Assembly: GCF_040939125.1 (NCBI RefSeq)
Contig: NZ_CP162495.1
Location: forward strand, 3,658,001-3,722,000
DNA: 64,000 nucleotides
Reading direction: 5' to 3'
Source: Clostridium sp. BJN0013
Lineage (GTDB): Bacteria; Bacillota; Clostridia; Clostridiales; Clostridiaceae
Shown: in pieces, positions 1 to 64,000 of the stretch
Position numbering within the stretch: position 1 is the stretch's first letter
Layout of the letters: every line of letters starts with the position of its first letter
Notes under the pieces: generated by a model
Databases searched by the model: none
Told to the model about the DNA's origin: nothing
Seen by the model: the letters and a program-made list of their open reading frames with translations, nothing else
Position numbers and translations under genes: made by a program

Positions 1-436
1 CCGGAACACATCCACTCACTGCAATAATCACTTCTGGTCTGAATTCCTTATCAGCATATATAATTGTATCTCTCAGCTTTTTTTCTCCTCCACTTATTAC
101 ATCTGATTCATCCAGATTAGTACTCAGCCATATTGTTCCTTCAGCTTTAGGATCTCTTAAACGCTTAAAACTAGAACCTTGTCCTACAGAACTATTAGTA
201 GAGGCTCCACATCCTAGTGGAGAATGCATTACAACAACAGCATTTCTTAATGTATTTAAAATCCCAAGACTTAACCCATGTTGGCATCCATAAGTTTGAG
301 AAAAGCTGCGATTTGCATTATTTAAACATGCTTTATTCAAGCAATCTTTTAAATTGGCACATGTTCCTCCAAAAGCAATACCAGCTTTCAATCTTTCTTC
401 ACGTGCTGGTGCAGTTGTACTTAATTCCATTTTCAT
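1..436 (-). CDS. Nitrogenase-like component 1, NifD/NifE-type subunit (partial, C-terminus off the left edge)
   Basis: Only the N-terminal ~145 residues are in the window. The ATG at 434-436 has GGAGGG 6 nt upstream. A second ATG lies two codons later. The visible part has the nitrogenase component-1 layout: an N-terminal cysteine region (FGGTCANLKDC), then the P-cluster-type motif SPLGCGAS, an SGGEKKLRD segment and SGCVPG. These match the three cluster-ligating cysteine positions of NifD/NifE proteins. The residues that would bind a FeMo-type cofactor lie beyond the edge, so real nitrogenase and nitrogenase-like reductase cannot be separated on this gene alone. It starts 13 bp after the NifK-like gene and is surely co-transcribed. 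The S-box upstream and cysK next door point to sulfur metabolism. Family call is firm; substrate is unknown. Confidence 0.85.
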   Translation of the reverse strand, partial: MKMELSTTAPAREERLKAGIAFGGTCANLKDCLNKACLNNANRSFSQTYGCQHGLSLGILNTLRNAVVVMHSPLGCGASTNSSVGQGSSFKRLRDPKAEGTIWLSTNLDESDVISGGEKKLRDTIIYADKEFRPEVIIAVSGCVP

Positions 437-448
437 ATATTACCCTCC

Positions 449-1783
449 TTATCTACCTGTAATCAATGAGCTCAGTATGTCTTCAGTAAGAGTTAATCCT
501 CCATTAAATCCAACATAGGATCTATTAAGAACAATTCTGTTTGTAATGGGAAATGAAACTGTAACTAAAGGTACATTTATACTGGCTGCCAATTCCTTTT
601 CAAATATACTTCCTATAACCACAAGAGGTACCATAGCCTCGTAATACCTTTGATTTTTGTTAGGCTCCCATACTTCTCGTAAATATCTTTTAATAGAACT
701 TGTATCAGTATCAAATTTAACTGTTGTCTTCAATCCCGATTCAAATCCTTTAAATTGTTCTTCTACTTTATCTTTTTCATTTAATATATCAGTAATCACA
801 GCAAGCTCTGGCAGCCATCCCAATTCATCCGATACAAAACGTGATAAAGAAGGTGCATAATTGGAATCTCCAACTACAAGAGCATATCTTTGCAAATCTG
901 CATCAGTATAAATATCTAAAAATCTTTCAAAATAATCGTAATAAATATTTCTTTCCTTCTCCAGTGCTTTGTCTATTGTGCTTTCTGGTATATCAAAATA
1001 CCTTCCTACTTTTCTTATGAATTTTTCTGTTTGAATATATCCAATAGGAACTTGAGCTGTTATATATGGTATATTATGAGCTTCTTTATACTCTTCTGCT
1101 GTTTCCTTTCCAAATACTTTTGAAAGTACAATATTTAAGCTTGCATTAGCTGAATTTTTAATATCTTCAATATCTTCACCTTCCCCAAATAATGTATTAG
1201 CTTTTATACCTATAAGACCAAGAATACGTTTCATTTCTTTCAAATTACCTTTCCAAAATATATCTTGTCCAGGCACAATACCCAATATATTTACTTGTTT
1301 TTCAGTTTTTTTCTCCTTTGGTTCAACATATTGTTTCACCAAGCCCTGTAAAAGAAAATCATAACCATAATAGGAATTTCCTTTAAAGCTAGGTGTTGGA
1401 ACTGCTATAACTGGTTTTTCAGTACCAGTAAAATCTTTAACAACTGCTTCTATATCATCACCAATCATTTCTACCATACATCCTGTTACAACAACATATA
1501 TATCTCCATCCATTATCTCTAATGTACTTTTTATTTGTTCCTTCAATCTTTTTTCTCCACCAAAAACAATATCCCTTTCCGTCACATTTGTGCTAGGCAG
1601 GGATGTTGCTCCACAATAACCTCCTCCTAGATAAGCTGAACCAGAATTAGTTGCATTGTGTAAATTATAGCCACAACCTGAAGCTGCATGTATAATGGGT
1701 ATTGCTCTAGAAATAGCTCTTAATGTAGACAGTGCACCTCCTAGTGCACATGAGTATCGTGGTCTGTCAACAAACTTGCTCAT
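449..1783 (-). CDS. Nitrogenase-like component 1, NifK-type subunit
   Basis: A 444-residue protein of the nitrogenase component-1 family, beta-type. Cysteines at 12 (RYSCALGG), 37 (ASGCGYN) and 102 (VTGCMVEMIGDD) occupy the P-cluster ligand positions. STNVTERDIVFGG at 64-76 matches the conserved SSMTEDAAVFGG block of NifK. It is shorter than catalytic NifK (about 510-520), as seen in nitrogenase-like and NifN-type proteins. In the cell it should pair with the NifD/E-like partner encoded 13 bp downstream and receive electrons from a NifH-type iron protein that is not in this window. It lies 42 bp after cysK in an operon preceded by a SAM riboswitch. That context resembles methylthio-alkane reductase and other nitrogenase-like systems more than nifHDK. 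The exact reaction is an inference. Confidence 0.85.
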   Translation of the reverse strand: MSKFVDRPRYSCALGGALSTLRAISRAIPIIHAASGCGYNLHNATNSGSAYLGGGYCGATSLPSTNVTERDIVFGGEKRLKEQIKSTLEIMDGDIYVVVTGCMVEMIGDDIEAVVKDFTGTEKPVIAVPTPSFKGNSYYGYDFLLQGLVKQYVEPKEKKTEKQVNILGIVPGQDIFWKGNLKEMKRILGLIGIKANTLFGEGEDIEDIKNSANASLNIVLSKVFGKETAEEYKEAHNIPYITAQVPIGYIQTEKFIRKVGRYFDIPESTIDKALEKERNIYYDYFERFLDIYTDADLQRYALVVGDSNYAPSLSRFVSDELGWLPELAVITDILNEKDKVEEQFKGFESGLKTTVKFDTDTSSIKRYLREVWEPNKNQRYYEAMVPLVVIGSIFEKELAASINVPLVTVSFPITNRIVLNRSYVGFNGGLTLTEDILSSLITGR

Positions 1784-1825
1784 CTTTCCTCCAATCTGCC
1801 ATCCGGCTGACTAATATTTTATAAT

Positions 1826-2776
1826 TTAAAATTGTATTTTATCTATTCTATCAAAGAGATCTGTAGACAGATATCTCTCTCCTGTATCAGGCAATAGAAC
1901 TACCACATTTTTTCCTTTAAATTCTAGACGTTTTGCAATTTGTGTGGCAGCAAAAGCTGCTGCACCTGACGAAAAACCTACTAATAACCCTTCTGTCCTA
2001 GCCAAATCTTGTGCAGTTTCAATTGCTTCTTCATTTCTAACCTTGTATATTTCATCAATATTTTCAAATTTAACTAATTCTGGCACAAAATTTGCCCCTA
2101 TCCCTTGCAGTTTGTGGGGACCAGGTACTCCTCCAGATAAAACTGGCGAATCATATGGCTCTACTGCAATTATCTTTATATTAGGATTTTTTTCTTTTAA
2201 TCCTTCACTAACCCCTGTAATTGTCCCTCCTGTCCCAATTCCAGCAACAAAAGCTGCAATCTCTCCCTCTAAATCATTCCAAATTTCAACTGCTGTTGTT
2301 TCTTTGTGTATTTTAGGATTCACTTCATTAAAAAATTGCTGAGGTTGAAATGAATTTTCAATTTGAAAAGAAAGTTCTTCTGCCCTTCTTATTGCGCCCT
2401 TCATTCCATCTTTTGCGGGTGTTAGTATTAGTTCAACATTTAATGCTTTCAATAGCTTTTTACGTTCATCACTCATACTTTCAGGCATGGTTATGATAAT
2501 ATGATATCCTTTTGCAGCAGCTACAAACGCTAGGCCAATTCCTGTATTACCACTTGTAGGTTCAATAATTACAGTATCTTTATTTATTAATCCCTTTTCT
2601 TCAGCATCTTCTATCATAGCTAGAGCAATACGATCTTTAACTGAACTTAGAGGATTAAAATATTCTAGTTTTGCAATTAAATTACCCCTTATTTTTTTTT
2701 CTCTGTTATAATCAGTCAACTGTAACAATGGTGTATTTCCCACCAATTCAGTTAACTTTGTAGAAACTCTGTCCAT
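1826..2776 (-). CDS. cysK: Cysteine synthase (O-acetylserine sulfhydrylase)
   Basis: 316 residues, the normal length for CysK. It catalyses O-acetylserine plus sulfide to cysteine with PLP. The PLP lysine is K47 in NPLSSVKDR. The substrate loop PTSGNTG is at 73-79 and the phosphate loop GTGGT near 185-190. The gene sits between the small NifX-like gene (30 bp away) and the NifK-like gene (42 bp), on the same strand, so it belongs to the S-box controlled operon. Its presence suggests that the nitrogenase-like enzyme supplies reduced sulfur (sulfide or a thiol) that this enzyme or a relative fixes into an amino acid. The family is certain. Whether it prefers sulfide or another thiol cannot be read from the sequence. 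Confidence 0.95.
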   Translation of the reverse strand: MDRVSTKLTELVGNTPLLQLTDYNREKKIRGNLIAKLEYFNPLSSVKDRIALAMIEDAEEKGLINKDTVIIEPTSGNTGIGLAFVAAAKGYHIIITMPESMSDERKKLLKALNVELILTPAKDGMKGAIRRAEELSFQIENSFQPQQFFNEVNPKIHKETTAVEIWNDLEGEIAAFVAGIGTGGTITGVSEGLKEKNPNIKIIAVEPYDSPVLSGGVPGPHKLQGIGANFVPELVKFENIDEIYKVRNEEAIETAQDLARTEGLLVGFSSGAAAFAATQIAKRLEFKGKNVVVLLPDTGERYLSTDLFDRIDKIQF

Positions 2777-2806
2777 GTAATCACTCCCTATTTAATACCT
2801 TCTTTC

Positions 2807-3232
2807 TTAAAAAGAATTCATTTTCTGCCTTTTTACACCTTTTAATGATTTATGTTCATCACTTCTCTTGTAATATCTTATTATTGTTTTTAAGGTCTCA
2901 TCAAGTTTCATATTAATACCAAATACAGAAATGTTATTTTTCCCTAATTGCTTTTCTGAACCAGGTCCGCATCTACTACATAATAAACATCTGCAATCAG
3001 AAATAGTTTCTATTTTTCTTTGAATCTTGGGATTAATGTTACCACAAGAATGTTTAGATAAATATGAACTACAATTTCCATTACTCTTTTGATTCTTCTC
3101 AACTAATCTTTCTCCTAAATTCTCATAGGTTTCATCATCATTTACTTTTATTATAAAAAAAGAATTTGAAGCTCCGAAATGTTTATCAATGTTGACTCCA
3201 TCTGTTGAAGCAACTGCAATATTATATCCCAT
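2807..3232 (-). CDS. NifX/NifB-type dinitrogenase cofactor-domain protein
   Basis: About 141 residues from the ATG at 3230-3232, which has AAGGAG 9 nt upstream. Earlier in-frame starts at 3241 and 3334 have poor spacing. The N-terminus (YNIAVASTDGVNIDKHFG) is the hallmark of the Nitro_FeMo-Co domain found in NifX, NifY and the NifB C-terminus. The middle is cysteine-rich (CSSYLSKHSCG, CRCLLCSRCGPG), like the small radical-SAM-free NifB-tail proteins that carry or donate metalloclusters. As first gene of the nitrogenase-like operon it likely helps build or hold the cofactor of the component-1 pair. Cofactor identity is unknown. Confidence 0.8.
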   Translation of the reverse strand: MGYNIAVASTDGVNIDKHFGASNSFFIIKVNDDETYENLGERLVEKNQKSNGNCSSYLSKHSCGNINPKIQRKIETISDCRCLLCSRCGPGSEKQLGKNNISVFGINMKLDETLKTIIRYYKRSDEHKSLKGVKRQKMNSF

Positions 3233-3374
3233 TAATACCATCTCCTTATCTAAAATACTTATCATATCTAAATTTTTAAAGTATCTCGTCTGAAACTTAA
3301 CATATCTTCTTTCCTGCTCTAATGTATTTAACACTCTTAAATTAAATATGTTAAAGATTAACTATATAATACAT

Positions 3375-3432
3375 ATAGAAACTCTAAAAATAGAAAAGGC
3401 TATATTTTTCAGTAAGAAAAACATAGCCTCCA
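3375..3432 (-). terminator. Rho-independent terminator (second copy) in the operon leader
   Basis: Read on the minus strand this is a hairpin GGCTAT...ATAGCC with a short loop, followed by TTTTCTATTTTT. It resembles the terminator at 3619-3670, so the leader holds two similar terminators separated by a structured repeat. It lies 40-100 bp upstream of the first gene of the operon. Confidence 0.6.
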
Positions 3433-3460
3433 GTTTCCTAGTCAACCATTTTTTAATATT

Positions 3461-3612
3461 TTATCCGATCGCTACCATTGCTAACACGCCCATCTTCTAT
3501 CAAAGTAGGGGATAAGCACTGCTACGCGCCTGGATAAGTTCTTCTAAGGTTCAGATGGAGAGAGTCATCCTTATAAGCAAACTCCATCTGAACCTTAGAA
3601 TCACTTGATTAT
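3461..3612 (-). repeat. Dispersed structured repeat, copy 1
   Basis: A ~150-bp palindrome-rich unit. It contains a 19-bp perfect inverted repeat (3542-3560 with 3582-3600), preceded by a conserved core with GGATAAGTT and AGCTAA-type blocks. Related copies lie at 7334-7487, 44841-44961 and, truncated, 4673-4735. It has no coding potential. It sits inside the leader of the nitrogenase-like operon between two similar terminators. It could be a non-autonomous IS200/IS605-like element, a guide-type or other non-coding RNA, or a repeat RNA family. I do not recognise it by name. Strand is given by analogy to copy 2 and is uncertain. Confidence 0.6.
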
Positions 3613-3618
3613 ATTTAG

Positions 3619-3670
3619 AGTTCTCAAAATAAAAAAGGCCTTATTCTTCAATAAGAAAAATAGCCTCTAT
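3619..3670 (-). terminator. Intrinsic terminator of the SAM riboswitch expression platform
   Basis: On the minus strand an AGGCTATTTTTCTTATT...AATAAGGCCT-type hairpin is followed by TTTTTTATTTT. It starts ~35 nt after the S-box aptamer. This is the usual arrangement for SAM-dependent premature termination. The competing antiterminator was not worked out base by base. Confidence 0.65.
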
Positions 3671-3703
3671 TAACAAAAATAATTCAATAAAATTTCTACT
3701 TTT

Positions 3704-3810
3704 CTTATCTCTCAGAGTATTAAATATACTCTGTAGGAATTAACACCGATACATAAAATGTCGGTTGTCGGGTTTCACAGGACCTATCCCTCCACCACTC
3801 TTGATAAGAG
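3704..3810 (-). promoter_or_regulatory. SAM-I riboswitch (S-box leader)
   Basis: Read on the minus strand, the aptamer starts CTCTTATCAAGAG, then GGTGGAGGGA, then the TGAAACCCG-ACAACC core, then GGTGTTAATTCCTACAGA, and closes with GATAAG pairing back to CTTATC. These are the conserved P1, P2/kink-turn and P3/P4 blocks of the SAM-I (S-box) family, which switch off methionine and cysteine genes when S-adenosylmethionine is abundant. The next genes in the direction of transcription are the NifX-like, cysK and nitrogenase-like genes. Recognition is from the conserved sequence blocks and is strong. Confidence 0.93.
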
Positions 3811-3935
3811 TAACTGTATTAACTTAAATTAATTTTTTAAATATTTATAACAATCATTATGTAATTAATATTATATTAATTATGCTTTACTATGTCAATA
3901 CTAAATTTGTAAAAACTCACAGTATTTGTTCAAAT

Positions 3936-3965
3936 AAAAGCCCCGATTTAAATCAGGGCCTTTTA
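3936..3965 (-). terminator. Rho-independent terminator
   Basis: Hairpin AAGCCC(C)GATTT/AAATC(A)GGGCC flanked by T-rich and A-rich tracts, so it could serve either strand. It lies ~100 bp downstream of the membrane-protein gene at 4071-4529 on the minus strand and probably ends that transcript. Confidence 0.6.
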
Positions 3966-4070
3966 TCTAAAAGTTTATCACAAGTATAAAACATACTTTA
4001 TATTCTCATTAAGTTTAAATTGCTTTCTATATATTATATACGACGTCTTCATAAATAGTTACAGATTTTA

Positions 4071-4529
4071 TTATTTTAAAAAAAACAAGTTTTTATAATT
4101 CTTTATAAGCCCTTCTGGTTTTTTTTCTCCAAAAAACTTATACCTTAAATAATCATCAACATATATGTTAAATGGAACTAATAAAAACCATATTATAGCA
4201 TAGAAAATACATATCTGTCCCAAAATATTTCCCCAAATATTAGAATAATCCCATATTTCAAGCTGAAGCCATATATTTAAAATAATCCCTGCTGCAAATT
4301 CCAACACTAAAATTATAAGGGTGCCTATCAAACACTGTTTCCACATCTTACGATTAGAAAAAGCATTGCTTTCATTTAATTTTCCAATAAAGAAAGCCGC
4401 TATACCTCCCACTATCAGCATAGATATATGTGTCCATCCACGCCATAAGCCTTCTAAAATCATATAAATGCTACCCATTATAAATATTAAGATTAAATCC
4501 TTTTTTAAATTTTTATACTTATATGTCAT
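4071..4529 (-). CDS. Putative ABC-transporter permease-like membrane protein (CmpB/DUF1113 type)
   Basis: 152 residues with four hydrophobic helices: LILIFIMGSIYMILEGL, ISMLIVGGIAAFFIG, CLIGTLIILVLEFAAGIIL and QICIFYAIIWFLLVPF. The GLWRGWTHISM motif after the first helix and the WDYSNIWGN(I)LGQIC segment are typical of the small 'putative ABC transporter type IV' membrane family common in Firmicutes. It is monocistronic, with its own terminator downstream. The substrate is unknown, and the family name does not prove a transport role. Confidence 0.65.
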   Translation of the reverse strand: MTYKYKNLKKDLILIFIMGSIYMILEGLWRGWTHISMLIVGGIAAFFIGKLNESNAFSNRKMWKQCLIGTLIILVLEFAAGIILNIWLQLEIWDYSNIWGNILGQICIFYAIIWFLLVPFNIYVDDYLRYKFFGEKKPEGLIKNYKNLFFLK

Positions 4530-4672
4530 AATATATCCTCCAAATTATTTTGACCTAAAATTTATTCTTTAAATCATATTTATAATTTATCAATATTATC
4601 AAGTATGTGATAAATACTCCTTTATTATGAATAATTTATACACCAAAACAATTTTTTATGTTGTGAATGCAT

Positions 4673-4735
4673 TTATCCGAACACGGAAATCAGCTAATAC
4701 TTCCATCTTTTTGAAAAAGATTTATCTTGATTTCC
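4673..4735 (-). repeat. Dispersed structured repeat, truncated copy 4
   Basis: TTATCCGAAC, AGCTAATACT and CCATCTTT blocks match one end of copy 2 (7334-7487, reverse complement). The hairpin half is missing. It lies directly upstream of the YbaK-domain gene, in its promoter region. Confidence 0.5.
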
Positions 4736-4795
4736 ATAAACAATTGTTTTAAAATTTAATAAATCATGATAATTACCATAGAGGTGTTACAATCA

Positions 4796-5290
4796 ATGTT
4801 TTCAGACAATGTACAAAAATTATTTTATATATTGGATAATTTAAAAATTGAATATAAACTATATAATCATGTAGAAATGAATACTGTTGATGACATCAAC
4901 AAATTAGATATACGATTCCATGGACAGTATTGTAAAAATCTTTTTTTAAAAAACAGCAAAGGTGATATCCACTATCTTGTAATTTTGATGGATTGCAAAC
5001 GGGCGGATTTAAAAAAATTGGCACAGACTATACATAGTACAAGGCTGTCATTTGATACAGAAGAGAACCTGTACAAGTATCTTAAACTGAAACCAGGCTC
5101 TGTTACTCCTTTTGGATTAATAAATGACTTTCAAAGAGAGATTGTGGTATTAATAGATAGTGATTTAATCGATATGAATGCAATTAATTTTCATCCTAAT
5201 ATAAACACATCGACAATTACTGTATCCTATATGGGATTAAAAAAATTTTTAGATTGGCATGGAAATAAAGTATATAATGTTTGTATATGA
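4796..5290 (+). CDS. YbaK/ProX-type aminoacyl-tRNA deacylase
   Basis: The ATG at 4796 is preceded by GAGGTG with 9-nt spacing, giving 164 residues. An in-frame ATG at 4766 lacks a ribosome site. The protein has the YbaK/aminoacyl-tRNA synthetase-associated fold: an N-terminal HVEMNTVDD segment, GQYCKNLFLKN, HYLVILMDCKRADLKKLAQ, and LKPGSVTPFGLIND, the conserved GSVTPFGL loop. Free-standing members hydrolyse mischarged tRNAs such as Ala-tRNAPro. The length matches ProX/PrdX-type proteins. It is monocistronic and on the opposite strand to its neighbours. The domain is certain; tRNA specificity is not. Confidence 0.85.
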   Translation: MFSDNVQKLFYILDNLKIEYKLYNHVEMNTVDDINKLDIRFHGQYCKNLFLKNSKGDIHYLVILMDCKRADLKKLAQTIHSTRLSFDTEENLYKYLKLKPGSVTPFGLINDFQREIVVLIDSDLIDMNAINFHPNINTSTITVSYMGLKKFLDWHGNKVYNVCI

Positions 5291-5482
5291 TTAAACAATT
5301 AAAAGAAATTGCATTTTTGAAGAAATCTTTATGTACATCACAGTAAATATTAATTGATCATAAGGATATATAATCTACAAATTCATCATTTCTCAATAAA
5401 TCTCTCAATGATGATATTTTATTATTCTATCAATGACAGGCTTATACATTAATAAAACTATTTAATACATCTTAATTTTCTA

Positions 5483-7318
5483 TTACTGATTATATAATGT
5501 ATCAGTAGTAACTATAGCATATTCATTATCACTTTGATTAAGTATTTTTATAAAATTGGCAAATATACCCGAACCAATAATCTTTCCATTAGTCTCATAA
5601 TCTAATACAGGTGATGATTTCAAATCTGTATATATTTTAATATAGGTGGTATTGATTTCAACATATAATCCTGAAGATTTCACTAATTCCTTTGAACTTG
5701 ATCCAATATCACAACATAATAATTGATTTAAATTTTCAATATTATCCAGAGACGAGCTATTTCTATCGTATGAAAATAACTTTATTGTATTATCTTTAAT
5801 ACCTAAAAGTAATCCTGAATTTATTCTATCTACAATAGGGATAAATACATCTGTTGAATCAGATATATTAGTGTCTAATTTAAGCTTAAATAATACTTTA
5901 TGTTCAAAATAATTTTGTAATTTATATGGAGCTAAAAACTGTTTTGTAACAGTACTATTATTTTGAGATATAGATATTTTAGAAGTATAATTTTTAAAAT
6001 CTTGTGAGATGTAAAAACCAACTGCTGCTATTCTATTAAATTGTCCAGAGTATAATTTTATTTCATTCAGACCAAATTTTAATTTATCAACTAAAAATAA
6101 TTTATACATATTTGCCAGAGAGAAATAGCTATCTATAAAAGTATCATTTAAAATATAATTTTTATCATTGAATGTAACATATGGCTTTTGAATATCTGAT
6201 GAAGGTAAACTGTACCCTGGATTTTCAGGTATCTGAATCTGTATACTATATAAATTCAAATTATTCGACAAGTTTAAAATTATAAAATCTTGAAGTAAAA
6301 CATCAGACATATCTTCTTTATCACAATAAATGAAATTATTAAATAAATAATTTGTATACCAAAGATTAATCTGATTGTCCTCCAATGACACCTTATCACT
6401 TGATATGTTACTTTTTATGTACTGTGAAGTAAAATCTAATTTCATTTGTTTCTTGCCATCTAATATAATTACTCTTGGATTAAAGTATGCAAACAATACT
6501 TCAGATTCAAATTTATGGCCCTTATCAACAAAATGGAGATGATCGGTACTAATTATATCTTTCAAAGTATCGCTTTCATTATTTGCCAGAAGTTTTGAAG
6601 TATAATAATTCATATCTATTAATTCAATATTATACTTTTTAGATAACTCTTTTTTTACTGTATTTGCTATAGAGTTTATATTTTCACTTGTACGATATGG
6701 ATAATTTAAGTTATCAATACTTCCAGGTTCCACTGTAGCCTGAGTAGTAATTAAAAATGGTTGTATATTATTTTTAAGACACCATATTATAATATTTTCT
6801 ATGTTTTTCTTGAACTGCTCCTTATAATCTTTAGTTGAAGTTTTATTAAGCCTATCATTGATGCCAAAACCTATACCAATCATTTTCACATCTGAATAAG
6901 TTCCTGAAAAAATATCACTGATATTTGAATATCCCCAGTCAGCAGTTTGTCCAGAAAATCCAGCATTATATATTCTGGCCACAGTAGAACCTGTATATTT
7001 TCTAATTAAATCTTGTAAATATGTCGTAAAGGCATTAGGTGGCTGATGATCTTGTCCTATTTCATTTTTAATCCATCCTGATGTTTGATTGCCATCAAAT
7101 GTACTATCTCCAAAAAATGCAACAGGAAATTTCTCATTATTTTCCCAAGATACCCAAGCATCGTGAAGTGTTATTCTGTTGAAATTATTAATATTTTCCA
7201 CTTGTGATTCATCTCTTCCTATTGAATTAGTATTATCTGCAGCTAACACTATTTTAGCTGATACTATAATAATAACGAGCATAGTCAAAAGGAATATCTT
7301 ATTTAATATCTTCATCAT
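5483..7318 (-). CDS. Secreted SGNH/GDSL-type esterase with C-terminal extension
   Basis: 611 residues with a signal peptide (KIFLLTMLVIIIVSAKIVLA). The SGNH hydrolase blocks are all present: FGDST with nucleophile Ser72, Gly120 in NAGFSG, Asn154 in GFGINDR, and Asp259/His262 in STDHLHF. The remaining ~330 residues are beta-rich with no motif I recognise and may bind carbohydrate or help substrate recognition. Such enzymes deacetylate or de-esterify polysaccharides or lipids outside the cell. The ribosome site is GGTGGGA before the double ATG. A structured repeat lies directly upstream. The substrate is unknown. Confidence 0.8.
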   Translation of the reverse strand: MMKILNKIFLLTMLVIIIVSAKIVLAADNTNSIGRDESQVENINNFNRITLHDAWVSWENNEKFPVAFFGDSTFDGNQTSGWIKNEIGQDHQPPNAFTTYLQDLIRKYTGSTVARIYNAGFSGQTADWGYSNISDIFSGTYSDVKMIGIGFGINDRLNKTSTKDYKEQFKKNIENIIIWCLKNNIQPFLITTQATVEPGSIDNLNYPYRTSENINSIANTVKKELSKKYNIELIDMNYYTSKLLANNESDTLKDIISTDHLHFVDKGHKFESEVLFAYFNPRVIILDGKKQMKLDFTSQYIKSNISSDKVSLEDNQINLWYTNYLFNNFIYCDKEDMSDVLLQDFIILNLSNNLNLYSIQIQIPENPGYSLPSSDIQKPYVTFNDKNYILNDTFIDSYFSLANMYKLFLVDKLKFGLNEIKLYSGQFNRIAAVGFYISQDFKNYTSKISISQNNSTVTKQFLAPYKLQNYFEHKVLFKLKLDTNISDSTDVFIPIVDRINSGLLLGIKDNTIKLFSYDRNSSSLDNIENLNQLLCCDIGSSSKELVKSSGLYVEINTTYIKIYTDLKSSPVLDYETNGKIIGSGIFANFIKILNQSDNEYAIVTTDTLYNQ

Positions 7319-7333
7319 AAGTAAAATCCCACC

Positions 7334-7487
7334 TAATCAAGTGATTCTTAGGTTCAGGTGGAGTTTGCTATAGAGAAATGCTTATCTCCATCTAAACCTT
7401 AGAAGAACTTATCCAGAGGCATAGCAGTACTTATTCTCCCACTTTAAAGAAGATGGGAGTATTAGCTAATTCTAAGCGTTCGGATAA
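7334..7487 (-). repeat. Dispersed structured repeat, copy 2
   Basis: Same architecture as copy 1. On the minus strand it has TTATCCGAAC, AGCTAATACTCCCATC paired with GTGGGAG, then CTGCTATGCC, CTGGATAAGTTC, and a long hairpin TTCTAAGGTT...AACCTAAGAA ending in TCACTTGATTA. Helix positions keep pairing despite base changes relative to copy 1, which suggests a selected structure. It lies just upstream of the SGNH hydrolase gene. Confidence 0.6.
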
Positions 7488-7651
7488 ATTAAATAAATCT
7501 AATATCATATTACCTAACTCTTCTCTAAATAATTATACTTAACAATTATAGTAATAATGTTAAATAAAAATGTGAATTTTATATTATTTACAATATTAAT
7601 AGGAATCTTGTATCAACATTTTATCCACATCAAATAGATAAAGAGATAGTT

Positions 7652-7891
7652 CTACACTACCCCTAAATCATTTGAAGTAGTCTTGTCCTTTAAATATCCC
7701 GGTAATTCTATATAATCCGTAACATTGCCATTTAACCTCTTATCATATTTCCAGGTAACGTAGGCCATTTCATAAGCCCTTTCCTGTGCTTCTCGCCGTG
7801 AAATAGAAGAAGCAGCCTTAGCACTGAATGTAATAGGTGCTGTAAGCATAGTACATGTGATTAAAAATGTTAATAATTTCTTTATCTTCAC
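7652..7891 (-). CDS. Small exported protein, possibly a truncated cell-wall hydrolase
   Basis: About 79 residues from a GTG at 7891 that follows GGAGG with 6-nt spacing. A TTG one codon earlier is too close. A signal peptide (KKLLTFLITCTMLTAPITFSAKA) is followed by SSISRREAQERAYEMAYVTW, which resembles the start of clostridial secreted CHAP/NlpC-type amidases. The catalytic domain that should follow is absent, and the reading frame ends after 50 residues of mature protein. It is probably the stub of a deleted gene. A short independent peptide cannot be excluded. Confidence 0.45.
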   Translation of the reverse strand: MKIKKLLTFLITCTMLTAPITFSAKAASSISRREAQERAYEMAYVTWKYDKRLNGNVTDYIELPGYLKDKTTSNDLGVV

Positions 7892-8016
7892 CAAAAGCCT
7901 CCAATTATTAAAAAATATCTAATTATATACAAAAATTGTACTTTAAGAAATGGCACAACTCAATACAAAAATAATGACAGGATCGCCATTAAAAACATAA
8001 ACTAAATATTTAGAGA

Positions 8017-9270
8017 TTACTCCATAATCCTATAGGGACTATCTTTAGTTCCCTCACCATTAATTGGAGTTACTTCACTTTTTAAATATAGGACAGGTGC
8101 CACTCCACCCGTACCATCATTTGCATTATCACCATATATACCATCTTCTCCTACGGCCCGTACAATATCAGAATAATCTGCAGAAGGAGTGCGTAACCAG
8201 TACCAGGAAATACTGTTATCTTCTATGGAACTTTTTTTATATTGCCATGTTCTATCATAAACAAAATTTTTCACTTCTTTTGTTGAAAGTAAAAAAACTT
8301 TATCTGTAACGTTCTTATAATAGCTGGAATCATAATTTTTTATACAATCTGTAATTTTTGTATTGTATTTATATAATTCTCTACCTCCCTCCATTATCTC
8401 CTTATCTATGTGGGCCAGTATGCACCTATGGGTTACTTCCCTTATACTATTCCTCTCTTCATATGTAAAATTATACAGAAATCCTGGTTGCTTATCATAA
8501 GAATTATAAGATACATGATCCCTATCTGGTAATTGACTGCTGTATTTCACTTCTCTATCATGGGAATTAAGCCACTGCCTTAAATTGGATTTCTCCCAAT
8601 AATTACTTCCAAAACCTATCCTGTCATCATCCCCTCTGCCATCCGTTTTATCCCCACTGGCATCAAAAGCTTTAAAACAGATTATTTTTTCTGAAAAAAT
8701 CATATATCCATTTACATCTTTATTTATTACTCTCCATAATATAGGACTGCCATTATATTTTCCAAATTCAATATAATCTCCTATATTTATTGATAAATGT
8801 ACATTCTTAACCTGAGTAGGAGTAAAAAAAATTCCTGCATACCAAACAGCTGTTCCAATAATAAAACAGATAAAAACATACTTTATTTTTATAGTTATTT
8901 TTGACTTAACCCTCTTATTTTTTTGTAATTTCAATACACCATTATTTTTTGCAGTTTGTTGGTACTTAAAATCTATGGATTTTAACCAGGTGTCTATAGC
9001 CCATAGAGCATCTTCCTTTGTGAAATCAAAATTATTATGGAGCTCATTTACTAATTGGTTATAATCATATTCATCTATTTCCTTTTTAGTGCCATTCAAA
9101 ATTTTAGACATAATATATGTATCTAAAACTTTAATCAAAATTCTAACTTCTCTTTCATATTGGCTGCATAAATCCATCAATAGTCCCTTTAGTCTTATTT
9201 TGTCATTACAAAGCTCCTTACCATATTCCTCAATTAAATTTTTCAATACTATTTCCACATCTTTTTTCAT
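8017..9270 (-). CDS. DUF6273 membrane protein linked to the Hsp70 cluster
   Basis: 417 residues. The N-terminal ~100 residues (KNLIEEYGKELCNDKIRLKG..., FTKEDALWAIDTW) form a helical domain that I have seen attached to Hsp70-type and stress genes in Clostridia. A single membrane helix follows (YVFICFIIGTAVWYAGIFF). The C-terminal ~220 residues start GDYIEFGKYNGSPILWRVI and end WLRTPS...VAPVLYLKS, the pattern of DUF6273, a formylglycine-enzyme/lectin-like extracellular fold. So the protein likely joins a cytoplasmic sensor domain to a surface domain. It is the last gene of the Hsp70-motor cluster, 36 bp or more after the OmpA-type gene. Function unknown. Confidence 0.7.
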   Translation of the reverse strand: MKKDVEIVLKNLIEEYGKELCNDKIRLKGLLMDLCSQYEREVRILIKVLDTYIMSKILNGTKKEIDEYDYNQLVNELHNNFDFTKEDALWAIDTWLKSIDFKYQQTAKNNGVLKLQKNKRVKSKITIKIKYVFICFIIGTAVWYAGIFFTPTQVKNVHLSINIGDYIEFGKYNGSPILWRVINKDVNGYMIFSEKIICFKAFDASGDKTDGRGDDDRIGFGSNYWEKSNLRQWLNSHDREVKYSSQLPDRDHVSYNSYDKQPGFLYNFTYEERNSIREVTHRCILAHIDKEIMEGGRELYKYNTKITDCIKNYDSSYYKNVTDKVFLLSTKEVKNFVYDRTWQYKKSSIEDNSISWYWLRTPSADYSDIVRAVGEDGIYGDNANDGTGGVAPVLYLKSEVTPINGEGTKDSPYRIME

Positions 9271-9306
9271 TTAAGGTTCACCTCTTACCTGTGAAGCGAC
9301 TAAAAA

Positions 9307-10044
9307 TTATTTTGAAAGAATACTGTCTATTTGTCTAATCGATTCTTCGTCTTTTAATCTAAACTTGAATATTACTCTTCTTGATTTTTCCTGATTCACG
9401 CTTCCATCAGAATTTTTAATAAGCTGACTTTTAGATTTTCCATTTGCAGTAATAATATTTTTTAAGATCTCCTTGCTGTAGCTGTCTAAATTTTTAAAAT
9501 TATTATTTAATATATAGTTTACTATACTATTTGCTCTTTTCTGTGATAGGTCCATATTGTAATCATAGTCTCCTACATCATCAGTATGTCCTTCAATGAC
9601 TATTTCTGAAACTGAACTTATATACTTAGGGGAAGTAAGCACATTAACATACTGAGGTATAAATTTGTCAAGACTGGATTTAAACTCCGGTCTTATATCT
9701 GATTTATTGAATTCAAAAAGCACATCACTGCTAAACACAATATCTCCTGTATTCTTATCTATATTAATATCCAATCCCGCACTTTGAAAAGATTTTCTTA
9801 TATCCTCAATGATACTTTGCCTTACTCCTATTATTTTTTCCACTTGCAGCCTGAGATTTTTCAATTGTTCCTGTTTCAAATTTAATTGGGCATGTTTTAC
9901 AGCATTAGTATAGATAAAAAATAATAATATAAATAACAATATGGTACTTAAAAGATCCGTAAATATGCGCCATATATTGCCATCATCCTTTGATGTTCTT
10001 ATTATTCTACTATACCTGCCAAACATTCTATCAAATCCTCTCAT
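9307..10044 (-). CDS. MotB/ZorB-like OmpA-domain membrane protein
   Basis: The frame opens at 10122, but that start lies inside the upstream gene. The Met at 10044 (or 10029) is more likely and gives ~245 residues. A single N-terminal membrane helix, IFTDLLSTILLFILLFFIY, carries an Asp near residue 30, at the position of the proton-accepting Asp of MotB and ZorB. A coiled-coil segment follows. The C-terminal OmpA/MotB peptidoglycan-binding domain has VLFEFNKSDIRPEF, IEGHTDDVGDYDYN and LSQKRANSIVNYIL. The gene directly upstream encodes a MotA/ExbB-type channel subunit, so the two should form an ion-driven motor anchored to the cell wall. Confidence 0.82.
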   Translation of the reverse strand: MRGFDRMFGRYSRIIRTSKDDGNIWRIFTDLLSTILLFILLFFIYTNAVKHAQLNLKQEQLKNLRLQVEKIIGVRQSIIEDIRKSFQSAGLDINIDKNTGDIVFSSDVLFEFNKSDIRPEFKSSLDKFIPQYVNVLTSPKYISSVSEIVIEGHTDDVGDYDYNMDLSQKRANSIVNYILNNNFKNLDSYSKEILKNIITANGKSKSQLIKNSDGSVNQEKSRRVIFKFRLKDEESIRQIDSILSK

Positions 10045-10081
10045 ATCCAAGTTTTTATCTCGTTTTAACCAATATATGGTA

Positions 10082-11352
10082 CTACTTTTTATAATCTTTA
10101 TTGAAATATTCCATCTTATCAACTATAGTATTTAAAATGGCTTCATGATTACTCTGATATTCTTTCATATCTTTATATATCTGGGCAAACATTTCACTTT
10201 TTTGTTCATTATATGCAACCATATAAATTTTAAATTCATCTATATATTTTACTTTCACACTATTATAAAAATCCTTCACTTCTTCTAAAAGTTTTTTCTG
10301 GTTACTTTCTAAATTATCAAGAGAAGAATAAAAATTATCAGTCAAATTATCTAATTTCTCGTATATATCCACATAACTTTTTTCCACCTTTTTTTGACCT
10401 TTATTAATATCTCTAACACAACCCTCTAAAATATCAAATTTTTTATCCAAATTATTTATACTTTTATTAAAAGTACCTGTAAGTCTACTAAAGCCTTTAA
10501 AAATCAAATCAAATCCTTCTACAGATTCTTCTAATCTTTTATTAAAACTTGTCATATATTCAATAGATTTTTGGAATTCCTTTGGAAAGTCAGAAAACTT
10601 TTTCACAAATTCATGAGTTTTCTCCATAGTATCTAAAGATTTATTCATAATTTCCCTGGAGATTTTGCCGAATTCATTTATAGTTTCATTATTTGATGCA
10701 GACAATTTTTCAATGGCTGTTTCTATTCTTTGAAAGGACTTCCTAAAATTATTTTTACGCAGTTTATTATCCATATAGTCCTGAAGCTTGACCATAATAT
10801 TCATCAATAATTGTTCTGCATCAAATACTCTGGTAATAAATGTGAGTATTAACGAAAATGCAATACCTACTATGCTGGCATAAAAAGCTACTCCCATGCC
10901 TGACAATATAGGGCTTATATTGTCTACAGTAAATTCTCCTGTTCTAAGAGAATTTAAAGATATGGTAAGCCCTGTAAATGTTCCTAAAACCCCCAGAGAA
11001 TAAATACAGATATGGTCATATTAATTACACTTATAATATTTATTACAGGAATGTTCAATTTATTGAATATCTTGTTATTTGATAAATATCTATAATTTGA
11101 AAAGTAAGCTTCTATATAAGATCGGGTATTGATATAATCGGATTTATTCACCATATTGCTATATCCTTCTATTAGATCTTCCACCCCATAAAAGGATTTT
11201 TTACAGATGCCTTCATCTATACTCTTTAGCCCCCTATAAACTATTCTGTAAAGAAATATATCAACTAAAAACATTATAACTTCTATAAAAAAAATTGCAC
11301 TACTAACATCACTGCTGAATATACCCTTTATAAAATTGGCCAGACCTGTCAT
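10082..11352 (-). pseudogene. MotA/ExbB/ZorA-like channel subunit with long helical tail (frameshifted at a G tract)
   Basis: Two frames encode one protein. The first (10984-11352) has an N-terminal membrane helix and ends at INMTISVFILWGF. The second continues in another frame with GVLGTFTGLTISLNSLRTG, then a third membrane helix (GVAFYASIVGIAFSLILTF) and ~200 residues of coiled coil. The join falls in a run of five C (five G on the coding strand) at 10990-10994. One extra G would restore a continuous protein of ~420 residues. The order of helices plus long tail resembles ZorA and MotA/TolQ proteins. As written the gene is broken. Sequence error, phase variation or programmed slippage are all possible, because the flanking genes are intact. 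Confidence 0.75.
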
Positions 11353-11376
11353 TAAAATTCCTCCCTTGAAGCCCTA

Positions 11377-13203
11377 TTATTTATTTTCAGATGCTTTAAG
11401 TAAAAGTCCTCCTTTTATTTTCTTCTCTGGAAATTTGCCCGGAGATTCTATATTTTTATTATATTCTTTTATAAATTTATCCTTCACACATTCTACATCA
11501 TTTATGGCTCGAGAACATATACTCTCAATTATATGTTCTTTTTGTAGTACCCTTTTAGGTACTCTTGATATATCATCAATAAATTTACACATATACTCTT
11601 CACAAACATCCTCACCAAGGGCAATAACATCCTTATAAGCATTTTTCGCCATAAAATTACCTGGTAATTGTTCCACTGCTTCGTCATAATGATCCGTGGG
11701 CATTCCATCAGTTATGAGAAATATTACAGGTAGTAAAGTTTTGTCATTTATCTTTAACTGATTTAATCCACTGGAAACCATCTCTATGGCACTACCCAGA
11801 GATGTTATACCCTCTGGTTTTATATCCTCATAAATACTATCATTTATTTTTTCTCCTATTTTTACGCTCCACACAGCAGTATCAGAAAATTTTATAATAC
11901 CAAAATTCACAATAATATTATCCAACCTGCATTTTTCTTCTATTTCTGGTATTACAAGCTTCATTCCTTCTTTCACATAGGTTAACCTATTATCAATATT
12001 CATAGATCCTGAACAATCTACCAGCCACATAAAATAAAGAGATTTTTTCATATTATCCATGGAAATAGAAATTTTCCTATTTAATGTCAGTATATTTGTT
12101 TTATAAGCCGCATAAATGGCTGCTCCATTTGATACAACTTCCTTGTAGTCTATATATTCATAAGTTTCTATTTTTCCCAGGGTACCTTCTAGAATATTAT
12201 CTATTATTTTAATTTTGCTGGAACCCCCTGCCTTAATTATTTTATGGATATCCTTTTTGGAGATTTTTGATAAGTCAATAGTATATTCAAGCATATTTTT
12301 TATGGATAATATATAGTGTTCAATACATCTATTTAGTTCCTTCAATGTAAGGGTTGTATCTAAAAAGTTTCCTGGAGGTATATTATAGAGCTTTATATAT
12401 GCCACTTCACTATCATAAGAAAGTATCTCCTTTGCTCTAACTATCTGCTCCATCAAATTTCTTCTACACAGATTAGCGGTTTTATGGTCATAATTACTAA
12501 AATCAAGGTGTTCTTTTTTAAGTATATAATCATAAAGTTCCTCATCAAAATCCAGTCCCCCTAAATTGCTATACCCTTCTGAAGCTAATATATTGAACTG
12601 AATTTCATCTTTTGTCTCTATAATCTTAAGAACAGTTATATCAAGACTTCCTCCCCCAAAATCAAACACAAGTATATTTTCTTCCCTTTTTTTATTTACA
12701 GGTATGTGCATTCCATAAGCTAGGGCCGCTGCTACAGGCTCTTTAATTGTTCCAACAAGTTCAATATCTGCTAATTTTGCCGCTTCCTCTATGATATTAC
12801 ATTGCTTATCCTTAAAATAACAAGGTACTGCGATCACTGCTCCCTGACATCTAAACTTACCTTCTGGTACAGTAGTCTTGATATTATTATAAATATATTT
12901 CAATATGGCAGAACATATATCTGTTGTTGTAAATTCCTTATTATCCAAAAATACAGTTTTTTGTCCATGCGCTATCATTCTTTTAATACTTAAAATATAA
13001 TTTTCAGGATGAAATACTCCTTTTGCCAAAGCCCCATTACCCACATCAAATTTTCCCTGTTTGAAATAAACTGCAGAAGGTACTGTATATTCCCCCATTG
13101 CACCATATATTTCTGCCTTTTTTCCATCCCATTTTGACACAGAGCTGTATGTGGTTCCAAAATCAATACCTACAACTGGATGATGCTGACAGTCATAATA
13201 CAA
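11377..13203 (-). CDS. Hsp70 ATPase domain fused to a von Willebrand factor A domain
   Basis: 608 residues. Residues ~10-370 are an Hsp70/actin-fold ATPase: GIDFGTTYSS phosphate-1 loop, AVPCYFKDKQ, EPVAAALAYG, FDFGGGSLD phosphate-2 loop and the adenosine motif AGGSSKI. There is no DnaK substrate-binding domain. A vWA domain starts at ~390 with a complete MIDAS: D396-x-S398-x-S400 (DCSGS), T467 in GITSLGS and D499 in LITDG. vWA domains bind proteins through a metal ion, so this looks like a chaperone ATPase with a built-in adhesion module. It lies 24 bp upstream of the channel gene and 34 bp after another Hsp70. I know of no characterised homologue. Confidence 0.85.
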   Translation of the reverse strand: MYYDCQHHPVVGIDFGTTYSSVSKWDGKKAEIYGAMGEYTVPSAVYFKQGKFDVGNGALAKGVFHPENYILSIKRMIAHGQKTVFLDNKEFTTTDICSAILKYIYNNIKTTVPEGKFRCQGAVIAVPCYFKDKQCNIIEEAAKLADIELVGTIKEPVAAALAYGMHIPVNKKREENILVFDFGGGSLDITVLKIIETKDEIQFNILASEGYSNLGGLDFDEELYDYILKKEHLDFSNYDHKTANLCRRNLMEQIVRAKEILSYDSEVAYIKLYNIPPGNFLDTTLTLKELNRCIEHYILSIKNMLEYTIDLSKISKKDIHKIIKAGGSSKIKIIDNILEGTLGKIETYEYIDYKEVVSNGAAIYAAYKTNILTLNRKISISMDNMKKSLYFMWLVDCSGSMNIDNRLTYVKEGMKLVIPEIEEKCRLDNIIVNFGIIKFSDTAVWSVKIGEKINDSIYEDIKPEGITSLGSAIEMVSSGLNQLKINDKTLLPVIFLITDGMPTDHYDEAVEQLPGNFMAKNAYKDVIALGEDVCEEYMCKFIDDISRVPKRVLQKEHIIESICSRAINDVECVKDKFIKEYNKNIESPGKFPEKKIKGGLLLKASENK

Positions 13204-13237
13204 AACTTACATCCCCTTCATTCATGATTTTACAATT

Positions 13238-14728
13238 TTAATATAACTTTAAGATCTCGGTTTTTTTTATTTTACTTTCCTTTTGCTCTACAATTACAAT
13301 AACAATTTGATCTTCCTTAACTTCAAAGGTTATATTTATCTCAAGAGTACGCTTAGGTGATGGAATAAGGCCTGAAACGTGTACTGTACCTATATGGGCA
13401 TTTTCTTTTGCAATTTTATGGTTTCCCTGATAAACTTGTATATCTACTTCTGTACAATTATCCTGATCTGTATAAAAAGTAAGAGTTTTTTTTGCAGGAG
13501 TTCTTCTATTTTCATGAATCAACACTACAAATTTCCCTTTGGCATCTTCAACCCCCAGGGCATGTGCAGTCACAGGAATAATTGCTATTTTCTTTCTGGT
13601 ATTTAAATTTCCAGTAAGATATGCCGCATATATGGCCGCCCCTTGAGAAACACATAAACTGGGATCAATGTCTGAATAAACCTTACCTTTTCCAACTATA
13701 TCATTTAACAGATTGTCAAACATGGGAATTTTACTGGAGCCACCAACCTTGATAACCTTATCTATATCCTCTGGTGTTGTATTAGCCTTATTTAATGTAT
13801 TTTTAATTATATTTTTTATCTTTTCATAGTAACTTTCTATAACTTCTTCAAATTCATCTCTGCTAAAATTTCTATCCACATTTACTCCTGGTATAACATT
13901 GAGAACTGCCATATATGCATTATCTGTAAAGCTCAATGTCTCCTTGGTTTTTATAGCTTCTGCCATAAGTGCCTGTTTTCCTCTCTTTCTCAATCTTTCA
14001 TTAGTTTCAGATTGAAAATCAATACCTTCAACTTCTATAATATGTTTTAAAAGGGCTCTATCAAAGTCCATACCTCCCAGCCTATCATCTCCTCCAATTC
14101 CAAGTACTTCAAAAATCAAATTTTCATTGTCCTCTTTCAATCTAAAGATTGTAAGGTCAAAAGTTCCTCCCCCTAAATCAAAAACAAGTATTGTTTCTTC
14201 TCTTTTAATATTATCTCTGCTGTGAAGACATCCATAGGCCAGTGCAGCAGCTATGGGTTCCTGAATTATACCTACAAGATTCAATCCTGCTTTTTTAGCT
14301 GCCTGTGAAGTATTTTCCAGCTGATTGGCTTTAAAATAATAAGGCACAGTAACTACAACTCCAGAGGCATTGTACACTCCTTCTGGAAACATATCCTGTA
14401 CACTTTTATATATATATTTGAGTATCATAGCAGAAACATCTATAGGTGAAAATTGTCTATCCCCGAATTTTATTTTTATATCTTTATTATCCATTAACCT
14501 TTTTACACCAATACAAACATTTGAAGGTTCAAAAATTCCGCTGTCAAAAGCCACAGTATCATAAATGAATTCCTTGCTTCTTTCATCAAAATAAACTACT
14601 GATTGAAAAACATTACTTCCTCTTGGAGAATATGTCTGAACCCCCTGCCCTGTCCAGAATGAAATAGAACTAAAAGTTGTTCCCAGATCAATTCCAATGA
14701 CTGGTCTATTTTGACTGTCATAAGGCAT
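13238..14728 (-). CDS. Hsp70-family ATPase lacking the lid domain (third Hsp70)
   Basis: 496 residues, against ~610 for DnaK. The ATPase domain is intact: GIDLGTTFSS at the start, VVTVPYYFKANQ, EPIAAALAYG, FDLGGGTFDL and VGGSSKIPMF. A short beta-type substrate domain follows (TPAKKTLTFYTDQDN..., GLIPSPKRTLEINITFEVKED). The alpha-helical lid is absent. It lies 39 bp after the coiled-coil gene and 34 bp before the Hsp70-vWA gene. Specialised Hsp70s of this kind usually act on one partner rather than as general chaperones; partners here are probably the neighbouring membrane proteins. Confidence 0.9.
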   Translation of the reverse strand: MPYDSQNRPVIGIDLGTTFSSISFWTGQGVQTYSPRGSNVFQSVVYFDERSKEFIYDTVAFDSGIFEPSNVCIGVKRLMDNKDIKIKFGDRQFSPIDVSAMILKYIYKSVQDMFPEGVYNASGVVVTVPYYFKANQLENTSQAAKKAGLNLVGIIQEPIAAALAYGCLHSRDNIKREETILVFDLGGGTFDLTIFRLKEDNENLIFEVLGIGGDDRLGGMDFDRALLKHIIEVEGIDFQSETNERLRKRGKQALMAEAIKTKETLSFTDNAYMAVLNVIPGVNVDRNFSRDEFEEVIESYYEKIKNIIKNTLNKANTTPEDIDKVIKVGGSSKIPMFDNLLNDIVGKGKVYSDIDPSLCVSQGAAIYAAYLTGNLNTRKKIAIIPVTAHALGVEDAKGKFVVLIHENRRTPAKKTLTFYTDQDNCTEVDIQVYQGNHKIAKENAHIGTVHVSGLIPSPKRTLEINITFEVKEDQIVIVIVEQKESKIKKTEILKLY

Positions 14729-14767
14729 GTTATTACCTCCCTCCTAAATATGAAATCTATATTCACA

Positions 14768-15604
14768 TCAATGATCCTGAGCCATGTACTTATACACTAT
14801 TACTTCTGCAGGCCTTACTATATGCCTATACTCTTCCGTATATATCATATCTTTGTAAATATATCCGTACCTGGCAACCTCATAAATCCTTCCATGAAAA
14901 TCACTATTGTCAGTTTCCTGAACATCAAACACTTTATGAGTTGTATAATTATACATTTCAAATTTTTCTACTTTGATTCTAGTTATATCCAGAGACTTTA
15001 ACAACTCTTCCATTTTTTCAAGTAATTTTTCATAGACGGTTTTTATAAGTTCAATAATTTTGTTAACCTCTCCATTTAAATCAGTATAGTCAATTCCTGC
15101 CTTTATACCGTCTATAATATTTAGTAAATACATATTTATAAACTTAAAATAATCCTCACTTAGTTTATCTCTATTACCTCTTACGGTACACATATTATTA
15201 TAGTTTTCATTTGCAACGGCTTGAATTTGTAATAAATCTTTTTCCTGTACTTCACAAAACTCTATTAAATCAGGTATATCCAGTAATGAACTACCATGAA
15301 ACATTTTTCCATTAACCTCTAATACGTTATTTAACATCCTTGGCACCATATAAATACCCTTGCTCTTGTCCTTATATAAATTTTTGATATTTTCTTTCAC
15401 AAGTATTTTTTCTAAATTGTTGTATTGAATATTGAATTCGTTTATAATACCGGAAATTTCCCCTATATACTTTTCCATATTTTTCGAGAATTTCTCCCAC
15501 CTTTGGATCCAGTCATAATATTGTTCTTTTAATATATTAAATTGTTTCAAATCATATTGAAACTGATGCTTAAATTTTATAACATCCTGATTTATATCCT
15601 CCAA
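14768..15604 (-). CDS. Uncharacterised helical protein of the Hsp70 cluster
   Basis: 278 residues, mostly charged and helical with likely coiled coils in residues 1-75 and 160-210 (EKLLEKMEELLKSLDITR). No signal peptide or membrane helix. The C-terminus is aromatic (YEVARYGYIYKDMIYTEEYRH). I recognise no domain. It sits between two Hsp70 genes with 39- and 53-bp gaps, so it is probably an adaptor or client holding the complex together, perhaps a J-protein-like or nucleotide-exchange role. It has no HPD motif, so it is not a classical DnaJ. Confidence 0.7.
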   Translation of the reverse strand: MEDINQDVIKFKHQFQYDLKQFNILKEQYYDWIQRWEKFSKNMEKYIGEISGIINEFNIQYNNLEKILVKENIKNLYKDKSKGIYMVPRMLNNVLEVNGKMFHGSSLLDIPDLIEFCEVQEKDLLQIQAVANENYNNMCTVRGNRDKLSEDYFKFINMYLLNIIDGIKAGIDYTDLNGEVNKIIELIKTVYEKLLEKMEELLKSLDITRIKVEKFEMYNYTTHKVFDVQETDNSDFHGRIYEVARYGYIYKDMIYTEEYRHIVRPAEVIVYKYMAQDH

Positions 15605-15657
15605 TTCATCTCACCTCCAACTATTACTATATCTATTTCACTGTATGTTAAGCATTT

Positions 15658-17226
15658 CTATTCCTTAATTACATTTAACGTTATTTCTTCCTGAGATCCT
15701 GTACCTAGTGCAGCAGCAGTTACCTTTACAATATTTTCCTCATTTACTTCAAACTTAACAGTTATTTTTTCGGCTCCTTTTGGTGCAGGAGGAATATTAC
15801 TTAATTTGAACTCTCCTATAAATGTTGCTTTGTCCCTGCCTTCATCATCTTTTTCATTTACAAAAGCTATATCTTCTGATGATTGATATACGTATATAGT
15901 AACTTCTGTCTGTGCATCCTTTTGGGTTTTATATTCCTTTTCTCTAATTACAGAAGCCTTTTTGGGTATTTCTGTGCCCTTTTCTATTATATTAGAAAAT
16001 TCCATACCTTCTGTCATAATACCTAGATTATGAGTTACAATATTAAAAACATCTCCTTCACGAGGAGTTCCCATAGAAGCTGCAAATATTGCCGCCCCTT
16101 CTGCTACTATAGTAATAGGATTAAAATCACTATAAGGTTCTACTTTAAAAACTTCTTTAATTCTACTTTTAACTAAAGGAACTAAAGAGGAACCCCCTAC
16201 TAAGATCACCTTGTCAATATCCTCCATAGAAAGTTTTGCATTATCAAGGGCTAATTTTACACTTTCATCAGTCTTATCAATTAGAGGAGAAATAGCCTGT
16301 TCAAAAGTATCTCTGGTAATTTCCATATCCAAATGCAACAGCTCCCCTTCTCCTGTCTGAATTATATTAGGTAAAAGTACATTGGCGCTATTGTTAAAAC
16401 TCAATTCAATTTTTACATTTTCAGCAATTTCTTTTAATTTTTGCTGTGCAGCTTTCATTTTTTTCTTGCTGATGCCTTGATCTCTTTCCATATCCAATAG
16501 GTCGATACCCTTATTTTTCAGTTTAAAATCCTCATTTATAATTTCCATAATACTTCTGTCAAAATCATCTCCCCCCAGCTTTGATATACCTTCTTTGGAT
16601 AAAATCTCATACTTATCTCTATCTAAATTATTTTTTTTAGTCTGTATCTTTAGTATACAAACATCAAAAGTTCCCCCTCCTAAATCATATACTAAAACAT
16701 TCTGATCTTTATTGGAATCAAATCCATACATAATGGCTGCAGCCACAGGTTCTTCCAAAAGAGCCAACACATTTAAGCCTGCCATTTCCGCTGCCTTTCT
16801 AGTAGCTAATTTTGCATTGTCTGTAAAATTGGCCGGCACACATATTACCACATCATATAAACTTCCTTCTGATTCAAAGTCTTTCTGCTCATAGGCTGCA
16901 TCTACAAGTTTTGAAAGAATTTCAGAAGCTATTTGTTCCGGACTATAGGTTTTTTCAAAAATAGACAGTTCATATCCTTCCTCCCCCATATGTCTTTTAA
17001 TTGAACTAACAGTATTCATAGGATCAAGCATAGCCCTGCCTTTAGCTTCTTCTCCTACAAGTTTTGTATTCTTATCAATAAATGATACCACCGATGGCAT
17101 GTACTCTTTTCCATTTATTTTAAACACTCTAGTTCTACCATTTTCATACACTGAAACTACTGAAGTTGAAGTACCCAGATCTATACCTAATTTATATTTA
17201 CTATACTTTATTTCTAAGCCTGCCAT
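15658..17226 (-). CDS. Hsp70-family ATPase lacking the lid domain (second Hsp70)
   Basis: 522 residues. It has GIDLGTSTSVV, VVICVPANFTDNAK, EEPVAAAIMYG, VYDLGGGTFDV, KLGGDDFDR and LVGGSSLVPLV, the complete Hsp70 ATPase signature set. A beta-sandwich substrate domain (IPKKASVIREKEYKTQKDAQ..., IPPAPKGAEKITVKFEV) closes the protein, with no helical lid. It follows the first Hsp70 by 24 bp on the same strand. Sequence differs clearly from its two Hsp70 neighbours, so the three paralogues are old and probably not interchangeable. Confidence 0.9.
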   Translation of the reverse strand: MAGLEIKYSKYKLGIDLGTSTSVVSVYENGRTRVFKINGKEYMPSVVSFIDKNTKLVGEEAKGRAMLDPMNTVSSIKRHMGEEGYELSIFEKTYSPEQIASEILSKLVDAAYEQKDFESEGSLYDVVICVPANFTDNAKLATRKAAEMAGLNVLALLEEPVAAAIMYGFDSNKDQNVLVYDLGGGTFDVCILKIQTKKNNLDRDKYEILSKEGISKLGGDDFDRSIMEIINEDFKLKNKGIDLLDMERDQGISKKKMKAAQQKLKEIAENVKIELSFNNSANVLLPNIIQTGEGELLHLDMEITRDTFEQAISPLIDKTDESVKLALDNAKLSMEDIDKVILVGGSSLVPLVKSRIKEVFKVEPYSDFNPITIVAEGAAIFAASMGTPREGDVFNIVTHNLGIMTEGMEFSNIIEKGTEIPKKASVIREKEYKTQKDAQTEVTIYVYQSSEDIAFVNEKDDEGRDKATFIGEFKLSNIPPAPKGAEKITVKFEVNEENIVKVTAAALGTGSQEEITLNVIKE

Positions 17227-17250
17227 TTCTATTCCCCTCCTAAAAAATTA

Positions 17251-18813
17251 TCATTTTGTCTTTATATCAATTTTTTTAGACTTAATCTTTTCACTTCTAA
17301 TTAACTCTTCTACTAAATTCAAATCCAATTGTCCATCATTTTCAAAAGCCTTACGGATAATAGGCATTGTATAACTATTTTCCATTAATTCTACCCCTGT
17401 AAAATGGATTATATTATCATCATCCATCTCAAAAATGGCTCCTACAGCTACTTCTTCTTTTTCAGGTTTGGTAATAGAAATTTTCAACTGTCCTACCTCC
17501 TCATCTTTTTCCAGTTCTTTATGTTCTCCCCTAAAAACTCTGAATGTAACAACTTCTTGGTATTCATCCACAGTATAGGCAATCAAGCCTGCCCTACATG
17601 GTAATAGTGTATTTTTATAAACAACCGGACAAAATTCCAGTACATTTTCGTTATTTAACAAAGCTACTCCATAACTGAAATTAACTTTTTCATCCAACAT
17701 AAGATCTTCCTTAAATATATCTGTAATAGCACTGCTTTCTTCACTGGCTATAGAATTTGAAAGACTTACTGCTAATATGGCAGCTCCATTTGATACTACT
17801 TCATCTACATTAGGTGCAGTAAATGGGTCTCTTACTTCTTTTTTTAATATTTCTCTAATTATTGGAGTCTTAGTGGCTCCCCCCACTAAAATCAATCTGT
17901 CAATATCTTCTGAGGTCATATTGGCATCTTTTAATACACTTTTCACCTTCTGTATGGTTTTATCAATGAGAGGTTTTATCAAATCATAATATTCATCCTT
18001 TGATAATTCAAAATCCAGATGATAATCCTTTAAAATATTAGGAATAATAATTGAGGTATTCTCCTTCGAAGACAGTTCAATTTTGGCATTTTCAGCAGCC
18101 TCTTTAATTTTCTGTCTAGCGGCTGCATATTCTCTTTCTTTTCCCATTTCAATATCAATTTTAGTATCTTCCTTTATTCTTTTATATACAACACTACATA
18201 TTCTCTCATCAAAATCATCTCCTCCAAGCCTTGAATCTCCATCAAGGGCAATGGCTTCAAATCTATTTCCCTTTACCTTCATTATGGAGACATCAAAGGT
18301 TCCTCCCCCTAAATCGTATACCATTATAATTTGGTCTTTATTTTGATTTATCCCATAACTCACTGCAGCAGCAGATGGTTCTGCCATCAACCTAAGTACA
18401 TTGAATCCAGCTTTCCTGGCTGCATTTTTTGTTGCTTTTCTCTGTTCCGATGTAAAATATGCCGGTGTAGTTATTACTGCATCGGTGATTTTTTCACCTA
18501 GTGTAAATTCTGCTTTCTCCTTAATGGCCTTTAATATTTCACAGGCTATATCCTGTGAAGTCATTTTTTGCTTTCCTATAATGTAGGTAGTGTCCTTTCC
18601 CATATCCCTTTTTGTTGAACTTATGGTATTTGAAGGATCCATTATAAGCTTAGCCTTTGCTGGATATCCTGTAATAATTTTGCCATTACTGATTGATACT
18701 ACGGAAGGAAAAGTATTTTTTCCATCTAAAAGTATAGTTTTTACTTTTCCCCTCTTTACATAAGAAATAACTGAATTAGTAGTACCTAAATCAATACCTA
18801 CAACTACTGACAT
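17251..18813 (-). CDS. Hsp70-family ATPase lacking the lid domain (first Hsp70)
   Basis: About 520 residues. The ATG at 18811-18813 has GGAG 9 nt upstream; a TTG two codons earlier is spaced too closely. GIDLGTTNSVI, ITTPAYFTSEQR, EPSAAAVSYG, VYDLGGGTFDV, RLGGDDFDE and LVGGATKTPII are all standard Hsp70 motifs. The substrate-binding half is divergent (FEMDDDNIIHFTG) and the helical lid is missing. A ~100-bp gap to the DUF445 gene upstream probably contains the promoter for the Hsp70-motor genes, which then run to 8 kb with gaps mostly under 60 bp. Confidence 0.9.
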   Translation of the reverse strand: MSVVVGIDLGTTNSVISYVKRGKVKTILLDGKNTFPSVVSISNGKIITGYPAKAKLIMDPSNTISSTKRDMGKDTTYIIGKQKMTSQDIACEILKAIKEKAEFTLGEKITDAVITTPAYFTSEQRKATKNAARKAGFNVLRLMAEPSAAAVSYGINQNKDQIIMVYDLGGGTFDVSIMKVKGNRFEAIALDGDSRLGGDDFDERICSVVYKRIKEDTKIDIEMGKEREYAAARQKIKEAAENAKIELSSKENTSIIIPNILKDYHLDFELSKDEYYDLIKPLIDKTIQKVKSVLKDANMTSEDIDRLILVGGATKTPIIREILKKEVRDPFTAPNVDEVVSNGAAILAVSLSNSIASEESSAITDIFKEDLMLDEKVNFSYGVALLNNENVLEFCPVVYKNTLLPCRAGLIAYTVDEYQEVVTFRVFRGEHKELEKDEEVGQLKISITKPEKEEVAVGAIFEMDDDNIIHFTGVELMENSYTMPIIRKAFENDGQLDLNLVEELIRSEKIKSKKIDIKTK

Positions 18814-18921
18814 ATTCAATGTCTCCTTTCTATTAGAAAAATAATGACAATATTATCAATAACAAACTGTTAAGGACTATATTGTCACGTTAATACCTAC
18901 TGTATATTTTTATTAAAAATA

Positions 18922-20256
18922 TTATAAATGAAACATTTTTGTAATTAAAGGTAAATAAACCTGATTTATAAAAAGAAAAACAATAAAACCAAAAATTGCT
19001 CCAATTATACATCCATTGATGCGTATCCAATTTAATTCATTGCCAACCTTTAACTGGATAAAATTATTCAATGATTCATCTGTCATATTATTCAATACTT
19101 TTTTTATAATAGCGCCAATAACACCATAGCTTGATTTAACCACATTATAAATTAATTCCTTTATACATTCATTAACTGTGTTTTTAAATTTATTGTCAGT
19201 TTTAAGGTGATTCCAATAATTATGCAGTTCATCTTTTACCCATGCAATTAAAGGCTGTATGTTATCTACATGAGATTGAATTTTTTCATCAGGTTCACTT
19301 TTAAAAATATAAGAAATACTTGTTATGATTTTTTCCAATTCATCCTGTATTTCAATTTTTGCTATAGTTTTCTGCTTCCATTTTTCAATATTATTTATTA
19401 ATTCTTCATCCTCCTTAAGTTTTTCTATTAAAATTTCAATTTTATTTAAGAATTCAGTATGAATTAACTGTTCTTCATCCTTTAAACTATGAAGCGTTTC
19501 TATTATCTGTTCCTGAATTGAAGAAGCAATATCATTTACATTTATAGTATTGGTCCCCTTGCCTACCCCTAAAGCAAATTCCATTAGAATTTTTTTAAAT
19601 CCCTTTACCTTGTTTACATTATCTTTTATAAGTTTATCTATAATTTTACTAATTTCTTTATTGACTTTTTCTTCATCTGTTTTAATAATTAATTCTTCCA
19701 ATATAGATTTAAATAATATTTTGCAATGTTTATCTCCTATAGCAAATTTAAGTATCTCACTAAGCCATAAAGATAAATTAAATTCTTTTAATTTATGTCT
19801 AAGATTTTTTTCAATAAATAAGGCTACATTACTTGAATCAATGCATCCAATAATATTTTCAGCAAGATCTTTTAATTGATCATAAAAAACAGTTTTATCT
19901 TTAGCACTATCTTCAATAAATTCAATTATATTATCTGTAATATTTAATGCATCTATTTTTTCTTTCAATATTTTCCTACTTAAAAGTTCATTTTCTACTA
20001 CATTAACTATTTGCTCTACAACTTTAACCCTGTTTCTAGGTATTACAGCAGTATGCCATGAAAATCCCAATGGTTTTTTAAACAGTGCAGTTACGGCAAA
20101 CCAATCAGCTATGCTTCCTACTAAAGCTGCTTCTATAATAAAGCCTGCCATTCTCACATAAAAATTATTATCAAAATGTATTTTTAACAGAATACTTATA
20201 CCAAAAGCAATAAATAGAATTATTAAAAGCATATCTGCTATTTTCTTGTTTTTCAT
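18922..20256 (-). CDS. DUF445 family membrane protein
   Basis: 444 residues. The N-terminus has two membrane helices around the DUF445 signature GSIADWFAVTALFKKPLGFSWHTAVIPRNR. The C-terminus carries another pair of hydrophobic segments (INGCIIGAIFGFIVFLFINQVYLP) after LKVGNELNWIRINGC, another family-conserved motif. The middle ~300 residues are helical and charged. The family is widespread in Firmicutes but has no settled biochemical role; the Bacillus relative YheB/YlbE type is sporulation-linked in some species. It lies 14 bp after a paralogue and upstream of the Hsp70 genes. Confidence 0.85.
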   Translation of the reverse strand: MKNKKIADMLLIILFIAFGISILLKIHFDNNFYVRMAGFIIEAALVGSIADWFAVTALFKKPLGFSWHTAVIPRNRVKVVEQIVNVVENELLSRKILKEKIDALNITDNIIEFIEDSAKDKTVFYDQLKDLAENIIGCIDSSNVALFIEKNLRHKLKEFNLSLWLSEILKFAIGDKHCKILFKSILEELIIKTDEEKVNKEISKIIDKLIKDNVNKVKGFKKILMEFALGVGKGTNTINVNDIASSIQEQIIETLHSLKDEEQLIHTEFLNKIEILIEKLKEDEELINNIEKWKQKTIAKIEIQDELEKIITSISYIFKSEPDEKIQSHVDNIQPLIAWVKDELHNYWNHLKTDNKFKNTVNECIKELIYNVVKSSYGVIGAIIKKVLNNMTDESLNNFIQLKVGNELNWIRINGCIIGAIFGFIVFLFINQVYLPLITKMFHL

Positions 20257-20270
20257 CTCATTTCTCCCAT

Positions 20271-21521
20271 TTAAGATATGTAAAATATACTATTTAAAAG
20301 AAAAAACAGAATCCCTACCAGGCCACCCACTACAGAACCATTGATTCTAATCAGCTGCAGATCATTGCCTGCTTTTGATTCAATTAATTCTATGAGCATA
20401 TCATTTGAATATTTATTTAAATTCTCCTTTATAACCTCACCTATGCTATTATGGAAATTATCAATAAATTTATTTAGCAATGTTTTTAAATAAATATCTA
20501 CTTTTTTCTGCACATCTATATTATACCTAAATCTACAAATAAAACTATAAATTTCATTTTCTATTTCACCCACAAAACTTTTTACTATTTTATTTTCTTT
20601 GAATTGTTTCCCTGTATAATGGTCAATACTAATATCTTTAAATCCGCTTATTTTCCAGGCTTTAAATTTTTCTTCCATATCCTCATCTGAAACTATATTA
20701 TTTAGTTTAATGACAATCCATTTCTTAAATTTAATTCTTTCCTGATTATCCAAATCCTTAATATTATTTAAATATTGAACCAGATCTTTTTGAATTATTA
20801 CAGCAATTTTATCTGGAGATAAATTAAGTATAAAGTCTAATACCACTGTATTCACTATTGCCCTTCTTCTAGCACCTCTTTCATAAGACACCTTTGTTTT
20901 ACTAACAAGTTCCTCAAGTATTTTACTGGCCTTTTCCGTCTTTATAATTGTTTGTATTTCTTCAATTATAAAATTAATAACTTTATCTCCACTTCCTTTT
21001 ATAAGAGAAATCTGCAAAGAAGAAATTATGACTTTCCATAAATTAAACTCCATCAATCTATTTATAAGTGAATTGGAATTTATACCTCCATTACCTGAAT
21101 TATCTCCAGTTAAACTTTCTTCTACTATTAATCCAACTATTTTTTTGATATCCTTATCCCCATTATCTTCAAATAAAAATTTTAAAATAGGTTTAGAAGT
21201 ATCATATTCCAATAAAAATTTCTTTAAATATTCCTTAGACAATAATTCTTCCGTAACCATATTAACTAGACCCTCAAGTATTTTTTCCCTATTTCTCGGT
21301 ATTATCTCTGTTTTAAAAGGAATTCCAAGAGGTTTTTTAAATAATGCAGTAATACCATACCAGTCAGCAAAGCCTCCAATCATGGAAGCACAAAAAGCAC
21401 TGCTTATTAATCCGCCCCAAAAAGTCTTATAAAAAGGACAAGTTATTAAATATCCAAGGGTAACTATAATCAATATTATTGTTGCCTTATAGCGATTCAT
21501 CTTACAATAACCCACTTTCAT
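20271..21521 (-). CDS. DUF445 family membrane protein (paralogue)
   Basis: 416 residues, or ~409 if translation starts at the internal Met at 21500. It has MIGGFADWYGITALFKKPLGIPFKTEIIPRNR near the N-terminus and SKAGNDLQLIRINGSVVGGLVGILFFLLNSIFY at the end, the same paired signatures as its neighbour. The two proteins are distant paralogues, suggesting a heteromeric membrane complex. The strong conservation of ADWxxxTALFKKPLG in both supports a shared function. No gene lies within 130 bp upstream, so it should be the first gene of the cluster. Confidence 0.85.
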   Translation of the reverse strand: MKVGYCKMNRYKATIILIIVTLGYLITCPFYKTFWGGLISSAFCASMIGGFADWYGITALFKKPLGIPFKTEIIPRNREKILEGLVNMVTEELLSKEYLKKFLLEYDTSKPILKFLFEDNGDKDIKKIVGLIVEESLTGDNSGNGGINSNSLINRLMEFNLWKVIISSLQISLIKGSGDKVINFIIEEIQTIIKTEKASKILEELVSKTKVSYERGARRRAIVNTVVLDFILNLSPDKIAVIIQKDLVQYLNNIKDLDNQERIKFKKWIVIKLNNIVSDEDMEEKFKAWKISGFKDISIDHYTGKQFKENKIVKSFVGEIENEIYSFICRFRYNIDVQKKVDIYLKTLLNKFIDNFHNSIGEVIKENLNKYSNDMLIELIESKAGNDLQLIRINGSVVGGLVGILFFLLNSIFYIS

Positions 21522-21661
21522 AGCTTTATAGTTTTATCCGATATCTTTTAATATATGATTTCTAGAATTATACGGCATATTTACTATTATCCTATGTCCC
21601 TGCCAATTTGTAAAAAGCTTCCTTTTTATTTTTTCCTATTTACTCAAATATGGATCACAAA

Positions 21662-22651
21662 TTAAACTCTAAACTGAGATTTTTGAGGAAATATTCCAAA
21701 TATTCCTCCAGTATGGATAAATAATAAATTTTTATATTCACTGAATTTCCCCTTTTTAATTTCCTGGGTCAATCCATACATTGCTTTACCTGTATATACA
21801 GGATCCAATATTATCCCTTCTAACTTTGCAAGTTCCTTAATAAATTCCAGTTCCTCTTCACGGCTCAAGGCATATCCTCTACCTACATATCCATCTATGA
21901 TATTTATTTCATCCTTTGAAAAATTAAGGTTCACATCAATATATTTCATGCTATCATGTAATATTTCATAAATCCTATCCTTAAAATATTTCTCATTCTG
22001 GCATACATTAACTCCATAAATTTTAGCATCATAATTTAATATTCTGCTGCCTAATAACAGTCCTGAATAGGTTCCCCCAGAACCTGTAGCAATAACAATT
22101 CCATCAAAATGTACTTTCATTTCTTTTTCCTGGAGCATTATTTCCTCTATAGCTCTATAATAACCAAAACCTCCTATTCCATTTGATGCACCCTCTGGAA
22201 TAATATAAGGTTTCAGCCCCTTATTTTCCATATTGGTTTTAATTTCTTTCATAACTTCCATTCTTCTATTTTCATATTCCTCTTGAGAAACAAAATAAAT
22301 TTCGGCTCCTAAAAGCTTATCCAATAAAAGGTTTCCGTCGACTTCTGTATCTTTACTGCCATTTAGAACCAGACAACACTTAAAACCGAGCTTTACAGCC
22401 ACTGCTGCAGTAGCCCTACAATGATTTGACTGAATTCCACCACAAGTAATTAATGTATCATATCCTTTATCCGCAGCTTCTGCTGCAGAAAATTCTAACT
22501 TTCTTATCTTATTCCCAGAAATCTCTGTTCCAGTCTGATCATCCCGTTTTATGTATATATCTGGTCCACCTAGTTTTTTCGATAGTTTTTCCATTTTCTC
22601 TATTTTAGTTGGCAAATTAGCCATATTTATTTTTTCTGGAATTTTAATCAT
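21662..22651 (-). CDS. D-cysteine desulfhydrase / ACC-deaminase-family PLP enzyme
   Basis: 329 residues, the normal family length. The PLP lysine is K51 in GNKIRKLEF. Also visible are CGGIQSNHCRATAAVAVKLG, LLDKLLGAEIYFV, GSGGTYSGLLLGS and IHTGGIFGIFPQ. In the family these give D-cysteine desulfhydrase (D-cysteine to pyruvate, sulfide and ammonia) or ACC deaminase. The GGIQSNH and C-terminal HTGG motifs fit D-cysteine desulfhydrase-like members. It is monocistronic on the minus strand. A second PLP enzyme of sulfur metabolism in the window beside cysK is worth noting but they are 19 kb apart. Confidence 0.85.
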   Translation of the reverse strand: MIKIPEKINMANLPTKIEKMEKLSKKLGGPDIYIKRDDQTGTEISGNKIRKLEFSAAEAADKGYDTLITCGGIQSNHCRATAAVAVKLGFKCCLVLNGSKDTEVDGNLLLDKLLGAEIYFVSQEEYENRRMEVMKEIKTNMENKGLKPYIIPEGASNGIGGFGYYRAIEEIMLQEKEMKVHFDGIVIATGSGGTYSGLLLGSRILNYDAKIYGVNVCQNEKYFKDRIYEILHDSMKYIDVNLNFSKDEINIIDGYVGRGYALSREEELEFIKELAKLEGIILDPVYTGKAMYGLTQEIKKGKFSEYKNLLFIHTGGIFGIFPQKSQFRV

Positions 22652-22787
22652 TTAATTATCTCCACCTTTAAAAAATCTTTCCTACATTGTAATTATAACA
22701 AATAAATCAATACAATATAATACTAAATCCATATCTAATAGTTTTTATAGAAATTACTGCAATTATTTTTTATAACATTTATATATA

Positions 22788-22838
22788 AAATAACTATTCA
22801 AGAAGTGATGATATCACTGCCCAAATAGTTATCCACAA
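22788..22838. terminator. Hairpin between two convergently spaced transcripts
   Basis: ATAACTATT at ~22790 pairs with AATAGTTAT at ~22828, with an inner AGTGAT-GAT-ATCACT palindrome. It lies just downstream of the antiporter gene on the minus strand. It lacks a strong U tract, so terminator is only a possible role. Confidence 0.35.
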
Positions 22839-22885
22839 TTAATAATTCCATACTTTGCACACAGCAGCTGCTCATATGTAACGCT

Positions 22886-24067
22886 TCAATTCAATTTAGC
22901 CATTCTTTTATGAGAAAAAGATAATTTGAGTAGAATAGGTGTTATAATCGTAGTCAATATCACAACAATCAAAGTTGGAAGAAATATTTCCTCTGAAATT
23001 ATCCCCTTTTGAAGGCCTATATTAGCAGTAATAATTGCTACTTCCCCCCTTGAGATCATACCAGCTCCAATCTGTACGGATTCACTTTTACTCATCTTCA
23101 TAAGTCTGGCAGCAGCACCACATCCTATTACCTTGCCAATAACTGCTATGACAAACATAACTAGGGTAATAAGAACTACTTCTAAAGTTAATCCCTTCAA
23201 GTTTGCTTCAATTCCAACACTTGCAAAAAATATAAGAGATAAAAAACCTGATGAGATTGCTTTTACATTTCTCTCTAAATATTCTCTATGAACAAATGAT
23301 GAAAGTATGAGTCCAGCTATATACGCCCCGGTAATAGCTGCTATACCTAAAATTTCAGCAATATATGCTATGAGTACGGCAAATGCTATAGAAAATGTAA
23401 GAAATTCTCTTCCCGGTTTTATATAATTCTTAAATTTATTCATATATTTTGGCATATATACCAGTGCAATTATAGAAGTTATACAGAACAACATTACTTT
23501 TACAAATACATATACAATTGACAATGTACCTGAAACCTCAGTATTTGAACCGGAAGTTTGTGCTACTGCAAGAACTATAGATATAAGTATAAGCCCGAGA
23601 ATATCATCTATTACTGCTGCTCCAAGAATATTTATGCCTGCCCTTGTATTTAGTTTTCCAAGTTCTTTAAGAGTTTCTGCTGTAATACTCACGCTGGTGG
23701 CAGTCAATATAACTCCTACAAATATATTCTCCCAAAAATCACTAAAAAACATATACGCCCCTAAAGTCCCCAAAACAAGAGGAAGTATTATGCCGCCTAA
23801 TGCAATTATAAATGATGACAATCCAGCTTTTTTAAACTCTTCTACATTAGTCTCCAGTCCCGCAAGAAACATAAGCAAAATTACTCCAAGATTTGAAAGC
23901 AATTTTATATTATCATCATATTGTACAATATTTAATACAACCGGTCCAAGTATTACACCTGCAATCAATGCCCCCAACACTTCCGGCATTTTCATCTTTC
24001 TGCTTATTATTCCTCCTGTTTTTGTAAATACAAGTATCAATACAATATTTAACAATGCCTTTTCCAT
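22886..24067 (-). CDS. CPA2-family Na+/H+ (or K+/H+) antiporter
   Basis: 393 residues with ~12 hydrophobic helices and no cytoplasmic TrkA domain. Motifs GGIISRKMKMPEVLGALIAGVILGP, LMFLAGLETNVEEFKKAG, GAAVIDDILGLILISIV (the ion-binding Asp pair) and GMISRGEVAIITANIGL mark it as a KefB/NapA-type CPA2 exchanger. It exchanges Na+ or K+ for protons across the membrane. An AGGAGG site lies just before the ATG. A strong hairpin with a T tract lies 25 bp upstream (24095-24118) and may attenuate expression. Ion specificity is not readable. Confidence 0.88.
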   Translation of the reverse strand: MEKALLNIVLILVFTKTGGIISRKMKMPEVLGALIAGVILGPVVLNIVQYDDNIKLLSNLGVILLMFLAGLETNVEEFKKAGLSSFIIALGGIILPLVLGTLGAYMFFSDFWENIFVGVILTATSVSITAETLKELGKLNTRAGINILGAAVIDDILGLILISIVLAVAQTSGSNTEVSGTLSIVYVFVKVMLFCITSIIALVYMPKYMNKFKNYIKPGREFLTFSIAFAVLIAYIAEILGIAAITGAYIAGLILSSFVHREYLERNVKAISSGFLSLIFFASVGIEANLKGLTLEVVLITLVMFVIAVIGKVIGCGAAARLMKMSKSESVQIGAGMISRGEVAIITANIGLQKGIISEEIFLPTLIVVILTTIITPILLKLSFSHKRMAKLN

Positions 24068-24081
24068 AGCTACCTCCTAAA

Positions 24082-24118
24082 TTTAAAAAAATAATGGAAA
24101 GTCCTATAAAGGACTTTC
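24082..24118 (-). terminator. Terminator-like hairpin in the antiporter leader
   Basis: On the minus strand a 9-bp perfect stem, GGAAAGTCC with GGACTTTCC (24095-24103 and 24110-24118), is followed by ATTATTTTTTT and then, within 15 bp, by the antiporter ribosome site. A terminator at this position would end transcription before the gene, as in attenuation. Confidence 0.5.
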
Positions 24119-24348
24119 CACCCTAAAAGCCATATTTATCTTGAAATCAAATTAAAATTTGTTCAACCGAAATTATATAGTCAGTATTCTATTATGCACA
24201 TATGTTATGCCTACAATAATAACATATTCAAAAATATTCCGCAAACATATAATAATCTAAAGGATATCTACATATGCAATCCAATATCATATTACAGTTT
24301 ATTTTAAATTTTTATAAAAATAATTAGTTTTCCTAAATCACTTCCAAA

Positions 24349-25713
24349 TCAAGATACCTTTTCCTTATCTTCTGAAGGTAAATCAAGATTGTTAACATAC
24401 TTCTTGGTTTCAGCTGCAATAACTCCACTGAGAAGAAACATTGCTACTACATTTGGAATTACCATCAATGCATTCAATATATCTGCAATTGTCCATACAA
24501 GATCAAGACTCACAAGTGTACCTATCAAGGCTACTATTACCCATGCGACTCTGTAAGGTCTAATAACCTTCTTACCAAATAAATATTCAGCAGCTCTCTC
24601 TCCGTAATAAGACCATCCTAATACTGTAGAAAGTGCAAATATAGCTAAGGCAATGGCTATTATAATCGGGCCTATTACAGGAATTTGATCCCAAGCAGCA
24701 CTTGTAAGTAGGGAAGAAGTGTTTGTATCAATAGCAGGATTCTTAATTACGCTGCTTACAATTACAAGTCCTGTCATTAAGCATATTACTACTGTATCCC
24801 AAAAAGTACCTGTCATAGACACAAGGGCCTGTCTCACAGGATTTTTAGTTTTAGCAGCAGCTGCTACAATAGGAGCAGAACCCATACCTGACTCATTGGA
24901 AAACAAACCTCTTGCAGCACCATAACGGCAAGCAATGGCAACAGTAGATCCTATAAACCCACCTCCTGCAGCCTGTGGAGAAAACGCTGCTTTAACTATA
25001 GTAACAACTGTTTGTCCCAAAACGTCTGCATTCATTACTAAAATAATTAAACATCCTAGTACATAAAATATAGCCATAAAGGGTACTAACTTTTCACATA
25101 CTTTAGTAATAGATTGTACCCCCCCAATAACAACAGCACCTACAAAAATAGCAATTACAATTCCTGAAATCCATGTAGGAATTCCAAAGCTGTTATGTAA
25201 AGTTGCTGCAACTGCATTTGTTTGAGTAGAACACCCTATTCCAAAAGCAGCCAAAGCAGTAAATATACAAAAAATTATTCCAAGCCATTTCATTTTAAGT
25301 CCTCTTTCAAGGGCATACATAGCTCCCCCAAGCATAGTTCCATCTTCAGTTTTCACTCTATATTTTACAGATATAAGAGCTTCGGCATATTTCGTAGCTA
25401 TACCAAACACACCTGTAAACCACATCCAAAGCACAGCACCAGGTCCCCCTAAAGTTACTGCTGTTGCAACACCAATTATGTTACCTGTACCTATAGTGGC
25501 TGCTAAAGCAGTACTAAGGGCACCAAATTGAGATACATCTCCTTCACCATCAGGATCTTTAGTAACAGATAATTTAATTCCTGTAAATACTTTTTTTTGG
25601 ATAAATCCAGTTCTGAAAGTAAAGAAAATATGTGTCCCAAAAAGTACGACAATCATGGGCACACCCCATAAAACGCTGTCTATACTGTTCAAAGCATTAA
25701 TAAGTCCTTCCAT
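24349..25713 (-). CDS. AGCS-family sodium:alanine/glycine symporter
   Basis: 454 residues with ~10-11 hydrophobic segments, normal for the alanine or glycine:cation symporter family. Recognisable blocks: WGVPMIVVLFGTHIFFTFRTG, FGALSTALAATIGTGNIIGVATA, GGPGAVLWMWFTGVFGIATKYAE, ACRYGAARGLFSNESGMGSAPI and GWSYYGERAAEYLFG. It imports alanine or glycine with sodium. AGGAG lies upstream of the ATG. It is flanked by ~280 bp and ~930 bp without intact genes, so it is monocistronic. Confidence 0.92.
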   Translation of the reverse strand: MEGLINALNSIDSVLWGVPMIVVLFGTHIFFTFRTGFIQKKVFTGIKLSVTKDPDGEGDVSQFGALSTALAATIGTGNIIGVATAVTLGGPGAVLWMWFTGVFGIATKYAEALISVKYRVKTEDGTMLGGAMYALERGLKMKWLGIIFCIFTALAAFGIGCSTQTNAVAATLHNSFGIPTWISGIVIAIFVGAVVIGGVQSITKVCEKLVPFMAIFYVLGCLIILVMNADVLGQTVVTIVKAAFSPQAAGGGFIGSTVAIACRYGAARGLFSNESGMGSAPIVAAAAKTKNPVRQALVSMTGTFWDTVVICLMTGLVIVSSVIKNPAIDTNTSSLLTSAAWDQIPVIGPIIIAIALAIFALSTVLGWSYYGERAAEYLFGKKVIRPYRVAWVIVALIGTLVSLDLVWTIADILNALMVIPNVVAMFLLSGVIAAETKKYVNNLDLPSEDKEKVS

Positions 25714-26146
25714 TAAAACAACACTCCTCTCATAATAATATTGATAAAAACATAAAAATCAATCGTAAAAATTAATTATATTGTTAATATTGTATCAAAT
25801 AAACTCATATTTATCAATAATACACAAGTCCCCACTGTTCACAATTATTTGATATTTCTTAAAAATACTTTTATTTTCTTGCAGTATGGGCATTCTTTAT
25901 AATACAAAATTGATGAAGGATTTTTATATATTAACATTGCTTACTTTTAATATGATGATCATATGTATTCTATCGCTTATAAAGTATATCCATATCCTTA
26001 CTGGGTCAACACACCATGGTATAATTTTTCTAATGAGTTTACTGATCAATATATTCCTTTTACTGATGAAATGGATTATAACTTAAGATTTGATATTTGG
26101 CAATCTGGAAAGGATGATAGTTTAATTGAGTTAAAGGAAAATCTAT
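25714..26146. other. Non-coding stretch with possible gene debris
   Basis: After the symporter promoter region, the only notable piece is an open frame at 25963-26148 (+), translating as YPYPYWVNTPWYNFSNEF and onward. It has no ribosome site and no match I can name. I treat it as debris or chance. Confidence 0.35.
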
Positions 26147-26311
26147 AATGACTTTGCAATCTTGATACCTATTGGTAAATGATGGCACAATATAATCAAT
26201 ACCGATAATAGACCTCTTAAATTGTACTCTATCTACCCTCCACCTCAGCATCTGCATGATACTAGAGCTAAAGCAATTGCACAAGCTGCTGAAGAAAACC
26301 ACCACCTGTAA
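26147..26311 (+). pseudogene. Cupin-domain protein, C-terminal remnant
   Basis: Conceptual translation gives IPIGK-stop-WHNIINTDNRPLKLYSIYPP and onward to the stop at 26311. This matches the end of a small cupin (PAG-x-x-HNVINT-x-x-x-PLKLYTIY). There is an internal TGA after the first 11 codons and no start or N-terminal half, so it is a dead fragment. Confidence 0.55.
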
Positions 26312-26645
26312 TATAAAAAGGGATTGTGAAAAAAATCTGTAAAATAGCTTTTTATAAGTAAAATCAACTTAATTATAAAAGGCTGTTTTTTATAGCAAAA
26401 TGCGTTAGTTAAATATTTTCTACCTTCTTAAACCAATCTTTTTAATAAATACACATTATCATCTATATTAATTAAGCATCTTTTTAATTTCTTTTATTTC
26501 ATAAATTCTTCTCTTTCTATTGTGAAAATTACAATCAATTAGTTCAAATAACACAGAATGGAAATATGTCCTATATGGTGGTAAAATATTCTTATGTAAT
26601 TATAAACATAAATTACCATGCTTTGGAATCCTGGGAGGTATTATT

Positions 26646-28562
26646 ATGCATGATGAAAATTTCCTTAACACCTTGAATAGAGTTGCAGTTATATTCGTAA
26701 AGGGTGGAGGAATCATAACAGTTAGTAAACAATTCATTGAAATGACTGAATATACTTATGATGAACTGCTAAATAGAAATATAGCAGATGTATTTAGAAC
26801 TTTAAAAGTCGGTCCAAATATTAATATTGACAACATTGACGAATATAATAACTATTTTTTGTTTACCAAATCACTTCAAGTTAGATTTGTTAGTATTGAG
26901 GTAGTAAAAGAAAAAAATGAACAAATATATATTTTAACAGAAAAATCAAATTTACGATTTGAGCATAGATTTAGTTTTCTTTCTCAAATATCTTCGGAGA
27001 ATATATATGGAGTAGCAATATATAGCATTCCAGATTATATTTTACTTAAAACTAATCAAATGTACCTTAATTTTCTTGACGCTCCGTATAATACTCCGGA
27101 AAATGCATTGGGTAGATTTATAGGCGAAATTATCAAAGGATGGTCATACAGTGGTGCCGATGCTATATTTAATATAGTTACAAATGGTAAATCAGAACAT
27201 TTAAAAGAGTTTGAACTCCATAAATTTTCAAGGGGTACAACATACTGGGATATTACTTTTATGCCTTTATATGAAAACCAAAATGTTAGATATATTTTAA
27301 TTTTCTGTGATGAAGTAACTGAAAGAGTTCTTTATAGAAGGCAACTGGAAAAAAAGAATAGAGTAATAGAAAAACAAAAAAAACTGCTGGAACTATTTGT
27401 TGAAAATATGGCTGATGGATTGCTTTTATTGGACAAGAATAATAAATTAACTATGCTTAATAAAGCAGCTGAAGATTTATTATACAAGTCAGAGAATATC
27501 ATTAATAATAGAGATAGTTGTACTCAAACTAGATACTACAATCAAGATGGAAATGAGATTGACATAAGTAATTCTCTAGGTTTAAGAATATTAAAAGGTG
27601 AAAAGATAAATGAATTCTTTGTAACAGCAAAAAAGCCTGATAAAACTGTTTATTATAGTATCACTGGAACTCCTATTTATAATGTAAAAGGAAGAATAGA
27701 CTACGCTGCCCTGTGTGTACATAATATTTCAGAAAAAGTTAAATATGGTCAAAAGAAACGTGAAGCACTTGAAAATACTATAAAAATGAAAGACGAATTT
27801 CTCTCAATAATATCACATGAACTTAGGACACCACTTAATGTTATTAGTAGTGCTACTCAAGCAATGAACTCTATTTGTCATGAGGAATTATCGGATAAAG
27901 CTAAAAAGTATATAGGTATGATAAGACAGAATACCTTTAGACAACTAAGATTAGTAAATAACCTTCTTGATATTACCCGTGCTAATGCAGAACATATCAA
28001 GATTAATAAAAAAAATATTGACATTGTATTTCTGACAAAAACCATCATTGATTCTGTACGCAGTTATGCTTCAAATAAACAAATCGAGATAAAACTTACA
28101 TCTTCATTTAAAGAGAAGGTAATAGCAATTGATGATGAAAAATATGAGAGAATACTTTTAAACTTACTTTCTAACTCTATTAAATTCACACCAGAAGGTA
28201 AATTTATTGTTGTAAATTTGTGTTCTATAAAAGGAAATATATGTGTTAAAGTCAAAGATAATGGAATCGGTATACCACCGGATAAAGTAGATATAATCTT
28301 TGAAAGATTTGGACAAGTGGATAGCTCACTATCAAGACAAGCAGAAGGTACAGGTATCGGTTTATCACTGGTGAAAAAGCTGATTGAAGCATTAGGAGGT
28401 AGTATATCTGTTAAAAGTAAAGTTGGTATAGGTAGTACTTTTTCGCTCTTACTTCCCGATGAAAAAATAAATCAGAAATGCAAAGAAAAAGAAATGATAA
28501 ATTTATTAGATAATCATCTTATAGAAAGTATCAATATAGAGTTTTCTGATATTTATTTATAG
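26646..28562 (+). CDS. PAS-domain sensor histidine kinase
   Basis: 638 residues, no membrane helix. The N-terminal half has PAS-like repeats (SKQFIEMTEYTYDELLNRN; FVENMADGLLLLDKNNKLTM with a linked PAC-like segment). The HisKA domain has phospho-acceptor His391 in ISHELRTPLNV. The HATPase domain follows with NLLSNSIKFTPEG (N box), DNGIGIPPDK (G1) and GTGIGLSLVKKL (G2). It is therefore a cytoplasmic hybrid-free kinase. GGGAGG precedes the ATG. No response regulator lies beside it, so it is an orphan kinase; in Clostridium such kinases often feed Spo0A, but that is only an inference here. Confidence 0.9.
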   Translation: MHDENFLNTLNRVAVIFVKGGGIITVSKQFIEMTEYTYDELLNRNIADVFRTLKVGPNINIDNIDEYNNYFLFTKSLQVRFVSIEVVKEKNEQIYILTEKSNLRFEHRFSFLSQISSENIYGVAIYSIPDYILLKTNQMYLNFLDAPYNTPENALGRFIGEIIKGWSYSGADAIFNIVTNGKSEHLKEFELHKFSRGTTYWDITFMPLYENQNVRYILIFCDEVTERVLYRRQLEKKNRVIEKQKKLLELFVENMADGLLLLDKNNKLTMLNKAAEDLLYKSENIINNRDSCTQTRYYNQDGNEIDISNSLGLRILKGEKINEFFVTAKKPDKTVYYSITGTPIYNVKGRIDYAALCVHNISEKVKYGQKKREALENTIKMKDEFLSIISHELRTPLNVISSATQAMNSICHEELSDKAKKYIGMIRQNTFRQLRLVNNLLDITRANAEHIKINKKNIDIVFLTKTIIDSVRSYASNKQIEIKLTSSFKEKVIAIDDEKYERILLNLLSNSIKFTPEGKFIVVNLCSIKGNICVKVKDNGIGIPPDKVDIIFERFGQVDSSLSRQAEGTGIGLSLVKKLIEALGGSISVKSKVGIGSTFSLLLPDEKINQKCKEKEMINLLDNHLIESINIEFSDIYL

Positions 28563-28660
28563 TTATTTACAATCAACTGATTCCTAAGTTTAGATAGAAT
28601 TTGATCATGCGAAATGCTTTTTTCCATATGAATTGAAAATTATAAACAGCCAAAACCAAA

Positions 28661-28700
28661 GAAAGAGGAAGGCAAATTAAATTATCCTCCTCTTTTTATT
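28661..28700 (+). terminator. Rho-independent terminator of the histidine kinase gene
   Basis: AAAGAGGA...TCCTCCTCTTTTTATT, an imperfect G/C-rich stem followed by a T tract, ~100 bp after the kinase stop. Confidence 0.5.
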
Positions 28701-28721
28701 TATCCTATCTTTCTATATCGG

Positions 28722-28882
28722 CAAAGACAGCCCTGCCTCTTTGAGGGTCCGAGAAAGTGCCTCTATATACTGATTGCTACCATGAAATGAACCACACACG
28801 CCAAGTGCAACTTCAACGACTAATTTTAAACTCTACTGGTTCCCAATCAGGAAATTTGAGTGAGTATGCTTTTGCTTCCATA
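28722..28882 (-). pseudogene. Unidentified gene remnant, C-terminal piece
   Basis: Two frames on the minus strand look coding when joined: MEAKAYSLKFPDWEPVEFK and, after a frameshift, SNQYIEALSRTLKEAGLSLPI ending in a stop. I do not recognise the family. The rest of 28563-29160 shows only short plus-strand open stretches (28900-29047, lysine/glutamate-rich) and no intact gene. Confidence 0.3.
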
Positions 28883-29162
28883 AAACAATTTTAGGGGATT
28901 ATATTCAATGCAAGAAATATAAAAAATTGGAAACTCAATTATTAGAGGTACAAGATAAGTTAATAAACACGATTGATGAAAAACTACAAGAGCCATTTGT
29001 GGAATATGGAGATATTATAAATTCACAAATAGCAATTATATACAGATAAATTTATATATGTGCTTTGAAGTCTATTGGAATGATTGAAACTATAAAAAAA
29101 TAAGTAGAATGTTTTTAATAGATACATCTGGTAATACTGTATTATTCAATTTTCAAAGAGCA

Positions 29163-29609
29163 TCACTCATATTTTTTATGATAATTTTTTTCTATACTAT
29201 TAATATAATTGTATGTAAATTCAATTGCTTTTTTAGTAATTTCTTCACAAACATGAGGAGGGTCATCTGATCTAAAGCCTTGGACACGTAAATCCCTGCA
29301 AACTATACTTCCAAAGCTATTTTCAAATTTGCTTGCAAAATTATAACAATAACTCACAATACTTTGATTTCCATACCCAAGTTTTCTTCCAAAGATACCT
29401 ATAAACATAAGAGAACCCTCTACTAATCCACATTGAGCACCAAATTTCCCTGCACCATGCATTCCAATTGCAGAATCTATGACTTGAGAAGTTAAATCTA
29501 TCTTGCATATTTCTGCTAAAGTTTTTAAAACTGTAGTTGCACAATTTATATCATCTTCCCAGTAATACTTATGTACTCTATCATTAATCATGGCTCTGTA
29601 ATTTCCCAT
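29163..29609 (-). CDS. C_GCAxxG_C_C family protein
   Basis: 148 residues. The conserved cysteine pattern is present: NCATTVLKTLAEI near residue 22, GMHGAGKFGAQCGLVEGSLMFIG in the middle, and single cysteines at VCRDLR and HVCEEI. The family is predicted to be a redox or metal-binding protein, often next to transporters or oxidoreductases, with no proven reaction. GGAGGGG precedes the ATG. The NIPSNAP gene lies 102 bp upstream on the same strand. The second frame in the same DNA is a shadow. Confidence 0.85.
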   Translation of the reverse strand: MGNYRAMINDRVHKYYWEDDINCATTVLKTLAEICKIDLTSQVIDSAIGMHGAGKFGAQCGLVEGSLMFIGIFGRKLGYGNQSIVSYCYNFASKFENSFGSIVCRDLRVQGFRSDDPPHVCEEITKKAIEFTYNYINSIEKNYHKKYE

Positions 29610-29711
29610 TACTTCCCCTCCTACCTCAATTACAGTACTGTTGCAAACATAAAAATATTTCTTAATAAGTCTAAATACTTAAATTATAAAGTAATAAAAC
29701 TAATTATAGTT

Positions 29712-30017
29712 TTACTCAAATACTGGACGCATAAAACTTCTTTCAAAACTAATAATGCATCTTGTTTCTTCTGCGTATGCCAATACTGCTTGACATTCCT
29801 TATCTGTATTAATTTCTTTTCGATACTTCTCATATTTAGCGAGATTGGGAAAGCTAAATAAATCATAAGCAATATTATTAGCACCTTCATGTGGCATAAA
29901 ATATCCATGATGAATACCACCCATATGATTTACAAGTTGTATCCACAATTTTGCGTATTTCTCAAATTCATTCAATTTATATGGGTCAATTACATATTTT
30001 AAGTAACTTGTAACCAT
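29712..30017 (-). CDS. NIPSNAP family protein
   Basis: 101 residues forming one ferredoxin-like NIPSNAP domain: LKYVIDPYKLNEFEKYAKLWI, HMGGIHHGYFMPHEGANN, YDLFSFPNLAKYEKYR and the end SFMRPV. The family has dimeric alpha+beta barrel relatives; its biochemical role is unknown in bacteria. GAGGTG precedes the ATG. It lies between the C_GCAxxG_C_C gene and the Lrp-type regulator gene, which is probably its regulator. Confidence 0.85.
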   Translation of the reverse strand: MVTSYLKYVIDPYKLNEFEKYAKLWIQLVNHMGGIHHGYFMPHEGANNIAYDLFSFPNLAKYEKYRKEINTDKECQAVLAYAEETRCIISFERSFMRPVFE

Positions 30018-30085
30018 TATTTCACCTCATTTATTAATAATTTTTTTATTGTACATTTCTTAATTAAAATAATTTCTATATGATA

Positions 30086-30517
30086 TTATTCGATAGAGGA
30101 TAAGATAAAAGTTGTTGATGTCCCTACCATTCCATTTATCTTTAATAGTTCGTCAATATAATCAGTTATATTATGTGGTGAAATACTTCTTACTTTTAGC
30201 ACTATGCACCATTCACCTGCTAACCTATGACATTCTTCTAAAAATGTACCATTAACATTGATCTTCTTAATTTTCTTAATAATATCTTTAATAATTACTG
30301 CATTTATTTTTAAATGTATAAAGACATGTATATTTTGCCCCAACTTATCCCAATCAACTATTGCTTTATATCTTTTAATTACCCCGCAGTCTTCAAGTTT
30401 TTTTACTCTTTGGCGAACAGCAGGTCTGGACAAATTTAGATTTTTGCTTATACTTTCATGTGATTCTCTACCATTATCAATAAGTGCTTTAAGGATTTTT
30501 TTATCTATATCATCCAT
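30086..30517 (-). CDS. Lrp/AsnC family transcriptional regulator
   Basis: 143 residues. The N-terminal winged HTH (DDIDKKILKALIDNGRESH, SISKNLNLSRPAVRQRVKKL) is followed by an AsnC-type ligand domain ending FLEECHRLAGEWCIVLKVR and MVGTSTTFILSS. These proteins sense amino acids or similar effectors and regulate nearby genes. The NIPSNAP gene starts 69 bp downstream on the same strand, so the two may be one unit. Confidence 0.9.
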   Translation of the reverse strand: MDDIDKKILKALIDNGRESHESISKNLNLSRPAVRQRVKKLEDCGVIKRYKAIVDWDKLGQNIHVFIHLKINAVIIKDIIKKIKKINVNGTFLEECHRLAGEWCIVLKVRSISPHNITDYIDELLKINGMVGTSTTFILSSIE

Positions 30518-30539
30518 GAGCTCACGTCCTTTATAATAT

Positions 30540-30727
30540 ATAGTAACATATTTCTTAAATAATATAACTAATAGTAATTAAATAAATCTATTAGTAACTT
30601 ATAGTTATATAAATAAGTATAAATTATTATTACTTATAACATTAAATTTTTATATTTTGTGTTTTATTATTACGATTAGTAAAACAGGATATAATTAACA
30701 AAAAAATTTTATATTAAATATAGAAAG
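30540..30727. other. AT-rich intergenic region, likely promoter of the Lrp-type gene
   Basis: Several overlapping TATAAT-like blocks and an interrupted inverted repeat of TTACTTATA/TATAAGTA type (30590-30640) lie directly upstream of the regulator gene. An autoregulatory Lrp site is possible. Nothing coding is seen. Confidence 0.3.
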
Positions 30728-31724
30728 GGCTGACCTACAGACAACGAATTTACATAAAATTCTATTAAAGTATAATAATCAGTACTACTGCTTATATTTA
30801 AGAATTCAATCATATTTCTAATTGATTATTATTGAATAAATTAATTAAAGTGTAAATATAAATTTATACTTATGATAGTGTTTTATGTCAATATAAATAT
30901 AAAGGAACTAAGATTCATATAATGTAAAAGCAACTTTTAAATAATATTTACTTTTTAAAGAATAATAACATCTTTTAAACCATTTAACACCAGATTTAAA
31001 GTCCCTAAACATTTCTTCTATATCAAATCTCTTTTTATATTCTCTAATTGCAAAGGGCTGTTTTAAATTATTGGTTATGAACCAGATATCATCGGAATCC
31101 TTTGCTCTGTGGACTGCCATGCTACATACATAATTTTTAGATGTTAATTTTATATTGTAAAAGTGTTTTGTCTTTCCTTTTAAAGGAATTATATCTCCTG
31201 GCTTTTTTATATCATTTTTGTAACATATTGATATTTTTAAATTTTTTATACTTCTAATACAATATTTAGATTTTAAAGTCTCATCTATAAACTTAAACAA
31301 ATCAACACTTTTAAATCCTCTGTCTGCTAAAATTGTAACATCAAAATCATAGGGAACTATATTTTATGTATAAAATTAAGTCCCTTGTTTAATATACTTG
31401 AAACGTTTATTTCCATCATCTTCATATAAGAACACCTTATACCACAGGGGAACTGCCCTTTTTCCTATTTTCAAAGAAAATTGTAATATGACAAATTTAT
31501 CTATAATAGTTGTATGATCAAAAATTATATATATTTTTTTGAATGATTTTTATAGTTTTGTAGTAGCCTATATGAAAAAACTCATATATTTTCTCACAAT
31601 TAATAGCTTTGTTACTTAAAAATCTCCTCAATCCTTTAATTTTACTTTCTTCTGTACCTGAAGAATAAGAATCTTTTAGTTCTTGAGATATTTTAGATAA
31701 TATAACTGACTGTGCAACTATTAC
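30728..31724 (-). pseudogene. IS4-type transposase, degenerate copy 1
   Basis: Two separated frames on the minus strand (N-terminal part 31518-31724 and C-terminal part 30908-31300) match the transposase remnant at 36731-37650: SVILSKISQELKD, GTEESKIKGLRRFLS and later VHRAKDSDDIWFITNN, IREYKKRFDIEEMFRDFKSG. Stops and frameshifts lie between them. The terminal repeat motif CTGACCTACAGACA is at ~30730. The 5' end is cut exactly at a guaA-like 15-bp repeat (31725-31739). Confidence 0.75.
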
Positions 31725-31739
31725 TCCCACTCGATAGTA
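31725..31739 (-). other. Putative integration site: last codons of guaA
   Basis: On the minus strand TACTATCGAGTGGGA, continuing AGTAA, reads T-I-E-W-E-stop in the frame of GMP synthase. The same 15 bp occur at 49194-49208 inside a guaA 3' fragment. The 3' end of guaA is a well-known site for integrative elements. The pair brackets 17.5 kb of IS-rich DNA. Confidence 0.6.
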
Positions 31740-31755
31740 CAAAATATTGTTGTGT

Positions 31756-32200
31756 TACTTTGGCTCATTTTTATTATTAAAATTATTTATATTATCGGTT
31801 CTATTTCTCTCTTGGGATTTTTCGGGTACGTTTTTGGAACACTTTTCTGATTCCTTTTCTTCCTATGTCATCCTGCCGAGCGTCTTCAGGTAGGCGACAG
31901 CCAGCTCGTTATAAAAATATGATAATCATTGATATGTATATAACTAATGTGTTAAAAATGTGTTAAATGTACTATTTGTAACAATTCTTGAACTGTATAT
32001 GTCTAAGCATATATAAGAACAAATGTAACTATGGTGTAAAAAAGGTGTAAATTTTATAGAGTAAAAAGTTCCTAATTACTTTAAATATATTTTATAGTTA
32101 AATACTGCAGTCGAAAATAATAACCTGCTTCCTGAAGCTGCTCAGGAGCTAGAAGAATTTGTAAAGAACATAAAACAAAAATATAAGTGCTAGTTTAATT
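31756..32200. other. Gene debris without intact genes
   Basis: A more GC-rich minus-strand stretch (31830-31910) reads NELAVAYLKTLGRMT before a stop and then a basic tail. A plus-strand piece near 32105-32194 reads NNLLPEAAQELEEFVKNIKQ and ends at a stop. Both look like ends of lost genes. I could not assign them. Confidence 0.4.
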
Positions 32201-32220
32201 GTTTAATATGTCCTGTAAAT

Positions 32221-32252
32221 ATAAAGAGGGGAATATCGAAATTCCCCCCTTT
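32221..32252. terminator. Bidirectional terminator-like hairpin
   Basis: AAAGAGGGGAAT, loop ATCGAA, ATTCCCCCTTT. It follows the debris on the plus strand. Confidence 0.55.
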
Positions 32253-32280
32253 ACTACATCTCATTTATTCTATATAATTC

Positions 32281-32309
32281 AAAAACCCCTTAGATATATT
32301 TCTAAGGGA
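32281..32309 (-). terminator. Rho-independent terminator of the cold-shock gene
   Basis: On the minus strand CCCTTAGA and TCTAAGGG form an 8-bp stem followed by GTTTTTGAA, 16 bp after the cold-shock stop codon. Confidence 0.75.
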
Positions 32310-32324
32310 TAAATTATTCACTAA

Positions 32325-32522
32325 TTAAAGAACAGTAATATTTTCTGCTTGTGGTCCTTTTTGTCCATTCACTTTATCAAAGGAAACTTTTTGACCTTCA
32401 TCAAGTGTTTTATAGCCTTCTGAATTTATTTGAGAAAAGTGTACAAAAACATCTTTTCCATCTTCTCCTGTAATAAATCCAAATCCTTTGTTCTCATTAA
32501 ACCATTTAACCGTACCTGTCAT
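32325..32522 (-). CDS. Cold-shock protein (CspA family)
   Basis: 65 residues from the ATG at 32520-32522, which follows GGAGGTACTTATT; an upstream in-frame ATG would add a non-conserved leader. RNP1 (NKGFGFITG) and RNP2 ([10 protein letters not shown]) are both intact and the length is standard. It binds single-stranded nucleic acid and acts as an RNA chaperone. A long untranslated leader of ~200 bp before the next gene is in line with cold-shock control. It is a healthy gene inside a decayed region. Confidence 0.95.
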
Positions 32523-32843
32523 AATAAGTACCTCCAAAATTTTATTTCTTAAACTCTTTGTAATAACCATAATACACTAAATAAAATTTCGATAATAATA
32601 AATATATATATTATTTAAGTACTTATTGAAATATACCTGTGTTTAAATTAATTACGATTCATTTAAGTATTTGCTAAGTATATCACACATTATTAAAGAA
32701 AGCAAATTATTTTTGTTCAGTTATTAGATTCCAATATCTCTAACATTACATTTCTATTTATAGAATGTATATGTCTCTAAAAAAGAAAAAATTCCTCCTT
32801 TTAAAGAGAAATATTTAGTAATTATTTAATGTACTTTTATATT
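32523..32843 (-). other. Leader and promoter region of the cold-shock gene
   Basis: About 320 bp without a gene. It is AT-rich, with the cold-shock ribosome site at its left end. A hairpin-forming block near 32775-32815 (AAAGAAAAAATTCC / CCTTTTAAAG) might end the gene at 32844. Confidence 0.4.
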
Positions 32844-33200
32844 TTAATTAAACTTGCATAATTTATTATCCCATTCAGATATTGCAACATATTCAAGAGA
32901 ATTATCATAGAAAAACCATTTAGATATAGGATGTTTTAACTCGAATGCTTCATTATGTTTTTGAAGTAAATCATTAAATTTATCGTCAGGATGCAGATGA
33001 GGATTATTTTTATTCAGTTTTATACTATATCTATATCGAAAAAAATTACTGCCATCATCATTTTCAAGAAACATTTCAGGATTAGTAGTTAAAAACAATA
33101 CTTTTTTACCCGTAATATTTTCTTTTCCAAATCGCCTTTTTTCTCCTAGTTTTGGAACCAGTTTGCCATGTTTTTCATTTGAGAAATGATAAAGTATCAT
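32844..33200 (-). CDS. Hypothetical protein
   Basis: 118 residues from the ATG at 33198-33200, with GAGGTG 7 nt upstream; the longer frame to 33260 has no site. It begins MILYHFSNEKHGKLVPKLGE, then KKVLFLTTNPEMF and ends HPISKWFFYDNSLEYVAISEW. The start (xLYHFSx...L.P) recalls ADP-ribosyltransferase-like or KptA-like 'DUF' proteins in which a small N-terminal HFS motif begins the fold, but the resemblance is weak. No partner gene lies nearby. Confidence 0.6.
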   Translation of the reverse strand: MILYHFSNEKHGKLVPKLGEKRRFGKENITGKKVLFLTTNPEMFLENDDGSNFFRYRYSIKLNKNNPHLHPDDKFNDLLQKHNEAFELKHPISKWFFYDNSLEYVAISEWDNKLCKFN

Positions 33201-33504
33201 TCTTTTACACCTCGTTTCACTTATAATATTATCACTAATTAGTACATATGTATAATGCAAATAATGTATATTTAATATTATTCTATATAAAGTATAGCAA
33301 AATAAAAAATAAGTTCCGGGGAATTACATGGCTTTACAAGGGTTTTAGATTAGATATAATTAAAATAAAAATGGGGTACAGTTTTATGCATACGGGTATG
33401 GATATGTTTTAAAAATATTCTGAAATAATTGAGTGTAAATAGTCTATATAACAACCTTCTATTTAACATATCGTTTAACCAGATAATCTAAATTCTTCTT
33501 TAAT
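33201..33504. other. Intergenic region with an IS-end-like motif
   Basis: GGGGAATTACATGG at ~33318 recurs as its reverse complement near 40408, and a similar ATTCCATGTAA block occurs at ~36365. These may be ends of a lost IS21-type element. No gene is seen. Confidence 0.3.
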
Positions 33505-34194
33505 TTATTTCTTTGTTTTTGTTGAAACATATAAAATTCCTGCAGCATTTACGCCAGCATAGAAAACTTCTTTCACATCACAAATATTATGAGTCTTGAG
33601 CTGTTCTCTAATCCATTCCTCATCATGATTAGTTGATTTTAAATTATCATACATTATTTTGCCATCGATAATTATATCACTCGTCAAACCAGTATAGTTT
33701 ATTGAAATATTTAAATCACCAGCTGTTATTGGTTGCTTATTTGTTTTAGGAAGTACAGTTAGTTCTCCATCATTTTCTATAACTGCAAATTCTACATCTT
33801 CTATATTAAATATATCTTTTTCTCTTAACTGCATCATTAGTTCATTTATTGCAATTTTCACTTTTTTTAAATTATAATCCAATACTTTCCCATTACTTAT
33901 TAATACTACAGGCTTTCCATCTACTAAAGTTCTAAATTTAAAACTTTTAATACTTAAATAATCTGTAATAACAACTAATATAGTAATAACAATTACTGAA
34001 ATTGTAGCTAAAAATGGTGATTCTTGTGAACCTAATGCTATTCTTACTGCAATAGACCCAAGTGCAACTCCAACTATAAAATCATAAAATGTTATCCTTG
34101 ATATCAATTTTCTTCCAATTATTCTTCCTAAGGTTAATAGAATAATGTAAGTAGAAACACTCCTAAGAATTATTTCTATAATTTTTCTTGTCAT
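33505..34194 (-). CDS. DUF421 (YetF/YcaP-type) membrane protein
   Basis: 229 residues. Three N-terminal membrane helices (IILRSVSTYIILLTLGRIIG, FYDFIVGVALGSIAVRIAL, LATISVIVITILVVITDYL) are followed by the DUF421 cytosolic domain: FRTLVDGKPVVLISNGKV, ELMMQLREKDIFNIEDVEFAVIENDGELTVL. The family is common in spore formers; Bacillus members influence spore resistance or germinant receptors, but no reaction is known. AAGGAG precedes the ATG. Confidence 0.9.
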   Translation of the reverse strand: MTRKIIEIILRSVSTYIILLTLGRIIGRKLISRITFYDFIVGVALGSIAVRIALGSQESPFLATISVIVITILVVITDYLSIKSFKFRTLVDGKPVVLISNGKVLDYNLKKVKIAINELMMQLREKDIFNIEDVEFAVIENDGELTVLPKTNKQPITAGDLNISINYTGLTSDIIIDGKIMYDNLKSTNHDEEWIREQLKTHNICDVKEVFYAGVNAAGILYVSTKTKK

Positions 34195-34360
34195 AATATA
34201 CTCCTTATATTAAATATTTTCATATTTATATATTCACCTCGACCTTAAGAAATATTCATCTCCTATTAGAGATTCTCTTATATAGAGGAAAGACAGCAAT
34301 TCATACAAATATGCAGTCTAGCTCTAACATCAAAACTAAAAAACCTAGTAGGATTTTTCC

Positions 34361-36127
34361 GAGGCCACTGAAAAAGCTTCGCTTTTTTCCTAAAGATTGA
34401 TTTAAGCAGTAAAAAGAGCACGGAGTATTTCATTTCTTTCTGAAATATTTCGTGCTCTTCTCTCATTAATGTGTTACTTAAAGCTTATTGCTCCGTTAGG
34501 AGCTTTATGATTCTCTTGATATTAACAGTGAATATTGTAAGTGCACCTTGCATTTGCATGTTAATTAAGCCCGACGATAATGCCATATCATAGCCGTGCT
34601 GGTGTTTAAGTTCACTGTTCTTAGCTTCAATCATATATCGTTGTCTTGCTCGTTCCTTAAAGTATTCTGTTTCTTGAAAAGCCATTTGATCTTTATGAAT
34701 ATCAGACTTTATAGATACAGAATAGGTCTTGGACTTGCAACCTTCTTTGTAACATCCTTCTCCTCGAGAACAGCATTTGCATTTATTAACATCAAAATAG
34801 TATGTAGTAACTTGATTTTTATTATGATTTTTCTTACCCTGACGGGCTTTTCTTATGGCTATATGACCGGCAGGGCAAATAAACATTCCAGCATCCTTGT
34901 TGAATTGGAATTCTTCCTCTTTCGTACGAGATCCACATGAAATTATTGGATTAAGTTTTGAAATCAACTTGATTTGATTTTCTTTGGCATACTCTAAATT
35001 TCCTTTTTCCGAATAAGCAGTATCACCAATTATCTCATCAACTGTCATGCCTGTGTTTTGACTTTTTTCAATTAACTCTTGAAGTTCTTTACCATCGGAT
35101 TTTTCTCCGGTAGTAATAGTAGCTCCTGTAATTATGCGTTCTTCACTCATTGCAATGTGTGTTTTGTACCCAAAAAATGAAGAATCGGCTGTCTTATGCC
35201 CTACTCGGGCATCTTCATCCTTTGAAAGCGCTAACTGCTCCAGGTCATCTTCGATGGCCTCGTTTAAATAATTGAGTCGTTCTTTAATCTTCTCATATAT
35301 CACAAGCTCAGGTGTAGGTTCAACAACATTGATTAAATCTTGGCAGTATCTTATAATATCTTTAATCTTATCACCTGTAACCTTTTGAGGAAACTTTTCT
35401 TTTATCTCACTGTTAACTGCGTAGATTTCCTTCCTCAAAGACTTTGCCCGTTCCAATAGCACTTCCTGAGCAGACTTCTGGTTATATCTTGCTTTGGTAT
35501 GTGTGGAATCAACTATAAGAGTTCTACTGGCTAAAACTCCCTTAGCAATTGCAATTTCAACTGTTTTCTTGATTAATAAATCAAGCATATTCGTATCTTT
35601 CAAGCGCAGCTTTCTAAATTTTGTTAATGTACTTGGATGAATCAGATCAGCTTCCTCAGGTGCAAGATTCAGAAAGTATTTAAATGACATGTCATAAAGT
35701 GTTCTTTCAACTACGTCTTCATCGGAAAGTTCATAGGTTGTCTTCAATATAAGGTATTTAAACAGCATGATGGGATCCTTGGCACCACGCCCCATGTCAA
35801 CACTGTAATTATTGAGTAGTTCATCGTATATGAATGAGAAATCAACCAAATCATTGAGTTGTCTTAGAAAATGGTCCTTTGGAATAATCAATTCATATAG
35901 TCCTTGATACTTACTCATTACAAATTGTTGCTGCACCTTTATCATATAGTTCATTCCTTCCAATCAATAAATCATTATCTTCTTAGTTATATTATTCGCC
36001 ATGACGTTTCAAAATCCTTTTTGTTTGAACAACTTAACATAAAAGAAATATCATTTATTGGTAAAAAAGGCAAAACCGCCATCACTTTTGTGATGACGGT
36101 CAATATTCTTAGTTTTTCAGTGGCCTC
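34361..36127 (-). mobile_element. IS1182-family insertion sequence, copy A (complete)
   Basis: A 1767-bp element with terminal repeats starting GAGGCCACTGAAAAA at the left and ending TTTTTCAGTGGCCTC at the right. It is flanked by a 9-bp direct repeat, GATTTTTCC. It sits in the loop of a terminator-like hairpin (CCTAGTAGGA / TCCCACTAGG in the flanks). It encodes one intact transposase. A second copy of equal length lies in the opposite orientation at 37992-39758, and a truncated third at 46375-46672. Confidence 0.92.
34485..35963 (-). CDS. IS1182-family transposase (copy A)
   Basis: 492 residues. The N-terminal DUF772-type domain (FLRQLNDLVDFSFIYDELLNN, PIMLFKYLILKTTYELSDEDVVERTLYDMSF) is followed by the DDE catalytic domain: VDSTHTKARYN, DGKELQELIEK, IIGDTAYSEKGNLEYAKE and a cysteine cluster CKCCSRGEGCYKEGC. 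The E residue is in YMIEAKNSELKHQHG. The protein is almost identical to the transposase at 38156-39634, with only a few substitutions (K/E, T/I, T/A), so both copies are recent and probably active. Confidence 0.95.
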   Translation of the reverse strand: MEGMNYMIKVQQQFVMSKYQGLYELIIPKDHFLRQLNDLVDFSFIYDELLNNYSVDMGRGAKDPIMLFKYLILKTTYELSDEDVVERTLYDMSFKYFLNLAPEEADLIHPSTLTKFRKLRLKDTNMLDLLIKKTVEIAIAKGVLASRTLIVDSTHTKARYNQKSAQEVLLERAKSLRKEIYAVNSEIKEKFPQKVTGDKIKDIIRYCQDLINVVEPTPELVIYEKIKERLNYLNEAIEDDLEQLALSKDEDARVGHKTADSSFFGYKTHIAMSEERIITGATITTGEKSDGKELQELIEKSQNTGMTVDEIIGDTAYSEKGNLEYAKENQIKLISKLNPIISCGSRTKEEEFQFNKDAGMFICPAGHIAIRKARQGKKNHNKNQVTTYYFDVNKCKCCSRGEGCYKEGCKSKTYSVSIKSDIHKDQMAFQETEYFKERARQRYMIEAKNSELKHQHGYDMALSSGLINMQMQGALTIFTVNIKRIIKLLTEQ

Positions 36128-36406
36128 GATTTTTCCCACTAGGTTTTTATTATCATACTTTATTTTAAATCCTGCTCATAAGCTTCAACCATTTTCTTAA
36201 GCATATTTCCAGTTATTTTGTTAAGGTTGAACATTTAGGAATGTAGATGCAACGAAAGATCAATTAGAATTAAATACAAATCCTGTTACAGTTCAATAAT
36301 GATGGAATTAGAAAGTATTTCAACATTACAGAATTTAAATACAACACTTGTTAAGGTTCAACGTAATTCCATGTAAGCACTTTTATTTTATTCAAACACA
36401 TTCCAT
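36128..36406. repeat. Inverted-repeat flank with internal duplicated motif
   Basis: The ~100 bp next to copy A (36128-36234) are nearly identical, in reverse, to the flank of copy B (37880-37991). Copy A's side carries an extra ~120 bp bracketed by TGTTAAGGTT(G/C)AAC at 36221 and 36350. The similarity resumes to ~36415. The inverted repeat is therefore longer than the IS itself. Confidence 0.6.
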
Positions 36407-36590
36407 GTTACGGTTCATTATTGATGATGCTTGCAGGAGGGCATTTGAATATGGTGCATTCAGCTACAAAACAATAAAGAATATTTGTGAGAAGAACTCG
36501 ATTTCCCTACCGGCAAGCTATCATGAAAACTATATTAATCCTAATGGTACTAATGTGTCAAGAGATCTATCGGAATCTGACCTACGGACA
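36407..36590 (+). pseudogene. IS21-like transposase, C-terminal fragment
   Basis: Translates as FIIDDACRRAFEYGAFSYK, then TIKNICEKN and NYINPNGTNVSRDLSE, which resembles the last residues of Mu/IS21-type (IstA) transposases (R-A-x-E-Y-G-x-x-S-Y-x-x-I-K). It is cut at its 3' end by the IS4-type element whose terminal motif CTGACCTACGGACAG starts near 36580. Confidence 0.45.
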
Positions 36591-37660
36591 GTAAAAAGGT
36601 GTTATTAGGATAGAAAAAGAAGATTATGCAAAAGTTAAATAAGTTACCAATGGAAAAGTGTAAAAAAATATAGCCAAGCTCTAAAATATAAGTTAAATTT
36701 ATAGCAACTTATAAAAAAGGAGAGCTGGCTATGATAAACAACCAAGAATATATTACATCAGAATTAGAAAAAATACTATACAAAATATTGCCCATAACTG
36801 CTAAAAGATTGAAGAACCTAGTTTATATAATCATAGGGATTATATTATCAAAATCAGTTGTAATCTCAGATATTTCTGAAAAGTTAAAAGATGATTTCAC
36901 GGGAGCAACTGAAGAAAGTAAAATAAAAAGAATATATAGATTTTTTACAAGTTCATCAATAGACCCTGAGTATTTATACAGCCTTTTTATTGAAGAAGTA
37001 CTGAAAAAATATATAAAATTAAGCAGCAGCAATAAAGTAATTATAATATTTGACCATACAACTATTGATAACAGATTTTTAATATTAAAATTTTCATTAA
37101 AAGTAGGTAAAAGATCAATTCCCATATGGTATAAAATATTTAGGTATGGTGAAAAGGCAATAAGAGTTTTGACCACATAAAACAAGGATTAAGTGAACTC
37201 AAGGAGATATTTGCCCCTTATGATTATGAGATTATAGTCCTTGCAGACAGGGGTTTTAAAAGTATAGATTTATTTAAATTCATAGACTCACTTGGTTTTA
37301 AATATTATATTAGATGTACTAATGATATGCTTGTAAAAATAGAGGGTAAAAAGGAAATTAAGTATTTAAGAGATATAACCCCTATGAAAAAAGTCGTAAG
37401 GAAATTTAACGGATTTTTTTTGAGTGCTGAAGAATATGAATGTAATATAGCAGTATGTAAGGCAGAAGGGTCAGAAGATACCTGGTATCTGGCAACTAAT
37501 ATGGACAGTAAAAAAGCCTTGAGAGAATATAAAAAGAGATTCATAATGGAATTCCAGATTCCTGAATCTATAAAAATTTTAATAAAGGCATTTAAAAATG
37601 CAGGAAGTAAGTGGAAGAATGAATTTATTGATACTTTTAAACAAATATAAGAGTATTCTT
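36577..37660 (+). pseudogene. IS4-type transposase, degenerate copy 2
   Basis: The 5' end is intact: MINNQEYITSELEKILYKI from 36731, with FDHTTIDNRF as first catalytic Asp region. The frame ends at 37180 and continues in another frame with SFDHIKQGLSELKEIF and VLADRGFKSIDLF (second Asp). One extra base in AAAAGG at 37152-37157 would give one frame. The glutamate region and C-terminus are lost after EYKKRF at ~37540. It lies between the two inverted IS1182 copies. Confidence 0.75.
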
Positions 37661-37991
37661 TAAAAAATAAAAATTTTTTACACCAAAAGCCCTGGCGATA
37701 CAAGAGCTTTTATAAATTATGGTAAAAAACTTGAGTGAGATATTAAAGTATTCTTATGACATTAACCATTATATCCAACTTTAAATATTTTATATTTATC
37801 TCCCAAAAGTTCTGTGATATAATAACGCTAATGAATTGTAACATGGAATGTGTTTGAATAAAATAAAAGTATTTACATGGAATTACGTTGAACCTTAACA
37901 GAATAACTGGAAATATGCTTAAGAAAATGGTTGAAGCTTATGAGCAGGATTTAAAATAAAGTATGATAATAAAAACCTAGTGGGAAAATCC

Positions 37992-39758
37992 GAGGCCACT
38001 GAAAAACTAAGAATATTGACCGTCATCACAAAAGTGATGGCGGTTTTGCTTTTTTTACCAATAAATGATATTTCTTTTATGTTAAGTTGTTCAAACAAAA
38101 AGGATTTTGAAACGTCATGTCGAATAATATAACTAAGAAGATAATGATTTATTGATTGGAAGAAATGAACTATATGATAAAGGTGCAGCAACAATTTGTA
38201 ATGAGTAAGTATCAAGGACTATATGACTTGATTATTCCAAAGGACCATTTTCTAAGACAACTCAATGATTTAGTTGATTTCTCATTCATATACGATGAAC
38301 TACTCAATAATTACAGTGTTGACATGGGGCGTGGTGCCAAGGATCCCATCATGTTGTTTAAATACCTTATATTGAAGACAACCTACGAACTTTCCGATGA
38401 AGACGTAGTTGAAAGAACACTTTATGACATGTCATTTAAATACTTTCTGAATCTTGCACCTGAGGAAGCTGATCTGATTCATCCAAGTACATTAATAAAA
38501 TTTAGAAAGCTGCGCTTGAAAGATACGAATATGCTTGATTTATTAATCAAGAAAACAGTTGAAATTGCAATTGCTAAGGGAGTTTTAGCCAGTAGAACTC
38601 TTATAGTTGATTCCACACATACCAAAGCAAGATATAACCAGAAGTCTGCTCAGGAAGTGCTATTGGAACGGGCAAAGTCTTTGAGGAAGGAAATCTACGC
38701 AGTTAACAGTGAGATAAAAGAAAAGTTTCCTCAAAAGGTTACAGGTGATAAGATTGAAGATATTATAAGATACTGCCAAGATTTAATCAATGTTGTTGAA
38801 CCTACACCTGAGCTTGTGATATATGAGAAGATTAAAGAACGACTCAATTATTTAAACGAGGCCATCGAAGATGACCTGGAGCAGTTAGCGCTTTCAAAGG
38901 ATGAAGATGCCCGAGTAGGGCATAAGACAGCCGATTCTTCATTTTTTGGGTACAAAACACACATTGCAATGAGTGAAGAACGCATAATTACAGGAGCTAC
39001 TATTACTACCGGAGAAAAATCCGATGGTAAAGAACTTCAAGAGTTAATTGAAAAAAGTCAAAACGCAGGCATGACAGTTGATGAGATAATTGGTGATACT
39101 GCTTATTCGGAAAAAGGAAATTTAGAGTATGCCAAAGAAAATCAAATCAAGTTGATTTCAAAACTTAATCCAATAATTTCATGTGGATCTCGTACGAAAG
39201 AGGAAGAATTCCAATTCAACAAGGATGCTGGAATGTTTATTTGCCCTGCCGGTCATATAGCCATAAGAAAAGCCCGTCAGGGTAAGAAAAATCATAATAA
39301 AAATCAAGTTACTACATACTATTTTGATGTTAATAAATGCAAATGCTGTTCTCGAGGAGAAGGATGTTACAAAGAAGGTTGCAAGTCCAAGACCTATTCT
39401 GTATCTATAAAGTCTGATATTCATAAAGATCAAATGGCTTTTCAAGAAACAGAATACTTTAAGGAACGAGCAAGACAACGATATATGATTGAAGCTAAGA
39501 ACAGTGAACTTAAACACCAGCACGGCTATGATATGGCATTATCGTCGGGCTTAATTAACATGCAAATGCAAGGTGCACTTACAATATTTACTGTTAATAT
39601 CAAGAGAATCATAAAGCTCCTAACGGAGCAATAAGCTTTAAGTAACACATTAATGAGAGAAGAGCACGAAATATTTCAGAAAGAAATGAAATACTCCGTG
39701 CTCTTTTTACTGCTTAAATCAATCTTTAGGAAAAAAGCGAAGCTTTTTCAGTGGCCTC
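37992..39758 (+). mobile_element. IS1182-family insertion sequence, copy B (complete)
   Basis: 1767 bp, same ends as copy A (GAGGCCACTG at 37992, CAGTGGCCTC ending 39758), opposite orientation. Flanks are CCTAGTGGGAAAATCC on the left and GTAAAATCCTACTAGG on the right, which would together form a terminator-like hairpin without the IS. The flanking DNA outside both copies is also shared, so a larger segment was duplicated or both went into equivalent hairpins. Confidence 0.92.
38156..39634 (+). CDS. IS1182-family transposase (copy B)
   Basis: 492 residues, intact, nearly identical to the product of 34485-35963. The annotated start reads MEEMNYMIKVQQQFVMSKYQG; the second or third Met is equally possible. 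The DDE residues and C-terminal cysteine cluster are preserved. The noncoding 5' segment of ~150 bp contains a hairpin (ACCGTCATCACAAAAGTGATGGCGGT) that may limit readthrough transcription into the transposase from outside. Confidence 0.95.
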   Translation: MEEMNYMIKVQQQFVMSKYQGLYDLIIPKDHFLRQLNDLVDFSFIYDELLNNYSVDMGRGAKDPIMLFKYLILKTTYELSDEDVVERTLYDMSFKYFLNLAPEEADLIHPSTLIKFRKLRLKDTNMLDLLIKKTVEIAIAKGVLASRTLIVDSTHTKARYNQKSAQEVLLERAKSLRKEIYAVNSEIKEKFPQKVTGDKIEDIIRYCQDLINVVEPTPELVIYEKIKERLNYLNEAIEDDLEQLALSKDEDARVGHKTADSSFFGYKTHIAMSEERIITGATITTGEKSDGKELQELIEKSQNAGMTVDEIIGDTAYSEKGNLEYAKENQIKLISKLNPIISCGSRTKEEEFQFNKDAGMFICPAGHIAIRKARQGKKNHNKNQVTTYYFDVNKCKCCSRGEGCYKEGCKSKTYSVSIKSDIHKDQMAFQETEYFKERARQRYMIEAKNSELKHQHGYDMALSSGLINMQMQGALTIFTVNIKRIIKLLTEQ

Positions 39759-39833
39759 GTAAAATCCTACTAGGTTTTTGAATTTTGATGTTCAATAAAT
39801 CACGCATTCAAGTAAAAAAATGAGTTGAAATAA

Positions 39834-40172
39834 CTACTCGAAATCTTCATCTAAATGTCGACCTCCGCCCTGAGGTGGCCTTCCTCCTTGAGGTGGAGGT
39901 ACATGAATTGGAGTAATACGTAATATGTCACGACGGTGAACACGAACAGGTTGACTACCAGAATGTGTAAATATGGTTAAAGATACTATGTCTGTACGCC
40001 GATTGTAACCATTTATATGCGCTGTGACTGTGCCACGCCCCCTAATATCAACAAGTGCAGTTTGACCAACATGTGATTGTATTACTTCAGGAGTAATACG
40101 TTGTCTAAAATAGTCATAGTAGTTATCATAGTAATCATCATAATAATCAAAAGGACAATAATAATTTTCCAA
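39834..40172 (-). CDS. Tyr/Asp-rich small protein, spore-coat-like
   Basis: 112 residues. The N-terminus is a low-complexity Tyr/Asp/Asn stretch (YYDDYYDNYYDYF), the middle a small beta domain (VGQTALVDIRGRGTVTAHI, SQPVRVHRRDILRITP), and the C-terminus a Pro/Gly tail. This composition is typical of spore coat or exosporium proteins in Clostridium, but I recognise no family. The ATG follows AAGGAGAAAATAGAC. It lies between IS copy B and decayed DNA and is intact. Confidence 0.6.
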   Translation of the reverse strand: MENYYCPFDYYDDYYDNYYDYFRQRITPEVIQSHVGQTALVDIRGRGTVTAHINGYNRRTDIVSLTIFTHSGSQPVRVHRRDILRITPIHVPPPQGGRPPQGGGRHLDEDFE

Positions 40173-40657
40173 TGTCTATTTTCTCCTTATATTTATCATT
40201 TCAATATTTATATTATGTTAGTATAATATTTTTGGGAATTGATTATTAATAAAGTTTGGTAATAAGAATTATTGAAATAATTACTAAAAGCCATGGGGCA
40301 TCTCTAAAACTTTTATTCATGATAAAATTATTTAGTAGATATTAAAGTATTTTTATGATGTTAAGCATTATATCCATTTAATTCATACTTATACACAACG
40401 TGTAAATCCATGTAATTCCCCAAAATCCCCACATACCTGTGTTTTATGTTAAAATTTACTCTATATTAGAGGGGATAGTGTATGACTGTTAGATGAGTAT
40501 AATATGAATATTGTTCATTAATTTAATCATGTGTTTTTAGCTTTAAATCTAATATTATATTCACTATTTAGTTGTTTCTATGACTACTTCAAATCTAGTG
40601 GATTTCGCTTCTATTGTATTATGATTTCAAATTATAAATAAAAATGCTGTAAATAAA
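40173..40657. other. Intergenic, no gene seen
   Basis: AT-rich. It contains CCATGTAATTCCCC near 40410 (shared with 33318 on the other strand) and no open frame of note. Confidence 0.4.
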
Positions 40658-40769
40658 ATGGATGAGATTACTATTTCGGTTTTTACATATTTGTTTGCCA
40701 ATTTAGGAAAGTCTTTTATTTCACCTGATAATTTCATAATCTCACTAAAGGCTCCAAATAGCTTACACA

Positions 40770-40870
40770 AGATGGATGAAATAGAAGCTGCTATGGATAA
40801 TATACGCAGAAAGTATGGTACTTTTATAATTAATCGAGGAATATTGATGAAAAAAAATAGTGAGAATTAA
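40770..40870 (+). pseudogene. dinB: dinB (DNA polymerase IV) C-terminal fragment
   Basis: The end of a 70-codon open frame reads EIEAAMDNIRRKYGTFIINRG and a short basic tail, which matches the last segment of Y-family DNA polymerase IV (little-finger end, D-x-I-R-x-K-Y-G...RG). The first half of the frame is not DinB-like. A larger DinB piece lies at 46673-47280, lacking exactly this C-terminus. Confidence 0.5.
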
Positions 40871-40971
40871 TTACATTGAGTTAATATAACGTGAGTTTGA
40901 AAATTTGAGCTTATATATGGTTAAGATTACCACATATAAATACAAAAAAGTAGCCTCACTAATGTGTTACA

Positions 40972-41066
40972 TTTTATTCCAATACATTTTCAGGGGTTAA
41001 GTAGAAGGATAAAATTTCACCTTTATGATTTACAACTAGATGAAGATTAAACCCATAAAACCATCA
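40972..41066 (-). pseudogene. IS982-family transposase fragment
   Basis: On the minus strand, WFYGFNLHLVVNHKGEIL and SFYLTPENVLE match the middle of IS982 transposases (G-F-K-L-H-L-V-x-N-D-K-G-E). About 30 codons remain, with stops on both sides. Confidence 0.6.
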
Positions 41067-41104
41067 GGGCTAAATCATGAGTTAACAAATTGTAAACAAA
41101 CAAA

Positions 41105-41150
41105 AAAAGTGAGTGGATAATTCTAAATATAGGAGTTTAATCCACTCTTT
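41105..41150. terminator. Hairpin, possibly an IS end
   Basis: AGTGGAT and ATCCACT arms separated by ~20 nt, just before the ISAs1 remnant. Confidence 0.3.
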
Positions 41151-41233
41151 GTTTCTTGATTTTGTATAAAATAATATATAATCGGTTTATATGTAACTTT
41201 TATATAAATACAAAGAAGAGAAGGATAAACTTA

Positions 41234-41759
41234 TGAGCAACAAAGAGTCTCTATTTTTTAATTATTTTAAAATAATCAAAGACGTAAGGCAGCAAGCCAA
41301 AGTATGTCATTTACTAATAGATATACTTTTTATTGCAGTAGCTGCAACCATTGCTAATGCAAGTGGTTGGGAGGAAGTTGAAATATTTGCAAAGAAGTGA
41401 GAAGATTGGTTTGGCAAGTTTCTTGAACTTCCAAATGGTATACCATCTCATGATACTTTTGAGAGGGTTTTTAGATGGATAGATCCAAAACAATTTGAAA
41501 AGTGTTTTGTTCATTGGCAGTAAGAAAACATTGGGGAATAGAATCAACTCATTGGATTCTTGATATTGTATTTAAAGAAGATGGTCGTAGAGTAAGGAAA
41601 GATTATGGTCCGCAAAATTTAGCCATGCTAAAACGATTGGCTCTAAATATAATAAAAAAATACACTACTGAACCTAAGTATAGTTTAAAATCTAAAAGGT
41701 TTGCTGCTTCTGTAGACAATAATTATCTAGAACAGGTACTTATTAAAAACTTCATATAA
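41234..41759 (+). pseudogene. ISAs1-family transposase, internally deleted
   Basis: The start (KESLFFNYFKIIKDVRQQAK, then WEEVEIFAKK-stop-EDWFGKFL, GIPSHDTFERVFRWIDPKQF) matches the N-terminal DDE_Tnp_1-associated domain of ISAs1/H-repeat transposases. It joins directly to the C-terminal part (HWGIESTHWILDIVFKEDG and LAMLKRLALNIIKK). The catalytic middle is deleted and a TGA lies at 41398. Confidence 0.8.
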
Positions 41760-42312
41760 GACAATACAGGGAAAATTTGTATAACAAGTACTAGGCATAT
41801 CCGAAAAAGACTGTCTGGTTTTCTATGCAAAAAATCTTGACTAAATTAATGAAGTTCCCTGAAACGCTTCAACTCCATATCATTGTAATTTCAGGGTTGC
41901 CACAAAAAAATATTATCATACCACATATATAGATGCAATGGTTATTTTTTAAAAATTTTCTATTGGGGATGTGATTAAGAAAAATATTCATGCGTAACCC
42001 CTGACGAATTCTTTAATACTACTTTACATGAATTTTAAAATATGATATCATAAAAAATATATAAATATATCTAATTGTTTAAATTTATATTATATCAAAA
42101 AGTTATCAATCATTTTATGGCCATCTATATTTAAAAATAAGTATTTGATTTTTCAAGTACTTATTTTTGCTTTTTGAAATAGTTATCAACAGCATTATGT
42201 TGATAATGTGGACAACTAATGTAAAAATCATAGGGAAATGAAATTATAGTGGAAAATTATATACTGAATAAATACTTCATATTGAAGAACTATATTTGAT
42301 GTGGGCTTAATT
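41760..42312. other. Non-coding stretch with DnaA-box-like inverted repeat
   Basis: No gene. TTATCAACA (42183-42191) and TGTTGATAA (42198-42206) form a perfect 9-bp inverted repeat followed by TGTGGACAA. These resemble DnaA boxes. A hairpin with a T tract (AAGTATTTG...CAAGTACTTATTTTT) lies just before. Confidence 0.4.
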
Positions 42313-42476
42313 ATGAATGATATAAAGCAAAATGTGATTTCAGTAAATGTAGATGGAAAAGATATAAAAGCGATAAATATGAGTAATGGTATGTTTAGCT
42401 GTGCAATGTGTGGTGGAAATGGAAAGACATAATGGACAATTGTTCATAGACCGGATTGTCCTTATCTCAAAAAATA
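42313..42476 (+). pseudogene. Small hypothetical protein with internal stop
   Basis: Reads MNDIKQNVISVNVDGKDIKA, then FSCAMCGGNGKT, a TAA, then WTIVHRPDCPYLKK and a second stop. The C-x-x-C and H-x-x-x-C spacing suggests a small zinc-binding protein. Not identified. Confidence 0.35.
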
Positions 42477-42705
42477 AAATAAGAAAACTGTCTTAAAGTG
42501 GTTGGGAATATGAGTAAATCATTTGAAAGACATCTTCTTAAATTTTTTTGGGTTTTTAGTATTCTGTTGATTATAAAATTCTTGATTATAAAATTTTGAT
42601 AAAATAAAGTTATTACATGGTATTTAAAATAATATGATGAAATTTGTAAAAAATACTTTATTTTTTTTTAAATATATTGAAAAAATACGGAAAGGAGGAA
42701 ATGAA

Positions 42706-44818
42706 ACATGTTTTAGTAGAATTCGGAGGAATATCAGGAATAGAATTTTGTAATAATGTACTAGACAGTATGCTGCTATATGGAAATCTTTAAAGATTTA
42801 TACGAGAAGGCAATTTGTGGCTAAGGAAACTAAGTGCTGGGGTGTAGAGGATTGCACATGTAAATTTAATGTAGTTTCCGTATAATATTATATAGGAGTA
42901 ATGTATGGCAGAATATATTACTATATTATGATATATGTGAAATAAACAATTAATTTTTTGGAGGGTTTACTGTGAAAATTAATAGTATATCAAGTAAGAT
43001 ATCTTTGTTAAAAAAGTTATCTATTAATCGAATAGGTTTGATAATTCCCCTAGTATTTATAATGATTTTAGGTATCATTTTCATTTAAGATCTCTAATTG
43101 TAAAAAAGTAAAGGATATTACTGCTATGTTGAAAGATATTGCTGAGGGACAGGGATTTGATAAAGCGAGTTGTTATCTCTTCGGAGGATGAAATTGGAGA
43201 AATGTCAAACTATTTTAATTTATTTATTGAAAATATCCATAGTATAGTAAAAAGGTTATTTGTGAAATTGATAATATGAATAAGGTAGTAATTGAAGCTA
43301 ATGCAGACAAAACTCGTAAAGATATTAAAAAAACTATAGATGAAATTTTGGACAAGATCAAAGAAGTAGAGAAAATAAAAGCTTTATCAGATGTTATTTT
43401 AAATATATTTTCTCATACAAATTTTCTAGCTTTAAATGCTTCAATAGAAGCTGCCAGAGCAGGAGAGGCAGGAAAAGGTTTTTTGTAGTAGCAGGGGAAA
43501 TACAAAAATTAACTGAAGACTCTAAAAATACTGTAAGTAAGATACAAAGTACATTAGATGGTATATTTAAAAGCAGTAGATAATTTTGTAGCTATTGCAA
43601 ATAGTACTTTAGAATATATTGAGACAAAAGTTATGAATAGTTATAAAGAATCTGTGAGCATAGGTGAAAACTATGATAAGGATGCAATGTATATTAGGGT
43701 GTGTCTGAAAACTAAATATTGCGAAAGAACCGAGTTTTAGGTAAAATAAGATAAAAAACTTGGAGGGTGCAAATATGTCACAGAAGCGTTATGAAATATC
43801 AGATGAACAATGGGATCAAATAAAAAACTTAATTCCAATAGCAAAAACAGGACGACCTCCAAAAGACAACCGACTTATATTTAATGCCATACTATGGATT
43901 GCAAGAAGTGGTGCAGCATGGCGTGATTTACCAGAACGCTTCGGTTCATGGAAAACTGTATACAGTCGTTTTTGTAAGTGGCGTAACGATGGTACTTTAT
44001 TAACAATTTTTAAAGAGTTAACCTCAGATGCAGATTATGAAAATTTAAGCATTGATTCAACATGTATAAAAGCCCACCAGCACAGTGCTGGTGCTAAAAA
44101 GGGGCTGTAAACAGCGAAACAAAACAGCATATTGGACTGAGTCGCGGCGGACATACAACAAAAATTCATGCAGTTGTTGATGGACTTGGCAATCCAATCT
44201 ATTTTCAATTATCATCTGGCAATCTACACGACAGTACACAGGCCGTAGATGTTCTTTCCAACGTTGATATAGAAGGCAGCAATATCCTGGCAGATAAGGC
44301 ATATGGCACAAATGAAATTAGAGAATATATTACTTCAAAGAAATCCTCATATACTATTCCACCAAAATCAAATGTAAGAGAACCATGGAATTGTGACTGG
44401 TGGCTGTACAAGGAACGTCATTTAGTTGAATGTTTCTTTAACAAAATCAAACATTTTAGAAGAATTGCAACTCGTTATGACAAGCTTGCTGATTCTTTCC
44501 TTGCTTTTGTTTATATTGCTGCTATTTTTATTTTATCTAAGTAATTTATTGTTGCATTGTTTTGAGACACACTCTAATAGATGGGCAACAGATTTAAGTG
44601 CTACTTCTGAACAGCTTCTTACATCTATAAAATCAGTATTTGAAGCAATGAATGAAGTTTCAAAAGCAAATAATTCTGGATCTGAAGGGACTAATCACAT
44701 TGTACAGCAGATTTTAAAAATAAAGGATAAAGGAAATAAAATTCAGAATGAATCAGACCATGTAAAACAAAGTGCTGATAATTTGAAAGATTTGGTTGTG
44801 AAATTTAAAGTATAAGGT
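42706..44818 (+). pseudogene. V4R-type sensor / methyl-accepting chemotaxis protein, broken and split by IS5
   Basis: Pieces in order are: KHVLVEFGGISGIEFCNN and ETKCWGVEDCTCKF (end of a 4-vinyl-reductase/heme-NO-binding-like domain); a membrane helix (IGLIIPLVFIMILGIIF) near 43000; HAMP-like VVISSEDEIGEMSNYF; and the MCP signalling hairpin [21 protein letters not shown] at ~43420. After the IS5 element the protein resumes as RWATDLSATSEQLLTSIK and ends DLVVKFKV at 44815. There are several frameshifts besides the insertion. It was a chemoreceptor or gas/redox-sensing transducer. Confidence 0.7.
43697..44574 (+). mobile_element. IS5-family (IS427 group) insertion sequence
   Basis: 878 bp with terminal repeats GGGTGTGTCTGAAAAC and GTTTTGAGACACACTC. 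Two overlapping frames encode the transposase: orfA 43760-44110 (YEISDEQWDQIKNLIPIAKTG, SGAAWRDLPERFGSWKTVYSRF) and orfB from ~44105 (GLSRGGHTTKIHAVVDGLGN, ILADKAYGTNEIREYI, HLVECFFNKIKHFRRIATRYDK). The join is at AAAAAGGGGC (44096-44104); a -1 shift or one extra G links them. The group commonly uses programmed frameshifting, so the element may be functional. It is inserted in the MCP pseudogene. Confidence 0.85.
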
Positions 44819-44842
44819 TAATTTGTATATTTAACCTTATTG
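44813..44842 (+). terminator. Hairpin after the MCP gene
   Basis: AAGGTTAA, 8-nt loop, TTAACCTT directly after the MCP stop codon. Confidence 0.5.
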
Positions 44843-44961
44843 GGAACAAGAAAGGGTATTGGCTCTACTGAGTTTTAGGAGAACTTGTTCAGGGGCATAG
44901 TAGTGCTGATACCCTATTTTGAAAGAGCCGAAATGTTAGCTAATTGCTGCCTTTGGATAAA
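44841..44961 (-). repeat. Dispersed structured repeat, copy 3 (divergent)
   Basis: Shares with copies 1 and 2 the blocks TTATCCAAAGGCAG, AGCTAACAT, CAGCACTACTATGCCCCTG and AAGTTCTCCTAA (minus strand). The distal hairpin is incomplete. It is the most divergent copy and lies after the MCP pseudogene terminator. Confidence 0.5.
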
Positions 44962-45207
44962 TTTTATATTGTTTACAAATAGTTAATTAATATGGCATTA
45001 AATTGTAACAAATATCATATATAATAATACAAAGAAATTAATTTTAAAGGAAAATAAGGTGTGTTTACATAAGAAAAGTAGCGGAAATTACTGAATTAGT
45101 GTCTGTAGTTGTAGGACACTTTAAACTCAAATGCAATTGCTAGGATTAGTATACATAGTAAAGCAATAATCGATTTATAATTGTCTCCTTTAAAATAATA
45201 TTGTATA

Positions 45208-45246
45208 AAAGTAAGTGCCCTTTATTTAGGGTGCTTATTTTTATAT
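45208..45246 (+). terminator. Rho-independent terminator
   Basis: AAGTGCCCT, TTATTT loop, AGGGTGCTTATTTTTAT. No intact gene precedes it, so it marks a lost gene or small RNA. Confidence 0.55.
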
Positions 45247-45424
45247 TTTTTAACACAAGCATAATAACATCATAACAATTAGTGAATATAATAATGTTCA
45301 AATACCAATCATAACAACACTAAAGACAATACTCGTAATTAAATATGTCTTGTTATTCATATGAATATAATTTCTTAATAGTATAATTATGCCTATTAAT
45401 TTTACTAATTAGAAACCGTAGAAA

Positions 45425-45462
45425 GTACCAACATTATTTTGGTACTTATTTTTTTATTTCAA
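45425..45462 (+). terminator. Rho-independent terminator
   Basis: AAGTACCAA, ACATTAT loop, TTGGTACTTATTTTTTTATTT. Again no recognisable gene precedes it. Confidence 0.6.
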
Positions 45463-45475
45463 GAAGTTAATGGAA

Positions 45476-45535
45476 TATTGTAGATAATGTGTATAACCTG
45501 TGGATAAGTTGTTGATAATCTGTGGATTAATAGAA
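45476..45535 (+). promoter_or_regulatory. DnaA-box-like cluster upstream of small phage-type genes
   Basis: TGTGGATAA (45499-45507) is a consensus DnaA box in reverse; TTGATAA and TGTGGATTA (45521-45529) follow. The spacing and context resemble the 42183-42206 repeat. Could be an old phage or plasmid origin or a repressor site. Confidence 0.35.
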
Positions 45536-45545
45536 GGTGAGAGGT

Positions 45546-45707
45546 ATGAAGATAAGAGAAATCTTGAAAGAAAAGCTTAACCAAGATAAAAAATTAAATA
45601 AAGATAAATCCAGGAGAGGCCAATACCTCTCCTTTTCTGATATAGAAAAATTGATGGTTCATGACTGCTATAGGAGGGTCAAGGGTGCTGTTAGGAGGGT
45701 GAGATAA
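45546..45707 (+). CDS. Small phage-type hypothetical protein
   Basis: 53 residues: MKIREILKEKLNQDKKL..., QYLSFSDIEKLMVHDCYRRVK, RRVR. The LSFSDIEKLMxHxxYxR motif recurs in small early genes of clostridial phages. Preceded by AGGTGAGAGGT. First of three small genes on the plus strand. Confidence 0.55.
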   Translation: MKIREILKEKLNQDKKLNKDKSRRGQYLSFSDIEKLMVHDCYRRVKGAVRRVR

Positions 45708-45769
45708 GCAATAATGTTAAGGAATATATTAAGTTTTTATTTAGTAAAAGTCAAAGGAGGGCTGAGATA

Positions 45770-45886
45770 TTGCTGGCTATTGCTATAATTATGCTATTTA
45801 TAAATGGTAAGGTGAAACAAGGAATAGCTGCGTTACTAGGTGGTGGCCTGATAATTGCTTTAATAGAGATATATTTGAAAATATAA
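45770..45886 (+). CDS. Very small membrane protein (TTG start)
   Basis: 38 residues from TTG with AGGAGG 9 nt upstream: LLAIAIIMLFINGKVKQGIA then LLGGGLIIALIEIYLKI. Two hydrophobic helices with a basic turn. Probably a phage-type small membrane or holin-like peptide. Too short for the usual gene finders. Confidence 0.5.
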   Translation: MLAIAIIMLFINGKVKQGIAALLGGGLIIALIEIYLKI

Positions 45887-45948
45887 ATTTAAAATGAATG
45901 GACTGGAGTGAGGGAGATGAATGAAATATGTTGAAGGAGGAAATTATA

Positions 45949-46191
45949 ATGCTTGGAATAATATTAGGTTTAGCTGCGTGGTTAGCAGTAGTAAATGGTG
46001 TACTAAACGCTATAAGTAAAGTACATTCAAATGGATTTACTAATAAATATGTAATACAGGAAATGGATAAGGAAGGACAGGTTGTAATATATAAGAATAT
46101 TAAAACAAAGAATATTAAAACAGGAGAAATAAAAAAGGAACCATTTAGTGAATTTAGATTAGATATGAGATCAAGGTATATAGATATATAA
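45949..46191 (+). CDS. Small membrane-anchored phage-type protein
   Basis: 80 residues from the ATG at 45949 with GGAGG 9 nt upstream. One N-terminal helix (MLGIILGLAAWLAVVNGVL), then a charged part with a repeated KNIKTKNIKTGEIKKE segment. No family recognised. With the two small genes before it, it looks like a conserved piece of a phage or integrative element. Confidence 0.55.
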   Translation: MLGIILGLAAWLAVVNGVLNAISKVHSNGFTNKYVIQEMDKEGQVVIYKNIKTKNIKTGEIKKEPFSEFRLDMRSRYIDI

Positions 46192-46374
46192 GTAAAGAGG
46201 TATACATTAGATATTGAAACATACTCGAAAATTTAGAACTAAGAAGAAATTATTCAATTGCAATTATGATAACCACTTCATTATCAAATCGTTTTTTTAT
46301 GTTTATTAGAGGATTTATAATTGTAGGGCTTGTCATGAGAGACACGTGTAGTATTTTTTCAGGAATTGAAAGAT

Positions 46375-46672
46375 ATGAATGAGAAATCAACCAAATCATT
46401 GAGTTGTCTTAGAAAATGGTCCTTTGGAATAATCAATTCATATAGTCCTTGATACTTACTCATTACAAATTGTTGCTGCACCTTTATCATATAGTTCATT
46501 CCTTCCAATCAATAAATCATTATCTTCTTAGTTATATTATTCGCCATGACGTTTCAAAATCCTTTTTGTTTGAACAACTTAACATAAAAGAAATATCATT
46601 TATTGGTAAAAAAGGCAAAACCGCCATCACTTTTGTGATGACGGTCAATATTCTTAGTTTTTCAGTGGCCTC
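46375..46672 (-). mobile_element. IS1182-family remnant (copy C, right end and transposase N-terminus only)
   Basis: Nearly identical to the right end of copy A, including the terminal repeat ending TTTTTCAGTGGCCTC at 46672 and the first ~40 transposase codons. It is truncated at ~46375 inside the transposase (DFSF). It abuts the dinB fragment. Confidence 0.85.
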
Positions 46673-47282
46673 GGTATTACAGAGCTTTGGAAAAAGGATA
46701 TTAAACTTAAATTGTGGCCATTGCCGGTACAATTTATGCATGGAGTAGGAAAGCAAACTGCGCAAAAACTGCAAAAAATGGGGATAAAGACTATTGGAGA
46801 ACTTGCACTTTTTGACAGAAAGTATCTCGTAAGAAAACTTGGCAAATTAGGTGACGAGCTTCATCAACTTGCTAATGGAATTGATATTTCCACAGTAAAA
46901 CCTCATTCACGAAAAGATGTAAAGTCTATTGGTAAGTCAACTACATTAGCCCATGATATTTCAGATATAAACAGTGCAAAAATTATTCTTATGAAACTTT
47001 CGGATGAAGTTGGAATGACCGCTCGTAAGTATAATAAAAAGGGGCGTACAGTACAAATTAATATTAAATATTCCAATTTTCAATCCATTACCAGACAAAC
47101 GACTATACCTGCAACTTATCTTGTGAAAGAAATTTATTCTGCGGGAATTGAAATGCTTAAGAAAAACTGGAATAAACAGCTATCAGTACGTCTATTGGGA
47201 ATAAGTCTTAGTGGATTTTCAAAAGATAATGAAAATGAACAGATATCTATGTTTAATATGCTACAAATGGAGCATGAAAAAA
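46673..47282 (+). pseudogene. dinB: dinB (DNA polymerase IV), middle and little-finger part
   Basis: Reads in frame from the IS1182 junction: LWPLPVQFMHGVGKQTAQKL (thumb helix-hairpin-helix), GIKTIGELALFDRKYLVRKLG, KSIGKSTTLAHDISD, RLLGISLSGFSKDNEN, MFNMLQ. This is the second half of a Y-family polymerase. The catalytic palm is lost to the IS1182 remnant and the C-terminal ~25 residues are replaced by an IS4 fragment. A matching C-terminal piece lies at 40770-40870. Confidence 0.8.
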
Positions 47283-47364
47283 ATAGAAGAAATGTTTAGA
47301 GATTTAAAATCTAATGGATTTCATGTGGAAGATACATGGACAGAAAATATTGTTTATTTAAAGA

Positions 47365-48623
47365 CACGAGTGTTGATTATCCAAAATACGTAAATAAAAA
47401 GGTATGAAAATGAGGTCATCCTATGGTAATATTAATTTGCTGAGAAAAAATACTACTGTTTAGGAGAGTGACCTCATGAGAAATAATACCACTATATTTG
47501 ATATATTTCAAACACTTTTAAAAAAAGAAGAAGTAATTACAGTATGTGCGGTTTTAGGCTATAAGGATACATCAAGAAAATTCACAGTATATGATTTGTT
47601 TCAATTTTTTATAGCGACAGCAACTAATGAATACAAAAGTTTTAGAGCTGGTTCAGATTTTATGAATGAAGCTGGATTAAGAGCAGTTGATTATTCCACA
47701 ATTTCGAAGAAAGCAGCAAATGTAGATTATAAAATAGCTAAGAAATTATTTGAGATTCTTATAACTAAATGCAATCGTTCAACTCGAAGAATACTTAAAT
47801 TACCAAAAGATTTATTAGCAGTAGATTCCACTACTATAACTGTTGGTGAAGGCAGATTGAAATGGGCAAAGTTCAAAGGTAATAAGTCAGGAATAAAGCT
47901 GCATGTGGCTCTTAATGTAAATACTTTAATGCCTCAAAAAGTCATTGAAACTACTGCAAACAAACATGATGGTCCAATAGGTGAAAAACTTATTAATACA
48001 GATTGTATCTTGGTAGAAGATAGAGCTTATGGGAAACATAAGAGATATGATATGTTTAAATCTATAAAACAAGCATTTGTCATAAGAATCAAAGACAATA
48101 TAACTCTAAGTTATCCAAAAAACATAAAAAGTTTAAGAACTGAAAATTCTAATATAATCAAGGATGTTACTTGTTATCTTGGAGAAGGCTCTTCTAAAAC
48201 TGAAAATAGATTTAGAGTTGTTCAATTTAGTGACTTCTATGGAAAATCCATAAGGGTATGTACTAACTTAATGGCCATTACACCTGAAAAAATTGCAGAT
48301 ATCTATAAAGAAAGATGGAAAGTTGAAAGCTTTTTTAGATTTATAAAGCAAAATTTGAATGTTAAAAGATTGTTTGGAACAAGTGAAAATGCAGTTTACA
48401 ATCAACTTTTTATAGCTTTAATTGCGTATGTATTACTTCATTTTTCTTATGTTAATGTGTCTCAAAATTTGAAATTTGTTAAGTTATCATTTTGTGAGTT
48501 TGTTAGAAAACTTCTTAATTCTACACTTCAAGACGAAGTTCAAGTATGCATTGACTTATTATTTAAAAATATCAATAATTATCAAATTTGTTTATGGTGA
48601 AAAATGGTTAATCAACATGTGTG
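47365..48623 (+). mobile_element. IS4-family insertion sequence, complete, with 9-bp target duplication
   Basis: 1259 bp. Ends begin CACGAGTGTTGATTA and, in reverse, CACACATGTTGATTA. The direct repeat ATTTAAAGA flanks both sides exactly (47356-47364 and 48624-48632), showing that this was a clean, fairly recent insertion into an already present older IS4-type element. Confidence 0.9.
47476..48600 (+). CDS. IS4-family transposase (intact)
   Basis: 374 residues. DDE residues are visible: LLAVDSTTITVGEG (D1), CILVEDRAYGKHKRYDMF (D2) and IYKERWKVESFFRFIKQNLN (Y-R-E-K type, catalytic E). The N-terminus has the DUF4372-like helical domain (FDIFQTLLKKEEVI). AGGAGAGTGACCTC precedes the ATG. Full length, no disruption. 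Confidence 0.93.
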   Translation: MRNNTTIFDIFQTLLKKEEVITVCAVLGYKDTSRKFTVYDLFQFFIATATNEYKSFRAGSDFMNEAGLRAVDYSTISKKAANVDYKIAKKLFEILITKCNRSTRRILKLPKDLLAVDSTTITVGEGRLKWAKFKGNKSGIKLHVALNVNTLMPQKVIETTANKHDGPIGEKLINTDCILVEDRAYGKHKRYDMFKSIKQAFVIRIKDNITLSYPKNIKSLRTENSNIIKDVTCYLGEGSSKTENRFRVVQFSDFYGKSIRVCTNLMAITPEKIADIYKERWKVESFFRFIKQNLNVKRLFGTSENAVYNQLFIALIAYVLLHFSYVNVSQNLKFVKLSFCEFVRKLLNSTLQDEVQVCIDLLFKNINNYQICLW

Positions 48624-49104
48624 ATTTAAAGAATCTATATTTATGCTTAAGTATAGCATATACGTGGATAATAATATTAGGGGCAGATTGTTCTAAAAAT
48701 AAGAAAAGCAGAATTATAGGTGCAACCAAGAAAATAAAGAATAAAGTAACTAGAATATACAGTCTGTTTAGAAGTGGATTGACATGGTTTAACAGATGTT
48801 ATGATTCTAGTAGAAAAAAGTATAGACTTAAATTTAATTTTGTGCTTTATGATATATAGTATGGAGAAGCAGTATATTCTATGGTTAAAAATGAAATATT
48901 TACCTTGAATTAAAGGACAAGTATACCTATACTAATTTACATAAATTTCATTTATATTAATATATACACTTTTTAGGTTATTAATGAAATTATACTATAT
49001 GTATTTATATTCCTAAATATAATTTCTGTGTAAATTATTTATTATTTATCCAAATAACTGTCCGTAAGTCAGCTAAGACACCTCTTTTTTTTAGAAAAAT
49101 ATAT

Positions 49105-49153
49105 AAAAAAAGAGTTCAAGATTACTTCAATTTAAGAAATAACCTTGAACTCT
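49105..49153 (-). terminator. Rho-independent terminator of guaA
   Basis: On the minus strand GAGTTCAAG...CTTGAACTC with a T7 tract, 37 bp after the guaA stop. It belonged to guaA and moved with the 3' fragment. Confidence 0.7.
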
Positions 49154-49189
49154 TTAAGTTCACATATTCATTTATATATCTATGTTTGG

Positions 49190-49393
49190 TCATTCCCACT
49201 CGATAGTAGCTGGAGGTTTTGAGGTTATATCATAAACAATTCTGTTTACTCCTTTAACTTCATTAACAATTCTCCTTGAAACTTTATCTAAAACTTCATA
49301 AGGTATCCTAGCCCAGTCAGAAGTCATAGCATCCGTAGATATAACTGCCCTTAGTGCAATAGTATCTTCGACACGTTTTATTAATACCTTCAA
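49190..49393 (-). pseudogene. guaA: guaA (GMP synthase) 3' fragment at an integration site
   Basis: The last ~60 codons of GMP synthase are preserved: [40 protein letters not shown] and [12 protein letters not shown] before TGA. There is no N-terminal part; the start of the open frame is artificial. Integrative elements that insert at the 3' end of guaA displace such a fragment. On this orientation the intact guaA should lie beyond the right edge, past 64 kb. Confidence 0.85.
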
Positions 49394-49582
49394 AACTACT
49401 TTTAAAATCCCTTTGATACATCATAAAAAGCATTTATGACGTTTTTCTAAATTTATTATAAATTTAACTATTTATTTAGTCAATATTTTTACGGAAATTT
49501 AGAGATTTCACACCTAAACTCCAGTAAAAAATTTACTTTTACTGAAACTATATTTTATTACACTTAATTAAATAAAATGGTA

Positions 49583-50724
49583 TTACCACACCCCTGCTAA
49601 TCGTATAGTAATACTACCTACAACACTACTATCTACATCTGAAGTTGCTGTAATCGTCAAATATTCACTACCATCTCCATTGATATTTGTTACACTAAAA
49701 TTATTACCATCTATAATGGTTCTTATGTAATAACTTATGTCCACACCACTAAAACTGAATGTAAATGTATCAGACTGTTGTGAACTATTACACGCATATA
49801 CAGAAATATTAGCAGTACGACCTTTTAATAAGCTTAATTGGATTTTAATTTCTCCAATATTCTGATAAGTTGTTGAAAATTTAATTGTTTTTGCTACTAC
49901 AGCATTAATTGTCGTAGGTATTGTTTTTGTATATGTAATGCTATCCCCATCAATAAATAATACTGTTATATTACAAGTACCCTGAGAAACAGCATTTACG
50001 ATTCCAGTTGAATCCACAGTTGCTATATTTTCATTATCACTCGAATATATCAAAGTTGGATTACTTACAATATTTCCATTATGTGTTATTGTGGTTGTTA
50101 TTTGTTGTGTAGCTCCAACATCTATGTTTATTTCTGTAAGATTTACAGTCATAGAATAATTATAAAAATGACCTCCTTCTGGTATCTCATTTATTAAGTC
50201 ATCAGTTGGGAGTATGGAATCCTTTTCTGCAGTAAACTTAACTAATCCTTCTAAACTAAGATCAACTCCTATGATTTTCCATGCACTTTTCAGCTTTATA
50301 TATTTATTTTGATCTGCTCCGTAATAGAATTTAAAGGGACTGTAACTATGATGATTCCTTTTGGTAAAATCATAAACTGATTTGTTTGAGTATCCAATGT
50401 TATTATTTCTATATACCCAGGGATTACATTCATGGATGTATTAATGTTAAAATTAATGTTATATGGACACTTTCTCACAGTATATGTATTATAGCACCCA
50501 TTAACATTCTCACTTTTTGTAATAATCAGATAATTCATATCGTTATACTTTATCATATCACCCTGTCTAAGATTATTTATAGCAAAGAAATACTTTGTAT
50601 CTATAGAATTGAATTTATCATCTATCTTTTTAAATACACCAGTGATATTAGTAGTATTATTTAATACACATATCTTTCCAACTCTTTTTAATGCTTGATT
50701 AAAGTGATTTAATAATGTATTCAT
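49583..50724 (-). pseudogene. Phage structural protein with C-terminal Ig-like (Big_2) domain, frameshifted
   Basis: Two frames encode one protein. The first (50296-50724) starts MNTLLNHFNQALKRVGKICV after AGGTGG. After a T4 run (50307-50310; A4 on the coding strand) the other frame continues with YIKLKSAWKIIGVDLSLEG, DDLINEIPEGG, typical of small phage head-tail proteins. It then has an Ig-like domain (DVGATQQITTTITHNGN, IATVDSTGIVNAVSQGTCNI) to 49583. One extra A fuses them to ~380 residues. Product: probable neck or head-closure/decoration protein. Confidence 0.65.
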
Positions 50725-50732
50725 TCTACCAC

Positions 50733-51083
50733 CTACCTATTCTTAGTGAATAACATAAATACATTGGAATATTCCTCTGTATCACTATCAGGAATTGAAG
50801 CAATTCTATCTTTTATTTTTTGAATTCTTACCTCTAGCAATTTATAACATTCAGCTACACTTAAATTAGTTGTACCATCTTCTATTTTACGCATTAAATC
50901 AACATCATTACTTAAAGCTTCCAGTATATCAATTATAGTAAGTAATAAATCACGCTGCATTGCTTCCTTATTATATGTATCTGTAGAAGTTAAATTATTC
51001 TCCTCTAAATACATTGTATATACATCATCCGTAAAGTAATCTTTATTGTTTAATTCTACTTTTAACCTTTCTAATACCGTCAT
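50733..51083 (-). CDS. Phage head-tail connector-like hypothetical protein
   Basis: 116 residues, helical (LERLKVELNNKDYFTDDVYTM; LEALSNDVDLMRKIEDGTTN). Size, position directly before the head-closure-like gene (8-bp gap) and helical character fit phage connector-type proteins, but no motif proves it. AGGAAG precedes the ATG. Confidence 0.55.
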   Translation of the reverse strand: MTVLERLKVELNNKDYFTDDVYTMYLEENNLTSTDTYNKEAMQRDLLLTIIDILEALSNDVDLMRKIEDGTTNLSVAECYKLLEVRIQKIKDRIASIPDSDTEEYSNVFMLFTKNR

Positions 51084-51111
51084 TTTATATCTACTTCCTT
51101 TCCTATTTTTA

Positions 51112-51150
51112 AATATAAAAAAGGTATCCTCTAATTGGATACCCCTTTTA
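51112..51150 (-). terminator. Rho-independent terminator
   Basis: On the minus strand GGTATCC, loop AATTAGA, GGATACC followed by TTTTTTATA, just after the gene at 51176-51442. Confidence 0.7.
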
Positions 51151-51175
51151 AATCTTTCATTTCATATAATTATGT

Positions 51176-51442
51176 TTAACATTTTAAAATTTTCATTACT
51201 TCTTTTAGTTTATAATGCTGATAGAACTCTTCCCCTTTTTCATCAATTGTTTTTAAATGCTTGTTAATCATAAATTTAATTATAGACGTATCTTCTAAAT
51301 ACTTTCTATACGAGCAAGTACACTCTACTAAAGTATTTTTGTATTTACATTTTACTCTTAAAGTATCATCCCACCTAAAAACATGACATTGAATTTCTTC
51401 ATTATTGTGCATTACATAATATGGGAAATCATCATATTTCAT
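51176..51442 (-). CDS. Hypothetical protein
   Basis: 88 residues (MKYDDFPYYVMHNNEEIQCH, FRWDDTLRVKCKYKNTLVEC). Mixed beta then helical, five cysteines. GAGGTG lies upstream. It has its own terminator. No family recognised; a phage or element accessory gene by context. Confidence 0.55.
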   Translation of the reverse strand: MKYDDFPYYVMHNNEEIQCHVFRWDDTLRVKCKYKNTLVECTCSYRKYLEDTSIIKFMINKHLKTIDEKGEEFYQHYKLKEVMKILKC

Positions 51443-51840
51443 AAAATCACCTCTTAATTATTAATGATTGATATGTTTCTCATCATATATCAATATAAAT
51501 TTATTGTGATTATTTAAGATTTTTCTTTAAGTGTATATTTTCACTTTATCTATTATGTAATATTCTACAAGATAACTAAATATCCTTCTATTTACATAAA
51601 TAATTTAGTATCATCTGCACTATTAAAATTAACTACTCCATTGCTGGATTTTATTATACTATATTTTACATTTCTTATCAAAATATCATTTCTTTCTTAT
51701 TTTCAGATATAAAAAAGCAAGCCATTTTTATAACCTGCTTAATGATTAAATCTCATTCTAAGAGGTACTGAGTATGTATACTTAAAAAAATAAATCTTAT
51801 ATAAAAATTTCTATGCTACTGTTTTAGGCAGTACCTTATG
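51443..51840. other. Intergenic region with terminator
   Basis: No gene. On the minus strand AAGCAGG...CTTGCTTTTTTATA (51712-51745) forms a terminator for the gene at 51841-53172. Confidence 0.5.
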
Positions 51841-53172
51841 TTAGTTGCTTATAATAATATGATACTTATAAGCTTTATCCCAGTCATATTCATTAGGAAT
51901 AATATTTATATCTCCACCACCTACAGATATCGCTTTCATGGCTATTGGTGATACTGATTCCATAACATTAGCATCAAATAAAACTCTTTGCGAGGATTTC
52001 GGAGAAACATCTCCTACTAAATTAATTAATTGTCCTTTTTTTACTTGTATACTTGATCCATCTGGATAATTAGTATTCATTATATATCCATATTCATCTA
52101 TTGAATATTTTATTACAATAGAATTGTTTATTGCTTGTTGCTGCTCTTTAGCTTCTTCCTCTTCTTTAGATTTTTCTTGTGCTTGTGTAATTGTATTCTT
52201 TAACTGCGTTGTATCATTATTATTAGCATCCACCTCCAATATATTTTCAATATATTTATTTGCGCTATCATAATCTCCATTTTTTATTGCATTATTAGTA
52301 GCTTGAATATTATCATTTATAATATTCTTCTTACATTGTAATATTTTATTTTGTGCATTATTATATATTTGTAGTGCATCCTGATTTATTGTATTAAGTT
52401 TTTGTATCGCATCTGAATATTTTTTATCATTTATTAGCTTTAAACCCTCATTATATATATTTTGATATTGTTTATACTTTTGTGCTAATGTAAGCTCTTT
52501 TTGAACATTGCTATCATTTCTATATGTTAATGCTTTACTATATAATTGTATTGCTTCATCACAGTTCCCTGCATTTAATTTTTGACTAGCTATTTTAACT
52601 AAATTATTAAATTCTTTAGCTTGTACATATTTATATCCACCAAACCATGAACTACATATAAGTATTAATGAAATTAAATCTATAATTACCTTTTTAACAC
52701 TTAATTTTTTGAGATCAGGTATCTTTATTTGTGTTATTTTTTCTACCAATGTAGAACCATCTTTATTTTCAACTAAGGTTGCTTTATTATTATTTATTTT
52801 TGTTCCACTTAAAACAATTGCAACTATTATAGCTAAAACACTAACACCTAAGCCCCTAACAAACATAGCAAAACCCTTTAAAGCTTTTCCGACATCTTGA
52901 TAATATACTTCTGCTAGTGATATACCAGCTTGGGATTGAAGCGTTGTCATATCATCCCCAACTTTACTTATTTGCTCTGCTGAAATGAAAAATAATATAC
53001 ATCCCGCAAATGCTGTAATAATATAAATTACGAATAAACTAGATTTATTTCTAATATTAGTGTTCGTATTATTTAATGGTATTTGCCTAACTCCTGTTCT
53101 TAAACCACTTCCACACACACTACAAAATAAACTATCATCTTCAATTTTATGTAAACAATTTGGACAAATCAT
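51841..53172 (-). CDS. Zinc-ribbon, membrane and TPR-like repeat protein
   Basis: 443 residues. Zinc ribbon C3-x2-C6...C17-x2-C20 at the N-terminus. Membrane helices at ~50-65 (SLFVIYIITAFAGCILFFIS), ~105-125 and ~165-180 (VIIDLISLILICSSWFGGY). Then TPR-like repeats with NAGNCDEAIQLYSKALTY, KKYSDAIQKLNTINQD and NGDYDSANKYIENILEV, a coiled coil and a beta C-terminus. It looks like a membrane-bound scaffold or sensor. AGGAGG precedes the ATG. The amber-interrupted gene and a 42-codon gene lie just upstream. Confidence 0.65.
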   Translation of the reverse strand: MICPNCLHKIEDDSLFCSVCGSGLRTGVRQIPLNNTNTNIRNKSSLFVIYIITAFAGCILFFISAEQISKVGDDMTTLQSQAGISLAEVYYQDVGKALKGFAMFVRGLGVSVLAIIVAIVLSGTKINNNKATLVENKDGSTLVEKITQIKIPDLKKLSVKKVIIDLISLILICSSWFGGYKYVQAKEFNNLVKIASQKLNAGNCDEAIQLYSKALTYRNDSNVQKELTLAQKYKQYQNIYNEGLKLINDKKYSDAIQKLNTINQDALQIYNNAQNKILQCKKNIINDNIQATNNAIKNGDYDSANKYIENILEVDANNNDTTQLKNTITQAQEKSKEEEEAKEQQQAINNSIVIKYSIDEYGYIMNTNYPDGSSIQVKKGQLINLVGDVSPKSSQRVLFDANVMESVSPIAMKAISVGGGDINIIPNEYDWDKAYKYHIIISN

Positions 53173-53194
53173 AATTATCCTCCTAAATATTTGA

Positions 53195-53323
53195 TTAATC
53201 TAAAACATATTGAACTTGTTCTTTATCCAATGTTGCAGTTGTCCCATCCATATGAGTTATATTAATATCAGTTATTTCAGCACAATCATCATATGAGTAC
53301 TGTGTATTATCACATAATTTCAT
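53195..53323 (-). CDS. Small hypothetical protein
   Basis: 42 residues: MKLCDNTQYSYDDCAEITDI then NITHMDGTTATLDKEQVQYV. Its ATG overlaps the end of the preceding gene, a sign of translational coupling. AGAAAG is a modest ribosome site. No family recognised. Confidence 0.45.
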   Translation of the reverse strand: MKLCDNTQYSYDDCAEITDINITHMDGTTATLDKEQVQYVLD

Positions 53324-53540
53324 TTCTTTCTAACATCATTATCTTCCCTACATTTTTTAAGGCATCTTCATAATATTCTTTTGCCTTAGTAAATTTATCT
53401 GATTTATTACATTTTTCAGCTTGAACAATATCGTCAGTAAAATTTTTATCATTTGCATATACTTTATACTTATAAATTTCAAAGACACCAACCACAATTA
53501 TTATAAATATTATTATAATTGTTAGCTAGTGTCTTTTCAT
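53310..53540 (-). pseudogene. Small membrane protein gene with an amber codon at position 5
   Basis: ATG at 53538-53540 reads MKRH, then TAG at 53526-53528, then, in the same frame, a membrane helix (LTIIIIFIIIVVGVFEIYKY) and DIVQAEKCNKSDKFTKAKEYYEDAL, a TPR-like helix pair also seen in the larger neighbour. The open part starts at the amber. Either a nonsense mutation or a non-standard start in the helix. Confidence 0.5.
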
Positions 53541-54364
53541 GAATAATATATCATTTTTACTACGCAATTGAATCTTTTCCATTTGCAACACCTCCATATC
53601 ATTTAGATATTCATTAACATTTTATTTATGCAATATTAATATTCTACAAATTATAGTAAAATCCTTCTAAAATATTCTATTATATTAATTCTTTTCTCTA
53701 AATATCCATAATAAGATAATAATATCAAGTACATTAAAATACCCTCAAACGGATTAATGGGGTACATTTGAAGGTATTTTGGTATATAAAAACTCAAATT
53801 TTGCTGTGGGTAAAAAAGTTACTAACTAAAACGATTTTTTAAGAAAAGGGGTAATTTATTCCTTTTGATGCCATAAGAACATAATTTTATAAAAACATTC
53901 TTCTGTAATTTTATGCATTTTTACCAGGAACTCTAAATGATAATTTAATTCAACTGAAATAACAACTTCGCTAAATAAGATAATTTAGCGAACTTGTTAT
54001 ATATACATAAATTCTCTTTAAGCCATTGATATTAATGGATTTATACAACTTTGCACTTTTATTATCCAAAAATTACTATTGAGAATAGATTGTATTCAGT
54101 ATATTAATACATTATTTTATGTATATAATTGTATATTATACGTTAATTTCCATTATTTATATATGTATATTATTGCGTAAATAATGTATATTATGCATAA
54201 TATATATCGTTATCTCTTGTAATTATTTTTAAAAAATTAATTGGAATTTTTTGTTTTTTTCATTTTTTTATAACACAGGTGTTTTTAATTTTATACTGAC
54301 CAGTCAGTTTATATTTTGTTATGTTAACTATATTCAATCTGCAAGTTGACAATGCTAATATTAA
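53541..54364. other. Non-coding, very AT-rich region with hairpins
   Basis: Hairpins: AAAATACCCTCAAA...TTTGAAGGTATTTT (53731-53783) and TTCGCTAAAT, AAGAT, ATTTAGCGAA (~53968-53992, 10 bp perfect). The palindrome ACTGAC-CA-GTCAGT (54295-54308) resembles a TetR-type operator. No gene seen in either strand. Confidence 0.45.
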
Positions 54365-54612
54365 TTATATCCCTCCTATATTACTGTTTTGATTAATGGT
54401 AGTATCATTACTATTTTCATTTTCCTCTTTCAATCTATTCAATTCCTGAGTAACATCTGTGGTTATTGGCGACTTCTCAATGATTGTTTTCTTGCTAATA
54501 GCATCCATATTATATTGAGTATTAAGTTCCTGTAATAGTTCTTGTGCATTCACAGGTCTACTATAATTGAATTCTACATCAATATAATCTGTATCACTGA
54601 ATTGGTGCTAGT
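54365..54612 (-). pseudogene. Phage portal protein (SPP1 gp6-like), C-terminal fragment
   Basis: On the minus strand, in frame from the IS3 junction: DTDYIDVEFNYSRPVNAQEL, TQYNMDAISKKTIIEKSP, VTQELNRLKEENEN. These match the end of SPP1-type portal proteins (V-x-F-x-R-x-x-P-x-N...ISxET...D-x-x-E-x-x-R). The N-terminal part is lost at the IS3 element. Confidence 0.6.
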
Positions 54613-54619
54613 ATAAAAA

Positions 54620-55470
54620 TGTAGACACAAAAATTCGAACAATATAGAATAAAAGAAAAGGAGTGTCTACAAAGATGTCAAATAAATCCAAAAGATATAC
54701 AGAAGATTTTAAAAATACAATAGTAGAACTTTATAAATCAGGTAAATCTTTAAGTGAGTTAAACAGCGAATATGGCGCATCTAAATCAACAATAATCATG
54801 GGTTAAAAAATCAACACCTATACAGATAGATAATAACAAAACTATTACGACAGCTGATTATCAGGTATTGATGAAAAAAATGGCCAGGTTGGAGGAAGAA
54901 AATGAGATATTAAAAAAAGCTATGGCCATATTTGCAAAGAAAAATTAAATGTATTATACAAGTTTATTAAAGATAACAAAAATAATTATAGTATTAAGTT
55001 AATGTGTGAGGTTTTTAATGTACCAAGAAGTTCTTTTTATAAAAATTCCAGGTGCAGCCAGAGTACACGAAGTATTCAAAATGAACAGATTAAATCCTCT
55101 ATTCTAGATATTTATAGAGATAGTAAGGGACGTTATAGTGCAATAAAAATAAATCATAAGCTTAGGCAGCTCAATATAAATATAAGCATTAAAAGAACCC
55201 AGCGACTTATGAGAGAATTAGGTATACGGGCTATTGTATGTAAAAAATTCAGGCCGGTTCAATCCAGTTCCACGATACATGGAAAAGAAAATATCTTAAA
55301 AAGAGACTTCAATTCAAGTACTATTAACGAAAAATGGTGTACAGATATAACTTATATACATACTGTAAAAGATGGATGGTGTTATCTTGCATCTGTCATG
55401 GATCTCTACAGCAGGAAGATAATTGGTTACAGTTTCTCTAGAACTATGGATTCCAAACTGGGAAATCACA
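54620..55470 (+). mobile_element. IS3-family element, truncated at its 3' end
   Basis: Left terminal motif TGTAGACACAAAAATTCG at 54620. OrfA starts at 54675 (SNKSKRYTEDFKNTIVELYK), is frameshifted after STIIM, and its leucine-zipper part continues ARLEEENEILKKAMAIFAKK. OrfB (to 55475) has the Y-family start (DNKNNYSIKLMCEVFNV), HTH_21 region and the first catalytic Asp (WCTDITYIHTVKDGWCYLAS) with VMDLYSRKIIG. The rest of the rve domain is missing. Confidence 0.8.
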
Positions 55471-55650
55471 TATAATTTTACCTTATGATTAGTTCCATTA
55501 TAATTATTAAATATTATCTCTCTACCATTATTAATATTAATTGATTTTATATATTTGAGCTTTTCTCGAAAAAGTGGACACTTTATAGTTAGAAATTCTC
55601 TCAATATCGCATAATTACTATTGTTATTATTGACTATAGTATTTTCCCTA
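55471..55650 (-). pseudogene. Unidentified gene fragment between two IS3 elements
   Basis: On the minus strand an open frame reads NNNNSNYAILREFLTIKCPL, FREKLKYIKSININNGREII, NHKVKLYVISQF up to the truncated IS3. It has no start or end. It could be part of the same gene as the nuclease-like piece at 56880-57395 or a phage gene. Confidence 0.35.
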
Positions 55651-55654
55651 AAAT

Positions 55655-56880
55655 CAACTATGATGCCATTAAAATATTAAATTCTTTTCTGAACTGAGAT
55701 GGTACCTTATAGCCAATTGCCTGGTTTCTCCTCTGGTTATTGTAATATATTTCAATATACCAGAATATATCACGCCTTGCCTCTTCCCGTGTTTTATATT
55801 CCCTCTGGTAGAGCAGTTCGCACTTTATGGTGCTGAAGAATGTTTCAGCACATGCATTATCATAACAGTTACCTTTGCGGCTCATACTGCATATTATTTT
55901 ATTTTCCCTTAAAAATTTCTGATATTCACTGCTGCAGTACTGTACCCCCTGTCCGAGTGGTGTATCAATCCCGGTGCAGGCCTGTATCTTTTTATAGCAT
56001 TTTCAAGTGCTTTTATACACAGCGATGTTTTCATATTATCTGCTGTTGACCAGCCTACTATTTCCTTTGTACATATATCTTTTACAGTCGCAAGGTATAA
56101 CCAACCCTCATGTGTACTAACATAACTGATATCGGTCACCCATACAGAATTTGGAGTTTCAACTTTAAAATTTTGATTCAAAAGATTTTCAGCTGTTGGA
56201 AGTTTGTGAGCAGAGTATGTAGTTGCCTTGAATTTCCTTTTCCTTATGGAGTAAAGTCTATTTTCTCTTTGTATCCTGTAAAGCCTTTGCCTGCTGCAGT
56301 GTGGAAATTTCTCTCTTACATCACTAAGAAGCTTGTCAAGTCCGCAAATTCCATGATTTCTATGATAACTGTCCTGTGCTATCTTCCGTATCTGCTCATT
56401 TTCAGCTTTTGTTTTGCTCTTTGTTGGACTATTCCACAGATAATATCCACTGCATGACACATTGAATAGCCTGCACATCTTTGTAACCGAATGTTTGTCA
56501 CACTGACTTCTTATAAACTTATAGATTACCTTCGGTTGTCTTTGACAAAGAGTGCAGCAGCTTTTTTTAGTATATCAACTGATTCCTCAAGTTCATCTAT
56601 TCTTTTCTGCTTTTCTTTAAGTTTCCTCTCAAGCTCATCCATTCTTGAGCTCGAAGGATCCTCTATCCTCTTTTTGTTTTTTATCCAGTTTCTTAAGGTT
56701 TGAGCATTTACTCCTAAATCTTTTGATACACTTATGACAGATCTTCCTTCTTCCAGTACAAGTCTTACTGCATCTTTTTTGAATTCTGCATTATACCTAT
56801 TACCGTTACCTGACATTTCTTATCTCCTCCATATGATTATTATAGCTAACTCATATGTGTTCATCAATTCGAGTACAGGT
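55655..56880 (-). mobile_element. IS3-family element (IS150-like), orfB frameshifted
   Basis: OrfA 56526-56816 is intact (YNAEFKKDAVRLVLEEGRSV, LGVNAQTLRNWIKNKKR, coiled coil). OrfB (55658-56478) has the HTH_21 part (GICGLDKLLSDVREKFP), D1 (WVTDISYVSTHEGWLYLAT), D2 in LIHHSDRG, and E in YDNACAETFFSTIKCE. The frame breaks right after HSDRG at a C5 run (55945-55949); one more G on the coding strand gives the expected HSDRGVQY. The right end is near 56880 (TGACCTGTACTCG in reverse). Confidence 0.8.
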
Positions 56881-57395
56881 CAGTTCGAGAATTTTTTTAA
56901 ATACTTTTCTGATGCACTTCTGATTTGTCTTTCATTAATATCCCAACAAAGTATATAATCTATATTATTACTGTTATGTGAATGAATGAAAAAATCATTT
57001 AATGTTTGTTCAAATTCTAAAAAAGCAATCTCACCATCTATAATAATAACAGCATCAGGTGAATCACTTGAAGTTACTTGCATTATATCAAAATCTATTA
57101 AATTTTTTTGCCACATTTGAGATATTATGATAATTAATTCTATTTCTGATTCTGGTGTATAACAAAATTTTATCCCTAAATTTTCTAAGTATTTGTTAGT
57201 AGTTCTTGATCTTATATGTGCTTTTTCTCTTCTTTTTTCTTTATTATAATATTCTTTATTTTGTACAGAAATACTTTCTGTTTTTCTCTGTACTAGTTGA
57301 ATTTTTTCTATTTTTTCATTATCATTACTTGATTTAGTATCTTCTTTATTTGCAGATGTAATCTGATTTTCATAATAACATTCATTCCTTTCGCT
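56880..57395 (-). pseudogene. PD-(D/E)xK nuclease-like half of an IS110-split gene
   Basis: A helical, lysine-rich linker is followed by a nuclease-like core: SRTTNKYLENLGIKF, ELIIIISQMW, then SPDAVIIIDGEIAFLEFEQT and NIDYILCWDI. The P-D...E-x-E pattern and D-Y-I-x-C-W-D strand resemble restriction-type PD-(D/E)xK or Shedu-like nucleases. The N-terminus has no natural start; it follows directly on the IS110 end, and the GHKL ATPase (59037-60023) is on its other side in the same frame direction. Confidence 0.5.
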
Positions 57396-57673
57396 GTGCT
57401 CAAGGCACAAAAATTAATGAAAGAGTGATTAAAATTACCAATTACTGTGAATAATATAGACAAGTATACAGGTGTACTACAGAGCACGGCGGGGTGAGTG
57501 TGATTGCACTTCACTGTAATCCGTATAATAACATGTGCCGATTACTCTTTTAAGTACAAATAAGTGTGCCCTAGGGCACGTAAGTTAATCTTTGTTTAAA
57601 CAAAGACCGTTTAAAAGTATGAGTATTCAGTCAACACCTGTGTACTTTATTTTTTTATTTGTAGGTGATATAA
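57396..57673 (+). ncRNA. Candidate bridge-RNA region of the IS110 element
   Basis: ~270 bp upstream of the IS110 transposase with strong secondary-structure potential: GTGCCCTAGGGCAC (57566-57579), CTTTGTTTAAACAAAG (57590-57605), and a GC-richer block at 57475-57535 (GAGCACGGCGGGGTGAGTG). IS110 elements of the IS621 type encode the target-choosing bridge RNA in this left-end segment. The position fits; loops complementary to target and donor were not verified. Confidence 0.45.
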
Positions 57674-58945
57674 ATGTTAAAAATCGTTTATCCTATTTGT
57701 TGCGGTATTGATGTTCACAAAAAATTTGTAGTTGCAACTGTAACATCAACCAATGAGAATAACATCACTACCTATGCAACCAAACAATTCAGTACTTACT
57801 CAAAGAATCTTTTCCATTTAAAAGAGTGGTTATCTGAGCATAACTGTAAAGAAGTTTGTATGGAAAGCACCGGAAAGTACTGGATACCTATCTATAACAT
57901 ACTTGAAGATTCCTGTAATATTACTCTGGCTAACCCAAAGTACGTTAAAAACATTCCCGGCAAAAAAACTGATAAAAAAGATTCTCTATGGCTTGCAGAC
58001 TTACATAAGCATGGATTAGTTAAAGGAAGTTTTATTCCTCCAAAGGCCATAAGAGAACTACGAGACCTTATGCGCTATCGCTTTAAACTTACAAATTTCC
58101 GTTCAAGTGAGAAAAACAGATTCCAAAATTCATTAACAGTTTCAAATATCATGATTTCAAGCGTAGTATCAGATACCTTTGGTAAATCATCATCAGCTAT
58201 AATTAAATATGCCATGGAGCATCCTGATAAATTAGATATAGACTATACTCAATTTCTACACAAGAGTATGTTATCTAAGGCTGACGAAATTAAGATTGCT
58301 ATGCAAGGAAGCATCTCTAAAAATCAAACAGCAAAGATGTCTGTATGCTTGAATCATTATGATTATATTAACAATTGTATTTCTCAACTTGATACTGCCA
58401 TTTCATTAATTTCAAGTGAATTTAAGTCACAAATTGAGCTTATTGCTTCTGCCCCTGGGATAACTACACAATCTGCTACAACTATAATTTCTGAAATTGG
58501 AGTGGATATGTCAGTCTTTCCAGATGCTAAACATCTGTGTTCTTGGGCAGGTCTTACACCACAAAATAATGAAAGTGCTGGCAAAAAGAAAAGTGTTCGT
58601 ATAAGCCGTGCCGGAGCTTATTTAAAGCCAATACTTATTCAGTGTGCTAATGCAGCAATAAAAAACAAGTCCTGCCCATACTTTAAATATCGTTATGAAA
58701 GTATAAAGAAAAGACGTGGGCACAAAAGAGCAATTATTGCTATAGCAAGAATGCTTTTAACCTGTATTTATAATATGCTTTTAAAAAATGAAGCCTTTGA
58801 TAATTCTATTTATGAAAAATATCTAAAAAGAGAAAACACTTCTCGACATTTTCAACCTGATATAGATAGAATTATTTTATTTCTTCAAGCTCAAGGCTTT
58901 GAAGTAACAAAAGTAAGTCAAGAGATATCACCGAAAATAAGTTGA
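57674..58945 (+). CDS. IS110-family transposase (recombinase)
   Basis: 423 residues. N-terminal DEDD/RuvC-like domain with CCGIDVHKKFVVATV (D), VCMESTGKYWIPIY (E), GKKTDKKDSLWLADL (D-D pair). C-terminal Tnp domain with SAPGITTQSATTIISEIG, SWAGLTPQNNESAGKKKSVR, and the catalytic Ser region SRAGAYLKPILIQCA. Full length. AGGTGAT precedes the ATG. IS110 elements have no classical terminal repeats and insert through an RNA-guided reaction. Confidence 0.93.
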   Translation: MLKIVYPICCGIDVHKKFVVATVTSTNENNITTYATKQFSTYSKNLFHLKEWLSEHNCKEVCMESTGKYWIPIYNILEDSCNITLANPKYVKNIPGKKTDKKDSLWLADLHKHGLVKGSFIPPKAIRELRDLMRYRFKLTNFRSSEKNRFQNSLTVSNIMISSVVSDTFGKSSSAIIKYAMEHPDKLDIDYTQFLHKSMLSKADEIKIAMQGSISKNQTAKMSVCLNHYDYINNCISQLDTAISLISSEFKSQIELIASAPGITTQSATTIISEIGVDMSVFPDAKHLCSWAGLTPQNNESAGKKKSVRISRAGAYLKPILIQCANAAIKNKSCPYFKYRYESIKKRRGHKRAIIAIARMLLTCIYNMLLKNEAFDNSIYEKYLKRENTSRHFQPDIDRIILFLQAQGFEVTKVSQEISPKIS

Positions 58946-59036
58946 TTTTTAATTATAAATAATATAAGTCTCTTTTTTTGACCTCATTTTAATAGGTCTT
59001 TTTGTCATGTTCAAAAACACCTGAATTTCTTTCAAG

Positions 59037-60023
59037 TTAACTCTTAGCTTCTTTATATATATTTGATATATACTTTTTTAATTCATTACAAATTCTCAAT
59101 GATAAATTATTATCCGTAAGCCCTTTCCTAGAAGCATCTATTTTATCCCTAAGTTTATTAGCAGTTATAATTCCATTTATCCTAGAATCTACAGATCCAG
59201 CGGTACTTATAAAACTTCTTATGTCATTATATATATTCCAATCAATTATTCTATCATCTACTTTTAAAAATATACCTCTATAATAATAATTATCAATTGG
59301 GAAAGAAGAGTAGCATATAAAGCATCGAAAATCTATTCCATCTATATCAAAATTGAAACTTTTCTTATAACAATTATTATTAATAGTATATCTTTTTATC
59401 GTTTCACCGCATAAATTTATTCTAAAATTATCACTTATAGGAAGGTATGACAATTTATTTTTAAGTAAATCCATATTAGTTTTTTTATTTCTATAATCCA
59501 TAAAAATAGAATGTAAAATTTTGCAATTTCTAATTATTAGTTTACTTCCAGATTCATATGGAATTACATTATAATTATTCAAATATTCTGTCTCTCTAAA
59601 TTGTGTATTATTATTAGTAGTTACTATCGATTTATGAAGAAGTTTTTTATTATGTATTTTACTATAAATATCTACATGGTTTCCTAACCTTTGAAAGGAA
59701 CTAAATGCAATACCGTAACATCCTAATTTAACTCGTTTAAATTTTTTAGTATATATATCTTTCTTTTTTGTGCTATTTGCTAACTCTCTAAGATTCTCCA
59801 AATCATTTTCTGAAAATCCATCTCCATCTCCCCAAATTATTATTTCAATAATATATCTTTCCTCATTTTCTTTTTTTTCTTTAAATTCGATATTTACTTC
59901 ATTAGCATCTACATTATAAAAATTAGCTACATTTTCAACAAGTGAACTTACAGAATCATAAATATGTTTAGAAAATAAAATTGCTGCATTATTTCCATCT
60001 ATAATATATCCATTATTTTGCAT
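59037..60023 (-). CDS. GHKL (HSP90/MORC-like) ATPase, probably the N-terminal half of an IS110-split gene
   Basis: 328 residues as read. N box SSLVENVANFYN (E30, N31), G1 WGDGDGFSENDL (65-76) and G2 LGCYGIAFSSFQRLGNHVDI are present. After the ATPase there is a transducer-like domain with GIDFRCFICYSSFP and RLNG/DSRINGIITANKLRD. MutL/MORC-type ATPases of this kind occur in bacterial conflict systems, often with a nuclease. The stop lies at the IS110 boundary, and the lost continuation seems to be the nuclease-like piece at 56880-57395. Confidence 0.65.
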   Translation of the reverse strand: MQNNGYIIDGNNAAILFSKHIYDSVSSLVENVANFYNVDANEVNIEFKEKKENEERYIIEIIIWGDGDGFSENDLENLRELANSTKKKDIYTKKFKRVKLGCYGIAFSSFQRLGNHVDIYSKIHNKKLLHKSIVTTNNNTQFRETEYLNNYNVIPYESGSKLIIRNCKILHSIFMDYRNKKTNMDLLKNKLSYLPISDNFRINLCGETIKRYTINNNCYKKSFNFDIDGIDFRCFICYSSFPIDNYYYRGIFLKVDDRIIDWNIYNDIRSFISTAGSVDSRINGIITANKLRDKIDASRKGLTDNNLSLRICNELKKYISNIYKEAKS

Positions 60024-60213
60024 ATAATCATCCCTTTATCTAATTGATCAGTTACTATTATACTATTTTTTATAATTTTATACAATATATGTAATTTAAT
60101 ATTATTAGATTCAGTTCTAATTTTAAAATTATTTTTATTCATTAAAGGTATATGCTATTTAGGCAAATATTAATTTTTATAAAATTCAATAGATAATATG
60201 TATGTCCAATTTT
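60024..60213. other. Intergenic, AT-rich
   Basis: No gene. Probable promoter region of the GHKL gene (minus strand) with TATAAT-like blocks near 60060-60095. Confidence 0.35.
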
Positions 60214-60779
60214 TTATAAAAATTTTACAAATAAGTCCAAAATACTTTTTATAATCCTACAAATTCTTTGATGTGGTTTAATTATTAAAGACAATTTTTC
60301 TCCATATTGATAATACAGTTTTATAAATGATCGTCCTACAACACTTTTCTTTAATCGTGTATCTCTCCAAATTCTTAATTTATTAACTTCAATACAATCG
60401 TTATCATTATAAACAACCGTAGCTACAAAACAAGCACTATTTTTTTAGCTTCTCGAATAATTTGTAGCAATTCTTCATCAGTTTTATTCTTGTACTCTGG
60501 ATGTTTTTTGCTATTTCGAAAGATCCTTACCATTTGTTTCTCGCTTTCTGTAGGTTTCATTGGTGCAATAGCATAAGTTTCATTATCTGGCACAATGCTA
60601 CTTATGTAATTATTTCGTTCCTTATAAATCCTTTCTATAAACCTGAGCGATGTTATTGGACATGCAATAGAAATAGTTTCAGGAACTCTTGTAGCTACAT
60701 CCCAATAATTAATTATAAGTATATATGATTTTACATATTTATCTCCTATTCCAGACACCCCACCTACTAAAACTCCCAA
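60214..60779 (-). pseudogene. Hypothetical protein with C-terminal CFI-box, frameshifted at an A7 tract
   Basis: The upstream frame (60423-60779) reads WDVATRVPETISIACPITSL and ends EELLQIIREAKKIVLVL. The continuing frame reads SACFVATVVYNDNDCIEVNKL, RIWRDTRLKKSVVGRSFIKL, YYQYGEKLSLIIK: a CFI-box domain (CFIAT.VY.....V..LR.FRD..L....GR.F...YY). The join is in a T7 run at 60440-60446 (A7 coding); A8 gives one frame. The true N-terminus may extend past 60779 to ~60930 (ECILELERIYGIR, stop, GSAGGNGSNQY), which is also broken. Confidence 0.6.
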
Positions 60780-60990
60780 TGATCAAACACTTTGTTGGTA
60801 TATTGATTACTACCATTACCACCTGCACTACCTTATCTAATTCCATAAATCCTCTCAAGCTCCAGGATACATTCACCAATTTTTATTGGATTTATATTAC
60901 CTATTCCTCTTTGCATAATGTTAGTTGATTAACTTACATATTATGGTATAATTTTATCAATGACTAATATATGTAAAAGGAGTGTTGCAT

Positions 60991-61176
60991 ATGTCACTAG
61001 AGACAGAAATTTTTGCAGAACTAGAAAAACTGATTAATTCTCATCATAATGACCTACCTAAAAATGGTTTTAAAATCACTTATAAAGAATCAAATGTTGA
61101 AATAAGCTTAGAATTATCTGTTACACCTATAGTTAAAAGGAAAGTAATGAAGAGACAGCTCTTTGACGATATATGA
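60991..61176 (+). CDS. Small hypothetical protein
   Basis: 61 residues from the ATG at 60991 with AAAGGAG 9 nt upstream; a TATAAT box at ~60950 and TTGATT ~16 bp before it make a good promoter. MSLETEIFAELEKLINSHHN, KITYKESNVEISLELSV. Small, acidic-helical then beta. No family recognised. It is divergent from the CFI-box gene and one of few plus-strand genes here. Confidence 0.6.
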   Translation: MSLETEIFAELEKLINSHHNDLPKNGFKITYKESNVEISLELSVTPIVKRKVMKRQLFDDI

Positions 61177-61250
61177 ATTCCTAAAAAATAAAAGAGTTTA
61201 TTAGTAATAACATCTTACTAATAACTCTTTTAACTTTTTTCTATTAACAT

Positions 61251-61577
61251 TCAATTGTTATTCTCTTTTTCAACATTATCTTCTAAATCCCACCTAATAT
61301 TTATTATCTTAGCACCATTAAATTCCAGCAGTTTGGTTCTAAATCCCAAATTCTGAAGTTCTTGAATCACATTATCTACAATATTAGATTCAACTTTATC
61401 GCATATACAACTTGTGGAATAATCTCCTTTTCGAGCCATTATTTCAACCGTATATAACACTTTTCTTAGTGTTTTTTCAGTTTCTTTTTTAATATCTAAC
61501 AATTTAGTATTCTCTTGGTCTGCTAACCCTTTCATTTGTTTAGCTGTTTTATATTCATATCCTTCTTTTTTATCCAT
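61251..61577 (-). CDS. Phage-type hypothetical protein
   Basis: 108 residues. YEYKTAKQMKGLADQENTKL, TLRKVLYTVEIMARKGDYST, LQNLGFRTKLLEFNGAKIIN. The arrangement (helix, then IxxMAxxGxYS, then LxxLGFxVxxxxxxxIxIxW) is common in small phage-encoded proteins of Firmicutes. GGAGGAGA precedes the ATG. Function unknown. A hairpin with T tract at 61190-61235 (AGAGTTATTAGT/...) follows it. Confidence 0.6.
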   Translation of the reverse strand: MDKKEGYEYKTAKQMKGLADQENTKLLDIKKETEKTLRKVLYTVEIMARKGDYSTSCICDKVESNIVDNVIQELQNLGFRTKLLEFNGAKIINIRWDLEDNVEKENNN

Positions 61578-61617
61578 ATATTATCATCTCCTCCTACTAT
61601 TTTAACGCACTTAAATC

Positions 61618-62310
61618 TCACTTTATCCTAATAATTTTCTCATACACTAAAGTATGCTTATCATCTATATTAATGTCTTCATGGAAATGTCCAAAATAAT
61701 GATGTTGATATCTAGAATTTTTCTGTATCACGTCCAGATATTTATTAACGGAATCATCCGGTTTGGGTTGAAATCCAAAAATTTTAGATATCCAGTTAAG
61801 AATATCACTAGAACAAGTATGAGTTATTATATAATCAACTTGCCAATTATTCCTCTCTAAATTGCTTAGTCCTTCTTCATATTCAGTATAATTTGGTACT
61901 TCTGCTTCCCACCAAGATATACCCCTAATTCGACTTTCCTTATCTACTGATACAGCACCACCCATAGTAAAAAACTTTAAACCATCTATAGTAAATACCT
62001 GCCCTCGCATTAAATGGATTATACTATTCGAAATTTTATGTATCTTTCCACCATTCCATTCTGTTACTGGATACTGATTTAATAATTCGAAATTTTCATG
62101 ATTACCATCGCAAAATAAAGTTCTGAAATTCTTATTATCAAGCCATTTTCGCCAATATAATTCTTGTTTACTGTTATTCCAAACTAAACCAAAATCACCG
62201 CATATAATTACATAATCTTTCTTAGTTAAATTTCTTTGCTCAGGAAAATTTTTGGTATTCAATTTAGATTTATCTATGTGACCATGTAGATCACCAGTTA
62301 CATATATCAT
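61618..62310 (-). CDS. Metallophosphoesterase (calcineurin-like)
   Basis: 230 residues. Metal-ligand motifs of the family are all present: VTGDLHG (D-x-H), CGDFGLVW (GDxx), CDGNHENF (GNHE), IITHTCS (H), and YFGHFHED (GHxH). Full length. Phage-encoded metallophosphoesterases of this type are frequent in Firmicutes elements. Substrate may be a nucleic acid phosphate or nucleotide. Follows the receiver-like gene by 9 bp. Confidence 0.88.
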   Translation of the reverse strand: MIYVTGDLHGHIDKSKLNTKNFPEQRNLTKKDYVIICGDFGLVWNNSKQELYWRKWLDNKNFRTLFCDGNHENFELLNQYPVTEWNGGKIHKISNSIIHLMRGQVFTIDGLKFFTMGGAVSVDKESRIRGISWWEAEVPNYTEYEEGLSNLERNNWQVDYIITHTCSSDILNWISKIFGFQPKPDDSVNKYLDVIQKNSRYQHHYFGHFHEDINIDDKHTLVYEKIIRIK

Positions 62311-62318
62311 ATGTATGT

Positions 62319-62679
62319 CTACCTTTCTGTATATTTATTTTTAGTAAAAGGGTAATTATAAATTTTAATATCACTATCAATAAATCCTCTTCTTTGTGCC
62401 CCTATTAATGTATGATACATATTTAATCTGCCACAGGGGTTATCAGTATGAATATATCTTATCAGCTCTCAGTCCTTGTTTACATATATATTTAACTAAA
62501 TCATACCCTGTTGACAATAAATTACCTTTTTCATCTTCTCCTAAATCATGGTTAAGAGAAAGAATTTCAACGTTATAATTTTCCAAATAATATATTGCTT
62601 CTTCCACTGTTCTTGCTAATATAAAACTTTCAGGACAATCACGTAGGTCATCTAAGTAGAGGTTTATTTTTTCCTTCAT
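62319..62679 (-). pseudogene. Cyclic-phosphate-processing receiver-like domain protein, frameshifted
   Basis: N-terminal frame (62443-62679): INLYLDDLRDCPESFILART, VEILSLNHDLGEDEKGNLLS, TGYDLVKYI. Then the frame ends at SY. A second frame continues YIHTDNPCGRLNMYHTLIGA and QRRGFIDSDIKIYNYPFT to the stop at 62319. Two missing bases in an AT repeat near 62450 would join them. The LDD and HDLG motifs with HTDNP are those of the small receiver-like family (cREC-type) common in phages. Confidence 0.65.
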
Positions 62680-62722
62680 ATTTTTACTTCAATCCTTTTT
62701 TAATATAATATGGGGCATCACT

Positions 62723-62953
62723 TTAAGCAGCCACTTCAGAATAATTGAGTACCAATATTTCAGCTTTATTCTTTTTCGCTTCTTCCACTATTTTTTCTAT
62801 TTTTAAGGCAATATCATTTTCAAGAAAATATTCCCCACATTGTTTACAAACATTGGCCGGAACACCTTTAATTATAATAATATTTCCGTTTAAATCTACA
62901 ATATAATTAACTTTATCTTTTACTAAATTCCCTTTACATAAAATGCAATTCAT
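62723..62953 (-). CDS. YgiT-type zinc finger protein (MqsA-like antitoxin domain)
   Basis: 76 residues. Two CxxC pairs (C3/C6 and C36/C39, in NCILCKG and VCKQCGEYF) surround a beta hairpin ending IIKGVPANVCKQCGE, the YgiT/MqsA N-terminal zinc domain. It lacks the C-terminal HTH of MqsA. Such proteins are usually antitoxins next to a DUF4258 toxin; no toxin gene is seen here. GGAAG precedes the ATG. Confidence 0.85.
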   Translation of the reverse strand: MNCILCKGNLVKDKVNYIVDLNGNIIIIKGVPANVCKQCGEYFLENDIALKIEKIVEEAKKNKAEILVLNYSEVAA

Positions 62954-63483
62954 ATATAATTACTTCCTTCTTGTTTTTAAATAATTATATCATTCATACA
63001 TATTCCTGACCAATAGCAATTAATATTAAAAATATAGATATAGATAGTATATATATTTCTGTAATTTCATATTAACATCTTAATTTAAATCCTTGTTCAC
63101 TTTTGGATGTAAACTGACATTATCATTGTCCAAAACTACAGCTTACATCCAGAAATGAATAAGGTCAATTTTGAGAATTTTAATAATAGAATTGTCAATT
63201 TGAGGTATAAAGATAGTATTATATTTTAGAGTTGATATTATTTAAGAATTATTATTTGGAATTCCATAATATATATTTAGATATGTATATTTTTACGAAT
63301 AGTAAATAAAACCTTTTAAATTTTTTTTAAAAAAAGTTGACTTTAATAAACCTAAATTTTTTAAAATTTTTTGATGAAATCTTTAAAAAATAGTGATATA
63401 ATATATTTAATGATATATTATATTGTATTTGTTGAGATTATATGAGGGTATAACTTATATAATCTCTTTGACTTTTTGTATTT
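62954..63483. other. Non-coding region with inverted repeats
   Basis: No gene. TGGATGTAA (63104-63112) and TTACATCCA (63143-63151) form a 9-bp inverted repeat with a 30-bp spacer. GAGATTATAT and ATATAATCTC (63434-63466) form a 10-bp stem just past the gene at 63484. A purine-rich A tract block at 63330-63380 is very AT-rich. Possible operator, terminator and origin-type sequence. Confidence 0.4.
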
Positions 63484-63996
63484 TTATTCTGTATCATCCG
63501 ATCCCAATAATTGCTTTTCTAATTTCTCAAAATCATATGTTCGCTGTTTAAAATTAGTACCATTATTATAGTTTTTATATTTTTCCCTCTGCTTGTCCTG
63601 CTTTTCTTTACCTTTAACTTTTGATTCTTCTTGTTGTGCCTGAAATATTTGTTTAAGCAGCTCTACCATTTCTTTTTTCTTTCCCATAATATAGTAGTTG
63701 CTTTTGTTAAGACCTTGTCTAATTTTTGTAAAAATACAATTTTCTTTTTCACTCATTCTATTTATACAATTAGATACCCATTCCCTACTTAGCCCTAATT
63801 CATCAGCTATTTGTTGTTGGCTCGCATAACAAATCATGTAGTTATCTTTAGTATCATCAGTATTAACCCTAGCTTCAAAGAAATCTAATATCCTACTACA
63901 AGTACCCCTTATACCTTTTGAGAGGGATTTTAAGAAGGATATTTTGAGATTTAAGGCATCTGCATTACTAAAAATTTTAAGGTTTTTTAGGGGCAT
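63484..63996 (-). CDS. HTH replication-type protein (possibly partial)
   Basis: 170 residues, the first ATG being 4 bases from the right edge, so the true start may lie outside. A winged helix is visible: YMICYASQQQIADELGLSREW and CINRMSEKENCIFTKIRQGL. The N-terminus (MPLKNLKIFSNADALNLKI) and C-terminal tail (RTYDFEKLEKQLLG) match replication-initiator or DnaD-like proteins of plasmids and integrative elements. It may start the replication module of the right-hand element. Confidence 0.6.
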   Translation of the reverse strand: MPLKNLKIFSNADALNLKISFLKSLSKGIRGTCSRILDFFEARVNTDDTKDNYMICYASQQQIADELGLSREWVSNCINRMSEKENCIFTKIRQGLNKSNYYIMGKKKEMVELLKQIFQAQQEESKVKGKEKQDKQREKYKNYNNGTNFKQRTYDFEKLEKQLLGSDDTE

Positions 63997-64000
63997 GAAT

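Follow-up and report, generated by a model that had tools for sequence, protein, structure and literature searches.

A clostridial gene cluster that appears to combine a Zorya-like motor pair, a Ter-type Hsp70 array and TerY-P components

Zorya is described as an anti-phage system whose ZorAB pair belongs, broadly, with flagellar MotAB and ExbBD among the inner-membrane motors driven by ions (PMC11890865, available text). Ter genes have been associated with tellurite, oxidative stress, colicins and phage, and disruption of ter genes lowers phage inhibition (PMC12054061, available text). The TerY-P triad, whose name follows PMC11090510 (available text), consists of a vWA protein, a PP2C and a kinase. 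Finally, the GTPase-centric conflict systems that carry GAP1-N2 include HSP70 and GrpE, some of them with an Hsp70 devoid of its peptide-binding domain (PMC7159879, available text). Among the first 20 of 23 papers from a targeted literature search, none dealt with the Hsp70 arrays of Ter loci.

We analysed a gene cluster of Clostridium sp. BJN0013 that shares parts with each of these systems, within a 64-kb stretch of DNA hereafter called the window. Like Zorya, it encodes a ZorA with three transmembrane (TM) segments and a long helical tail (seen in intact relatives) and a ZorB with a TM Asp and an OmpA-type domain; unlike Zorya, the partners are Hsp70, GrpE-like, vWA and dufN–DUF6273 proteins, where dufN is a label coined in this analysis. 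With eight same-family Ter loci it shares the order Hsp70a-(b)-GrpE-Hsp70c-(d) and the grouping of genes by position. It differs from them in that its Hsp70d is fused to a vWA domain and ZorAB is added, whereas TerC, TerD and TerF were unmatched in the 64-kb window and in loci L035 and L036 (tblastn with eight TerD/TerF/TerC proteins of Ter arrays). As in TerY-P loci, a TerY-like vWA occurs together with a dufN protein, but here the vWA is joined to an Hsp70 ATPase domain, and neither kinase nor PP2C was among the ten proteins scanned. The GAP1-N2 systems offer the likeness of a conflict-system context with Hsp70 and GrpE, including some Hsp70s without the peptide-binding domain; they carry GTPases and FNIII proteins, and the available text on them does not mention ZorAB, whereas no GTPase or FNIII protein was found by Pfam among our ten.

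From the sequences, the operon is best described as a chimera of a Zorya motor, a Ter-type chaperone array and a TerY-P vWA and receptor. What looks new is the ancestry of the non-motor parts, in which known defence and stress components seem to be newly combined. We put the probability that this one operon encodes a hybrid machine, with a Zorya-like motor, a Ter-type Hsp70 array as its output and a vWA domain for docking, at about 0.5.

Layout and conservation of the cluster

Eight tightly packed genes occupy positions 18819–8017 of the minus strand (Table 1), encoding three lid-less Hsp70s, a GrpE-like protein, an Hsp70–vWA fusion, ZorA, ZorB and a DUF6273 membrane protein, with gaps of about 24–55 bases according to ORF calls. 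A first-pass annotation made from sequence alone had proposed a one-strand cluster of this kind, and its ORFs and protein types were borne out by Pfam matches to HSP70, VWA_2 and OmpA. The genes that it placed at 9307–18813 are real, although the operon proved to be one gene longer, and the gene for its 'helical adaptor' is present but encodes a member of the GrpE family. When the ten proteins encoded at 8017–20256 were scanned with Pfam, HSP70 was matched in four (E values from 1e-56 to 3.6e-109), and no nuclease, J-domain protein, kinase or PP2C was found.

Table 1. Features of the cluster (positions in the window)
Feature	Position	Strand	Evidence
Hsp70a: NBD and SBD-beta, without lid	17251..18819	-	Pfam HSP70 1.6e-105; catalytic positions kept
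Hsp70b: NBD and SBD-beta, without lid	15658..17226	-	Pfam HSP70 3.6e-109
GrpE-like nucleotide exchange factor	14768..15604	-	Pfam GrpE 5.7e-11, above model cut-off
Hsp70c: NBD and SBD-beta, without lid	13238..14728	-	Pfam HSP70 6.4e-90
Hsp70–vWA fusion: Hsp70d NBD, SBD replaced by TerY-like vWA	11377..13203	-	Pfam HSP70 1e-56, VWA_2 4.1e-7
vWA domain of the fusion, MIDAS pattern DxSxS...T...D intact	11665..12030	-	Pfam stretches 392-500 and 394-513
zorA, N-terminal piece: TM1, start of TM2	10984..11352	-	80-82% identical to intact ZorA N-terminus of G126/G127
zorA, C-terminal piece: TM3, ~250-aa helical tail	10082..10906	-	different frame; 81-82% identical to G126/G127 ZorA
zorB: TM helix with Asp30, OmpA-type peptidoglycan-binding domain	9307..10044 (start 10044 or 10026)	-	Pfam OmpA 1.1e-15
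Membrane protein: dufN, one TM helix (132-150), C-terminal DUF6273	8017..9270	-	Pfam DUF6273 2.6e-16
dufN: N-terminal domain common to TerY-P loci	8887..9270	-	locus context

The gene order Hsp70a-b-c-vWA-zorA-zorB-DUF6273 was identical in three genomes, that of the window and two of the same genus (G126 and G127); the latter two lack about 885 bases containing the GrpE-like gene. Between the window and these relatives, synonymous divergence of the operon genes was 0.32–0.62 and dN/dS was 0.064–0.273, a set that includes each zorA piece and leaves out the GrpE-like gene (own script). That order and tight spacing were kept at such divergence and under low dN/dS suggests that the cluster is more than a chance arrangement. 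We infer that the eight genes probably form one transcript and that their products may act in a shared complex. Sequence scans left the transcription unit unsettled, with promoter-like sites at chance level (100 versus 92 in shuffles) and terminator-like sites scattered (12 versus 4.7).

The DUF445 pair (18922–21521) was considered as part of the system and rejected: a further 23 genomes of the family carry DUF445a (E ≤ 1e-40), and none of the five Hsp70-array genomes outside the genus is among them. Nor was divergence taken as a sign of recent transfer of the island: the cluster is 81–94% identical to G126 and the flanks past DUF445a are 93–98% identical (500-base bins), but the Ter array varies similarly (84–97% identical to G126).

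A motor pair of the ZorAB family

ZorB scored 226 bits with the PADLOC ZorB1 model (PDLC00609). With NCBIfam it scored 79 bits for ZorB2 and 53.5 bits for ZorB1, below the curated cut-off of 400 for each, compared with 54–67 bits for general OmpA-type models (above ZorB1, below ZorB2) and 22 bits for MotB-type models. Among solved chains, 8vvi_A was its best match and 8qyd_F was among the matches. Asp30, the membrane-helix residue singled out by the first-pass annotation, was invariant in 7/7 aligned ZorB proteins, as were the key peptidoglycan-binding residues, and a dN/dS of about 0.08 between the window and its relatives indicates strong constraint. In G126 and G127, zorA is a single intact ORF of 422 aa whose product has three TM segments and a helical tail of about 250 aa. 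The intact protein of L035 scored 51.5 bits with PADLOC ZorA1, and its best matches among solved structures were the Zorya ZorA chains 8vvn/8vvi, albeit weak ones (E 0.002–0.005); with NCBIfam ZorA_2, ZorA scored 47–48 bits, below the cut-off of 100. A flagellar or TonB motor was rejected since Zorya models score best for ZorB and intact ZorA in both NCBIfam and PADLOC. On these scores, the channel pair can be assigned to the ZorAB family, as initially proposed, though below the curated Zorya cut-offs.

The channel with a helical tail that was first described holds for the intact relatives; in the window assembly, zorA is split into two frames near position 10985, and the C-terminal piece gives only a weak PADLOC ZorA match (28.5 bits). 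A programmed frameshift was rejected, as zorA reads straight through in both relatives. The split is what one would expect of a decaying Zorya-like locus that had lost the zorA frame, the other genes being passengers or keeping a chaperone role only. However, both pieces retain low dN/dS against the relatives (0.149–0.197), the other genes are open, and the break adjoins a short run of G, the kind of site at which sequencing would often err. We therefore consider decay highly improbable.

Ancestry of the chaperone, vWA and dufN parts

The three lid-less Hsp70s depart from canonical DnaK: they scored 296–384 bits against curated cut-offs of 648 and 823, DnaK models match Hsp70a only to about position 480 of 596–625 and Hsp70c to position 486 of 596, and the alignment of Hsp70b to DnaK structure 2v7y (residues 5–471) ends before the helical lid. 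For Hsp70a, a search of solved structures at 1e-100, a threshold that was probably too strict, gave no match. All four Hsp70s keep the equivalents of the DnaK catalytic positions K70, E171 and D194.

In trees, each Hsp70, including that of the fusion, grouped with the gene at the equivalent position of Hsp70–GrpE arrays beside TerD genes. Support was 1.0 for Hsp70a, 1.0 for Hsp70b, 0.95 and 0.91 for Hsp70c (two trees) and 0.99 for the fusion NBD with Ter Hsp70d, with branching inside groups a and d weakly resolved. The GrpE-like protein is 25–32% identical to its counterparts at the equivalent place in Ter arrays. A TerD-family gene was present in 8/8 of the Ter-type arrays taken, and the window's genome itself holds a second Hsp70–GrpE array beside TerD. 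The initial statement that no described system has this composition must thus be narrowed, as the Hsp70s have precedent in Ter-type arrays, which also occur elsewhere without ZorAB.

The fusion is most simply read, on its domain affinities, as the fourth Hsp70 of the array with its substrate-binding domain exchanged for a TerY-like vWA. This vWA grouped with TerY-P vWA domains of same-family genomes (support 0.91, with L098, and 0.86), on a long branch and at 25–35% identity; TerF, which gave no significant match, was rejected as its source in favour of TerY-P. The MIDAS residues D396, S398, S400, T467 and D499 were invariant in the three genomes. We found the fusion in 3/206 family genomes, in the window's own genome only when 391 genomes of the class and 398 of the phylum were sampled (three candidates per genome scored), and in no plasmid record at 1e-60.

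The DUF6273 gene lies 36 bases past zorB and is present in all three genomes; its dN/dS of 0.484 between G126 and G127 marks the weakest constraint in the operon. Outside the genus, dufN adjoins TerY-P kinase and vWA genes in 6/8 same-family loci, and dufN is followed by a central TM helix in three of seven related proteins (L097, L098 and L099). Across 72,556 plasmid records, the sole dufN match and the best vWA match fell in the same Methylomonas plasmid cluster (E ≤ 1e-3), in which dufN again adjoins a TerY-P kinase and vWA; phage records gave no dufN match at 1e-3. Thus, the vWA and dufN, encoded two genes apart here, both appear to trace to TerY-P loci.

This shared ancestry also pairs the vWA (before zorAB) with dufN (after zorAB) without any need of ZorAB, and would fit two independent cassettes, an Hsp70–vWA–dufN chaperone and receptor and an orphan ZorAB, that share DNA by chance in one genus; each half is found alone elsewhere and the combination in one genus. 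Yet zorAB sits between the vWA and dufN genes, which argues that it lies inside the unit, and the order is the same in three genomes, with ZorB under the strong constraint noted above. We regard chance neighbourhood as unlikely.

Distribution and proposed function

Conserved co-occurrence, as first put forward, was seen in the three genomes, but the Hsp70–ZorAB link is confined to one genus among the genomes searched. ZorAB adjoined Hsp70 in 2 of 32 fetched ZorB-match loci, both same-genus, and the nearest ZorAB outside the genus, in C. magnum (about 70% ZorB identity), is without Hsp70 nearby. A first scan of genome contigs gave no match and a second, with two narrow patterns, returned C. magnum only, and neither scan counts as evidence that the pair is missing elsewhere. 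ZorB relatives were not found in viral contigs with two patterns, nor was ZorB in plasmids at 1e-20.

Neither Pfam nor PADLOC found the nuclease effectors ZorC, ZorD or ZorE inside the operon. Of the absence of ZorC and ZorD that had been reported from sequence, the ZorD part stands, its model having no match in the window's genome while its control matched 10/14 genomes; ZorC was also unmatched, but its control matched 0/14, so that this absence is unproven. The sole matches to the ZorE model, at E 1.4e-5, were two HNH stretches about 85 positions long and more than 800 kb from the operon. PADLOC identified no known defence protein among 10 neighbouring proteins, so no defence island is visible; one neighbouring histidine kinase weakly matches the candidate model PDC-M43B.

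In the hybrid machine that we favour, ZorA and ZorB would form an ion-driven, peptidoglycan-anchored motor as in Zorya, which would sense envelope damage and move its cytoplasmic tail. In place of nuclease recruitment, the output would be the Ter-type array of three lid-less Hsp70s and the Hsp70–vWA protein, plus a GrpE-like exchange factor in the window's species. The vWA may serve as a docking head that binds dufN of the membrane protein, the ZorA tail or both, and so recruit ATP-driven chaperones to the membrane site. There the chaperones could hold or unfold phage proteins as they enter, or repair proteins that have been damaged. The best reading of the sequences is that signalling of envelope damage drives chaperones in the service of phage defence or envelope stress. 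The more specific proposal, that a wall-anchored rotary motor powers or gates the Hsp70 array through vWA–dufN, so that the cell answers a breached envelope by unfolding or sequestering proteins and not by cutting DNA, is tentative.

The purpose of such a machine may lie outside phage defence: the motor could report damage to the wall or membrane, and the chaperones could protect proteins or release them from aggregates. Consistent with this envelope-stress and proteostasis role are the stress-linked Ter genes adjoining relatives of the array (PMC12054061, available text), an operon without a nuclease in a genome without a ZorD match, and the lack of known defence genes among the ten neighbours. 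However, ter genes also affect phage according to the same text, and ZorAB pairs whose function is known, such as that of Zorya (PMC11890865, available text), are anti-phage. We hold a role restricted to envelope stress to be possible but doubtful. Ter arrays themselves may act likewise against toxic oxyanions or pore-formers.

If the parts of the hybrid machine cooperate, ZorAB would be an envelope sensor-motor of general use, able to take chaperones in place of nucleases as its output, and the Ter, TerY-P and Zorya systems would draw on a common set of exchangeable modules. The arrangement would also offer a route to the role of the long ZorA tail, which would have to engage chaperone ATPases. 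dufN becomes a testable candidate partner for TerY-type vWA domains, and the finding draws attention to the Hsp70 arrays of Ter loci.

Organization and conservation of the cluster

The window covers positions 3658001–3722000 of a 4.10-Mb single-contig genome, and its eight-gene cluster has intergenic gaps of ~24–55 bases. Profile searches bore out the gene assignments in the table below, among them the Hsp70 proteins, the Hsp70–vWA fusion and the MotA/MotB-like pair named in the first-pass annotation; its 'helical adaptor' proved to be a GrpE-family protein. Each piece of the interrupted zorA matches the corresponding part of a 422-aa open reading frame (ORF) in two genomes of the same genus, G126 and G127. 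Both carry the same cluster minus the GrpE-like gene, whose region between aligned blocks measures ~885 bases in the window versus 44 in either relative.

Features discussed in the text (window positions unless stated)
Feature	Position	Strand	Content	Basis
Cluster	18819 to 8017	minus	Hsp70a, Hsp70b, GrpE-like, Hsp70c, Hsp70–vWA fusion, zorA (two frames), zorB, DUF6273 membrane protein	ORF calls
zorA frame break	near 10985		reading frame broken in this assembly	
DUF445 pair	18922–21521		two membrane proteins directly upstream of the cluster	
Transposase pair	34355–39764		inverted, near-identical elements	
Transposase copy	46373–46674		further partial copy of the element	
IS110-type transposase	57674–58945			
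Second Hsp70 array (L047)	1346–1355 kb of the same genome			
C. magnum ZorAB pair	L037:10706–15411 (G096 contig 16)		GTPase gene, zorA, zorB	

Among cluster genes present in all three genomes, a set that leaves out the GrpE-like gene, dN/dS between the window and G126/G127 ranged from 0.064 to 0.273 at a synonymous divergence of 0.32–0.62; the genes tested are thus under purifying selection. Values were 0.064–0.104 for Hsp70a–c, 0.083–0.085 for ZorB, 0.149–0.197 for the zorA pieces, 0.229–0.234 for the fusion and 0.250–0.273 for the DUF6273 gene, which showed the weakest constraint (0.484 for G126 versus G127).

Within the genus, the upstream gene DUF445a was found solely in the three cluster-bearing genomes; elsewhere it occurs independently of the cluster. 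The transposase-bearing part of the window is rich in mobile elements.

A motor pair of the ZorAB family

The first-pass annotation had likened the membrane pair to ZorA and ZorB, and Zorya models indeed score best for both proteins. ZorB reached 226 bits with PADLOC ZorB1 and 140 with ZorB2; its best NCBIfam model was ZorB2 (79 bits, cut-off 400), ahead of general OmpA-type models (54–67), ZorB1 (53.5 of 400) and MotB-type models (22). Intact ZorA from G126, with three transmembrane (TM) segments and a tail of ~250 residues, scored 47 of 100 bits with its best NCBIfam model, antiphage_ZorA_2. Its best solved relatives, 8vvn, 8vvi, 8qyy and 8qyd, are weak matches (E 0.002–0.012); the 8qy entries carry the name ZorA, and the 8vv chain lengths (696, 378) agree with the Shewanella and Sulfuricurvum ZorA described in PMC11890865. 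Because Zorya models score best yet remain below curated cut-offs, the pair is, as judged by profile, a member of the ZorAB family outside the curated subtypes. The TM aspartate (residue 30) and the OmpA-type motif of ZorB (GHTD with N163, L166, S167, R170 and A171) were invariant in 7/7 aligned ZorB sequences.

ZorC and ZorD had also been called absent. Model searches of the window's genome found no ZorD, in keeping with that claim; ZorC gave no match either, with a control for its model that was silent. The ZorE model matched two HNH stretches only.

An Hsp70 gene lay near ZorB at 2 of 32 fetched ZorB-matching loci, both from the same genus. This set leaves out class matches in G471, G316 and G436 and family matches with E 2.6e-7 or weaker, and some of its members are not ZorAB pairs, since BLAST with the window's zorA pieces detected no ZorA at 7 of 20 class loci (L059, L060, L062, L063, L066, L067 and L069). 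The co-occurrence that the first-pass annotation proposed to look for extends to G126 and G127 and, among the genomes searched, is confined to one genus, a distribution that counts against a single joint system. As both Hsp70-flanked loci in the fetched set are from that genus, the joining of ZorAB with Hsp70 looks like one event.

The closest ZorB outside the genus (~70% identical) is in C. magnum, at two loci lacking Hsp70. In the C. magnum locus L037, zorA is encoded 29 bases downstream of, and in the same orientation as, the gene for an 867-aa dynamin-family GTPase, a possible new partner, and zorB comes next; no ZorC, ZorD or ZorE was among the scanned neighbours. At seven same-class loci (L068, L072–L074, L076–L078), a ZorA/ZorB-like pair adjoins a 306–329-aa gene that on visual inspection resembles TPR proteins; these pairs may form a widespread ZorAB family distinct from Zorya. 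Ordinary Zorya occurs elsewhere in the family, with ZorC and ZorD (L040) or ZorE (L041); L042 and L043 have a 279-aa and a 281-aa gene, respectively, in ZorE's place.

An Hsp70 array shared with Ter loci

Besides L047, further arrays occur in G126 (L053), G127 (L054), G138, G052, G062, G098 and G023. These eight comprise Hsp70a, mostly Hsp70b, a GrpE-like gene and Hsp70c, with Hsp70d at a fourth position in 4/8. The stretches taken around them all contain a TerD-family gene (two pieces in L050), with TerC in four, a TerF-like vWA in three and ZorAB in none. In a midpoint-rooted tree of 38 Hsp70 sequences, the window's Hsp70a, b and c grouped with their Ter-array counterparts (support 1.0, 1.0 and 0.95), and Hsp70d was the group that took in the fusion (0.99); a tree of the NBD alone concurred (1.0, 1.0, 0.91 and 0.99). 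Branching was weakly resolved inside group a (0.28–0.32) and group d (0.57 and 0.85, differing between trees). Because same-position Hsp70s group together, the Zor-linked and Ter arrays are, by phylogeny, copies descended from one ancestral array. The fusion is, on its sequence, an Hsp70d whose substrate-binding domain gave way to a vWA domain.

This Hsp70 subfamily was found in 8/206 family genomes (E ≤ 1e-60), three of them with the fusion, in 2/391 genomes of the class sample (1e-60) and in 1/398 of the phylum sample (1e-50); class and phylum counts include the window's own genome, with three candidates scored per genome. Catalytic positions (DnaK numbering) are preserved in all four window Hsp70s; the fusion carries Ser in place of DnaK Thr199. 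The Hsp70b alignment to DnaK extends to the end of SBD-beta, and Hsp70a and Hsp70c match DnaK models only to ~480–486 of 596–625, so that the lid is missing in all three, as first annotated. PADLOC candidate model PDC-M61B weakly matched Hsp70a–c (17–38 bits).

TerY-P relatives and a possible mechanism

The MIDAS pattern of the fusion vWA is intact in three genomes. On a long branch, this domain groups with the vWA of L098 (0.91), then with those of L095, L096, L097 and Methylomonas (0.86); the vWAs of L100 and L101 are placed elsewhere. Ten plasmid records hold relatives, and those inspected include a vWA–PP2C–kinase triad (Rhodoferax), vWA–PP2C (Deinococcus) and vWA–TerD–vWA–TerY_C–PP2C (Moraxella).

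dufN, which spans residues 1–128 of the DUF6273 protein, occurs in 10/200 family genomes. Among 72,556 plasmid records it matched one, from Methylomonas, where five ORFs in tandem carry it immediately downstream of genes for a kinase, a vWA protein and PP2C; the same record gave the best vWA match, and the vWA beside these ORFs falls slightly under Pfam cut-offs. Outside the genus, dufN was found at 8 loci in 7 genomes, six with an adjoining TerY-P kinase and vWA (five of these also with PP2C); the other two are L099 and L102, the weakest match. Among seven dufN proteins examined, a TM helix lies centrally in those of L097, L098 and L099 and is followed in L097 and L098 by YARHG domains, the same layout as the window's dufN–TM–DUF6273; L096, L100 and L101 lack the helix, and L095 has a hydrophobic stretch inside dufN only. 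The six TerY-P loci (L095–L098, L100 and L101) carry an extra dufN protein whose second domain varies (DUF5050, WD40-like, YARHG or Sel1); these proteins appear to be an interchangeable family, serving as receptors or adaptors.

Among the matches listed in the open-licence literature on Zorya, ZorA or ZorB together with Hsp70, DnaK or chaperones, on vWA–Hsp70–GrpE conflict systems, on TerD with Hsp70/GrpE, and on TerY with phage or Hsp70, no paper dealt with the combination found in this cluster; those on TerD with Hsp70/GrpE included none about the Ter-locus Hsp70–GrpE arrays (L047, L048–L054). The nearest published relatives are GAP1-N2 systems with HSP70 and GrpE (PMC7159879) and CoCoNuTs with Hsp70 and TerY-P parts (PMC11090510).

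No nuclease was seen in the operon and no known defence protein among 10 neighbouring proteins, one of which, a histidine kinase, weakly matches candidate model PDC-M43B. As ter genes, in addition, affect phage, colicin and stress phenotypes (PMC12054061), sequence does not separate phage defence from envelope stress here. The domain content and ancestry of the cluster's parts are established at the sequence level. For Zorya, envelope perturbation is the proposed signal that ZorAB senses, and ZorE moves to the membrane upon infection (PMC11890865). By analogy, we infer docking, complex formation and a target for a ZorAB–Hsp70 machine, in which the vWA domain would link the ZorA tail to the chaperone module, and dufN would connect this domain with a membrane receptor.
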